Source: Hydra vulgaris (lineage: Eukaryota > Cnidaria > Hydrozoa > Anthoathecata > Hydridae). From it: a DNA stretch of 64,000 bases. The position numbers were made by a program, and so were the translations under genes. Below, piece by piece: positions 1 to 64,000 of the stretch (position 1 is its first letter; every line of letters begins with the position of its first letter). The stretch spans positions 21,420,001-21,484,000 of the forward strand of contig NC_088920.1 in NCBI RefSeq assembly GCF_038396675.1. Reading direction: 5' to 3'. The notes under the pieces are model-generated. The model was given only the letters and a program-made list of their open reading frames with translations. It had not been told where the DNA came from and did not search any database.

Positions 1-1952
<1,952 letters not shown>

Positions 1953-4199
1953 TTAGATTTTCTTGCTATTATACTCAGTCACACATTTCAGGAGATTCTT
2001 GGCATAACCAGGATGAGAAGAGTTTTGTTTGTACCTATCCCAATAAACCTTGATGTTCGAGTGCAAGGCTTCCCTGCTCACTGAAAAGGCCCAATCCTGT
2101 TTTCTTCGTATTGATGAACTGAGGCACATGCAAAAACACTGCATGTGCTTTAGGGGTAACTGAAATCGGAAGTTTAATGTAGCTCTGTTGGAATTGAGCA
2201 ATCTTGAATTCGTAGTCAGGGTCCAAATTCTGGCAAAAGCAAGAAGTCACAACATCTTTTAAAGCGAAAGGGTTTGAATGAAGCCATGAGCTTGAGCAAA
2301 ATTTTCCTTTTCTGAAAGCAGTTAGAGTTTTCTCAAACCTCTCAAGAGCTTCAAGCAGTCATTTCAATTGAAATGATCACCATGGAAAGGCTAGATGGGA
2401 ATGTGAAGTGATGGGGGCCATTCCATGGTTTTGGGCCAAAGATCACAAAGAGTTTTGATCAAGTGATTTCCACACCAAGTAGTAAGTCAAGCTCCATGGG
2501 TGGGAGCGCCTCACAGACAAGCTTGTCATTTGAAAAATCGAAGTCCTTTCATTTTCTCAAATCTCCTCCTGCTCTGATGAATCGGAATGTTGTTTCTGAT
2601 CTCAACATAAGTTCTCAGGTGGCCACAGTTTTAGATATTTGGTGATGAGGCATCACACCAACAACATGAATGCTTGCTGCTGTGAGACTGTATTCCACAT
2701 AAAATATTTGCCAGCTTGAGATTGCAAGAAATGATGAGAGTATCTTTCTGACATTCTTCTTGAACTTGAATGAGATTCAAAATAGCCTTCACATTATGGT
2801 AGCTCTCTGAAGTGTTTTGTACAAATGCTATTAGGATTTGTTGCTTTACACTTGTTACTTTGAGTGAGAATTGAGACATCAGCTTGATAGTTTTCTAACT
2901 GGGCTGTTTGGTGGCGTTTTATCCTCCTCCAAAACAATGTGAGTGAAGCTTACTTTCAGAAAGGAGCCTCCTCCACCGATTCCCAACTTCAAAATGGCAG
3001 ATTCTGTTAATTTTTGAGCTAATTTTAATGCTTCACTGAGACTGCTGAGACTTTGGCAATGAACCACCTGGCATGATTCCTTATTTTCTGCCAGAGTTAT
3101 GCAGCTGAAAATAAACTGATCATGAAGCTTTTGGCCAGCTTAAGCAAACTTTCGAGGGAAACTTACCTCCACCAATCTTACAGGATAAATTTGATTCAGA
3201 GATGAGCCAAGTTTTTGCATTACATTGTTAGACAGTCCAGTATTCTGCTGTATTTGAACCATATTTTCCGTTGTAAGAGATTTTTTAAAGAGTTGCTGAG
3301 CTGATGATAGATCTAAAAAAAAAAATAGAAAGTTTAAAATCAATCAAGTGATTAATCTAGGTAAGGATTTGAGAATTTAATTTAAAACAAAATATAATAA
3401 CAATATTTTTTAGGTAAATTAAATTAGAATCAATCAAGAATATTGGAGGAGCATTTTTAATTTACTTTAACTTTGCCTCTCCCTATTTAGCCCTATTAAA
3501 ATATTTGATTGACAAGTTCAAACTTTTTTTAAAAGTAAATTAACAATATCAAATCAGCACAACATACCTCTTCTCATAGACAACATCTTTCCACTTGGTT
3601 GACTAAGCCTGATGGTTCCATTTAGAGAGGCACTTTTAGAAGCCAAAACTGCTCATACAACTTGCTCTGCTCCTATGAGATCTGCAGCCACAATTTTTCT
3701 CAGATTTTTATGGCGAGTTCCTAAAGTGCAGTTGTGAGGAAGCCCACGTCCAATAATTGACAAGCACTTTGTGCAATGTTTTTCAGCACTGAAGCCTGCT
3801 GTGGGAGTTTGAGCCAGCAAGAAGCCTGCTGTGGGAGTTTGAGCTCTGAGTCTTAGAATTTGCTGAATGGATACTTTTCTTTTCCCTTGAGCTTCGCAAT
3901 TTGGCAAAGTAAGCACTCACAAACATCAGAAAAACGAGTTGCAGATTTGATTAAAATTGTCTCTAAGTTGTTAATTTTTGGCACAACGGTTGTTTTCCCA
4001 TCACAAAACTTTCCAATCTGAGATCGGCATGAGGTACAAGTTGCCAAAGGCACTCTCTCATCATTGAAATCGAGATCTTTCTGGATTTGTTGAAGGATTT
4101 TTGATTTGTAGTTTTTGGTCAGCTCTTGGTCACTTTTTTTATGCAAATGACACAAACAGATTTTCTGCATTCTTCATGGGCCTTTGCAAACGTTGGCAT
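1953..4199 (-). pseudogene. Uncharacterised cysteine-rich protein family A, broken copy with intron
   Basis: Pieces of one minus-strand gene can be followed from ATG 4197-4199 to a stop at 1953-1955. In order there are cysteine pairs CVIC (about 4145), CTSC, CLLC and CTKC, each looking like half of a zinc site. Then come GRGLPHNCT, an exon ending in a normal splice donor, an acceptor and next exon, a glycine-rich GIGGGGSFLKV, a KLANILCGIQSHSS segment followed by CCWC, and a C-terminal part with FSEQ and KVYWDRYKQ. It is broken by a frameshift in an A-run near 4135, a TGA at 3653-3655, further frame changes near 3140, 2880 and 2400-2640, and a frameshift near 2090. A 30 bp tandem duplication (about 3793-3851) repeats the residues AQTPTAGF. 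I recall similar ORFs as multicopy, possibly transposon-borne proteins in invertebrate genomes, but cannot name the family or its function. Confidence 0.7.
3313..3567 (-). other. Spliceosomal intron inside the family A copy
   Basis: Read on the minus strand, the upstream coding segment ends ATGAGAAGAG and is followed by GTATGT. After 255 bp of A+T-rich sequence there is a polypyrimidine tract and AG, then coding resumes with DLSSAQQLFKKS. Both splice sites match consensus. An intron means this copy was made at the DNA level and not by reverse transcription of a spliced mRNA. Confidence 0.65.
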
Positions 4200-6934
4200 A
4201 TTCAAACTTAACAAACATATTCACAAAAACCTTGTTTATAATTTTCTTTGTTTTGTACAACTGCTTCTTCCGGAAAAAACTCGAAATACGGACACAAGGT
4301 TCGAGCTTTTAAAAAATGCTCTTGAATCAACGTAATAAATCAAATTTTGAAAAAAGTTATAAAAATAAGAAAACTTTAATATTTGATTGGCAACATTTCC
4401 TATTTTATTAATTTTTTCCACAGAGCATGTTTACTGTATGAAATTAGAACTGACAAAGTCCAAATTTAGAACCTATAGTTTATAAATACTTAGAGATACA
4501 AGTTTCCATTTGGATGTTAATGATGGATTTCAAAACTGAAATGTTTTTAATTTACATAACAGGCACTTCAGCTAACAAATTGCCACTATTTGATGAAAGC
4601 CAATGTTTTTTGATTCACTTATAGATAGCAGTTTTATTATTGAAAGGAACATTCTGTAATTGTGCTTGTTTTATTGTAAAAGAATTTTTTTTGCTTCTTG
4701 TTGCAACGCATTTTTTTAAACTATGTTTATTTCCTATTACTTCATTTTTTTTAAAGGGCAATAAAATGGGTTTTAGTGATATATTAATTCAACATTGATA
4801 GATATAATATAAAACTAGTAATACGGCAATGATGAAAATAAAAATGGCAAGTTTGGGGGCAAGTTGTTATATGACTATAACATATAACTATGTACTTTTA
4901 ACAATTATTTATCTTTTTAAGATTTTTGTGTTTGAAAAAGATTTTTTCAACTCAATTTTTTCAAATATCTCTTCATTTTCAGAAAAACTACAAAAAAAAC
5001 TTTGAAAGCACAACTTAAAATTTTATATCGTGAAAAAAAAATTAAATAAATTTTTCGGTTTTCATTTTATTTACTGTTTTTATTTTTTTTCTTTAGCCGA
5101 CATGTTATCCTAAACTTAAAAATTATCCTTTAAATGGCACTGTAGCGATTAACTTCTGTTGCAATTAGACTAATGATAAATGCCGGTCAGTTAATTTAAG
5201 TTAATATAATTCAAGTTAAATACAAATTAAAATATAAACTATAACATATCTATACATATATGTGTAATTAAATGATAACGAAAAAAGTATTCGCTTTTTT
5301 AAACTTTTTGTAAAAAATGGCAATATTAATTTAAATTTAATATGTGTGTAATAAAAAGTTATTAGTTTTGTTTTATTATAATTAAAGTTATACTTTTAAA
5401 CTACTTTTCGCTATTTTACGCAAATATGTGTCTTAGTTACCGATCAAATGTCTGCTTTGTCCATATTATAAACAAATTAAATATTTCATATACCATTTTA
5501 GGTTAGAGTTCCCTGTTCAACAGGAATTATGAAGTTGATCAACGATCTTTACTTTGAAAAAATCGAATTATAATAAACTGTTTTTTAAGTCTCATGCAAA
5601 TAAAGAATCTTACTACAAAAACATAAAATTATTTATAAATATTGTACAAAATTAAAACAATTTATTTCATTTCCAACTTAACTTTATCAAATTGAAGTAA
5701 AAAAAATGGCCATCTCTAAATCTAAATATATAGTAAAAATATGAAAAAATTATAATAAAAATCATAAAATATATTTAATTTTAATTTATATACTTAATTA
5801 ATAATTTTATGTAAATATATATGCTAACATAAATATTGAAAATCTAATATTTCTTAATAAAACAATAAAAAATCTCACACCCAAAACTCTAGATGTTTAG
5901 AAACTGCCACGATGTAAAATTTACAACCCCTTCAATTTGAGAGGGGTTGAGTTCATCACATGGTCATTACTCTCAAATGGAAAATATGAAATTTTTTTTT
6001 TCGTTGAATTCATAAGTTTTAGATAAACCTTAAACGCAAAAAAAAAAGTAAACAAGTGGAATCAGATTGTTGTAATTAAAAAATAATTTGAAAAATCTGA
6101 TCTCTTTTTAATTTAACCCTTAAACCAATTTGGTTTAAATAATCAGTATTTGCGGTAGTTGGATTAATATTAAATGTTCAAGTAAGCACGTTTTCAAGAT
6201 GTCTAGGTATTCTAGGTTTAAGACGTGTTTAAGATGTCTAGGTATTTGCAACTCATTTCAGACTATTTTGAAAAAAGCTAGTGATATGACATGTTCGTTA
6301 CCATCTCTCTTATTTCTTAACGAATGCAATCAAGCAACGAATGCAATCAAGCTTTGGAACCAAAGCATAAAGCATGTGATTGTCCTATTTGCTAATTAGG
6401 AAAGCCTAAACTTTATAAAAAACCTCTTTTTGGACTCGCAAAGGCATTCAAAAAATATCTTAAACATAAAATATCTTTTAAGCCTGAAGCTTTTTTAAAT
6501 CCTTGCTTTTTATAAACATAAAAAAAAAATGTATGCATTGTTTGTCAATTATAGCTCGAGGTTTCAATCATTTCTGCAACTCGCAAAAAGACGCTAAAAC
6601 TCGCTTTGAAACAAGATTTAGTCAACGTAGATTAATTCGGAACAGAGTAAATTGAATTTGCTGAGTTGAAAGTTATTACAATCAGCATCTTACACAATAT
6701 CTGGTTTTATCTTAATAGTTCTATAATCTTTACTTAAATCTTAGTTAAAATCAGGTTATCTGATTTTATCGTCGCATAATCTGCATAAAATATTGAAAGA
6801 TTTCTTTCAGCATCCAGTTTTCAACTATGCAACGACAAAAGGAAAAACTGAAGAAAAAAAACATATTATTTACTGCAAAAATATGGAGGATTCAAGTAAC
6901 AAGGTACTAACAGAGATCAAAGCTAGAAGCAATT
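4200..6934. other. A+T-rich DNA without recognisable genes
   Basis: Long A and T runs and short chance open frames only. There is a small local duplication of AGATGTCTAGGTATT (about 6198 and 6231). I see no convincing coding, RNA or transposon-end signal. Confidence 0.6.
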
Positions 6935-7640
6935 GCAAAACTTGAATTTAATGGCGGAGAAACATTTTTGAAAAAAGATATTGGCTGATATTAAAGTTAG
7001 TGACAAGATTGACAAAACACGTAGCGCTCAACAAAAAAAACTTAACATGCCAACAGGTTAAATAGCTCAAGACAGAGTTGTTAAACTTCAACTCATTGAT
7101 ACCATTGATTGCAAATCTACCTGAAACATACAAGAATGTCAAAGCGTTGTATATTATTCAAGTGAAAGATGTGGAATTTTACATTTCGTTTGATCTAAAA
7201 ATGGGTAGTATAACTTTTGGATTTCAATCCCATTCAAGCAACCATCTTTGCTGCTGGTACAATTTTAGTTTCAACATTCTATTAGATGGTGGATCTTTAA
7301 GATCTTTGGCACATTGAAGGAAAGATAGGTCAAGTTTGTTGCTAATGGCTCAGTTTTAAACTTTGAAAAAATTTGCAAATATAATCTAAACACTGTTGAT
7401 CAATATGGACAGTGCTCGTTTTAGATGTTATTACCCTAATCGAAATCCATCTTCTTCTTGGAATTGTTAATCATCTTTTCAAAAGTTTTTTAGACTTGTG
7501 GCCTGGAGCCAGAGAATAACCAGCTGGTTGTACATTCACCTCCAGCCGTAGCATGGTGGACACTTCAGAGGCAATGATTGCTATAAATTTTTTTAAAAAC
7601 GTTTTTAAACAAATGGTTGAAAAAGCTTGCGCCTATAAAG
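6935..7640 (+). pseudogene. Second fragment of family A, opposite strand
   Basis: Conceptual translation matches the middle of the 1953-4199 copy. A degraded glycine stretch with ETFLKKD (about 6955-6980) matches the GGGGSFLKV region. The open segment 7078-7317 then contains LKMGSITFGFQSHSS followed by CCW, which corresponds to LKLANILCGIQSHSS followed by CCWC. Beyond it, frames shift repeatedly, but ELHLLLGIVNHL-like and LDLWPGA segments (about 7440-7520) continue the same protein. No N-terminal cysteine module is visible, so this is an internal fragment. It differs strongly at the DNA level from the other copy, so the two are old. Confidence 0.55.
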
Positions 7641-9153
7641 TCTTTAGTTTTACTGAAACTCTAAAAAATTTGTAAGAAGTTATTTATTCATGTTTTAAAA
7701 CAAGGCCTTTTAGTTTTGTTTCAAAATATAAAGAAAAATTGATATTTCAAAATAGTTTTGAATTCTAGTTATAATGCATTTAATTTATTTAACAGGTAAA
7801 TCAAAGGGTCTATTTTGATGACAAACTGATTTGACAGGCATCAAAATTAATTAACTTCAATTGTAACTTTTTTGCAGTTCTTGTGTTCACTAAAAAAAGA
7901 ACTTTTTGTTTCGGCTTCCTCTTCTTCGTCTGTCTCTTTTTTTTTTTTTTTTTATTGGTCTTTTTCATCTTCCGTTTCTTACCTATCGTAGGTCACTTTT
8001 TCTTTATTGCTATTTTCTTTTTCAATTTATTTTTTATCGTTCGGTATTTCCACAATTTTGTATCTGCAAACACTAGTTAGATCATTTTGTGTTCCACCTT
8101 CACTTTAGATTGACTTTATAAAAAATCACTTATTTCTAATTATTTATTGAGCATATATCGGTTTGTTATTATTTGCCTCATTATTTTTAAAAATTTATTT
8201 CCATTTTTGCTTTTCTCTTCATTTCTTTTTTCAGCTGGATCTTTTGACAAAACTCTACAAAAATGATCCTTGTCATTAAAAACCATGATGCATTTCACAA
8301 AAACACACATAAATATTTCGGTTCTTGGTAAGAAACATATTTATGTGTATTTATAAATATATACTTTGGTTCTAATACAAAATATTTTAATTATTATTGA
8401 TGTAATTTGTTTTTTTTTTTTAATGAAATATTATTCTTGAATTAATTTAGTTTTTTACGTACTTCCCAAGGTTACGTTGGCGTATTTAAGACAGTTATGT
8501 ATAAAGAAAAAAAAAGAAATTTCAAGGTGAGTTTCCACTCATCTGTTTTTCTACGGAAACGGGAAAGAGAACGGAAAATAATCACACGAGCATGCGCAGT
8601 TTTCCTTCGGACAAATAAAAAGTTTTTATTACGCATGCTTACGTGTTTTTTTTTACCTTTTCTTTCCTTTTCCGCTCTTTTTATCGTTTATCTTTTTCCG
8701 ATAATGAGTTTTAAAAAGTTTTTTTATACTTTTGTCGTTTTTGTCAATAACCACGCCTTTAATTTAATTGTTTTGGTTTAATCTAAATTTAATTGATTTG
8801 ATTTTTTCAATTTTTTTGTAATCAATACTCAGTTAGGGTAGAGTTGTTGAAAGTGCATTTTTTTTTGTTGCTTTGAGTGTAAAAAAATATATTTAGTTAT
8901 TTATCCATTTAATGATAACTTATTAGCGCAAAACCAAAAAAAACTTTGCAGCTCAAAATAGACTCATCTAAAGGTCATCGATTTAGGTAAAGGTCATCAA
9001 AATGATCATCAAAAGAGGTAGATTAATAAAATAAATTCGTATCATCTGAAAACATTCAAAAAATGTAAAGGCTTTTAAATGTTTTAATATTTTTATTAGT
9101 ATCACCCTCAATTTTTTAATTAAAATGCAATAGTAAAAAATATTGAAAGCTTT
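7641..9153. other. A+T-rich DNA, one pyrimidine-rich stretch
   Basis: Around 7883-8080 the + strand is strongly T/C-rich and reads as a Phe/Leu-rich open frame, which composition alone explains. A stretch of higher complexity at 8540-8640 contains GCATGCGCAG and ACGCATGCTTACG. No gene is supportable. Confidence 0.55.
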
Positions 9154-9405
9154 TTCTAAAATAAAGAAAAATCAAAAAAATTTTTATTTGCAAATTTAAA
9201 GAAATGTCCTCGAAAACAATTCGGTAAATTGTTTTGTTTGGGAAAAAGTTTGTATTAAGAGCATTTTTTGAAAGGTCAAAAAATGCTCTTAATACAGGAT
9301 AATACGAGGACATTTACTACAGACTCTTAATACAGTATAATCTTTAATACGAGGACATTTCTTTAAATTTGCAAATAAAAAGTTTTTTGATTTTTCTATA
9401 TTTTT
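9154..9405. repeat. Nested inverted repeat, about 250 bp hairpin
   Basis: Outer arms 9154-9212 and 9350-9405 are near-perfect reverse complements containing TTTGCAAATTTAAAGAAATG and its complement. Inside them is a second hairpin: GTATTAAGAGCATTTTTTGA (9252-9271) pairs perfectly with 9276-9295 around a 4 nt loop. A unit AATACGAGGACATTT also occurs twice in the right half. This could be a small non-autonomous element or a hairpin RNA source; I see no target duplication that decides. Confidence 0.75.
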
Positions 9406-10868
<1,463 letters not shown>

Positions 10869-10938
10869 ATTATTCTATTATTGATATAATAATATATAGT
10901 CATAAATGGTTAAAAAGTCAATGATATACAAATTACTG

Positions 10939-11461
10939 CATTGACTGTTAACACTACATACACAACTATAAGACTCAAAACAGTTCACAACTCTCACTGA
11001 CCCTTGTTATACTGCAGCAAAGCACCGCACTTATTGACACTCGTGTCAAGAAAGCTACTCACAATTGTATGCAAGTTGTACTGAGTCCCACTAAGTGTCC
11101 TCTGGTTCTAGTATCAGTTCAGAAGTCTGTGGCAATTGTCCTAACAGGATACTCTGAGAATAGTCCTTTTGGGATAACACAATGGGATACCTTAACAAGA
11201 TACCCTGGTGTAGACCCAGAGTCGAACTTCTCACAGGTGAAAGTTGGAGGTCTTCTTGTACTCATACTGTACCAGAAGGCGCGAATCCATACTGTACTCG
11301 AGACGTCTATGACATATTTATATCGATAATGTATGTTTACCTACCTAATAACACATGATAACTACTTATAAAACAAATAATTCTGCTCCATCACTAATAC
11401 TGTCTACACATCACACTTTCGCATTGACACTAACGATAATTTAGTAGAATAACAGTCAATG
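10939..11461. mobile_element. Candidate short element with 12 bp inverted ends
   Basis: CATTGACTGTTA (10939-10950) is mirrored exactly by TAACAGTCAATG (11450-11461). The enclosed 500 bp is clearly less A+T-rich and more complex than its surroundings, and it codes for nothing recognisable. Inner bases TGTTA and TAACA would also suit the ends of a solo LTR, but the flanks TTGAC and GTCAA are inverted and not direct, so I see no clean target duplication. The class is undecided. Confidence 0.4.
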
Positions 11462-12548
<1,087 letters not shown>

Positions 12549-12622
12549 AACATACACACTGATAATGTTAATAACAACAAAGCACAAAGTAAAAAAAAAA
12601 AGTAAAACAGAAGTTATAAAAA

Positions 12623-13449
12623 ATGTTTACTGTTGAACCTAATGTTTCGACTCAAGAAAATTCAACGTTCAATACGGAATGTCACCTGACACTTGCTAAT
12701 TATTTTCTGGTTTTCGGATATATTGCCGTTATTATTATCGGAGTAATGGGAAACGTTTTAGTCGTTATTGTTTTTCAAGTTGATTTAAAAAAAAGACCAA
12801 CCATCGATTTACTTATTTTTTACCTCGCTATTTTTGATGGGTTAGGTTCATTTTTTGGCCCTTTTGTATTTTTGTACTGGACTTTAACATGCCACAAACG
12901 ATGGGATTTTGGATGGTTTGGGTGTAAAACACTTCCAACATTTAGTCGTGTTATGACCAACATATCAACTGGTGTTATACTTATTATGGCAGTTGATAGA
13001 TGTCGCTCAATTATTTTTCCTTTTAAAAGACGTTTCCGAAAATTAATTATACACATGGCCATCTTTGTGACAGTATTAATATCAGTTGTTTGGGAATCGT
13101 ATTACATAAGTTCTCTGCATATTGACATGCATCAAACATGCAATACTGCTGCTGTCAATAATCATTTTTACGCTTATCCCCTAATTACTTTGGTAGCAGC
13201 AAGGTCTATAATTTTTATCTCAGTATTTTCAATGACAACATTTGCTGTGTATATTAAGCTTCATAATTGTGAAAGACTGGTATTTTTAAAGAACAACTTG
13301 CTCAATGTCTGCAACAAAAACAAAATAGTTATGAAAATATTGGTAATGATGGCATCAGTGTTTATTCTCTCTGTTGTACCACGAGATATCTATGTTTTGT
13401 ACTATACAATATCTTGGCTTCCTGGTGATGGAGGAATACATGGAGAAAG
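12623..13449 (+). CDS. Class A GPCR gene 1, exon 1 (TM1 to extracellular loop 3)
   Basis: This encodes the first 275 residues of a rhodopsin-like receptor. The predicted extracellular N-terminus has two N-glycosylation sequons (N7-V-S and N13-S-T). TM1 holds GNVLV with N44. TM2 holds LAIFD with D72. C101 before TM3 and C173 in loop 2 are the expected disulphide pair. TM3 ends in D125-R126-C127, a variant of DRY. W157 lies in TM4, and TM6 ends SVVP (P253) without the usual tryptophan. The frame hits a stop (13451-13453) immediately after AAAG|GTAGTT, which reads as a splice donor at 13449/13450. TM7 must therefore come from a later exon, best matched at 27236. The ligand is unknown; the motif set fits a peptide-type or orphan receptor. 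The start is the first in-frame ATG, preceded by A-rich sequence. Confidence 0.9.
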
Positions 13450-14248
13450 GTAGTTTTTTTAAAGTATTTAAAAAAATTTTTTGTTTTTCATTTTATTTAT
13501 AAACCATTTTATTATTACTTTGTAAATTTTTATTTGAACATCTTAAAATTTAGATAAGAAATCTCTTAGAACTTATTTTCAAAATAATGCCGTCTTCATA
13601 ATTGAATTTTTTATTACACACACCTAGCATGTCACTCAATTTCGAATTTCAATAACATGCCCATCTACCAAAAATATGACGTCTTTTCTGTTTAATTACT
13701 TTCATTTGTTTAACAGCAGCCCGGTGTCAGTCAAATTATTTATTACCACCTCAAAGTAAGTATAAACACTGCGCTACGGTACGCTACTGATGTTATTAGT
13801 ATAAAACCATAAAAAAAGATAATACAAAATTAATTACAAAAGTAAATGAAAATTATTAATTTGAGGAAATCTAGAGCAAATACAACATAAAAATCTACAT
13901 AATAGCTATAAATAAACTTAATTTTTTCAGCAAATATTTCTAATAAAGCTAAAAATAAATGCAAATAAAGGCTTTCTGATAACTTGGTTTAAATAGAATT
14001 CAGCATAAAAAAATCTCTTTGTAGTATGGTTGATGATTTAGTACTTATAGTAGCCATAACGCAGTAATTAAAGCACTTGTTTTAGATAAAATTATTAAAA
14101 AGGTAAAAAAAGCAAGGCTAAGACCACATGTTCTAATACCAAGACAAAGACAAAGATTTTCTTGGCCAAATAGTTAAATTTCGACATTATGTCAACGCCA
14201 ATTATTATCAAAACTGCAGACAGCAAGCGCGGCAAAATTAAATAATGC

Positions 14249-14440
14249 AGCCCTGGTACAGTGGTTAGAGCGCTTGCTTTAGAAGCAGGAGATTCAGGTT
14301 TGAAACGAACTCTGGACATTTTTTTGCGTCATGGTAAGGAGGGAGGCGTGAACTTCCTCGTTAAATGCACTTCCGTGGTGCTCTGTGACAGAACCGTTAG
14401 GTCTTCTTGGGGCACCTAAATAACAAAAAAAAAAAACTCA
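14249..14440 (+). mobile_element. tRNA-derived SINE, family 1, copy 1
   Basis: The head (14249-14320) is tRNA-like: A-box-type TGGTACAGTGG, an anticodon-like arm CTTGC-TTTAGAA-GCAGG, and B-box-type GGTTTGAAAC. The body follows with GCGTCATGGTAAGGAGGGAG, GTGAACTTCC and GTGCTCTGTGACAGAACCG, ending GGGGCACCTAAATAA and an A-rich tail. The same body occurs at 34691-34880 and, reversed, at 50195-50378, which proves a dispersed family and not a tRNA gene. It lies in the sense orientation inside the large receptor intron. Confidence 0.85.
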
Positions 14441-16007
14441 TGTTGCATGACTAGATCAAGGTTATGGAAAGAAATTTACGTCTAAAACGCCAAAAATAAA
14501 AATACTTAAAAAATACAAAAAATCCCTCCCCTCAATTTGAGGAGGCTGCAAATTTTTAAGGTCATAACTTTTGAACGCTTAGAGCTTATTAGTCTAGCTG
14601 AGAATAGTAAAAAAATATTTTATTAACTTATATCTCTCACTTTTGTGGTAGGAAGAGAAGGGCAAATATTCTGGGGCTTTTTTGTTCCCATGTTCCGATT
14701 ATCGCAATGTTTTGCAAACCATTATAATATGATATAAATGTAAATATATAAATGTTTGTTCCATGTCTACATTGAAGTTAGCTTTCTTAAACACCAACAA
14801 ATGCATGGTATGCCCTGGTGCAACCTCATTTTTAGTACACGTCAATGAGGTTTATGGTGTTGTTCTTGAGTTTTCTTTGTGTTGTTCTTAGCTCTATGTA
14901 AAGTGTAAAATCTGAAAACAAAATGTTTAAATATTGAATGTTTTTTTATACAAGATATCTTATTTTTTCAACTTTTGTTATTGGAATAACATCTTATTGA
15001 CTTTTTTTTTGTGTCTATAATCACTATTAACTTTACTACATTATTTTTTCAAAACCGACCCGGTGGGAAACAAGTTTTAATGCATTATTTTTTAAAAACC
15101 ATCATTCAAAATCAATCAATCATTAAAATCTAAATTGAAAAAAAAAACACAAAAAATTCCTCGCTGTTTTTGTTTCAAACTTCTTCCTTTTGCTTGTATG
15201 TGCAGGATGATCCTTATGCCAATGATATGCATAGATCGGGATTGTTGCACTGGTCACGTTTGCCATTATAAATAAAATGTTTTCAAAGTTAAGATGATGA
15301 ATTTTTGAACATGGTGCGATTACATCAAGATGGTTGATTTTAAGAAACAGAAATATAATATGAAAACAGCTATGTAGTTCTTGCTGCAGAGTTTTAATCC
15401 TCAATGAGAAAGTAATGCTTTTTCCTAACACGGTAGTGACAGAACAACTGGAATAACACAAATGGTAGTAACTATCTTATAGTAATTGTCCTAACTTGTT
15501 TTACTTTTGATTGAACACGATTTCTTTTTCCCATTGCAGATTCATAGACGAAATAGAGAACTTTAATGTAAAAGATTTTGAAGTTTAGAAACATTTGAAA
15601 GGGTAAACTTGAAACTTGTTAGAGACTTAAAATCGTCACGAAACACTAGTTGCAGAGAATGAGAAAAGCAAGCTATTTGTTTTGCAGTTGCATTTAGAGA
15701 TTTATTTAATCTATATCATCTTTTTTAATTAAGAGTTAATGATTAGTAATTATTAGTATAAAAAAACATAAATTATAAGAGTAGAAAATTGTGCGTGTCC
15801 TCCTACAGAACATTCGGACAAGCAACATTTTCTACTCTCTTTTTTTGTTATATAAATATTTAAAATCAATTTTATTAATGTGTGCCAAGTAAAAATTAAA
15901 AAAACTTATACAAGGTGTATATTGTGTTGACTAACAACTTGTAGGTTATTTTATTAGGGTATTTGTTTTAGGTTATTTAATTATACAATGTTAAAAAATT
16001 CTCCGTA

Positions 16008-16135
16008 TTTTCTCCGTTAAAAATTAACGATTTCCGCATTTCATTTTTTCCGTACAAATTAATGGAGAAAGTCAGGCAGGAAAGAGACAGCACTTTCTCC
16101 GTAAAATTTACGGTTTCCGTATTTCATTTTTTCAA
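16008..16135. repeat. Diverged direct repeat of about 40 bp
   Basis: A unit with TTTCTCCGT, a short A+T stretch, TTTCCG and ATTTCATTTTTTC occurs at about 16008-16055 and again at about 16094-16135, separated by a less A+T-rich segment. It may be a remnant of a small repeat element. Confidence 0.5.
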
Positions 16136-18371
16136 TTCAAATTAACAAAAAAATCATTTTTAAATCAGCAAATAGACTCATTTTACTGAGTTTACCCGAA
16201 AGTCAAAAATAAAAGAATAGAATTTATGTTGTTATAAAAATCTAATTAGACTTAAGACACTACTCGCATTTTAAATAAATAAAAATTATATCATAATTTA
16301 TATAACATCAAACACAACATAAAAAAATTCAGTAGTTTTGAGTACTTTAGCCACTTACAAAACATCTACAAAATATCTATTTTAATCATATAGACCATAT
16401 GAAAAACGTCTAAAATATATGAAATGATATCTGATGATGCACAACTATGAGTAGCTCAGTTTTTACGAGTTTTTTTAAATTAAATTTACTTGGTGCGTTT
16501 TCCAGATGAACTCGTGATACGTTAATGAAATAATTATTATATAATAACAATAATTATAATAAGTATAAACAAATTATTTTATAGTAGTTATTAAATATAT
16601 TATATAATATTGATGATAACAAATAATATATTAATATGATTAATTGTTCTATATAATAATAGTTATTATATATACTAGAAGTAAGCAACTCGTAATACAG
16701 GTTATTAGTAATTAAATCATTTACAACAATAAAAAAACACATTAATAACTTGATATATTATCTAAAAAGTTAAATACAAATTTATCTATAAATAACATTT
16801 TAAGTTTTACTCCCTATCAGCAATTTCATTGCTTATAGTTAACGACATAAAAACTGCAATAACATCAGTTAAGTTCTTTTTACAATCTGTCATAACTTAG
16901 CAGGTACCAGTAAAGGAAAGTCAAGTAAAGCCTGCAAATACCTAAAAAAAGAAATTAAAAAAAAATTACAATTTTTAATTACAAAAGTATTATTTGCATT
17001 TTATTGTTAGTAGAATTAGGATAATAATTATAAAAAACAAAAAAAATAGATTTAACAGCTTAGTTCTATCAACACAAAACACAGTAACAATAGCGCATAG
17101 CATAAGATTTTTGTAAACGCACATTACTGTGTCTCCAGAATAGTTAAAAAAGAAAATACTATAAAAAGGATAAACGATACAACGTAATAACACCACAACT
17201 TTATAAAATATTTTATTAACTAAAATACTTGAACTAAAAAGATTTCATTTGTTACAATATTTGAACAATCGAGGAACAATTAAAGTTATTAATTTAAACA
17301 ATTATATCAGAAAATAGCAAGCAACTTGTAAGATATTTCTTATAAATGGTCATAATCAATTGTGGTATTAAGAAATATGTAATAAGTTTATTTAATTCTC
17401 CTTCTCATCTAAAAGAAAGAGGGAGAAAGAAAGAAAGAAAGTGTTTTCAAAGCAGAATGTTAAAAAAAGTAAAAAAACACACAATAGATAATAGTAACTG
17501 GTTTTATTATGTTACCAGTAAACAAAATTATTTTTACCTTGATTAAAAAATAAATTCCCAGCATTTCTTAATTAAGTTACAACTTCTCTTTGACTGTTGA
17601 CTAATAGTTAATAGATTAAACTTAACATCATATTAAATTTACAAAATTAAAACCATGTTTCAACAGTAAGCAAACTAATCAAGTGATGACAAAGGCAACT
17701 AAAAAAAAAAAAGAACAATTATGCTTGAAATTATAAAAAAACGTATAATCATTTATGTTATTAACTGTTTGTTTATAAATGGTTGTTATAAACCGTTATT
17801 AATCTAAATATTACTATCAATATATATACTATAAATCACTCAATATATTACTATAAATATATAAATAATATTACTATAAATAGAAAATTCATACTTTACT
17901 TTGTTCTCAAGTGTCTAATGTAAAATCGAATTAACAGACATCAACACTGCTTGACACTGAATTCTTGCAAGTAAGTTATCTGCTCGCTGAGCAGCATTTC
18001 TTACATTTCAACAATGATTAATTTTATCCTACCTAGATCTATCTCTTTTATTTGACAACAACTATTTTTATGTCACCTATTACCATTTACACTAATAACT
18101 TCGAGCCTAATATTATCTATTTCATTTTCACTATTATCATTAAACATATTACCAATAATATTACTATTGTTACAACTGAATAATAAATAAACATAAAAGA
18201 ATCATACAAATTGCGATCTTTTCTAATCAAAGACTATATTTCAACTTCAAATTTATTGTAAAACTGAGATACACAATTTCTAACCAATGTAGCATGTTCA
18301 GGATTGTGTACCAACTATGCCATCTGTCATGGAAAAAAAGCGAACAAACTCTAGGATCTGAGTTAGTTGAC

Positions 18372-18494
18372 ATTCTTAATAAAACTTCTAAATGACCTTT
18401 TGGTCATTTAAAAGTTTTGATGAGAATGTTAAATAACTTTCCTGGAAGCAGGTACAGTAAGGTAAATAACTTTCCTGGAAGCAGGTGCAGCACC
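18372..18494. repeat. Inverted repeat followed by a 33 bp tandem duplication
   Basis: CATTCTTAATAAAACTT and AAATGACC (18372-18399) pair with 18400-18427 as a nearly loopless hairpin with few mismatches. Directly after it, TAAATAACTTTCCTGGAAGC with AGGT occurs twice, at about 18430 and 18463. Confidence 0.7.
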
Positions 18495-19599
18495 ATCTCC
18501 AACAAATACAACAGCAACTTTCCTAACTATAGTTTGCAAATGAAACATTAAATTATGTAAGCAAAGTTGATTGTGATGTTATTGCTTTCTAAAATTTACT
18601 GCTGCAAGTGGGTCAGAGACATGCAGTTGATAGTGACAGCTTGCTTCTTTTCAATAAAATATCAATTATTTTTGAGCTGGTAGTTTTTCCTCTAATATCT
18701 TATTTAAGGCCAATATCAAACATCGAGAAAAAAAAGAGAAAAGAAATTAAATTAAAATATCAAAATATTAATAGTCTAAAGTGGTAAATATATTAACAAA
18801 GTGGTAAACATATCTACAAAAAGATAAATAATAATGTTTAAGTAAAAATCAACAAAATCTTGCAATCCTAATAACAAAAATATTATTTTGTAATAAAAAC
18901 AAAAACACGATGTTGAATCTTACTTGGTTTCTCATCTATAAAACAATTTTATTTAACTATTAATTTTAAATTTTTAATAATTTTTAATTGTTTATTAATT
19001 TTAAAATTAATAAACAAAAATTAAAATAATTTTTTACAATTATCATTTAAAATAAAAACCTCTAACAATTTGATTTAGGATTTATTAATACCCATATTTT
19101 TTTGGCAATGTCCGTTAGTATACTTTTATCTAAAGTAATAAAAAGGATGAAACAATTAAACAACAAATTTAGAAATCTAAATATATATTCAGATACCTTA
19201 AAAAGAAACATAACATAACATTCTTTTGACAACTTCCAACATAATTTTTTTTACTTTTTACTACTATTTTCATATTTTTTTTTTATCTAAAAGAAAATAT
19301 ACATATAGATAGAAATATATGCAAATTTATGCAAATACACCTACATGTCCACAAATAACAGTCTTATTTTATTTAAAGAAAAGGAAACAGGCTATAAAAA
19401 TTAGAAAAATACAAACAACCAACAATAAACAAACATTTATTTATAATTTTATAGTAAAATTAAACAATGAACAACATCAATTCCTCTTGAGACTAAATAT
19501 TTATCAGCTCTACTCCGCTTGCAGACCTTGCTTGAAAGACCGCGTGGAATACTGATTGGCGTGTAGAACAGCCAAGAAATTACTTTAAAAACAAAACTA

Positions 19600-19640
19600 T
19601 TACTACTACTACTACTATTACTACTACTACTACTACTATT
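19600..19640. repeat. (ACT)n trinucleotide microsatellite
   Basis: About 40 bp of ACT units with two ATT interruptions; no coding context. Confidence 0.9.
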
Positions 19641-20289
19641 AAATTAGCGTATTAATAATTATATTATATTATAATTGTTATAATAAATATAAACAAAACA
19701 TCTCTTGATCTATTAATGCTGTCTATTCAAACAGCACTAGTTTGTTTCAAAACTCAAAACTTTTGGGTGATGTCTGACATACTATTTTTTGCCAGCTTAT
19801 TTTTTATAAATGAGTATGAAAGTATATCATTACAAATGACATCATTGTGTGTGAGCATTATTGGGGAGTAAACCCTTGATTTCAGCGGGCAGCTTTTCCA
19901 GGGAACTTTGAAAACATCTATCCAATTGTCTAGCATAGCAATGGAGGATTCAGATGTAGGTCATTTGAAAGTCAAGGTTGGGTTAAAACGGAAACCAAAT
20001 GATGAACCTGAGAAAAATTTTCAATAGTAGTACTTCATTTTAAATGTTACAATCAAAGTTAATCAATATAATATAAAAAATATATAAATACAAATAAATA
20101 ATTAAATAATAATTTAACAATTATTACCATCAAAATTTCTATTCTACTGATAACTTCGACAAAAACCATAATTTTAAATAATTTAAATATAGATCAGATA
20201 ACGAGAATAATAATTAAGAGAGATTTTTGAAAAAGACTCCACTACAAAAATACAGCAAAATCCAAGATTCTTGTTTAAAGCAAAAAAAG

Positions 20290-20392
20290 TCTTAAAACAA
20301 GAAAAAAAAGACTTGTCAACAATGGAAATTTTTTTTTTCTTGTTTTAAGAATTTTTATTGTAAAAATAAGATCTTTTTTTCTTGTTTTAAGA
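20290..20392. repeat. Small inverted repeat
   Basis: TCTTAAAACAAGAAAAAAAA (20290-20309) is mirrored by TTTTTTTCTTGTTTTAAGA ending at 20392, with a third, direct copy of the right arm at about 20337-20350. This may be a degraded short inverted-repeat element. Confidence 0.55.
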
Positions 20393-21063
20393 ATTTATAT
20401 TCTTAAAAAAAGAACTTTTTTGTTCTTTTTTTCTACCGACTTGTGTATTCCATAATGTAAAAGAGCGTAATATCTTCAGTCAAGACTCTTGCTGAGTCAA
20501 CTGTGACAGAAGACTTTAATACATGGGCTATCTTGCCAACAATCCGAATTAAATAATGATTAAAAAAAAGCATACAATTTTTAAAAGCAGAGAAAACTTG
20601 TAGAATAACTCATTAGAGGACATAAAAGTTTTGAAAAAATACCTACTCACTTTAAAAAGTATTTGTGATTTTGAAACACTTATAATTAAATAATATGATT
20701 ATAATTAAATAATAAATAAACTAAACTTTAAGCATTACTTAGAATTTTTTTGATAAATTTTTATTATGACTTTGTTTACAGGCAATATTATTCATTTTTA
20801 AGATTATATTCAAGTATAGCCTACTATATTTCTGTATTTTTATTTGTTATTTTTGTTATATTTCAATTCACCTGCCCAAGACCACCGCAATTGAGCAGGC
20901 TACTTTATATTTGGTTACAACCCTCTCTCAACTTTATAAATCCAAAACACAAACCTTGACAATAAAGTGAAACAGCTTAGTGTGGTACTACCAGGGATAT
21001 GGTGAAGATAGAACACCACAAAATAAAATAACTATAAAAACCACTTAATTAACTAAAAATAGA

Positions 21064-21105
21064 TTAGATATCTAAACAACATATGATTGTTGTTTAGATA
21101 TCTAA
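21064..21105. repeat. Perfect 17 bp-arm hairpin
   Basis: TTAGATATCTAAACAAC (21064-21080) pairs exactly with GTTGTTTAGATATCTAA (21089-21105) around an 8 nt loop. A little further on, ACTTCATAGT is repeated three times (about 21221-21250). Confidence 0.85.
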
Positions 21106-23342
21106 ATTACTATTAAATTAGTAAAGAATTCTAAGTAAACTACTTATGATAGTACCATTTTCTTTTTAAAAAGGAAATAAAAAGGGTTCCTCAAAAATTG
21201 TATTTATTTTTGAAAGTTTACTTCATAGTACTTCATAGTACTTCATAGTAAAGAAAACTGAAAAATGTTTTTTTAATATCTTTTAAAATAATGGTTTGAC
21301 TCTAATTTGAGTCTAAGTATTGGTTTACCAGTACTGATTCCATGAAAAAGATTACATGATTTAAAGTTGTATAGTTTTATATTTTCAAAATTTTAATAAT
21401 TAGTTAATTCATCGGCATCGGCCTTTTCTCATCCATCAGCATCGGTATCGACCAAAAAAGTGCTATCGGTACATTGCTAGAAATCACAAATGAAAAATAA
21501 AACCTTACCACCGACACATCAGAGAAGCATGGATAATTCTCTAAAACTGTTGCAATTCTATCAACTCTCTCAACTGGAAATTTATTTACGCAGCTTTATA
21601 AATGTTATAATTATTGATCAATTAAAAATGCACCAGAACAAAGTTCTGGTTCATTTTATTTGATCATGTTATAAAAATAAGGAAAAAAATGTGAAAAAAT
21701 AAAATTAACTATTAATATTAAATTTACTAATTGAAAAGTAATGTTTTCTTTACTTACTTTACATTGCATGTATTTGGAAACTTGCAATTGCTAAAAAAAA
21801 CACACACATATATATCATATATGTGTGTATGTATGCAACATACACATGCATTTTATGGATATTTAGAAATAGTACTGCCACTAATCAAAGTAAAAACCAA
21901 TTGTATAATAATAGCAATAAGGATATTAAAATAATTATAACGAGGAAAATAACAATAATAGCAATGCTAACAATAATATTTATATTGTTAAATGTAATTC
22001 ATATAATAATAACAATAACAATAGTAAAAATAATATTGATAAATATTAAAATTAATATTAAACAATATCGATAAGTAATAAGGATATGGAAAATAGTAAA
22101 ATAATGTGGATACTTATAATACATATAATTATGCCAAAAGCAATAATAATAATAACCCACAATGAGCCCAACATTTTACAAACAGTATCTCTCCAAAAAA
22201 AAAACATAAAGATGAGTTTTAGTAGAAGAGTTTTATTGATTTAAAGTGAATATAAAAAAATAAATTATTCCATGAATAAAAAATGGTAAATTATTCCATG
22301 ATTTTATGCATTGGTTTGTGATGTGATTTTTTATGCCGCACTCAACTAAACAATGATTTAGGATATATAATTTAAGGTTACTGAAAGATGGAAGATAATA
22401 ACGAGAACTTTTTATAGAAGTAAAGAAAATACAGATTGAGAGAGGTAGGGTAACTTGTCTGTGATTTTAGAAAAATAAAAAATTTAATAGATAAACAAGA
22501 GGACACTTTGAGGATATTTTGAATGTCTTATTTTAGATGAGATATTCTTAAAAAATTATTGGTTGATAAGTGGCTCAGGATATTGTAGAAGTGCACTTAA
22601 ATTATAAGTATGTATAACATATTATATTAGAGTGTTTCTTGTATGTTTAAGAAATAAAATTTTTATTAAAAGAGATTTGCATTTTAACTATTACAATCTA
22701 TTTGCTTTTAGAAAAATATATTGCTGATTTAATACAGTTTTATTGATGTTATTCCACTTTTGAAAAAATCGGGTTCGACACTACAAACAACTTTTTATAC
22801 TCCATTCATCACGAGTTAATTAAATATGGCTGCAACATTAACTTTTACAAAAATAAACTAAAAAAACAGTTGCTATATAAAAAAGATTATGTAGCTTAGA
22901 TCCGCTGCCATTTTAAAATCTTAAAAATTTCTTTTGTAATTTTTAATAATGCGCACCTAAACATAACGCTCGTAATTGACAACTATTTTAATATAAGGTT
23001 TTTAAGATTTTGGGGCCCTAATGACAAGTTGGAAGGGGGAAGGCGGAAGGGACAGACTCTTTAGCCACGCAAAAAAATTTTGATCCGCCGACCGGCAGTA
23101 TATTCATTTTTGTTTAATTCATTTATATAAAGAAGTGCACAACTTTGAGGAACTTCAAACCAAATCGCACTTATGCATGTTTGCATTTTAACTTTTACTT
23201 TATACTTATGTTAACCTGCTACTACTTGGCCCTTACAAAAGATTCACATATATGCTGTTTAGATTTATGCAGATTCGCAGGAATAAAAATTGCACTTAAT
23301 AAATTCGAATTCTATAGAATTATTGTGGTGTACAACTCTTTC

Positions 23343-23392
23343 TGTGGTGAACTCATCTTGGGTGGTAAAACACCCAAGATAAGTTCACCACA
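23343..23392. repeat. 22 bp-arm hairpin
   Basis: The left arm begins TGTGGTGAACTCATCTTGGG (23343-23364). The right arm (23371-23392) is its reverse complement with one mismatch; the loop is 6 nt. Its higher GC than the surroundings suggests a recent or selected structure. Confidence 0.85.
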
Positions 23393-23784
23393 TAAATTTT
23401 GATGATTTTCTGCTTAGCGTCAAAATTACTTTTAAAATTATTTGCCTCACAGGTACCACAAACAAACTGAAAAGTTTCCAGACAAACAAGCTCAAAACAA
23501 GTTTTTAACCAAAAAACAATAAAGTTAATTGATGGTGGAGTGTGTTTTTATCCAAAACTCTTTATTTTTTAAACCGCAAACAGAATTTAGTATAATGAGT
23601 AAGGAGTGTGAACCATTAACGATTGAAATTATAGATAAAACACCGCAAAATGTCATGGTACATAATTTGTCCCAACCAACATATGACAATATCAAGTTTT
23701 TTGAAAATCAATGTGATTTTCAAAAAATTTGAAATAGGTTAATTTCTAATGAAAAATTTTGTGGTAAACGTGTTTTATTAGTGC

Positions 23785-23880
23785 CCAGTGAACACCCATC
23801 ATCCGGGGGACGACTGTCGTACGTCTCACGGACGTCTAGACTTTTAACGTACGTCCGCTGGACAACGCATGCCCCCTGGA
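23785..23880. other. GC-richer island, possible transposon end
   Basis: Contains TGCCCAGTGAACACCC, then repeated GACGTC/GTACGTC words. A related word set (TGCCCAATGGGCACGC then GTCGTCC twice) appears at 57468-57512. The sharing suggests the terminal part of a dispersed DNA element that I cannot classify. Confidence 0.4.
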
Positions 23881-25017
23881 AAGGGGATTTTAATTATGAT
23901 ACATATAAAAATGTGAACAATTTTCTAAACATCGTTTTTAAATATGGATAAATTTTAAATATTTTAATTATTATAAATACTATTTATTATAAAAAAGCGA
24001 ACTTGAATTACTAGGAATCGCTAAACTTTAATTGATCAAATTAACGAACTTAAAAGTATAAAAACTAAAGCTAGATTATTTATATTGATATATCGGATCA
24101 TTTACTAAAATTTATATTAGTTCAAAATTGTGTTTAACGTACGATTCAAAAAACAAAAAAATTTTTTTCTGATATTATAAAAACACTATGATAAAGCGTT
24201 TCCGGCGATAACAAAAATTATTAAAATATTTTTAAATCTCTGGATTAAACCACGAATAATAAAATTATCAAAAAAAAACAATGTTTGTATGAAGCAGGGG
24301 CTGTTTCATGGATGAGAAGGAGGGGGAGATTGCCCATTTCCGTTAGATTTTGCGAAAATAATTTTGTATTTCTATATATTTTTATACATCTTTGTATTTA
24401 ACTCAGCATGTTGTTAAAAAAAAGAGGAAGCAAATTAAACCTGATAGGTAGGCTGTTTAAAAACGATTTGAAGTTTTAATAAAATTGTAAGATGCGAGTT
24501 TATATCGGATTTTTGGGGAATTAATGTATTACGTCATTCCATAGTTACATAGATAAAAACAGTATTAAGACCGATATTAAGAAAAATCAACTAAAGATGT
24601 GTTAGGATTTGTGGACTAGCCTGTTCATAAATCATAAAATTCAAAAGTTGTCCCGTTTACGATATGGTCTAGATCTAGCAATCAAAAAAATTACAAAATC
24701 AAAAAAAGTAAAAAACTACTTCCGTAAAAATAACCGCATATTGTTCTTCTTTTTCAGATAGCATAAAAAATTTATGATCATTTCATTTCATCATTATTAT
24801 ATGTGTATTATTAAGACTTTTCTAGACGGCTTGAATTATATTATTAGCTTTTGTTACATATGCAGTGAAAATTAACTCAAAAAGCTCTATAAACTTTACT
24901 TTGGTTATGTTGTTGGCTTTCTGGACAAAACATGGGTGCCACATATTTGCTGTATGAGATATTCATCAGGGTTGGTTACTTGGTTTAAAAGTAAAGGTTG
25001 AATTCCATTTGCTATTC

Positions 25018-25163
25018 CTTGATATGGCGAGGGCAATATGACCATGATTGCTACTTGATATGGCGAGGGCAGTGTGACCATGTAAATAGTTGCTACTTTT
25101 ACCCTCAAAAAAGGTATCAATGAGAAAAACAAAAATTTGTTTTTCTCATTGATACCTTTTTTG
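25018..25163. repeat. 36 bp tandem duplication beside a perfect 58 bp hairpin
   Basis: CTTGATATGGCGAGGGCA with following TGACCATG occurs twice at about 25018 and 25054, each followed by a TTGCTAC word. Then 25106-25133 and 25136-25163 are exact reverse complements (28 bp arms, 2 nt centre) containing GGTATCAATGAGAAAAACAA. Confidence 0.88.
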
Positions 25164-25403
25164 TTTGATAATTTATCTTTCTCATGCTTTTCAAATAGTC
25201 AACCTTTTTTGAGTCTCCCATCGGTATATGCGCCTTCTACTCAATACCATGTTTCAGCTTTGTCTGAATTCTTTAATTATATTAATTACCAACACGGTAA
25301 ATTAAATTTACATTAAACGTTTAAATTTACTTACGTAATTTACTTTTTGATAAAAATTAACTTACTCGTGTAAGTAAAAAAAAAGTAAGTAAAAAGGCCA
25401 TCC

Positions 25404-25840
25404 TTAATTTTGACTATCCCAGACTATTACAGTAGGAATGTCATGTAACTTTGATATCAACGTTTAATAAATTCCATCCTTAAAGTTGAAATGCCAGTAT
25501 CTCAATTTGTTTTTTTGTTAGTAGAAGATCTTGAACTAAGTTAACACGCTTTTGTTACTATTGATTTCAGATAACAAACTGAGGCTGGACGTTGTTGGTA
25601 ACTGGAGAAATGTGAAGCTGGTCAAAAATCAGATATGGTGGATAACAAGCATAATTGACATAATTGTTAGTTCTTTTTTCAGGTTTTTTCTAGTGAGATC
25701 TAATTCGAGATCTTCAACAAACAAAAAAACAAATTGAGATACTAGCATTTCGACTTTAAGGATTGAATTTGTTAAACGCTGATATCATAGCTACAAGACA
25801 TTCCTACTGGGATAGTCTAGTGTAGGATAGTCGAAATTAT
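25404..25840. mobile_element. MITE-like element with about 130 bp inverted ends
   Basis: The left arm (about 25404-25535) runs GACTATCCCAG, AGTAGGAATGTC, AACGTTTAATAAATTC and ATCTCAATTTGTTTTTTTGT to GAAGATCTTGAA. The right arm (about 25700-25840) is the same series reversed, with scattered substitutions and one indel near its tip. The roughly 160 bp centre has no transposase. The size (about 440 bp) and long inverted ends fit a non-autonomous DNA transposon. Target bases are unclear: TTAA words lie close to both ends but not symmetrically. Confidence 0.82.
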
Positions 25841-26341
25841 GTTAAGCAATATACAAAGCAAAATCGGCCATTACTTTACGTGGGTATTCCTAGTAACAAC
25901 AACATCAGCAAGCTTCAAATCAAACTGGGTCTTATTAAACTACTTGTGAAGGCACTTGAAAAGAAAAAAGCAGCTTACAGATACCTCATTCAAAAATTTC
26001 CTTCATTGAGAGAGATAAAAAAAATACCTTTATCAATAAATGTAATAGTTTTAAATAAACTTCTTCATATCAAGCTTCTATAAATATCTTTAAGAGACGT
26101 TTTTTTCTAATAAATTCTATGATTCTAAAATTATTACGAGCGGCTCTTAAAAGCAAGGTTTTCTATTAGTTCTTTTTTATTTCATCATGGATTTTTTTTT
26201 AAATATTTTTTGTCAAATTTTTACCATTGAAATTAAAAATAAGCTGATATTGTACGTACAACATCAACAAAATCTTGATATAAAAACCATGATTTAAATT
26301 TTTTTTTTAGTGTGTCAATTTATTTTCATTATCAGTTACAT

Positions 26342-26363
26342 CGACTTGGTACGTACCAAGTCG
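26342..26363. repeat. Perfect 22 bp palindrome
   Basis: CGACTTGGTAC followed by its exact complement GTACCAAGTCG, then a T-run. A degraded copy of the half-site with its T-run, ACTTGGTATTGACAAAGTCG, follows at 26378-26399. Confidence 0.85.
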
Positions 26364-27235
26364 TTTTTTTTTAAATGACTTGGTATTGACAAAGTCGGTT
26401 TTTTTTTTAAATGACTTAAAAAGACATTTCTTAAAAATATTCAGAAGTAGAGATAGAGATATAATACACCACACTGCAAAAATAAATGCGTTTGACTAAA
26501 TAAGACAAAATGATAAATAGACTAAAGATTAGTTTAAAGATTAGTAAGATAAAGATAAGTTACATCTATCTCAACAAGTCAGATAATTCTACGTACGGTT
26601 TTTTTAGTAATGTGACTTGCTGTTTTATTTTTTTTTTCATGAATTATGTGTTGTGTCTTGTTCAACAGGTCTTCAAACCAAAGTAATTTTGTACTTTTTA
26701 TTTCATAGAGTTGTAGTTTTTTTTTTTAAGTATCTCATGGTTAACGGCGTAAAAAGATTTTGGCAGATCAATAAAAACTCCTAATTATTCGGATCTTCGA
26801 AAAAACAAAATAGGAAGGAATATAAAATACAAAGTCCACTAATAGACAAAATTGACTCGGCAACAAATTAATTCCCATTTTGCTGTATCTCATCCAAATC
26901 CTTAACCTCTGCAATAGAAATGTCAGCCTTCCAGATGAAACAATGTTCTAGATCTTATAAAATAACTACTTCACAGTGAAAAACTACACTATCAGTATAG
27001 GCAATGATTTTCACAAAAAATAGTGCCGATTTGTAATTATTAAATACTAGTAGTCCCTACATAGACTAAAATTTGAAAAAATATATTTAAACAGAGGCTA
27101 TATGTTAAATGAATCTATCAAAAAACGTTTAACTACTTGTTGCAGTACGGTTAATGTGACCCTTAAAAAGTTACATTTAAAAACATCAATATAATGACGT
27201 GTGCAATGATGTTTTTTAATGTTTTTTGTTTTTAG

Positions 27236-27512
27236 TGTACTAAACGTAAACCATTGGCTTCGATTACTTCAGACGAGCAATGGAATATACAATGTATTTA
27301 TTTATGGTAAAATGCACGATTATTTTTGGAAAAGCTTACAAAGGATGTTAAATTGCCGATTACAATCATCCAGGGAATCTTTACTTACATTGGAAAAAAC
27401 CAGGCGAGTTACGGAAAGTCAAAACTTGAAAGAAACGGAGTTTGGCGGAACGATCAAGGTTACGCCATTATTAAGTAGTGCCAGTCAGAACAGCTTGAAA
27501 GTTCTAATTTGA
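27236..27512 (+). CDS. Class A GPCR, TM7 and C-terminal tail; probable exon 2 of gene 1
   Basis: Coding starts after TTTTTAG with one base (T) that completes a codon begun by AG, the exact phase left at 13449. The product reads VLNVNHWLRLLQTSNGIYNV then FIYG, which is a TM7 with N-V-F-I-Y in place of NPxxY. A polar 65-residue tail follows, with many Ser/Thr and Lys/Arg (likely phosphorylation region), to a TGA at 27510-27512. Exon 2 of the paralogous gene 2 begins at the same residue and is near-identical through TM7 before the tails diverge. Joining to 12623-13449 gives 367 residues. The nearest ATG (27219) lies in the intron sequence and is not a credible start. The alternative is an orphan exon of a lost third paralog. 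Confidence 0.82.
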
Positions 27513-27653
27513 ATTACTTTTATTAGACTGTATAAACTTTTATTCTCAAAAAATGTTTCAGACAAAACTAGCATTATAAGTGATGCGCATTCAAGTTGCG
27601 CACCCATGCGTCGAATAATGACAATATACATATTCAACTATATTCGTCAATAG

Positions 27654-27858
<205 letters not shown>

Positions 27859-27859
27859 A

Positions 27860-30170
27860 AAGATTCGTTGTCTTGAATGTAATAAATTTCAAAGAATCTT
27901 TTTTTATTGTGTTTTTTAAAGAATAATTTTATTGAAAATGTTGTCGGGAAGGGAGGTGTTAGTTGAGCATTTTATATTGCACGACGCGTCGTAAATTTAC
28001 ATAAAACTACATTTATATCTTTATACAAAAAAAAAGTATATTAAAATCCTGAAAAACAAGAAACGAAGTTTTTTTTTTGATGATTTGCTTGAGAAAATGT
28101 TGCCCAAAGTTTACATGCTACTTAAATTATTCCAGTGGGGTAAGTTGACCAAAGTTAATTAACTTACCCTAAATAGTCTTGGTGATTCATCAGTTAGTTT
28201 CATTAGTCCGTTCTCTTATTAAGAAAATTTTCTTACCGTTATCTTAATTAGAAAACGGTATGACCATTGTTTCGCATTACGTAATCATTTTAATCCCCAA
28301 ATTTCTAACAATTAGATATTTTTCCATGCAATGTGTAATTTTTGAGATATTTTACTTACCAAACTTGTCCTAGTGCTCAACTTAAACCGCCCTTACCTAG
28401 TTTAATCACACTCTTTTTCCCAAAAGGTATTGATTATAAATCAAAACCCTTTGGGACCTATCAAACTTTTGACAGTACATACCCAGTTAGAGTATAGATA
28501 TATAAAACAAATAATATATATAGTAATATATAATTATAGTGTATATAGTCATTACAAAAATATTTATGTATGTTATATATTACGATTAAATATTGTTACG
28601 ATTGTTTTAAAAGTTTTTTAATTTTAAAAATGTTAAAATAATGGGCTACTGTAGTTATAATAAATCAAACTTTTGTTTCAAGCTCAAAATTTTATTTCTT
28701 ATTTAAGAAATTTTTAAAAAATTAAATTCACTAATTTGCGGTCTTAAAATAAGTTCTCATAATTCGTAACGTAGGGAGTTGTAGATTTCAAAAATGTATA
28801 GTTTTACCATGTTTATTGATAAGAAGTGTTGCTCAAATCTGTAACTGCATAGCGACAAGGAACAATGCTTACTTTTAGACTGATATTTAATAAATGTCAT
28901 GAAACAGTTATTTTTTATAGCTTTCAATAAAAAATTTTTACAAAAGAAATTGCTACAGTCAAGAGGGCTTCTCTCTTTTTTTTTTAATTAATTTTATTTG
29001 CAACTCTAATTTCCTTAGTTATTTCACTTATTGTTCAGTTATTTACGTAATTATCGTTATCGTAATTATTGTTCAGTATCGTACATCATCGTATTTTATC
29101 GTAAATTTTTAAAGACTTTTTTTGCAAATAATTAACTTGAACAAGAATATCTTTTTAACTACTTAAAGAATATGACTGAAAATCTTAAAATTGTTTATCA
29201 GGTTAATGAAAAACAATTTGACAAAAACAAAGTTTTTATGGCTTGATGTTGTTGAGATATCGATATTAGCAGCACACATTTTATATAAAAATTACAAATT
29301 ATAAAAAATGCAGCTATTTTGATTCTGTAAAAGTTATGATGGTGGGTCTGGCTAAATTCCTTAACTAAATTTTCTCACTTTTTGCAAAATTTGTAGCCCT
29401 AAAGTCTGACTAGTTCATTAAAAATATTTGTTTGAAAATTTAATTTAAATTGCACTTTTTTTTGCTAACTTTTTTTATGTTACCAATGAACTCAATCGAA
29501 GCCTCTTTTATGAAAAATGAATGTTTATAAATATATCAATATTTAACGTATATAATATTCTTTGTTTTTAGTACAAATGTAAAATGAAAAACAAAACATC
29601 TCCGAAAAACAAAAAAAATAAATACAACCTACGAAATGGTTTTTAATGCAACCATTAAACATTGTCAATTTTGCATTTTATTTCGCGAACCGTATCGAAA
29701 CATCTTTGGAACGAAACTGTCTTATATAACTTTGGTTAATCTTTAATTAAATACTTTTAAAATCTTTTGAAATTGTTTTTATTATTTATATCGGCTTAAA
29801 TACATTTTACATGATAATACATGATTTTGAATGATCGGTTTTTATGGTTTGTAATTAAATTATTTACGACCTGAAAGGATCAAACTCAGTTAATCACAAT
29901 GCAGAGTGTTTCTAAAGTCAGAGCTCGGAAAGAGCAGCACCAAGTGGGTCAGGTGACGTCACAGGAAAGAGGAGAATCGGCAACACATACATAAATCATA
30001 AGTGCGGCTGGTCATGCTTTACCACCTATTGGATTTTTCTATATTTACGGATGAAGATTAGTTATCATCTTATGCAACAGATTGACCAGAAGCTTCTTAA
30101 TCAAATAACTCTACAACATCTTATAACTGCGTTGATCAATGTATATGATTTTCACTAGGTCAACCGCTAA
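27860..30170. other. A+T-rich spacer
   Basis: No gene is supportable. A 9 bp-arm hairpin (GGGTAAGTT / AACTTACCC) lies near 28139-28170. A short less A+T-rich patch at 29890-30000 contains TGACGTCA. Confidence 0.55.
29954..29961. promoter_or_regulatory. Consensus CRE-like octamer TGACGTCA
   Basis: The perfect cAMP-response-element palindrome sits in a patch of higher GC with an adjacent CAGGAA ETS-like word. No clear gene start is nearby, so its use is speculative; one such octamer can occur by chance. Confidence 0.2.
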
Positions 30171-30178
30171 CAGTAGTT

Positions 30179-30590
30179 TTGTTGGATAATGAGCATAATT
30201 TTGAAATAATGCGAGTAACTACAACTTCTAACAGTACTTACGTGAAAACACAACCGAGTTTCTCATCTCATAATGTTAGTCATAACATGAGGATGCCGTC
30301 AAATCTTTTTAATTTACCTGAAAGATCTCGTAACAATGAAGTCTCAACTTTATCAAAGCAACACATCTCTATTGATTTACATAACGTCACAACAATTTCA
30401 TCCGTACCTTAAAGCTGCTCCACGGTAATCAAGCGAGGACGATGTAATAGTAGATCTATAATAGCCGCAGATACCCTGCAAAAAGAGGCACTTGAAGTTG
30501 CCAAAAAAGGAAGAGTGACAGAAAAGCTTACAAAAAGAAAATCAAGGAAAAGATTCCTCTAAAAAAGAAATCCTTTATGAATTTTGATCA
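30179..30590 (+). pseudogene. Degenerate coding-like fragment, unknown protein
   Basis: An open frame (30179-30412) is polar and Ser/Asn-rich, with balanced codon use unlike the surrounding A+T filler. A neighbouring frame from about 30412 to 30560 continues open with a basic stretch, KRGRCNSRSIIAADTLQKEA and later KRKSRKRFL. The pair looks like one old coding region with a frameshift, or two exons. I recognise no domain. Confidence 0.35.
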
Positions 30591-31690
30591 AATAAATCAA
30601 TAGACCTAAAAATTTCAACGATTAAGGGTAAATTTAACCTTGATAGCGATGAATTCAATGAGGAAAAATTTATAATTTATATTGGATATAAATTAAAGAT
30701 AAACTAAAATTGTTAAAATTGCGTATTTATTTATTTGATGTTAACCCTATGCATATCCAAAGTCACCGATGCATGCATGCGGGGGACAAAAATTAAGGGA
30801 ACGCAAATTTAGACAACTGGCTTTCATTTGTCAAATAGTTTATAAACATTTGAAAACAAGAAATATAAAGATATCTATTCACAAACCTTTTAATATCCAT
30901 TAATATATCTACTTTTTACATTTCTCTGAACTTAAAAGCAATTAATTTTTGAGACCATCAGAGACACCAACTTAACCATAAGTCTCTTTGTTAATTTGGT
31001 TCATAACATACTCTTTAAGTTCACTGAAATATACTTCATCCAAAAATATAAAGATTTAATACTTTTGAAAGTATAATCTTTTTCTTCATTTTCGGATAGA
31101 TTCTAAATTATGTTTTAAATCATCTCCGAATATTCTGCAAGTAACGTGCGGTCATAACATTTTTTCGGATGGAAATAGCAAGTGTTTGTTTTAAAGTCCT
31201 TATATTTAGAATTACACAAAGCACAGCTGAAATAGTGTAAAGCAATATTAGACTTTTCTACGCAATGCAAACCATATGTAGTTTAATTATCATTTTTAAA
31301 CAAAATGTTTTTACAAAATTCTTAAAAGTTTTTAAATCAGTTTTAAAATTTGTTTTTAATTAAAATGCAGCAGTCCCAGTAAATTTATGATCCCGTTTAT
31401 TCTCTCTTATGTTTTTGTAAATATTTATTACCAAAAATATAAGATACTAGACTTATTTTTTCGAATGGCTTTTTCGTGATCTGTTTTTTTCCACCCTTTT
31501 TAGTTTTTTTTTAAATAATTATTTGTAAAGAGAAAGGTCCCCTGCCATTTCTCCTCAAAAGATGCTTTGTTTGCTTGGTCTTAAACTAACTTAATTTTCA
31601 TCTCAGACAACTGATTAACAAAGTTAGTTCCCTTGACTGTTGCGCTAAATTCTAGAAAAAATTATTGAATTTACTCTCTAGTAAATTCAA

Positions 31691-31757
31691 AAAAAGGCAG
31701 AAACTCAATTTATGAAAACTCTAGTGGAGTTTTCATAAATTGAGTTTCTGCTTTTTC
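31691..31757. repeat. 31 bp-arm hairpin
   Basis: GGCAGAAACTCAATTTATGA (from 31696) and flanking bases pair with 31727-31757 around a TAGTG loop, with at most one mismatch. The right arm runs into an open frame (31789-32007) that resembles nothing known. Confidence 0.85.
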
Positions 31758-32436
31758 ATCTCTGAGTATTTCAAAAACTAGCCACAACTTGTCTGTTGTT
31801 AATGGAGTCAAAGTAGGAGACTTATCTTCCCTGAAGTTGAAACTATTCAATACAGATTGGTCTATTTCTGGTGCTCCAAACGAAACATTTAAATTAGACA
31901 TCTTAGTAAACTGTACATTTTTTCTGCCATATCACTACATTCCCAACATTCTTTATCTGCCAGAGCTAATTAGACTCCATTCTTCAAATCTTTTCATTTG
32001 TCTGTGAGCTTTCATATCCTAATAAATAATATTAGCTAACATTTTGAATCACTTTAATCAATAAGGAGCTTTCTAACTTACTATTAAAATATTAAAATAC
32101 CATATACCTGTCTTGGTGCCAAAGAACCTAGCTCTGCTTTTAGAAACCACTTTGTATAAAAAAGACAAATGAATTAAGCTTTGGCAATTATTTCTTCTTT
32201 GTGTTTGTCAGTCAGGTTTTGAAATTCCATCATTAAAAGATACGACTTTTAATAGCATAAATTTTTCCAATCTATTCTACAAAAATATTTTGGGCAAACT
32301 CGTAACCCCGTGCTAATTAGTTTCGCACGGTTACATTGACAAAAACATACCCAAATAAATCATTTTTCTGCAAAAAAAACGATACTTGCTAATAAAATAA
32401 AATAGAAAGACCAAAAATTTTGAACTTATACCTTTA

Positions 32437-32446
32437 TATATATATA

Positions 32447-32534
<88 letters not shown>

Positions 32535-32545
32535 TATATATGTAT
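32437..32545. repeat. (TA)n microsatellite with TGTG interruption
   Basis: TA units with TATGTGTGTATA near the left end and TATGTACATA near the right end. Confidence 0.95.
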
Positions 32546-32559
32546 ATATTACTATTCTT

Positions 32560-34690
32560 TTTTTCTATGTTTATCAGATAAACACGTAAGTAACAAATAA
32601 AAACGTAAGTAATCGAAAAACATCAATAAAGAAAATCTTTTTTATTGATTAAGAAATTAAAGAACTCAATCTGAAAAATAATGTATTATCTAGTGAAATA
32701 AAAATAACATTAAAAAAATAGAAATTCTCTGATAAAATAATCTTTAAAATTTTGTTTAATAAACTCCTGTTATTATTATGAAACGCTGTCAATATTTTTT
32801 GCAAATTTTTATTATAATTTAACTTGTTTTTTGTTGTTTTTTCGGCTTTTCTGGTACTTCACATTTTCTGATAATTTCTGAAAACCTTACATCATCTATA
32901 ATCTTCAGTGACTCATTTAGTATACACGTATAATAGTATTGATATTGTGAAATAGTATCTGTAAAGAGCAAGAAAGAAAGCTAAGTTTGTTTTGTATCAA
33001 TAGTTTTAACCTAAAAATGTATTAATATATAAATCTTTATACAAATTTTTGGAAATTCAATTTAAGAACTCTAATATTGTATATTAGAGTTTTATATAAT
33101 ACTAAAAAAGAGTTAAATGAATTATCGCAATATTTACAGAATGTTATGTCCTGTTATGGTATTAGAACTTGTTTAAACCAGTTTCGCCAGTCTACTTTAG
33201 CTCTCTCTAACTAAAATAATTTATTCAGCCAAAACTAATATTTCATAATACTATAAACATAATAAATGCAAAGAACCTTTTGTCTAATTCATATATTATA
33301 TATGTCACCTCAATGATACAATTTAATCTACTGTTAAACATCCTGTCAAACCACTCCTGTTTCTGTTGCTAAAGTTATTTCTCATTTTTATTCTTCTACA
33401 ACTTGTTGTCCGGGCAACATTTTCTTATTACAGTTTTAAAAATGTGTTCTCAAAAATTCACTTTATTGCTCTCTAAACAAGTGCTTAAGTAAATCTAGCT
33501 TTCCTATCCGCTGTAAAAAAGTTTTACTTCTTGAAAATCTCTGAAGTTCTTAAAGTGAAGTTCTCAAAGTGAAGGGTCAAAGTCCATTTACACTGTTGCC
33601 CAATTAGTCTTATTATATTTATGAGTGTTTAATTTAATTAACTTTTTGTTGAATTAATCTTTAATTAATTAATTTAATAACTTAATGAATCTTTAATTAA
33701 CAAGCTTTAAAAATCTTGGGAGAAACCTGTATCAGGGGCGCATCTATCATTTTTTTTTCTTTGAGATAGCTAACTTCTGGGCATAGAGCAAACTCTAAAC
33801 ATGTTTATACTTATGCCGAATTTGCATGCTTTGCAAAGCATCCTAATTCGACGTTAGTTTAAAGAATCGCAATGATTTTTTGTATCCTTGGTCATCATTT
33901 ATTACGGAGAGAATTACTTGTTTCATGGCACTTTTACTTCATGCCTGTAGATTCGATGCTCGTTTATAATTTCTCATTTTATTGATCTTGAAAAACAATA
34001 ATTATTCTAAATCTTTTTATTAAAAACTACCAAAGTACCATAAAGTATACTAGAAAAAAAAGTTTTCTACTATAATTTCTTACAATTATCTTATTATTCA
34101 ATATAAAAAAATTATACAACAATAAACCAAAGGTGTTGCTTAAAAATTATTTATCTATTATTAATTAATAATCTTTAGTTACATGAACACTCTTTTTTTA
34201 CATATTACAAGTACATTGTACTTGTTAAATGTTTCGAAATTCTTTATTTGATATTCTTAAAGTTATATGATATCATGGTGTTTAAAACTCTATAAAATGT
34301 ATAAAAACTGATAAGTTTTTTTAAAATTGAATTTAAATACATGTTTTACTCATAGATTCAATGTATAAGAGATATTATAGCTCCACCTATAAGTTTTAAG
34401 ACATTTTTAGATAACTTACAATACGTTTTAGCTCTATCTCATATGTAGAAATATTAATAAATATGTTTTTTTAAAGACAAAAAAGTTTGCTTCAGGATTT
34501 ATATAAATATATGAAATAAATGTTGGAGTTTTTATTTTTATGCTATTTCCAAATATAGAGATTTTATGGTCTGTGTATTTATTTTAACAAATGGTAATTT
34601 CATTATCACAATGGAAATTTATAATAACACTTGTTAGATTATAAAATTGCAATGATAATATATTAGATTATAAAATTGCAGTGATAATAA
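32560..34690. other. A+T-rich spacer
   Basis: Nothing coding is recognisable. A short palindrome ACAAGTACATTGTACTTGT lies near 34208. The stretch 33720-33800 shares words (AGCTAACTTC, GAGCAAACTC) with 55270-55320, suggesting an old dispersed repeat. Confidence 0.5.
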
Positions 34691-34880
34691 GCAGCCGTGG
34701 CGCAGTGATGGCACACTTGCATCAGAAACAAAGGATCCGTGGTTCAAACCCAGCTTCTGGCAAATTTTGCGACATCGGTTGGGAAAGAGGAGTGAACTTT
34801 CAATTGAATGCTCATCCGCGGCGCTCTGTGATAAAAACCGTAAGGACTTCTCGGGGCACCTAAATAAAAAAAATAAAAAT
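34691..34880 (+). mobile_element. tRNA-derived SINE, family 1, copy 2 (diverged)
   Basis: The head GCAGCCGTGGCGCAGTG contains an A-box-like segment, and TGGTTCAAACCC is a good B box. The body is diverged but keeps GTGAACTTTC, GCGGCGCTCTGTGATA, ACCGTAAGGACTTCTCGGG and CACCTAAATAA before an A-rich tail that runs into a (TA)n tract. The anticodon arm is degraded compared with the copy at 14249. Confidence 0.82.
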
Positions 34881-34888
34881 ATATATTT

Positions 34889-34912
34889 CTATAAATATAT
34901 ATATATATATAA

Positions 34913-34964
<52 letters not shown>
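34889..34964. repeat. (TA)n tract at the SINE tail
   Basis: TA units start within 10 bp of the A-rich SINE tail and may have grown from it. Confidence 0.93.
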
Positions 34965-34967
<3 letters not shown>

Positions 34968-35394
34968 ATTCCATAGTGTATGATTGTATTAACGATTGAA
35001 AAAAATCTTTTGATTGTCGTATTCTCTTTTAGAGAGATCACCTTAATTAGATCTGCAAATCTCAAAGGCTGGTTGAGTCAGAATTTAATTTTGGTCAGAT
35101 TTGGTAGCATATTTTTCCCAAAACATATTGCAGTAATTATTTTGTAGGAAGTAAATTCAAAAAAAAAGAACAACAAACTTTCTAAATTAAAATACAAATA
35201 AAATCATTCAATAGAGCTAACAGAAGAAGGATGATCAAAAGTTTTATCACTATATCAGATATAATCTTTTAGTTTAGATATAATATAAATATTTGTTATT
35301 AATATTATTGTTATTGTTATTTTAATTTGTAATACTAAACACTACTTTTTAATTAAGCTTTTTATTTCTATAAATACGTATATAAATATGTACC

Positions 35395-35672
<278 letters not shown>

Positions 35673-35707
35673 TATAGTTAATACTTATAAGTTTTCTAAG
35701 AAATCAT

Positions 35708-36567
35708 ATGATAATTTCTAAAGAAATAAGGGTATTTCATTTACATACACCACAGATGAGTAATTTCAAACTGATTAACGCAAACTCAACCTCCGTTGGA
35801 AAATGTCATTTGCCGATTGCTGATGTTTTACTCGTTCTGGGATATATTGCAGTTATTGTTGTTGGTGTAGTTGGTAATGTTTTAGTAATGATTATTTTCC
35901 AATTTAAGTTAAAAAGAGGGGCGATCATTGATTTGCTTATTTTTTACCTTGCTGTGTTTGACGGGTTAGGTTCATTATTTGGTCCATTTGTTTTTCTTTA
36001 CTGGACTTTAACTTGCAACCAAAGATGGGATTTTGGGTGGTATGGATGTAAAATATTACCACCATTTAGTCGAATAGTTACAAACATATCAACTGGTGTA
36101 ATACTTATTATGGCAATAGACAGATGTCGGTCAATTGTTTTTCCTTTAAAACAGCGTTTTCGACGTAAAACTATGCACGCTGCTATGTTTGCAACAATTT
36201 TAACATCAATTGTTTGGGAAGCATATTACATAAAGGCTCTTCACATAGATAAATATGGAACATGTAATTCTGTTGCCGTTAATGAACCTCTTTATGCTTA
36301 CCCACTTATTGTAATGGTGACAACCAGATCACTAATTTTTCTTTTTCTTTTCATTACGACTACAACAATAATGTATATGAAACTTTACAATGGTGAGAGA
36401 ATGAAATTTCTTAAAAATAGCTATTTAAAAACGCCAAATAAAAACAAAAACGTTATGAAAATGTTAGTTATCATGGCAACAGTGTTTGTAGTGTCTGTTT
36501 TACCACGTGACATATTGCATTTGTCACACACCATTTCATGGCTTCCTGGTGAAGGAGGAATAAAAAG
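35708..36567 (+). CDS. Class A GPCR gene 2, exon 1 (TM1 to extracellular loop 3)
   Basis: Paralog of the receptor at 12623: the two proteins align without gaps over some 250 residues from CHL (just before TM1) to GGI, roughly two thirds identical by eye. Numbered from 35708, it has GNVLV in TM1 (N57), LAVFD in TM2 (D85), C114 and C186 for the disulphide, D138-R-C for DRY, W170 in TM4 and SVLP (P266) in TM6. A sequon lies at N26-S-T. The ATG at 35756 aligns better with the start of gene 1 and may be the true start, giving 16 fewer residues. The coding part ends AAAAG|GTAAGC, a consensus donor; the frame would stop at once if unspliced. The ligand is unknown. Confidence 0.92.
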
Positions 36568-36702
36568 GTAAGCCTACTTCAATACACACTATATAGTGAC
36601 ATTAATAACAATAATAATGATTCATTTTATTATTATTTAGAAAAAGTATATATTTTTTATATATTGTTGCTAAACAGTTTGTTATTATTATTATTACTTT
36701 AG
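36568..36702 (+). other. Intron of GPCR gene 2, 135 bp, phase 2
   Basis: GTAAGC at the 5' end and TTATTACTTTAG at the 3' end. It splits an AGT serine codon after two bases, exactly as inferred for gene 1. Confidence 0.9.
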
Positions 36703-37003
36703 TGTTGTTGTTATTAACCATTGGCTCCGGTTACTTCAAATTAGTAATGGAATATACAATGTATTTATTTATGGAAAAATGTACAATAATTTCTGGAAAA
36801 CCGTAAAAATAATGTTAGATTGTAATTACGCATCTTGGCAACGTTTAAAAGTAGTATGTCGTACATTGACTCAAGATAAAATATCTTTTTTTTTACGAAA
36901 AAAAGCTAGGAGAATTGCAAAAAGACATTATTGGAGTGCAAAAAAATATGATGCAGCTAACATTCAAGTTTTTTATCAGATAAACATAAAAGAATTACAA
37001 TAA
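36703..37003 (+). CDS. Class A GPCR gene 2, exon 2 (TM7 and C-terminal tail)
   Basis: One base completes the split serine codon, then VVVINHWLRLLQISNGIYNV and FIYGKM give TM7 with N306-V-F-I-Y310. A tail of about 73 residues follows, with basic clusters (FLRKKARRIAKR) and ending KELQ. With exon 1 the receptor has 386 residues from the first ATG, or 370 from the second. The stop codon TAA overlaps an AATAAA word (36999-37004) that could serve as, or merely resemble, a polyadenylation signal. The tail differs completely from that of gene 1 beyond the first 15 residues after TM7, suggesting separate trafficking or arrestin interactions. Confidence 0.9.
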
Positions 37004-38284
37004 AAATTGATTCTTATTGCAAGTATAAAAAGTACGTTCAAAGAAACTTGCACTAGCCAGTAATTATTGTAATTTCTTTAAAGGAATTACTGCGATTACT
37101 TTTAAAGCAATCACTGGCTAGGTATTTTGCACTTTACTTTTTTTATTGTTTTCCTTTTAAAAAAAATTCTTTAATTTATAATATCAAGACAAAAACAAAC
37201 TGGAACAATTCAACCAGGTTTAATGTGTCTTTCTATGTGCGTTAACCAAGTATTTAATTCGTAATCTTCATCGTTCTCCAGCATTTACCCGTTTATCAAA
37301 GTAGTAATACTTCATACCTATATTTTTAAAATTTGCTAGAAATTTGCTAGAAGAATTTTCAAGATTATATGAACTAGTTTGTTGATGTCACAATATGATT
37401 TAATCCGCACATCAACCTCATTGTGACATACGTTATTAGGAAATTATATTGTTCCAGTGAAATGCCTGTCCGCATATCAATGCCATAATGGCTTATGCTA
37501 CACAATGCAATTTTATTTTTAGCACCGCAACCGTGTGCTGTAATAAATATAAAGTCGTGGTGATTTTTTATTTTTTTAATGATTTTTAATTTAAAACGTT
37601 GCTATTTATTATATCAAAGAGGTGTAAAACATTTATAACTTGAAAGAGAGTGTATTTTAGTTAATTATTTATCAATCTTATTTGTAAAATATCTTTTGAC
37701 GACGGTATAACAATCGGAAAAAAAAAATTTTATTTTATATGTTTATTTGATATTTAACTAATATAAATTTATAGATATCTATTTCTTATTGTTAATAAAA
37801 GTTTTAGGGAAGGTGTACCATAAATTATAGAAATGGATACAAATGTTTTGCTCAGTTATATAAATATTTAAATAAAACTTTTATATCCGTTTCTATATTG
37901 TGGGATGTTCAATTTTTTATCGAGAAAACTATTGAAAAGATAATGTAGTTACTCACGAAACCAATAAGTGACATTTCACTTAAGGTAAAATCACCTATTT
38001 TCACTTAAGGTAAAACCACCTATATATGGCCACCACCAAATCCTGGTCACTTTTCAAAAAAGTTTATCGCCTGAAATATTGAGTAAGTGGCTTTACAAAT
38101 TTTTAAAAATGATAATATATAATCCTACTTTTATATTTGGAACCTCAGTTTGTTACATAAGATCAACGCAACGTTATTTTATCTGAATTTGAAAATTACA
38201 CTAAACTTGTATATACTATGGCAAAAATACATTCCGTGAAAACAAAAATGCGAAAAATATTTTTGCTGATTTATCTTGCTTATG
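37004..38284. other. Downstream spacer with small repeats
   Basis: Contains an imperfect inverted repeat (CTAGCCAG 37053 to CTGGCTAG 37121, with further pairing of GTAATT blocks) and a direct repeat of TTTCACTTAAGGTAAAA with CACCTA (about 37974 and 37998). No coding signal. Confidence 0.55.
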
Positions 38285-38536
38285 TTGTTTTGTTTTGTTT
38301 TGTCTTGTTTTGTCTTGTTTTGTCTTGTTTTGTCTTGTTTTGTCTTGTTTTGTCTTGTTTTGTCTTGTTTTGTCTTGTTTTGTCTTGTTTTGTCTTGTTT
38401 TGTCTTGTTTTGTCTTGTTTTGTCTTTTTTGTCTTGTTTTGTCTTGTTTTGTCTTGTTATGTCTTGTTTTGTCTTGTTTATCTTGTTTTGTCTTGTTTTG
38501 TCTTGTTTTGTCTTGTTTTGTCTTGTTTTGTCTTGT
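38285..38536. repeat. Decamer minisatellite (TGTTTTGTCT)n, about 25 units
   Basis: A near-perfect 10 bp unit, with three variant units near 38425-38480. The period is not a multiple of three, so three overlapping frames stay open on each strand and give spurious Cys/Val/Leu or Lys/Gln/Thr proteins. Confidence 0.97.
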
Positions 38537-38544
38537 TTAATCAC

Positions 38545-39900
38545 AATCATTAACTTTAACTCAATTGCAATTGGTTTATTCTAGTAAAAAAAATATTTTT
38601 CTTTGTAACGAAATTAAAATTAGTTCGTTTGGTAGTGTTTATATTGCCACTGTTGTTGTTTTTGTTAATCATAAATAATGACCTAATCATGGCCACACGT
38701 CAACCTATTCTTGGTCATGAATCAGGTCTAGTTATGAAAATAAATTTATAATATAAATATAAATATAAATTATATAATATATAATTTATATTATATAATA
38801 TATAATTTATATTTATATATAATATAAATTTAGCTAGAATAAAAATAAAAAGTTTTAATTATAAAGTTTTAAATTATAATTATCGAATTTTTATTATCTA
38901 CATTATTTATTCTATTTCTATTATTTTCATGTTGGAAAACAGAAAGTAGTAATCACAGAAATATAGCAAGTTTATGTTTTTATTTATTTAAGACGTTTGC
39001 TAAGTTGATAACAATAAAGAGTTGTGAAGCGTTTCAAAATGTTTAGATGTTGAAAAAATTACATTTACAAAATTAAAAATTTATGCAGAACTTATTGTGA
39101 TCTGAAGTTTAAAATATTTAAATCTGAAGTTTAAAATATTTAAAAAAAACTATGGGCAAGTTAGGAAAATTAGCAACAATAATTTTTTTTTTCTAATTTA
39201 AGTTTTGAAATTTTATCACTTTGTTAAGAAGTATCAGAAGTTTTTAATCTAATTCGCAGGGCCTTGGAGTCGGGGGAGGGGGCGAGTTGGACAGTTTGTC
39301 CCGGGCAGCAGATATCCCAGGGTTGCCAAATAAAAATAAGGTACCTAAAAAAAAAATAAAAAAAGGTTCTTCATCTATAATGTAGGAAAATTTTGATAAA
39401 TATGGGTGCCAATCAGGGTTGCTGTCCCAGGCGGCGTAACGGCTCTCGGCGGCCCTTCCCATTCGTAAAACGTAATGGCCAGGAATAAGCTTGCAATGGC
39501 CATGTTTTGGCTCTCCGGCAATGATTGGGTGTTTTTTACGCCTTGTTGTGTTTCTGCTAAAACTTGTTAATTTATTGACAAAAATTTGTCATAAATCTTA
39601 AGAAGTTTTTTAAGAGTTTAGAAAATTTTTTTTTTGAACCGAAGCTATTCGCAATAATATATGACGCAGTTTGAAATCAAGTGGCAAGGAATTGGTGGTT
39701 TTACCTTAACTACAAAAAAGTTTTTTTTATAAAAGCCTAATAAGGATATAAACAATTTAATACAGCAAATGAATACCTTCTAAACATAAACTTTCCTTTT
39801 TTGCAATGGGGTTTCAACTTCCAATAGGGTTTTACTTCCAAGCCATAATCAGCTGAAAGACTGTTACCAACTTCAAGGCATACAGTGAAATCTTCTTCAT
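38545..39900. other. A+T-rich spacer with one GC-rich island
   Basis: At 38750-38830 there are self-complementary AT-only words. At 39255-39540 GC content is high, with CCCAGGGTTGC and CAGGGTTGCTGTCCCAGGC words recurring at both ends of the island. This could be a repeat-element fragment; no gene is evident. Confidence 0.45.
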
Positions 39901-39904
39901 TTTC

Positions 39905-40680
39905 AATTATGTTGATCACAGTATTATACTTTCCGAGCTAAAATATTACGGCATAATAGACTTAACACTTAAGTGGATTCAAAGCTACTTATCTAACAGA
40001 AAGCAATTTTTATTACTAGAAAAGTCAGGAGCCCTTGATATTACGTGTGGAGTTCCTCAGGGTTCAATTCTAGGTCCATTATTGTTTTTAATATATATTA
40101 ACGATATGCTTCCCAAAAAATATCTATAATTATGTATGCTGACAATACAATTTTATTTTTTAATCATCCTGATGAAAGACTTTGTTTGAACTATGAACAT
40201 TGAACTCAAAAATTTCAACCTCTGGTTCATAGCAAATAAATTATCCCTAAATTGCGAAAAAGCTAGCTTTACTCTTTTTCATAACAAAAAACAATCAATT
40301 AATCCGTTAAAGCTGCCTAAACTGTTTACTAATAAAAATAAAATAAAATGTGAAAAATATACAAACATTTTTTTTAGTACTTTTTGATAAAAATTTGTCA
40401 TGAAGAAACCATATTGATCTTGAAACAAAGGTGTCCTCTGTAATAGGTGTTTTGTATAAGTCAAGACCTTTTCTCGATAGTCAATCACCTAATATGCATT
40501 ACTTTTATTGAGAAACTTAACACATTACAGATTTTTAATTAATTTTTATAATTTTTATTTATAAGTATAAAAACAATCTTCTACCAAGCGTTTTTCCAGA
40601 TAATTTCTTGATATCATTTTATGAAAAAGAGCGCAGAGTTTTGTTGCCAGGTAATAGAAGACTAGCTTTATATGTTATAT
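39905..40680 (+). mobile_element. LINE fragment, reverse-transcriptase core
   Basis: Translation gives [16 protein letters not shown], then SYLSNRKQF, the RT motif [20 protein letters not shown], and a degraded active site YADN (normally YADD) at about 40135-40150 in another frame. Then ANKLSLNCEKASFTLFH and a decayed downstream part follow (PYRKV, KNNLLPS-like words to about 40680). Stops and frameshifts occur from 40128 on. The downstream peptide (QSIN-PLKLPKLF) matches the LINE at 50384-51080, so both belong to one family of non-LTR retrotransposons. Confidence 0.85.
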
Positions 40681-40791
40681 ATATTTTATATTTTATTTAA
40701 GATTTTTAGAAAGAATATTAATGTAGATAAGAAACAAAACAGGACTAAAAAAGGACAAATGACAGAACCTTAAGGTACCCCAGAAGTAAGA

Positions 40792-40887
40792 ACTTTTTTC
40801 TAACTACTTTATCAAAGTAATCCTCAAACCTACTGGGTTGAGTACTGGGTTTTGAGGATTACTTTGATAAAGTAGTTCGAAAAAAGT
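40792..40887. repeat. 37 bp-arm hairpin
   Basis: ACTACTTTATCAAAGTAATC (from 40804) with flanks pairs with GATTACTTTGATAAAGTAGT (40857-40876) and flanks; one or two mismatches, loop about 20 nt. Confidence 0.85.
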
Positions 40888-40904
40888 GATTTGATTACAC
40901 TACG

Positions 40905-41152
40905 CCAATGTTGGATGCAAAATGTCTCTGAAAATCCGTATCCTTGAATCACATCTCAACAAATTTAAGGAGAACACGGGCGATCACTCTGAGGAGCTAT
41001 GTGAGCACTTTCTTCAAGATATATTGTACTTTGAACGTCGTTACCAAGGACAATATGAAAAAAAGATTATGGGGGACTACATTTGGGGGCAACTTTAGAG
41101 ATTGATTTGCATTTCAATCGTAAATCTAGAAAATCTAAACATTTCTGAACTT
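40905..41152 (+). pseudogene. C-terminal remnant of an uncharacterised multicopy ORF (family C)
   Basis: Reading from about 40905, the peptide ANVGCKMSLKIRILESHL continues as ENTGDHSEELCEHFLQDI and ERRYQGQYEKKIMGDYIW. A stop or frameshift follows at about 41095, then DLHFNRKSRKSKHF and a terminal stop near 41152. I recall an abundant invertebrate ORF with the pattern MSLK-HFLxSHL ... H-D ... E-RYQG-W ... DYCW ending in a basic KSR-K tail, often found in repeats. Its function is unknown to me. Confidence 0.5.
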
Positions 41153-41579
41153 TAATGAGTGATTTCCGACTGTGATTGCCAATTCCTTGGGCAATTTTGG
41201 TTTTTACTTAATCATACTGACAAAAATGAAACAAAGTTGTTTTTCACATACTTTAGACATAAACAATTAAAATAAAGCACTCAGAAGCCAGGTACAAAAA
41301 CAATGTTCCATGGTGTAATCTCAAAAAATTCCCACATAGACTATATGATGTAAGCTTGAGAAGAATACCAGCATACATACCTTTATTGAAAGTTGAGATA
41401 CGTCAAGAGCATTAGTCCTTGCCCCGCCGCCTCGCTAATGCACAATAAAAATTTTTAGAACGATAGTTTAGAGAGTCCAAATGATCACTAGAGTTTTTAA
41501 AAATAGGAAACACAGATGCCATTTTCAAGCAAGAAAAGTTTTTTTTTTAAAGCTGTTCCATATCTTAGGCCCTTAATAT

Positions 41580-42985
41580 GTTATGCTGTACACTTTACAT
41601 TTAATTAATTTACGTGGCTCGTATACGAGAGCGTCTCATTACTTTTTATCGTTTGGTGTAAAACTTTTAAAATGATTACGCACAAAGATCATGTGTTGAA
41701 ATCTATTTATCTCATATACATTTAATATTTCATTTATCTCATTAATGGCTTAGCATGCCCAAACCTCTTTTGTTGGTATATAATTCTGCTGGCCCACGCA
41801 ATGTTACCATAATTAATGTAGCTACGAACTAGGCTAATGTATATTAATTTAAGCCTGAGTATTTATGAATAGACTGATTCTTTACATTTTTAATTTACTT
41901 ATCATTTATAAAGAGAGCTGGTAATTAAGTGGCACAGTTTCTTCTTGAATTTTTTATAAATAATTTATATTGAGTTTGTCTGTGTTTATTGAGAGCTTGT
42001 TAGCTCTAAACAGTTTATTCACTTTCTTTAGTTCAATATTTATATCTCTGTAAAGCTGATGAATATCAATATTTATATCTCTGTAAAGCTGATGAATATC
42101 AATATTTATATCTCTGTAAAGCTGATGAATATCAATATTTATATCTCTGTAAAGCTGATGAATATCAATATTTATATCTCTGTAAAGCTGATGAATATCA
42201 ATATTTATATCTCTGTAAAGCTGATGAATATCAATATTTATATCTCTGTAAAGCTGATGAATATCAATATTTATATCTCTGTAAAGCTGATGAATATCAA
42301 TATTTATATCTCTGTAAAGCTGATGAATATCAATATTTATATCTCTGTAAAGCTGATGAATATCAATATTTATATCTCTGTAAAGCTGATGAATATCAAT
42401 ATTTATATCTCTGTAAAGCTGATGAATATCAATATTTATATCTCTGTAAAGCTGATGAATATCAATATTTATATCTCTGTAAAGCTGATGAATATCAATA
42501 TTTATATCTCTGTAAAGCTGATGAATATCAATATTTATATCTCTGTAAAGCTGATGAATATCAATATTTATATCTCTGTAAAGCTGATGAATATCAATAT
42601 TTATATCTCTGTAAAGCTGATGAATATCAATATTTATATCTCTGTAAAGCTGATGAATATCAATATTTATATCTCTGTAAAGCTGATGAATATCAATATT
42701 TATATCTCTGTAAAGCTGATGAATATCAATATTTATATCTCTGTAAAGCTGATGAATATCAATATTTATATCTCTGTAAAGCTGATGAATATCATTAAGA
42801 AAAATATATAAAATAGTATCATCACATAATTGAATTTAATTTTGCAGATATACAGAAAGATCGAAGATAAAATGATCAAGAAGATTGCAGAAGTTGCTTA
42901 TCGTGACGTTAGAATAATAGGGTTCTATCTCTCTATTGTGCTGTTAACAGAGTTTAACAAAACAATAAAAAGATTTAAAGTTAAG
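41580..42985 (-). mobile_element. LINE reverse-transcriptase fragment carrying an in-frame minisatellite
   Basis: On the minus strand a decayed RT reads CDDTILYIFLNDIHQL (42800-42835; the first residues resemble the YADD active site). Then come tandem 11-residue repeats, and after them INIELKKVNKLFRANKLSIN, typical of the segment just after the RT active site. Further down are LPALFINDK-like, YINYGNIAWAS (about 41790-41820, frame-shifted) and ILNVYEINRFQHMIFV words typical of LINE C-termini. Many stops make it inactive. It is head-to-head with the LINE starting at 43083. Confidence 0.8.
42057..42790. repeat. 33 bp minisatellite, 22 near-identical units
   Basis: The unit is GATGAATATCAATATTTATA then TCTCTGTAAAGCT. 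Units appear identical throughout, implying recent expansion or gene conversion. Because 33 is a multiple of three, every frame is preserved; on the minus strand each unit encodes LYRDINIDIHQ inside the LINE RT frame. The + strand open frame of repeated MNINIYISVKL is a by-product. Confidence 0.98.
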
Positions 42986-43082
42986 ATATTTGTTTAACAA
43001 AATTTGTTACACTCTCTTAAATTTTTAAATTTAAAGTAAAAATTTGTTAAATTCGTTAAATTAAAAGATCTAAATATCAAAT

Positions 43083-45031
43083 ATGTTAAATTTATTGCTT
43101 GGAATACACTTTATTTATTATTTATTAAATAATAAAAAATTGAAGAAAATAAGAAATAAAAAGTTGAGAAGTAATGTCGCACATAAAGATATTTATCTTA
43201 GCCCAGATTTGACTGAGGCTCAGAGACTCCAAGACTTTACCTCAGAACTGAGAGAAATAAAATGAATCAAGCAAGACCAGACAAGGACCCCATTTGGTAT
43301 GGCATCCGTGGCAAAAAGATCATCAAATTCAAAAAGAAATCAGATCAATAATTTTATACATAATTCAGTTTCAGATTGCAATGAAATTAAAAGCTGTCAT
43401 GTTTATACCTAAATGCTACCTTCACTCGATAACAAGTTGAATGAGTTCAAAATGGTAATTGAAAGAACAAACCAAATTTAATTTCTGTGACTGAGACATG
43501 GTTTAGAAGTGATTCAGTTGTAAACATTGAAGGTTACCATCTGTATAGAAAAGGCAGATCAGACGGACGAAAAAACGGTGGTGTTTGTTTATATACAGAC
43601 AACTCATTAGACTCCTATGAACTAAATGATGCTATTCTAGATCTCTGTAAACTAGAACAAGTGTGGTCAGCTGTTTATTTTGATAATGAAAAGTATTTAC
43701 TTGGATGTATCTACAGGCCAAATGATTATTTGGATATGGTAGAATTTGATGTGGTTTTTGGCCTGGCATGAAAATATATAGACAAAAATAAGTTCAAAGA
43801 CTTACTTATCATGGACAACTTGAATTTCCCATCAATCAACTGATCAAATGGCTGTATTGATGCAAATTCAAATGAGAATGGAATTGAACATAAATTTACA
43901 GATATTTTAAATGATAATTTTCTTTATCAGCATATTAACATACCAACTTTCCAGCTGTCAGATGAAAACTTGGGATTATCTTAGATTTAATCTTTACAAC
44001 TCAGTTTCGGAAATATAACCAGAAGCCATCTTATAAAAGTAAGCAAAGGTTTATATTTGCTAATTCCAATTTTGAACTAATATCTAATCTAATTTTAAAT
44101 GTTGACTGGATACAATGCTTCAGTAAAAAAAATGTACAAAAAATGCTTGATGAACTGGTTTTTTATACTGAGGTGGCATGTAATCATTTTACTCCAATTA
44201 AAATGACATTAAAATCTTTTTAAAATTAGACCAGCCTGGGTTAATGCTAGGTTAAAGTTTCTTATTAGTAGCAAACAAAATAACTGCTCATGTAAATGGA
44301 AATACCCTGTTTTGAAATTTAAATGCTTTGCAAAAATATAGCAGACGAGATTATAAAAGTGAGACAAAACTTCGAGCTTAATCTGATAAAAAGAGCAATC
44401 AAGAATCCAAAGCTTTTCTACAGCTACATGAACAATCAACAATTAGTCAAAGGTACTATAAAAGCATTAAAGGGAGCAAATAGTAAAACCACTCAAAATT
44501 CAAAAGATGTTGCTGATATCTTAAAAAAAAATTTTCAAGCTGCATTTATGAAAGAAGATGATGGTCTACCGCCTTCTTTTGATTTAAGAACAACTGAAAC
44601 ATTCATTATGACAAATGAAGATTTTACAGAGAATGATAAACTTGTTGATGTTGTTTTTTTGGATATCGCCAGGCCATTTGACACAGTGCCACATAAAAGA
44701 TTGTTGCTTAAGCTAACAGCTTATGGAGTATCTAGTCTGACAATACAGTGGTTTAAAGCATTTTTAAAAGAAAGATACAAAGAGTTTTGATAGGTGAAAA
44801 TGTATTCTCCTACACAGAAATTACCAGTGGTGTGCCACAGAGGTCAGTAATTGGACCACTCTTGTTTGTACTACTTATAAATGATTTTCCTGAAACTCTA
44901 TAAAACCTAACCAAGTTGTATGTAGATGACATCAAAATTTTGAATGAAATGCTTTCCAGTGCATTAACTTTTTCTTCGCAATCAGATCTTGATTTAGCTT
45001 TTAAGTGGTAATTTAATATATACATTAAAGT
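43083..45031 (+). mobile_element. LINE with endonuclease and deleted RT, decayed
   Basis: An upstream ORF piece (43083-43350) reads KDIYLSPDLTEAQRLQDFT and later YGIRGKKIIKF, like the linker or ORF1 end of CR1-type LINEs. From 43487 the AP-endonuclease N-half reads TETWFRSDS, RKGRSDGRKNGGVCLYT and LLGCIYRP, then DLLIMDNLNFPSIN, where the usual GDFN reads DNLN. A linker and RT follow: RPAWVNARLK, FLKERYKE, LVDVVFLDIARPFDTVPHKR, GVPQRSVIGPLLF and YVDDIKIL. The open frame 44323-44790 joins a pre-RT segment directly to LVDVVFLDI, so the first RT motifs are deleted. Stops and frame changes are frequent. I place it in the CR1/L2-like group with moderate confidence. Confidence 0.85.
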
Positions 45032-46544
45032 GATTTAATTTATACATTATCATATTTAACATAATTTCTCATGTAATTTAAGAAATTTTTTTCATTTGTT
45101 GTCTTTTATATATTATACGAGACAATGATTGTCAATGAGTAAAAATTTTTCAAGAAATAGGGGGTTGCATCCTTCATCACCAATTTTGCTTTAAATTTGG
45201 CACAAATGTGTAAAGATGTAAGTTAGGAAAGACGGTGAATTTTTTTCAAAAATTTTTATCCCTTGAAGAATTACAGCAACTTAAAGTTTGTTAGATTTTG
45301 ACTGAAAAATGAGGGGGGTGGGAAAAAACCGGCATTGTGTCCGTTTACTATTACTTCTACAAGGTGCTTGTAGTAATTTTGCAAAGCCAAAATTTGGTAC
45401 CAAAGGAGTTTAAAACCTGTTTAATCTGAAAACTGTAGATTTGTCAAAACAAAAAAAGATCTCTCAAAACAATAAAATATAGTCTATTTTAAGATCTACA
45501 AAACGCACTAACTAATGACAATAAAAAAGAACACCCGCAACATTAGCTCAGGAAAAAATCTAACTAAAAGAAAAAACTTTTGGTTATAATTTTCTTAAAG
45601 ATTAGACATATATCCACTTTACGAACTAATTTTGTTTTAGCCTTATGTTTTGCTTAGGAGTTATTAATGTTTTGGTTTTTCAATTTTTCTGAAGGAACCA
45701 AAAAAAAAAAGTAAGTTAGCAAGTTCGTTTTGATATTAAACTAAATACAATTATATTTGTTTTTAATATAACTTTGAGTCAGTTATTAAAAAAAAATCAG
45801 TATGTGCGTCATGCAATTTGAATTTTTACAAAGTTGTCACAAAATATTCGTCAATATTTTGTGAATTTATAAATTTGTTACTTGTTATTTTCATTACATA
45901 ATAGTTATGTCATTTAATTAAACAACATTTTGAAATCTTTTTCTCTATCAAAATAAGTAATACAATGACAAGTGTACATAATAATATCCAATAAATATTA
46001 CCTTGTTAAGTTATATAACTAATGAAAACTAAAATATTTTTTTAGAGAAACCCGTTGTACAATATTTATTACTCTCAAAAAAAAAAATTATTTTAACCAA
46101 TGTTAACCAATGTTTGAGAAAAAAAACTAGATGAATAAGAACTATTGGAACACTAATGAACAGTCACAGAAAAAGAATGAGATAATTAAATTAAAGTAAT
46201 ACAAGTAATACAAATTGAGTTTTAGAGTATTTATAGAAAAGAAAAAGAGAAGCAACATAGCGATGTGATTGAAGATTTGAAGAATGGTTAAAGTTTGTCT
46301 GCAAGAGCAGGTCTAACAATGTTTACAAAGGGTTTTTATTAACGTAAAATGGGTTTTTAGTAATTAAAATAAATATTACTTTGTTAAGTTATATAACTAA
46401 CTATAATTATATTATAATCTACTCTAATTAATTATAATTTACCCTAATTTTTGGTATATAAATAGTTAAGAATTGAAAAAATTAGTAGATAGTTAGGCAT
46501 TTAAAATATGTCTATTGAAACTAATAGCTATTTGTTCAAGCAAT
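45032..46544. other. A+T-rich DNA with a spaced direct repeat
   Basis: AATAAATATTACCTTGTTAA with GTTATATAACTAA (45989-46021) recurs with one difference at 46369-46401, 380 bp away; the enclosed DNA is not coding. A short hairpin CACAAAATATT/AATATTTTGTG lies at 45837-45861. The stretch 45150-45430 has the words of an old dispersed repeat. Confidence 0.5.
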
Positions 46545-46664
46545 ATGTTCTTTATAAATATGTTCTTTATAAATATGTTCTTTATAAATATGTTCTTTAT
46601 AAATATGTTCTTTATAAATATGTTCTTTATAAATATGTTCTTTATAAATATGTTCTTTATAAAT
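46545..46664. repeat. 15 bp tandem repeat, 8 units
   Basis: The unit is ATGTTCTTTATAAAT. It reads as repeated MFFIN in a chance open frame (46515-46757) with no other protein-like character. Confidence 0.97.
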
Positions 46665-46799
46665 ATAACTTTATTTTTATTTAAACATATTGTCAGTGTT
46701 CAAGAGTACATTACTTTGCTCATTCGGAATATTGTATTTAAGATTTCTTGTTTTTAAGTGTTTAGATTATAATTCCTCATTATAACTTTATATTTATAA

Positions 46800-49470
46800 C
46801 AAAATCAACTGCCCTTTCGTAAAGGACTATGGAGCTTATTATAAACAACCATATACCATAGTAAGAAATCTGATTGATGATATTTACAGGAATGATCATA
46901 AATTACTTGTAAAACAAACAAATTTGAAAGAAGAACAAATCACTAATGTATGCACATATCACCATGGTTTTTTAATAGTGAGAGTAATCAGAAAATTTGC
47001 TGTAATGACTCACAAAAAAGTGACTCGTTGAGGTAAAAGTTTTTACATTTTAATGGGTAATACGATTCCTAATAAGTTGTTTATAAGTGTGATTACAATT
47101 CATACTGTGTTAGAAGCAGAAACTGTAGGTTTAAATCTTAAACCTAGAAAAAAGTTGTGTCCAACCTGTCTTAGTTAATTTATATAACGTTTTATCAAAA
47201 AGTATAAGTGAAAATAAAAGTTATGAAGATTTTGATACTGTTAGTATCATGTGATACTGTTAGTATCATGTGATACTGTTAGTGAAACATCCTTTTAAAA
47301 TAAAAAAGAGGGTTTAAATACACACTTTACAGCTGCTGTAGTATCTCCTACTGCATAAGTCAGGTAAAATCAGAGACAGTAAACTGAAAGATTGCATGTA
47401 ACAAACTATGTAGCTCAAACTGCACGTAAGTTAGCGTTAGAAAAAGATATTTTAGTCATGTATAATCCTAAATTAGGAAAAGCTCTTCTTGATATAACAG
47501 TTGAGCTGGTCAAGTCTTTTTATGAAGATGATGAATATACCCATATAATGCCGGTTAAAAAGGAGTATGTATGCATAAAGAAAAATGTTCACACGCAAAA
47601 ACGTTTATGTAATTTAAAGAAAAATTTGTTGCCTTCAAAACCATGAACTCAGAAATAAAAATAGGATTTTCAAGGTTTTGCACATTGTGACCAAAATGGT
47701 GTTTACTGCTGGTGTTTCAGGAACACATTCAGTATTCAATTTTTACATCCGCTTGGTGTGACATACAAAAAACTGTTACCTTATATTGTATTTGATATAA
47801 ATAATAAAGACTGTATGATGCTGAAATGTGAAAGATGCCCAGCAGCTCTGAATGCATTGGTTGAAAAACTTTATAATTTAATTAGAGAGTTTGAAAATGA
47901 CTATGAAGTAGAATTCGATCAGTGGGCAACAACAGATAGTTTAAACTTAACACATAATAAAGAGCCAGTGTCTGAATACATTGAACTAGTATGTAAAAAA
48001 CTGACAAAACATGCACCAAACTCAAATTTTGCTAAAAGACAAGCATCATACCTGGCATCAAGAAAGAAAGATATCTATGTAACAACATTACTTCTGGTGA
48101 TTTTTCAGAAAACTATAAATTTGTAGTTCAGGACGAAGAACAAACCTTTTGGATAAATTTACAATGTACATTTAATCCTGTGATTTTTTATTTCAAAAAA
48201 GAAGGTTTTCTCAACCGCAAATCTTATTGTATTGTTTCAGATGAAAGGATGCATGACGTGAGCATGGTGTATAAAATTATTGATGTTGTAAACAATGATA
48301 TTAAAACAAATCTACCTCAAATAAAAAATATTGAACACTTTTCAGATGAGTGTGCAGGTCAATATAAGAATTGCAAAATTATTTTGGATCTTTGTTTCCA
48401 TCTTGAAAATTTTGATATTTCTGCTATATGGAATTTTTTGCAAATAGTCACGGTAAGCAACCATGTGATGGGATAGGTGGTACAGTCAAACGTTTAACAA
48501 CTTTAGGAAGCTTGCAAAGAGATACACACTAAAAATTAAAAGTAGAAATTTCTAGTTAAGGTAGGATATGTGATATACCCTTAGTAAAGTATAATTTTCT
48601 ACCTTATAAGGTTAAAAAAAAGGTAGGATATGTGATATACCCTTAGTAAAGTATAATTTTCTACCTTATAAGGTTAAAAAAAAGGTAGGATATGTGATAT
48701 ACCCTTAGTAAAGTATAATTTTCTACCTTTAAGTTAAAAAATTCTATGAAAAATAATTGTTTTTAATATAATTTTCTACCTTAAAAGGTAGAAAATTATA
48801 CCTTACTAAGGGTATATCACATATCCTACCCTAAGGTAGAAATTTCTACCTTTTTTTTTTAGTGTGTATTGTTAATCTTATTTTATCTCCGCAATGTTCA
48901 AATATTGTAAGGAAAACGTTAAAGATTTAACTTTAATGAGAAACACTCTTAAAGGAACGGTTGGATACTGCAAATACCATACCTGGAACGCGTAATTACC
49001 ATCAGTTTTTTTACCAAAAGTTAAATAATATATATTTGATATACCTTTTATCATCTTTAAAAACGAGCATAATTTTTATTGATAAACTCAAAGACATTTT
49101 TTTTTGTGTGTGGAATCATCGTCAAGAAAATTTTTTTTTGGACTTAAAATTTTCTTTTAATGCCTTCAATAAAACATGTTTAACAAAATAAGTAAAACGG
49201 AATAAATGCATATACTGTTATTTTGTCGAGATAGGCGCATAGCTAAGCATTGTTGATGAAGACTGAACTCATTCATGACTTTGGAAACATCCATGTAATA
49301 GCTGTAAACTTAGTACCAGGTGAATATGCTTGTGTTTCCTATGATAAAAGTGGTGGATAAGAGTCATGAAGACAATAATCCAGAAGAAAAAGATATGCTT
49401 GTCGAAATTATGTGTGCAAATTGTCCTGCTTGGTCGTTTAAATAGTCACCAGTGGATAGCCAATACTGGA
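46800..49470 (+). pseudogene. Uncharacterised multicopy ORF (family B), broken copy
   Basis: Successive frames yield LYGAYYKQPYTIV, LKPRKKLCPTC (about 47130-47170, a cysteine pair) and VKSFYEDDEYTHIMPVKKEY. Then come CCW/GVYCW-like remnants, LLPYIVFDINNKDCMMLKCE, EFDQWATTDS and a SKAxxxYL-type lysine-rich stretch. Next are YKFVVQDEEQTFWINLQCT, CIVSDERMHDVSMVYKI, IKNIEHFSDECAGQYKNCK and, after a frameshift, GGTVKRLTTLGSLQR. After the inserted MITE the reading resumes with MFKYCKENVKDLTL, DTANTIPGTRNYHQF and PGEYACVSYDKSG. The SDECAGQYKN segment looks like an acidic nuclease-type or transposase-like core, but that is a guess. I recall the family as abundant in cnidarian and aphid genomes, unnamed. 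At least five frameshifts make this copy inactive. Confidence 0.68.
48525..48866. mobile_element. TA-flanked MITE with internal 62 bp triplication
   Basis: The ends CACACTAAAA and TTTTAGTGTG are exact inverted repeats, each bordered by TA (48523-48524 and 48867-48868), a Tc1/mariner-type target duplication. Inside, a 62 bp unit beginning GGTAGGATATGTGATATACC is repeated almost three times (starts 48560, 48622 and 48684). The right arm carries one inverted copy (about 48780-48835). The element splits the family B reading frame: GSLQR before it and MFKYCKEN after it. Confidence 0.88.
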
Positions 49471-49479
49471 CTCCAGAGG

Positions 49480-50174
49480 TTCACATCATAGGTGTGTCTA
49501 TGGGTCTTGCATGTCATGCACAGGCATGGCCTGCGAGGTTTGATCGAACTTTAATTGCTTTAGCGATCTCTATATAATAATACGCTACTTAATAGTGTTA
49601 GTAGTTAGTGACCCTTTCTGCGTTTTTTGATACGGAATGTTTAAAATTCGCGTGTACAAAACAATTTACTAATCATAAACGTTAAATCAAATCACGTGAC
49701 TTAATATATGGGTAAAAAAAATTGTCGGTAACCATTCGTTGACATTGTTTAGATCAAACGCGGCAAACAAATCACATTTAGATTTTTTTTTATTTATTTA
49801 TTTAACTTTTATTTCGCTGATTAAACAATATTACAATTTTTCATATAAAATAAATAACATCGTAAACATAAAAAACCTTTATAAAAAACGTTTTTATTAT
49901 TTTTAATTTATAATATATATATATATATATATACTGTTATAATCAGTCAGGGACTCAAAGAAGGTAAGGATGATGCCTTTATCATCACAACCTTTTCATA
50001 GAGCCCCTTTAGTCACTATTGAAATAAAACTAAAAAAAACACTTTAATTTTTAAAGAAAAATAAAAAATTTAATAAAATTAAAACACATTAGAAAAAAAA
50101 AAAAAATAAATAAATAAAAAGAAAAAATACAAAAAAATCTGAAAACAAATACTGTAAACTATAATATATATGTC
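49480..50174. other. Mixed repeat debris between family B parts
   Basis: Contains AAATCACGTGACTTAATATA (49688) and CGCGGCAAACAAATCAC (49757), both of which recur fused at 51126-51160. A short TA tract lies at 49911-49932. Then TCAGTCAGGGACTCAAAG leads to a GTCACTATTGAAATAAA tail and A-rich sequence that look like the 3' end of another retroelement, with homopolymer runs to 50174. Confidence 0.45.
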
Positions 50175-50194
50175 AGGAATTTTTTTTTTTTTTT

Positions 50195-50378
50195 TAAATT
50201 TTTTTTAGGTGCCCCAAGAAGTCCTAACGGTCTTATCACAGAGCACCGCGGAAGTGCATTTAACCAGGAAGTTCACGCCTCCTTCCTTACCGTGACGCAA
50301 AAATATGTCCAGAGCTCGTTTCGAATCTGGATCTCCTGCTTATAAAGCAGGCGTTATAACCACTGCGCCACGGCCGCA
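50195..50378 (-). mobile_element. tRNA-derived SINE, family 1, copy 3
   Basis: Read on the minus strand: GCGGCCGTGGCGCAGTGG (A box), an anticodon-like stem CCTGC-TTTATAA-GCAGG, and GATTCGAAAC (B box). The body has GCGTCACGGTAAGGAGGGAG, GTGAACTTCC, GCGGTGCTCTGTGATAAGAC and GGGGCACCTAAA, then an A tail that appears as T-runs at 50175-50205. This is the best preserved of the three. Its head begins about 6 bp after the stop codon of the LINE fragment on the same strand. Confidence 0.87.
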
Positions 50379-50383
50379 CAAAA

Positions 50384-51080
50384 TTAAGGACAAGAATTAA
50401 GGAGATGCATTTTAGTTTGTTGTTTCAACGATGAAATGCTTTTTAGGTCTTTAATATTTTTATTTTGGAAACGATTCCATATTGATGGACCTCGGTTTGT
50501 AATTAGAAAATTTGACTGCTGTGATTTAATTTTTCCTAGTTGATAGTCTTTCCTGGTATTTGAACGCAGATTGTATTTTTTAGAAAATGATATAAGAAAG
50601 TTATCTGATAAAACGCTTGGTAGAAGTTTGTTTTTATATTTATACATAAAAATTAATCTCTGTAATGTGTTAAGTTTCTCAATATCTAGAACCATCATGG
50701 TTTTCATCACTGGGGCCGGGTTTACTAACCTATTTAAATAATTAATTGCTTTGCATGCATGGTTTTGCAGACTTTGCAATTTTAGCAATTTGGTTTTATG
50801 GGTGCTGGCCCATACAATATTTGCGTACAAAAGCTGACTATGTACTAGACTAAAGTAAAGCATATTACGTGATTTACTATCGAGAAAAGGTCTTGACTTA
50901 TACAAAACACCTATTACAGAGGACACCTTTGTTTCAAGAAGACCAATATGGTTTGTCCATGACAAATTTTCATCAAAAAGTACTCCCAAAAATTTTGTGC
51001 ATTTGTCACGTTTAATTTGATTTTTATTAATAAACAGTTTAGGCAGCTTTAACGGGAGATTAATTGATTGTTTTTTTTTT
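50384..51080 (-). mobile_element. LINE 3' half with long open frame
   Basis: About 230 codons remain open to a TAA at 50384-50386: QSINLPLKLPKLFINK, KFLGVLFDENLSWTNHI, SVIGVLYKSRPFLD, LLYANIVWAST, LQNHACKAI and KYNLRSN, ending with GPSIWNRFQNKN. This is the thumb and C-terminal domain typical of CR1/jockey-like LINEs, downstream of the RT active site. The open frame continues upstream to 51259, but residues encoded beyond about 51085 are unrelated repeat sequence, so that start is spurious. The copy is 5'-truncated, as usual for LINE insertions, and younger than the fragment at 39905 since no stop interrupts it. Confidence 0.88.
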
Positions 51081-51139
51081 CGACCATACGCGGTAAACAA
51101 ACCAGACTTTGACGAATGAGATTTGGACGCGGCAAACAA

Positions 51140-51345
51140 ACCACGTGACTTAATATATAAGTAATAGGGGTACAGGAACCTATTCCTCCTGAATATGTCA
51201 CTGTTGTGCACGACTTCCAAATAAGGTCTGGATACCCCTATGGTCCATATCATTTCCAAAATTAATGTACCGACTGCAAAAACAGGACTATGCTACAAAT
51301 TAGCTCAAGACAACTTGAAAGAAATTGTTTTACTTAGGAAATAGA
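51140..51345 (+). pseudogene. Probable C-terminus of family B
   Basis: The + strand reads GLDTPMVHIISKINVPTAKT followed by CYKLAQDNLKEIVLL. This fits the end of the family pattern that begins at PGEYACVSYD (49340). The 1.6 kb between holds LINE, SINE and other repeats, so the family B copy seems to have been split by insertions. The fit is by memory of the family and is less sure than the upstream part. Confidence 0.4.
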
Positions 51346-51349
51346 GATG

Positions 51350-52090
51350 TTTATGTTTAAATTAATTTCAAGATTACTGAGTTTGATATGTCTTATCCAT
51401 ACTTTTTTAAATCTTTTATTTTTTGTTTATAAATAGTGTGAATGAAAGGCATATATAAAAATCACTTAAACTGAGTATTTATTTTTCAAAAAGTTTATTT
51501 ACACATTATAATTTTGTTCTAAAACATTAATAAAAATAATAAAGTTATTAAACTGTGAATTTCTAATTTGATAAAAAGTTGTAAAAAAGTTGGAAACTTG
51601 TAAAAAGTTGAGATAGATTACCTGATTTTTAAAATATCACAAAATTTTGTGTTCATATCAAAGCTCAATAACTCCTCAAGTAAACGTAAGTCCAAAAAAA
51701 ATTGGTTTGTAAAGTTGATAGACATCTTATCTTTAAGAAAATAAAAATAATTTTTTTTTCTATCAGTCAGATTTTTTTTATAGCTATAAGTGCAAATGCC
51801 CTTTTTATTGCCATTATTAAGTACAATTTATGAATCCTAAAATAAACAAATGAATCCTATGATATAATGAATGATTATGAATCCTAAAATATAATACAAA
51901 TATTAACTATAATTATATAATAAAAATATAAATTATAAATAAATAATAATATAAATATAAAATAAGAACAAAAAAATAAAATAAATATATAAATAAAAAT
52001 AAATGTAAATGTAAAAACAAGTTAAAAACATACGAAATATAAATCCTTCCCTTTTTTTTCTAATATGAGCAGCAAAAAATATATTTTACA
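51350..52090. other. A+T-rich spacer
   Basis: Low-complexity sequence rich in AAT/TAA words; two GAATCCTAAAATA repeats near 51832-51890. Nothing coding. Confidence 0.55.
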
Positions 52091-52091
52091 A

Positions 52092-52200
52092 AAATAATAA
52101 TAACACAGGTCAACAAAAAAAAATAATAATAACACAGGTCAACAAAAAAAAAATAATAATAACACAGGTCAACAAAAAAAACTAATAATAACACAGGTCG
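52092..52200. repeat. Four tandem copies of a transposon tip plus flank
   Basis: A 29-30 bp unit, AATAATAATAACACAGGTCA then ACAAAAAAA, occurs four times (GG at 52108, 52137, 52167 and 52196). The last copy is the real left end of the inverted-repeat element at 52191-52819. The unit is therefore (AAT)n flank plus the first bases of the terminal inverted repeat. Confidence 0.92.
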
Positions 52201-52817
52201 ACAAAAAAAAAAATTTTTCCGGTGCCGAGCAAACAATATATTTTTTGTGTAGCATTTCTCATTTTGATTTCAAATATGCAACTCTTTTTTTACCATCACG
52301 TCAAGTTGTAAAGATATTTAGGTTCAAATCTTAAGTATTTAGGGTAAAGTCCCTAATATTGTCGAAAAAAAAGTTATTCAAAAGTATGTAAACCTGGGTC
52401 TCAAAAGAAGCTTTTTTTCATAGAGATTTTAAAAATGTTATTCATTTGTAATAAAAATAATTATTTTTTGTATTATTGCTGAATAACATTCTATTGAAAT
52501 TTTTTTAAGAGTCTTTATTTTTTCGCATTTTTTCACATAATTTTTTTGTCAATAAATTTTAAGGAAAAATATTAATATTTTCTATAATCTCTAATATCTC
52601 TATAAATACGCTTTTTTTGAGACCCAGGTTGACATACTTTTGAATAACTTTTTTTTCGACAGTACCTTAAATACTTTAGATTTGAACCTAAATATTTTTA
52701 CAACTTGACGTGATAGTTAAAAAAGAGTGGCATATTCGAAATCAAAATGAGAAATGCTAAACAAAAAACAAATTGTTTGCTCGGCACCAGAAAAAAATTT
52801 TATTTTTGTTGACCTGT

Positions 52818-52819
<2 letters not shown>
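52191..52819. mobile_element. Inverted-repeat element, 629 bp, arms about 220 bp
   Basis: The left arm (52191 to about 52415) has ACACAGGTCGACAAAAA, CCGGTGCCGAGCAAACAA, TAGCATTTCTCATTTTGATT, CACGTCAAGTTGTAAA and AAAAGTATGTAAACCTGGGT. The right arm (about 52600 to 52819) is the same in reverse with scattered changes. The 180 bp centre is A+T-rich and has no transposase. AAT-repeat DNA borders both sides. It fits a non-autonomous DNA transposon; the superfamily is undecided. Confidence 0.9.
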
Positions 52820-52850
<31 letters not shown>

Positions 52851-52851
52851 T
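52820..52851. repeat. (AAT)n microsatellite
   Basis: About ten AAT units directly at the right end of the inverted-repeat element; the matching AAT words on its left side suggest the target was an (AAT)n tract. Confidence 0.93.
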
Positions 52852-53381
52852 CGCTATATATAAAAAATCGAAAAAAAAATCAAGGGCGTGAGATAGGTCG
52901 GTAGTTTGAAAGTTTCAGCCAGCAGCCTTTTTGAAGATGGAAGTGATTTCAGTTTTCTTCCATTGAGACGGTACTTTGTCGGCCTAAAGCTTATAATTTA
53001 TTCTGGGAAAAAGATTCTGAGTTAAAGAATAAAGCTTGCCGCACAGTTATTAAAAACGCGTGGCTGAATGCCATTAAAAGCCATTGATTTAGTTTGGATC
53101 AGTTACAAAAACTGTTCTTTAATATATTTGTATGATAAGAGGGCGTTCAGTTGGTGTATGCTTGTGAAACGATATAACAAGGAAACAAAAAATAACTGGT
53201 TAGTTTTCAATTTCCTCGTTTCTATGCCTAAGGTTTCTGTATGTTAATTTGTTTTACCAAATGATTTAATTTTTATAAATTCAAATTTTTCAAGAATATA
53301 AATATCAACTCCGCTTCCAATACCGTTCACTTGCATTTGGCTAATTAATGTATATGATGATGAATTGTTTAAAGAATTTGC

Positions 53382-53626
53382 CTACTAACGCGAAAGTGGT
53401 GTAGTACTAAAGCGCTTGCTTCATAAGCGAGAGGTTTTGAGTTTGATCTCCACCATGTCCCTGGAAGTACCGCCTTCAACTTGTTTCTCCGCGCAGTGGC
53501 CTTGTTCGCCAAGGTTCGTGTTTCGGAGTTATAGAGTGGAGAGAGGGTTATAACCACAAATAAGCAGCCTCTTTGTCTGTAGTGGCTTCTCGGCTTAGGG
53601 TAGGTTAGTTAAAATTAAAAAAAAAG
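53382..53626 (+). mobile_element. tRNA-derived SINE, family 2
   Basis: The tRNA-like head has AGTGGTGTAGTACTAAAGCG (A box region), an anticodon-like arm CTTGC-TTCATAA-GCGAG and GAGTTTGATCTCC (B box). A distinct body follows, with TGTTTCTCCGCGCAGTGG, TTCGCCAAGGTTCGTG and GGTTATAACCAC, ending TTAAAATTA and an A-run. It differs from family 1 in head and body. Confidence 0.82.
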
Positions 53627-53819
53627 ACATATTTGCATCTGAAAAAAGCAAATTACATCAAACAGGTAATTCAAAAAGTAATAAAAAATTTTAAAACTAT
53701 TTCAAGTTTTTTTTTGATTTTCTTTGTTTTTTAGAAAAGAAAAATTTATTCGTCATTTATAAACATTTTATAACGTTCTTGTTTTACAACTTTCATCAAT
53801 AAAATTTAAATAAAAAATT

Positions 53820-54800
53820 AATAACGACTGGAGCAAGTAGAAGACAGAAGTCTTGTAAAATATAAGCGTAAAATATTTTTTACAAATTTCTCATTATATA
53901 AGTTTACAAACATTCGTTATATAAAACAAGTTAATACATAATTACAACAAGAATACGACAAATTGCAAAAATTAAATAAATACATACAGTAAGAAATATT
54001 ACAAGATTTCTTTTTTCACTTAAAAATACAAAAATATGTTTGTGTCTGTTAATTCAAGTAAATATTGTTTAACTACATTTTTAAAAAAATTTATTGAAGT
54101 TATACTTTTCATATTTTCCTTAGGAACTATGTTTCACAGACGAGGTCCTCTATATGATATTGAGTAATCAGATGTTTTGAGAGTTGACTTAGGTAAATTA
54201 AAATTATGGATAGAGCACCTCGTTAAGTAATAACGATTATTTTTTAGAAATCGGTTAAAGGGTTTTTCAAGCATGTCGTTTTAACATTTAAACTTAAACA
54301 ACAAGTTTTGGAACACGTTTAACTCATAGATAATAAGAACTTTATTTTCCCGGAGTAACGGCTTGGAGTGAGCGTATTTATGCACATTACATATAATTCT
54401 ACTGGTTTGTTTTTGCCTAATATATATTTTTTTTAATGCTAAAGGGCAAGTACTTGCCCAAGCAGTATTACAATAACTTATGTAGCTATGGATAAAGGAG
54501 TAGTATCAATCTATTAAACGTTTTTTACTTAGTAGGTGTTTTGTTTTATGCATAATGGCTATAGTTTTAGAAATTTTGTTTTCAATTAGCGTAAAATGAT
54601 TTTTCCAATTAAGTTGTTCATCATATATTATTCCTAAGATTTTAAGTGATGAAGATCTGTTTACTATATTGCTATTTATTATTAGCTAAGGAAGTTGCAG
54701 AGGCAAGTCATCGCATTTAGATTGGTGATGAAATAAAATGTACTTAGTTTTACTGATATTCAAAGAGAGTTTGTTTGATTTAAACTAGTCATTAAGATTC
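53820..54800 (-). mobile_element. LINE 3' half, decayed
   Basis: Minus-strand translation gives SNKLSLNISKTKYILFHH, then LKILGIIYDEQLNWKNHF, KISKTIAIMHKTKHLL, HSYISYCNTAWAST, RQKQTSRIICNVHKYAHSKP and YRGPRLWNIVPKENM. These are post-active-site RT and C-terminal LINE motifs. Several single stops interrupt it (for example near 54690 and 54510) but the frame is mostly conserved. It belongs to a different family from the 50384 copy, to judge from the residues. Confidence 0.85.
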
Positions 54801-54829
54801 ATCGAAGGCATATTAACATTTAAAATGCT

Positions 54830-55805
54830 GAAATTTTCTTAAACCTTTCTTTAATAAATTTATCTGGTTTATAGTATTCGTTCTTGAGGCAATTTGCATT
54901 TAAGCTATATATAAAACTGTATTTATTAGACAAGGTTTTAGAATTTTTAAGTTACAACTTTTGTTACGTATATTAAATATTACATTTTGATTTTGGAGGA
55001 ATTCATATTGTTTTTATTATAAACTTAAAATTAAATCCAGAAATTCGAAAATAAAATGCTAACCTATTTCTTTTTTTCAGAAGTCTTACTCTTATTCGGC
55101 ATGGCATTATTAAAAAAGATCATTAACATTCGGTAAAGCCATGCCGAATAAGAGTATGTTACCGTTACTTTTATGAATTTTAGCTTAAGCTAAAAGTTCT
55201 CCTTATAATTCCGAATGTATATTATGAAACCCAAATCAATAGCAAGGGGAGGGATGCAGCATTTTTTTGATGTTTTGAGCTAACTTCCAGTCACGGAGCA
55301 AACTCCAAATATTTTTTAGGGTTTTTTAGTTCCCAGGCTCTAAATATTGCAAATTTTTGCAAAACTTCCTTATTTAACATAATTATAAACATGTAACAGC
55401 ATTTATTTAAACTTTGATTATAATATATTAAACCACAGACCTCTAGCTTACAGTTTATTAAAAAAAGTATCTTTTTTTTATATTTTATTGTATGGTTGTG
55501 ACGATATTGTAAACTAAACTGTAAGCTAGAGGTTTATGATTTAATATATAATAATCAATACAATAAGGTTGTAATTCTAATATCAGCATAACTAAAATAA
55601 GAAAAAAAACTCACATATATACATATATAAATATAAGCATATATACACTCACAAATGTATAGATAAACCACACACATAAACTGCTAACAATGAAACATAA
55701 TCTATAATTGTAAACTTTTTAATTTCTCACTATATATTTGTATAAAAATTTTAATGTAATAAAGAACAGAAGAAAAAAAAGCTCTACTGTATAGACTTTA
55801 TAAGT
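54830..55805. other. A+T-rich spacer with two hairpins
   Basis: Hairpin 1: TACTCTTATTCGGCATGGC (55087-55105) pairs exactly with 55138-55156. Hairpin 2: about 35 bp arms, 55423-55458 and 55515-55549, containing CCTCTAGCTTACAGTTTA. Between them (about 55245-55345) lies an old dispersed-repeat fragment sharing words with 33720-33800 and 14640-14720. Confidence 0.7.
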
Positions 55806-55923
55806 TTGTTAAAAATAAATAGAAAAGTTTTAGTCTCAGGCTAAAACTTTTCTATTTACTTTTAACAAACAAACACCCCCCTCCCGCTTCTTTCTAAAAA
55901 AGGAAAGAAGCGGGAGGGGGTGT
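55806..55923. repeat. Two back-to-back long hairpins
   Basis: First: 28 bp arms 55806-55833 and 55841-55868 (AGAAAAGTTTTAG with its complement), one mismatch, 7 nt loop. Second, 4 bp later: CCCCCCTCCCGCTTCTTTC and flanks (55873-55894) pair with 55903-55923, one C unpaired, 8 nt loop. The second is strikingly GC-rich and strand-asymmetric for this genome. Confidence 0.92.
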
Positions 55924-58088
55924 CTAGCCCCCTTCGAAATTTACTAGTGGGAAATAATTTGATCAATTTGACTAATAAACATATTTTTTTATTTGTTTGT
56001 ACTTCTGAGAGCAGTCACGTTAATAAAAAGTCAAAACGGTTTACGTTTTTCTTATTTTCTTTCTTATTAAGCAATATTTTTCGTCGTTGAAAAGTTTGTT
56101 CAAAAACGTTTTTGGAAACACAATTATCTTATCGAATGAAAGTTATGAACTGACCGACTTCCATGGAAACAAATTTTCAATTTTATCAGTTGTTACATAA
56201 GTCACAAGATTAGATCTATTCATGTGACTATGGTTACATTTAGAAAAATAGCCTCGATTTCAGTTTTACTTAAAGTTATTTTTGTACAATTAAATCGAAA
56301 TTAACTAGTACTTTCAAATCATTACGCGTATTTAAAACAATTACCTTTAGAAAAAGTTGTGCATTTGACACTTTAAAGTCTTTATTTGTAATAAGATGTT
56401 TTAGCTTGGTAGGTAACTGTCTGTAACTCAAACATAAGTAAATATTTTTTAAGTAAGCTTAGTAACAAGAACTTTGCGTTCGAACCTTTTTTTGTAATTG
56501 CACTCATCGTAGCAAATTTAAAATCAATTAAAGTTCATTCTTTTTGTTTAGTTTCTGATAAATGATAAAATTTTTTTACACAGGATATTAAAAACAATTA
56601 CGTTGAGACAAAATTTTCACTCACCTTTAGACAAAATTTTCACAGTTAAACGCACTTGTCTGAGAAAACCAGATTAAGTTTTATTATACCATCATTTTCG
56701 TATATTTTTTAGTTTTATCAGCATATATATGATAGAAACGTTTCCTTATAAGTTTTGTGTAACTAAATTTCTTCTCTACTAATAAATTCTTAACAAGTTT
56801 GAACTTTGGATTGTTTTAAAATCATGCTTTGAAATTACAAAATTGTGAGTTTGATTTGTTTGAACCTTAATTTCTCAAAAGGTTATAACTTGCCTATTTT
56901 TTATTTTATTTTTTTTGTATTAAAAAGTATGTCTTCCTTTAAACCTATGAAAAAGTAATTTTCTGCAAACTGGGAACGGGGGAAAATCCTCAAAATATGA
57001 ACATAATGACAGCGGCATTATTGAGACATGAACAGCAAACGTCATTTGGTTTTCAAACACTAAGATATAATAAAAATAACTAACATATCATAAAAATTCG
57101 CTCAAAAAATAAAAACTCTACATAAGTCTCAGAAGCCTTTTTGAACCAAAATTTAAACTTGCTAAATGTACTCACAACAGTTCAGCTAATCCAAACAACG
57201 GCTACTTTAAAGTCTCAACAGAATACAAGATTATAGCATAAAGATTATTATCTTAGCTTTTTCAATAAACGAATATATATTCTCTATAGCATGAAATAGT
57301 TCAATTGCTCCAATCTTTTGTTTTGAATTAGGAAATAAATCTTTAGAATGATGCCAATTTAGTGCAAATACATCGCTTATTATTACTTATTACATAATAT
57401 GCTTCACACGAGTTATATTACATTAACTTGGTTCAAATGAAGATTTTAGGAAAGACATTAGTCTTGCCCAATGGGCACGCGTCGTCCGGAGGTCGTCCAG
57501 ATTTTTGCGAGACATTGTTTTGTAAAAAAAAAATTCTTTTCAAAAGAAAACTTTAGCAACATATAATAAGGTCACAGCAGCAAGCAAAAATTGGTTGAAA
57601 AACTTGATTCATGTTGCCAATAGGCAGAAGTATGAAAATTACACCAATTCTCATAAAATTAATGTAAGGTATCTGTAGAGTAACTAGTCTTTCAGGTGGC
57701 GTAGAAAATCTATTTTTTTTTTAAGTATTTTTTTAAGAACTTTAAAAAGGTTCTTAAAAGAAAAAAAGTTAAAAACAAATTTTCATCCTGTGCCAGCCAT
57801 GTTGTATTGTGCAATATCTTATTATGGTAACTACTACTACAAAAAATTGTTTCAAGATTTAAACCAAAATATAAAAACGCAAATTATAGTCACAAACATA
57901 AATATTCACCTTGACGTCACCTTAATATCGCCAACCTTCAAACAAAACAAATGGTTTTGGCAAAAATGTTAACATAGTAAATATTTTATCATTTGTTTTG
58001 TTTTTTCCTAATATTTTGTTTGCTGAGACTTTTTTATTTATTTATTCATTCTTCATTGTTAAGGTTATTTTTTATTTATTCATTATAA
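55924..58088. other. A+T-rich spacer
   Basis: No gene is supportable. At 57468-57512 TGCCCAATGGGCACGCGTCG begins a GC-rich patch related to 23785-23880. A small hairpin TTAAGAAC/GTTCTTAA lies near 57735-57757. Confidence 0.5.
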
Positions 58089-58133
58089 AGGTGCTCCAAG
58101 ATAACTTACAATCTAGTCAGAGAGCACCGCAAA
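58089..58133 (-). mobile_element. Short SINE family 1 tail fragment
   Basis: GGTGCTCCAAGATAACTTAC and CAGAGAGCACCGC match, with changes, the complement of the family 1 SINE end (CGCGGTGCTCTGTGA ... GGGGCACC). Only the last 45 bp remain. Confidence 0.5.
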
Positions 58134-58159
58134 AAAAAAAAGTTTTCAAATGCAAGATT

Positions 58160-58235
58160 GCTGTTTGGTTAAACAAACACAAGATTGATGTTTTGTTAAA
58201 CAAACGCAAGATTGATGTTTGGTTAAACAAACAGC
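58160..58235. repeat. Three diverged copies of a 30 bp unit
   Basis: GGTTAAACAAACACAAGATT with GATGTTT recurs about every 30 bp, giving an imperfect LNKHKIDV-type repeat in a chance open frame. Confidence 0.8.
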
Positions 58236-59691
58236 TAGACGGTACTGAATCAAAACGGTGCGCATTTGAACTTAAAGTTTAGGATGGCTTTAACTTTAAA
58301 AAAGTATACTTTTTTTTACCAGAGTAGTTAGTTTAATACGATACCAAACACATGCAAGCTTTACGTTTATAAAATAATAGCAAACGTAAATAATAAGTTA
58401 ATGAAAAACAACCTTTAAAGTGCATTCTTTGTCTAATAACTTTATTAGGCTTTGAAACATTGAAATTTTTCTGGCTTGTTAACTTCATTATTTAAAAATC
58501 TTAAGTAATGCATTTGTCAATTGTCAACTACTATCAAGTACTTCATTTTGGACAAAAAGATACTAAAAAAAATTAAAGAAACTATTTTGTAGACATTAAA
58601 AAAAACTTTTTTTGCAAACTTTGCATTTGTCGAGGATGCATGATGCATTTGTCCATTGCATGATGTCCTTTTTCAGATGTTAGATGTTAAAAATTTGATT
58701 CAAAATAAAAAAAAGGTAAAAATTGCACCTTTCAAAAGTGAAATTCCCTCCGATGTTGAACAAACATTGTAATATGCGATAGAGTGCTGGAATGCAAAAG
58801 AGCAAAGAGAAATTTTCAAAGATATTCTTGAAGAAAAAATTCTGAAGTAAAAATCAACGGAAATAACTTTCTTATTTTTCTTTTTACCTTGTAAATTACA
58901 TTGGGTGTTAAATAAAATTAAATAATAATAATAATGATAATTTAAATAACCAAATTGGGTAAAAAATTTAGAGCAGGAGCAACAAAGAATAAAAAAATAC
59001 TATAAAAACTCAACTAGCAGGGCCGACAACACGGGATTTGATGTAAGGGTAGGGGGTGAGGCATAATTGTCAATTTCTTAAATAAGTCCTATTTATTTAG
59101 ATATTCCGTAAACCGGGGTTACTTTGAATAGCGGGGTAACTTTGAATATAAATCTTTTTTTTTTTCTGGATGTAATTATGACAAGTATTTATATAAAACT
59201 GTTCAGATCTGAAGCATAAAAATGTCAAAAATAGTTTTTATTTTCATTATTTAAAGTTTCACTTTGTTTATTGGTTGAAATTGTTCCTTTAAAAATCATT
59301 TAAATATTTCGGAAATTTTTCGTAAAAAATTGAGCCAAAATACTTTGTACACTGCCTCAGCTCGTGTAGCAGTTTGTTGTCTAAGTTTAATATTTTTTGT
59401 TTATAAAATTATTAGGTAAGTAAAAACTAAATGAATTCCTAAGCCTGCTATACTTAATAACGATGGGTATAGTATAAAATATTTTGTTGTATCCATTTTT
59501 TTGCATATGGGGTAAATTTGAATAACATTCAAAGTAATCCCACAGAATAAAATGTCAGAAACATGTAACAATTTTAAACTTATTCTAATTTTTATAAATT
59601 CTTCCTATCATGTATAAGTTAGTAATATAAATATAAATTAGTATACAGTATAATATACAGTTTCAAAATAGATATTTTAAGTATATATAAA

Positions 59692-59740
<49 letters not shown>

Positions 59741-59848
59741 TTTACATATATATATATGTATTAAATTTTTGATATATATCATATATCATATATCATAAAT
59801 ATACATTAAATATATATAAAACGTCACAAGGCTGCTCTTACTCAACGA

Positions 59849-60318
59849 ATGAGTCAGAATATCAAAAAATGTCGTGCATCAGTATCATCTTCTGAAATAA
59901 CAAAGTTCTTTGATAGTTTAAAAGTTACATTGAAGTATGGTGAAGAAATACAAGTTCCTTCTTGTAATGTTTTTAACTATGATGAAACAAATTTATCAGA
60001 TAATCCTGTAACCAAGCGGTGTATCTTCAAAAGAGGGGTGAGATATCCAGAACGTATTAAAAACAGTTGTAAGTTGTCAATGGAAAATCTCAGGATCCAA
60101 TAAAGCACAAACCATTACAAAGGATCAATTTCCTTCCTTATTAAAAACTTAAATACTTGTATATATTCATCAGATCAAGAGGTGAGCAGCAATTTAAAAG
60201 CTGGTTTTAAAAAATGTGGTATTTACCCATTAAAGATGAATATTGTCCTCAATCGTTTGCTAGATGCTGATAAAAATATTGAAACTGTTAAAACTAATAT
60301 ATACTCCTATACATAAAA
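59849..60318 (+). pseudogene. pogo/Tigger-like transposase remnant (DDE superfamily)
   Basis: The open frame 59849-60103 reads KCRASVSSSEITKFFDSLK, then NVFNYDETNLSDNPVTKR (NYDET holds the first catalytic aspartate of the pogo-type DDE domain) and KRGVRYPERIKNSCK. It then stops. After about 90 bp, another frame from about 60170 gives SSNLKAGFKKCGIYPLK, the conserved GF-x-G-IYP element found near the end of the DDE domain in pogo-like transposases, and ends at a TAA near 60318. The N-terminal DNA-binding domain and most of the catalytic core, including the second and third acidic residues, are missing. Confidence 0.82.
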
Positions 60319-60532
60319 GGCAAAGCAATGACTCTTTTTATGCAGGTCCAGTTAAAACATACCCATTAAGAGAAAAAAAACCTAATAAGTCTTCATTATA
60401 AAACAATATTATATAATATTGTTTTATAATAATAATTACAATAAATATATGTTAAGCCAGGCTGTTGTTTTTATTGAATTTTAAAACAAAACAATATGTT
60501 TTTGAGTAAGTTTTACTGTAAAAGCAAAACAT

Positions 60533-60568
60533 ATTCAAAGTTACCCCATTTGCGGGGTAACTTTGAAT
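60533..60568. repeat. Subterminal palindrome of the pogo-like element
   Basis: ATTCAAAGTTACCCC (60533-60547) and its exact complement (60554-60568) flank 6 nt. It carries the same motif as the element's tips, so it is a plausible transposase-binding site. Confidence 0.85.
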
Positions 60569-60759
60569 GACTATTTAAATAAATATTGTAGTAAATCCTT
60601 TCATTTTATTATTTGTGTGAATTTGAATAATGGAAGAGCCAACCATAGCCTCTATATGCATTTTATTAAATTTCGATTATAGCCAATAATGAAGGAAGGG
60701 CATATAAAAATATCTCAAAAACGTTCAAAGTAACCCCACTTTACGGTTCCTTAAAATAA

Positions 60760-62190
60760 AATAGTTCTTTAAAAAAAAAGTGGGGGCTATAAAGTGGGGG
60801 CTCTAACCCCCCCCCCCCCACGCAAGCCCGGTGTTATCAGCTATAACTAGAGAAATCAAAGAAGAATGTTAAAGAGTTGTTTTGCTTTGTGTCTGTAAAA
60901 TCTTTTTAATGGCTTCTTTAAGGTTCGCATCCAAGTGGCTTCTTTTGTAAACGTATGTATAAGAAAATGTCGTCCAAAGATTGCGTTCGACATGCTGATT
61001 GTCGTCTATATTTATACCCCTAATATCGGACCTAAATTTATTAAGTTAAATTTTGATCGACTCTTAAACATATTTTTTAATCTTTGTATTGAGTTTATTT
61101 ATAATAATATTAGTTTCTGTTGTTAACGTTTTTACCTGACCCCATTTTATATACCATGAGTAGTAGATCGGTCTCATTTTTTTCTGGTATGTATTTTTTT
61201 TTTATTCATATCTTGATTCATTCTTTTAATTATTTTTGTTTTGCCAATGTACTTTTGCTTACACTTGCATTTTATTAGGTACATACCGCGCTAGCTATTT
61301 AACAGTAGTTTTGTTGCGTGAAATCAGCAAAGATATTAAATTTGCTTTTCTTCTTTGTCTTTTAACTTGCTTTCTTAAAGACTTTTTAATTTTAATGTTG
61401 CGTGGTTGCTTCCTTGTTCGATAAAGCTGTTTAATCATTTGAGTGCGTCGAGTATCGTTTTTGTTTGACATCTGTAAGATTTATTTATTTTTTTTCCGTA
61501 TCCATTTTCACCAAATTTATTTAATAGAAATTAGTTTCTTTATGCGCAAATTTTTCAGAGCAAATAAATTTGGTTCTACGAATAAATACCTTCAACATTT
61601 TTTCTAAGATTTTCGGATCATGGTTTAAATTGTGTTTTATTTGAATATTTGTTGATGCTTCCTTTTAATAAATGTTAAAATTTTTTTTTTTTTTTTTTTT
61701 AATATTGATTATTTTGAATGTTGAATATTTAAAAAAATTTAATATTTTACTTTTATCTTCCAATTTAATAGTATGTTTGGCGGCATGATGTTGGCTATTT
61801 AGCATTGTTAAAAACGGACAGAATTGTCTCTGTTTAAAATCATTCATGACTATTATCTGCGTACCTCAAAAACAATTTGAATTATAGTTTTACATTGAAA
61901 CGAAGTGCAATCCCAATTCCTTTAATATCAAAAAACTGCAGAAAATCCTCCTTATTGTTACCCTAAGTAAAAATACCATTAGATTTGAACCCACAAGCTC
62001 GTAAATTTCTCGAACACAGAAACCTATGAGTTTCTTCTTCATAAAAAAAAGCTTTTATATTAACACAGTTTTATTTAGAATTTTATTTTCTGTTAAACTA
62101 GTTGAACTCTCATACAAGGTGTCGTCATTTGATTTTTTACACTTATGTATTTGGTAGAAAAAGAATTCTAGCTTAAACTTGTGTAATGTT
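60760..62190. other. A+T-rich spacer
   Basis: Begins with AGTGGGGGCT repeats and a run of 14 C (about 60810-60823), unusual here. A T-run of about 22 lies at 61679-61700. No coding signal is recognisable. Confidence 0.55.
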
Positions 62191-62199
62191 CTATGTTCT

Positions 62200-64000
62200 A
62201 GAGATGGTGTCTCGATAAAAATACTCATCTTGGGCAGATGTTAAATGTATCTACTGTCTTGTAGAAGGCCTCCTATGCAAAGGGGTAAATAGATCTGTTG
62301 ACCAGCTTCACACCCCTTTATCTATTAGGCTGGCGCAGATGTATTTTCAATACATTGTTTCCCGTTTAGGATGTTGAATGCTGGATCTTCTTGACTCAAT
62401 GCATGGGTTTTGCTGTGTCTTTATTTTTATAACTAGGCAACTCATTCTATTATCTCCTAATGAGGGTACAGCTCTAAAACTCAGTTTTATGGTTCTGAGG
62501 CCGACTGGTAGTCAGGTTTTCCGAACTCTGTGGTAGCTCTCAGAGGGGCTGATTCTATCAACAGCTAACAAATATCAAAGTATTAATAGTGCCATGTTGT
62601 GCATGGATGGTGTCCCTGTTTGTACTTTTGGTGTGCATTGCAGAGGCCATATTTGGAGCCCTTTGTTACGGCTTAGGGTTTATTAGTAGTAATGAGGCAA
62701 TTGCTTAGGCTATTAAACAGTGTTCTGAGTACTATCTATGCTTTGAGTCAAGTTCTTCAAACTAATTTAAAAATGAATAAAGTACCAAAAACTATAAAAC
62801 ACAAAAAACCATCATCATCACCAAGTTCTCTAAACCTATCATTCCCTAATATTTGTGGTCTTCAAAGTAACTTTTCTTCTGTTGAGTCTTATCTCTTGCA
62901 AAGTTCACCAGACCTTCTTGCTCTTTGTAAGAATTCGTAAGAATTCACCCATTTGTCGTGAAACTAGGTTTAAATCCACAGACTCTTCTTTCATGTGCTT
63001 TCGTCTAGCACCACTTCACTCTATTGCCTTTCTACTTGTTCTATATCGCGCTCCTTCATGTCAAAACTGCACTCTTTTCGATGTTATTTCTGATCATATT
63101 GACCAAGCCCTCTCTCTTTATCCTTCAGCTAGTATAGTTGTTGTCTGAATAGCTCGGCTCTAGTGTCAGTGACTCTGCAGGCTTTAAAGCCCATAATTTT
63201 TACCTTTCACAATCCTTAACTCAAATAGTCAACTTTCCAACTCGCTTTCCTGACAACCCGAATCATTTACCTTCTCTACTCGACTTATGTCTTGTTTCTG
63301 ATCCTAGTCAGCGCTCAGTTTCTCCACGTTCACCCTTAAGTGCTTCTGATCGCAGTTTGATCTCTCTATAACTAATATCATATTCTTCTTCATCACCTGA
63401 ATCCCCCTATTATCGTACCTCTTACAACTACAGTAAAGCTGACTGGGATTCTTTCCGTGATTTTCTTCGTAATGGCCCTTGGGTAGAAATCTTTAGTCTT
63501 CCAGTCGACAAATGCGCATCTTATATAACTTTGTGGATTCAGGCTGGCATGGAATCTTTTGTTCCCTCTCAACAATTCTAGTTCAAGCCTCACTCTCCTC
63601 AATGGTTTTCCTCACACTGTGCTGCTTCGATTGCCAATCGAAACCGTTACTTCCATATTTATCAGAAAAACAATTCTCCAGAAAACTGGCGTCTGTTTAT
63701 TACTGCTAGAAACCATTGTAAAAAGGTTTTGTCTAACGCCAAAGCCCGCTATTCTCAGGTCATGAAATCTCACATCTCATCTCAAAAATTAGGCTCTCGT
63801 GACTACTGGAGAATCTTTAATAGTATTTAATAGAATCTTTAATAATCAATAATAAGGACAAATCTTTAATTCCACCTCTCTTGTATGATTCAGACTTTGT
63901 TACCTCACCTAAAGACAAAGCTGAATTGTTTGCTAAAACCTTTTCATTAATATCATCTCTTGATTCCACTAGTTGCGTTCTACCTGATATTGCCAACAAA
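62200..64000 (+). mobile_element. jockey-like LINE, 5' half, cut by window end
   Basis: A less A+T-rich stretch from about 62200 contains no long frame and looks like the element's 5' leader; a Ser-rich segment KHKKPSSSPSSLNLSFP precedes the endonuclease. The coding part continues to position 64000 without reaching the reverse transcriptase. Base composition jumps at the start, consistent with a separate origin from the flanking DNA. The exact 5' boundary cannot be set by eye. Confidence 0.8.
62790..64000 (+). pseudogene. LINE ORF2 endonuclease and linker, decayed
   Basis: The endonuclease starts NICGLQSNFSSVESYLLQSS then PDLLALC. A deletion and frame change lead to IRKNSPICRETRFKS, FMCFRLAPLHSIAFLLVLYR and DHIDQALSLYPSASIVVV. 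The next expected block (GDFN with active-site residues) is missing: about eight codons are deleted. Then NFPTRFPDNPNHLPSLLDLC and LSASDRSLISL follow, where the catalytic SDH reads SDR. After a stop the linker reads SYNYSKADWDSFRDFL, HCAASIANRNRYFHIY and RNHCKKVLSNAKARYSQVMK. A local repeat of AATCTTTAATA (63809-63843) interrupts RIFNS. The remaining frame stays open to the window end. The copy is inactive. Confidence 0.87.

Follow-up and report, generated by a model that had tools for sequence, protein, structure and literature searches.

The question raised by this locus is whether two open coding segments of a receptor, lying 13.8 kb apart in the Hydra vulgaris genome, still belong to a single gene, and how the intervening sequence became so long when a tandem relative carries an intron of 135 bp at the corresponding place. 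The window refers here to the whole stretch of 64,000 nucleotides that was analysed (GC content 27.8%), and genome-wide searches covered the host assembly of 911.5 Mb in 15 contigs. The earlier note had proposed from the sequence that the two segments are exons of one gene (gene 1) split by a long intron, and its exon coordinates, phase, donor and acceptor, as well as the 135-bp intron of the neighbor (gene 2), are all borne out (Table 1). The split-gene reading is strongly supported at the sequence level: the exons are unique, both genes are interrupted in phase 2, exon 2 is under purifying selection, and the arrangement recurs with order and phase unchanged in a duplicated locus as well as in four further paralogs, C, D, E and F. 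We therefore consider, with a probability of about 0.92, that gene 1 is a two-exon receptor gene; its intron, common to a clade of paralogs, was probably short at first and later expanded by repeats, and is expected to be spliced out of the transcript. Points that weigh against this reading are the weak donor of gene 1, the absence of a Pfam match for exon 2 taken alone, the low similarity of the two C-tails, the small part of the intron shown to be repeated DNA and the lack of firm branching among the paralogs.

Table 1. Features of the two tandem receptor genes and of the gene 1 intron (window positions).
Feature	Position	Strand	Remarks
Gene 1 exon 1	12623..13449	+	275 codons + 2 bases; open frame; 7tm_1 E 6.1e-14, to profile position 228
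Gene 1 intron	13450..27235	+	13,786 bp, GT-AG, phase 2
SINE-like repeat in gene 1 intron	14246..14436	+	blastn; tRNA-like look judged by reading
Foldback/MITE-like element in gene 1 intron	25405..25839	.	arms 85-86% complementary
Gene 1 exon 2	27236..27512	+	TM7 region, C-tail, stop; tblastn E 1e-15 vs gene 2 exon 2
First AATAAA 3' of gene 1 stop	27881..27886	+	pattern only
Gene 2 exon 1	35756..36567	+	in-frame ATG upstream at 35708 also possible
Gene 2 intron	36568..36702	+	135 bp, GT-AG, phase 2; 135 bp in duplicated locus too
Gene 2 exon 2	36703..37003	+	sequence; tblastn

Joining the two exons of gene 1 in phase 2 gives a coding sequence of 1104 bp that encodes 367 amino acids with no internal stop, exon 2 contributing the last quarter of this seven-helix receptor. 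The joined protein matches the Pfam family 7tm_1 (PF00001) with an E value of 1.9e-14 over residues 43-298, crossing the exon junction, and its score of 54.2 bits against a curated cut-off of 30.5 covers positions 1-259 of the 260 in the profile; exon 2 alone matches no Pfam family at E 1. By its sequence, gene 1 reads as a rhodopsin-class (7tm_1) receptor gene with two coding exons, in which the intron falls between TM6 and TM7, in the third extracellular loop. Its best sequence match in the PDB is the neuropeptide Y receptor Y1 (chain 5zbh_A, E 1.3e-11, residues 16-167), but this match is local and weak and therefore names no ligand. Class A receptors usually carry DRY after TM3, whereas gene 1 has DRC at this place. 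Genes 1 and 2 lie in tandem on one strand and interrupt their coding sequences in the same phase; the joined proteins are 58% identical (204 of 351 columns), and their C-tails are 23% alike over 44 codons. The claim that both genes are split at the same residue holds for the phase, while the position is equal only within an in-frame difference of 6 bases: ahead of its donor, gene 1 carries two additional codons (GIHGE|S versus GIK|S in gene 2).

The gene 1 intron begins with GTAGTT and ends with TGTTTTTAG, so that its GT...AG ends and pyrimidine-rich 3' end follow the U2-type spliceosomal pattern. As the earlier note had stated, this donor is weaker than that of gene 2 (-6.3 versus -9.5 kcal/mol in the U1 duplex), although the donors of D and F are weaker still (-5.1). 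If the intron were retained, a TAG would follow one codon past the donor and the protein would end there as a six-helix product; we expect instead that the 13.8 kb are removed from the transcript. The search of the intron for another TM7-type exon, which the earlier note had suggested, found none: tblastn with both proteins recovers exon 2 at just two sites in the window, 27234-27509 and gene 2, and outside the known exons gives only E 1.2 or worse. Four open reading frames within the intron (94-117 amino acids) have no Pfam match at E 0.1, and an Rfam scan at gathering thresholds gives no matches. Exon 2 of gene 1 shows dN/dS ratios over 37 codons of 0.21 against gene 2, 0.17 against D and 0.24 against C, values indicating that it is under purifying selection. 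The dS values of exon 1 and exon 2 are broadly alike in each comparison (0.81 and 0.63 with gene 2, 1.00 and 0.83 with D, 1.10 and 1.50 with C).

The pair of genes is present a second time at C1 18.79-18.82 Mb, where order, phase, donor and acceptor are all kept and the introns measure 19,874 bp in the gene 1 copy and 135 bp in the gene 2 copy. An assembly gap as the source of the long intron is ruled out, as the window contains no N and the structure is repeated in this locus. A direct homolog is found there for 13,282 of the 13,786 bases of the window intron, so the long intron is older than that duplication. The second copy also bears on the idea that gene 1 is itself a broken gene, its exons being relics parted by insertions and no longer spliced together. 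A stop is present in exon 2 of the duplicated gene 1; moreover, the 5' half of gene 1 has been amplified into seven exon-1 copies (94-96%), none of which is open over the exon, and the gene 1 donor is weak against U1. However, these copies, 94-97% alike, have decayed while both exons of the window copy remain fully open and give dN/dS ratios of 0.17-0.33 when compared with the three closest paralogs, which makes a pseudogene very unlikely. Still less credible is the proposal that, in all or some transcripts, exon 1 of gene 1 is joined to exon 2 of gene 2, skipping 27236-27512. The phases of the two genes are compatible and their tandem arrangement on one strand would allow it, but the exon that would be skipped is under purifying selection, an AATAAA lies about 370 bases beyond the gene 1 stop, and D and C each own a distant exon 2.

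The two-exon gene with a spliced long intron is thus the reading that we follow, and gene 1 is no exception in its length. The intron is found in gene 1, gene 2, C, D, E and F at an equal alignment position within small loop indels and always in phase 2, with lengths of 13,786 bp, 135 bp, 9,545 bp, 17,945 bp, 203 bp and 100 bp, respectively. In a tree of 15 rows the six carriers form one clade (support 99/97) with the nine intronless paralogs that were read outside it, so the intron may have arisen once in this clade or have been lost outside it. Within the clade, gene 2 and C group with support of 91/93 and 94/94 in five-row trees, and a six-row tree joins gene 1 and D (86/95) and does not separate E from gene 2 and C; a single clade of the three long-intron genes is not rejected (p-AU 0.099), and the branching among gene 1, D, gene 2, C and E is not firm. 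The earlier note's wording that the paralog keeps the short intron implied a direction of change that two genes cannot give. A short ancestral intron is likely, though not proven, because E and F are short; the intron of gene 2 may instead have grown and later shrunk. A long ancestral intron in the group of gene 1, gene 2, C and D, with the 135 bp of gene 2 as a later contraction, would agree with the long state of three of these four genes and with the p-AU value above, and its expansion and contraction make two changes, equal to the minimum counted on the tree. We regard it as rather doubtful, since E and F are short and fall outside this group in the best 15-row tree, the place of E not being firm, and since growth by insertion is common in such a genome, whereas shrinking back to 135 bp without the loss of either splice site would be rarer.

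If the intron was indeed short at first, mobile elements and other repeats that inserted into it would have lengthened it in the lineages of gene 1, D and C, with splicing keeping the exons joined during its growth. The earlier note attributed the size difference to a SINE, a MITE and other repeats; repeated DNA is demonstrated for about 0.7 kb of the 13.8 kb, namely the two elements in Table 1 and a 72% match at 20897-21009, so that this attribution is borne out only in part. The SINE-like repeat recurs in the window, on the opposite strand at 50185-50378 and, partially, at 34765-34879 (blastn, 86.6% and 79.3%); an ARAGORN scan gives no tRNA genes and so does not support a tRNA origin. The foldback element has partial matches at other places in the genome. 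In blastn comparisons with 10 kb of each paralog (E 1e-20, pieces of at least 120 bases), the gene 1 intron shares with C the SINE-like repeat alone, and gene 1 and D share exons only, with no intron match; with dS near 1, this lack of shared content says nothing on a common expansion.

A long intron of this kind is ordinary for a repeat-rich genome. In PMC8857917, the expansion of the Hydra genome is reported to have raised average intron size, and transposons to make up more than 50% of its introns. The 13.8 kb of gene 1 is about five times the mean of 2,653 bp given in a table column of PMC4986447 that we take as Hydra from its GC content of 27.8%. In this receptor group, the same intron spans a few hundred bases at most in some genes and many kilobases in others. 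No description of the group or its intron was found in the titles and opening abstract lines given by literature searches, some of them on Hydra or cnidarian GPCRs, or in passages of PMC8857917, PMC9112765, PMC4986447, PMC12220107 and PMC13004499, which does not prove its absence from print. One intron in six paralogs of one genome, ranging from 100 to 17,945 bp, offers a natural comparison that could be used to ask what permits introns to grow and whether long introns steer duplication toward dead fragments. Automatic gene models may truncate gene 1, D and C at TM6 unless long introns are permitted.

We tentatively propose that a TM6-TM7 intron of single origin expanded independently on two or three occasions (in gene 1, D and C), by a factor of about 50 to 180, while related genes, including one at a distance of 8 kb, kept introns of 100-203 bp, and that a gene with the long form was afterwards more liable to be duplicated only in part. 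Gene fragments are known to arise by partial segmental duplication. The exon-1 copies resemble such fragments in carrying exon 1 only, with no exon 2 within 20 kb of any of the seven, and in their closed frames, but differ from them in that a single breakpoint is common to four of the seven. A gene-1-type exon 2 occurs at two places in the genome only, the window and its duplicate, among five matches. Seven of the eight extra copies of gene 1 that were found are exon-1-only pseudogenes, whereas the one copy found of the short-intron gene 2 has both exons.

Our reading of the sequence argues that gene 1, a 7tm_1 receptor gene, is split between TM6 and TM7 by an intron of 13.8 kb, as the earlier note had claimed. 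Its exons are open, their codon phases match, and when joined they give 367 amino acids with 0 internal stops. The short intron claimed for its tandem paralog, gene 2, was also recovered, in the same phase as that of gene 1 (Table). As for the claim that both introns interrupt the same residue, the phase holds, and the residue holds only within a 6-base in-frame indel, because gene 1 carries two extra codons close to the junction. Both joined proteins match 7tm_1 (gene 1, E 1.9e-14; gene 2, E 5.5e-16), and their alignment shows 204 identities in 351 columns (58%). Searched by itself at E 1, exon 2 of gene 1 hits no Pfam family. A search of the window (GC 27.8%, 0 N bases) with both receptors found no other such exon, nor anything else resembling either exon. 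Retention of the intron in gene 1 (13450-13453) or gene 2 (36568-36571) would give AGG and then TAG or TAA, a stop one codon past the junction, and thus, as read from sequence, a six-helix protein.

Features of the receptor genes, their copies and the gene 1 intron (positions of genes 1 and 2 and of the repeats are those of the window)
Feature	Position	Strand	Details
Gene 1, exon 1	12623-13449		open from ATG; ends AAAG/GTAGTT with two bases of a codon
Gene 1, intron	13450-27235		13,786 bp
Gene 1, exon 2	27236-27512		preceded by TGTTTTTAG; gives third base of split codon
SINE-like repeat	14246-14436		191 bp; relatives elsewhere in window
Foldback element	25405-25839		53 matches in genome
Gene 2, exons	35756-36567 and 36703-37003		370 aa joined; intron 135 bp
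Paralog C	exon 1 end 24574868, exon 2 start 24565322	minus	321 aa; intron 9,545 bp
Paralog D	C1:19299850-19299012 and 19281066-19280757	minus	382 aa; intron 17,945 bp
Paralog E	C1:21488515-21487716, exon 2 from 21487512	minus	350 aa; intron 203 bp
Paralog F	C10, exon 1 end 27737561, exon 2 from 27737662		348 aa; intron 100 bp
Duplicated locus, gene 1 copy	C1 18.79-18.82 Mb	minus	exon 1 5'-truncated, 331 bases, 97%; intron 19,874 bp; exon 2 97%, one stop
Duplicated locus, gene 2 copy	C1 18.79-18.82 Mb	minus	both exons (97.8%, 96.7%); intron 135 bp
Seven exon 1 copies	C1 13.09, 13.23, 19.50, 20.19, 20.55, 20.71, 20.86 Mb		94-96%

Like divergence of the two exons, with selection on both, is expected if they belong to one working gene. 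Between gene 1 and gene 2, dS is 0.81 and dN/dS 0.31 in exon 1, against 0.63 and 0.21 over the conserved stretch (37 codons) of exon 2; the C-tails (44 codons) are 23% alike. The corresponding values are 1.00 and 0.27 (exon 1) and 0.83 and 0.17 (exon 2) for gene 1 and paralog D, and 1.10 and 0.33 (exon 1) and 1.50 and 0.24 (exon 2) for gene 1 and paralog C. By these values, the exons of gene 1 have diverged over a broadly similar span, and selection has held both.

The gene 1 donor had been called weaker than that of gene 2, and U1 duplex energies agree (-6.3 vs -9.5 kcal/mol). It is not the weakest among the six genes with an intron at this place, the remaining energies being -9.6 (C), -5.1 (D), -7.4 (E) and -5.1 (F). 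The introns of C, D, E and F are all in phase 2. The donor of F was chosen among four frame-keeping candidates as the sole one with GTAAGT. E lies outside the window, about 30 kb past gene 2, and its donor is of the GC-AG type: AACAG/GCAAGT keeps the frame, and a nearby GT, CAA/GTAAAT, by our reading would shift exon 2 out of frame.

The genome searched (911,502,276 bases, 15 contigs), in which the window occupies C1:21420001-21484000, holds a second copy of the two-gene locus. Both introns, long in gene 1 and short in gene 2, are older than this duplication: the copy keeps both, and direct homology to it covers 13,282 bases of the 13,786-bp window intron (13,743 counting inverted pieces), with a mismatch rate of 4.6%. 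The copied gene 1 intron retains the donor GTAGTT and is now 6.1 kb longer than that in the window. In exon 1, 7 synonymous changes and 11 non-synonymous ones separate gene 2 from its copy (w 0.48), and a one-base gap in exon 2 of the copy alters its last codons. The duplicate of exon 2 of gene 1 is less constrained: over 90 codons it shows 7 non-synonymous changes against 1 synonymous, and it carries the stop as well. The duplicated locus carries window segment 25184-25650, at the foldback element, in inverted orientation; recombination between the foldback arms could have produced this inversion.

The earlier note had ascribed the size difference to repeats. Repeats are indeed present, though those recognised account for about 0.7 kb of the 13.8 kb. 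Besides the elements in the Table, 20897-21009 is 72% alike to 53446-53570. Matches to the foldback element outside the locus and its duplicate are partial, many of about 40 bases. One published table, in a column that we take as Hydra from its GC, puts mean intron length at 2,653 bp and GC at 27.8% (PMC4986447). The long intron of gene 1 is ordinary in kind, lying in a repeat-rich, intron-expanded genome in which related genes have introns of like length.

A tree was built from 15 proteins, namely the six intron carriers and nine intronless paralogs, open across the junction and picked mostly by score; a protein search of the genome listed 83 matches. The six carriers form one clade (99/97, starred) with the nine intronless proteins outside, and intron presence needs 1 change; there is accordingly good support for the intron having arisen once, though by counts a gain within the clade and a loss outside it look alike. 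Long versus short needs 2 changes. Inside the carrier clade, gene 1, gene 2, C and D group at 67/95, unstarred, and the smaller trees disagree: gene 2 pairs with C in five-row protein trees (91/93 and 94/94) and a four-row DNA tree (87/80, SH-aLRT/bootstrap), whereas a six-row tree rooted on F pairs gene 1 with D (86/95) and leaves E unseparated from gene 2 and C. Topology tests reject neither the gene 1 and D pair (p-AU 0.53) nor a single clade of the three long genes (p-AU 0.099). Long branches were flagged for F, E and two intronless rows. The ancestral intron was likely short, and it may have grown two or three times, or once with later shrinkage in gene 2. What the study adds includes this one intron in a series of six lengths, from 100 to 17,945 bp. 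Further groups of receptor-like open frames, about 21-35% identical to gene 2, lie at C1:37.10-37.48 Mb and on C2, C8, C10 and C13.

A set of exon-1-only pseudogenes is also part of what is added. Exon 1 DNA has 14 matches in the genome: the window itself, seven copies, the truncated copy, gene 2, its duplicate, D, C and one distant match. None of the seven copies is open over the whole exon (longest open stretches, 94 to 250 codons), a search of the 20 kb downstream of each turned up no exon 2, and the first 111 bases are missing from the 13.09-Mb copy. Searching the genome with exon 2 hit five places, namely gene 1, gene 2, their duplicates and D. Homology to the window intron extends past exon 1 in all seven copies. 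In four of them (C1 19.50, 20.19, 20.55 and 20.71 Mb) it stops at one base, window 18426, and is followed by a common 1.04-kb piece, 94-99.7% alike; these four therefore descend from one partial duplication. Past this piece their DNA resembles window 1388-1519 and then the window from 4534 on, an arrangement suggestive of former tandem units.

Elsewhere in the window, a long in-frame tandem repeat (41954-42835) lies between reverse-transcriptase-like ORFs that match RVT_1 (39857-40129, E 4e-7; 44323-44790, E 4e-5, below the curated cut-off), and 181-600 on the minus strand is a Tc1-like transposase fragment (HTH_Tnp_Tc3_2, E 3.9e-11).
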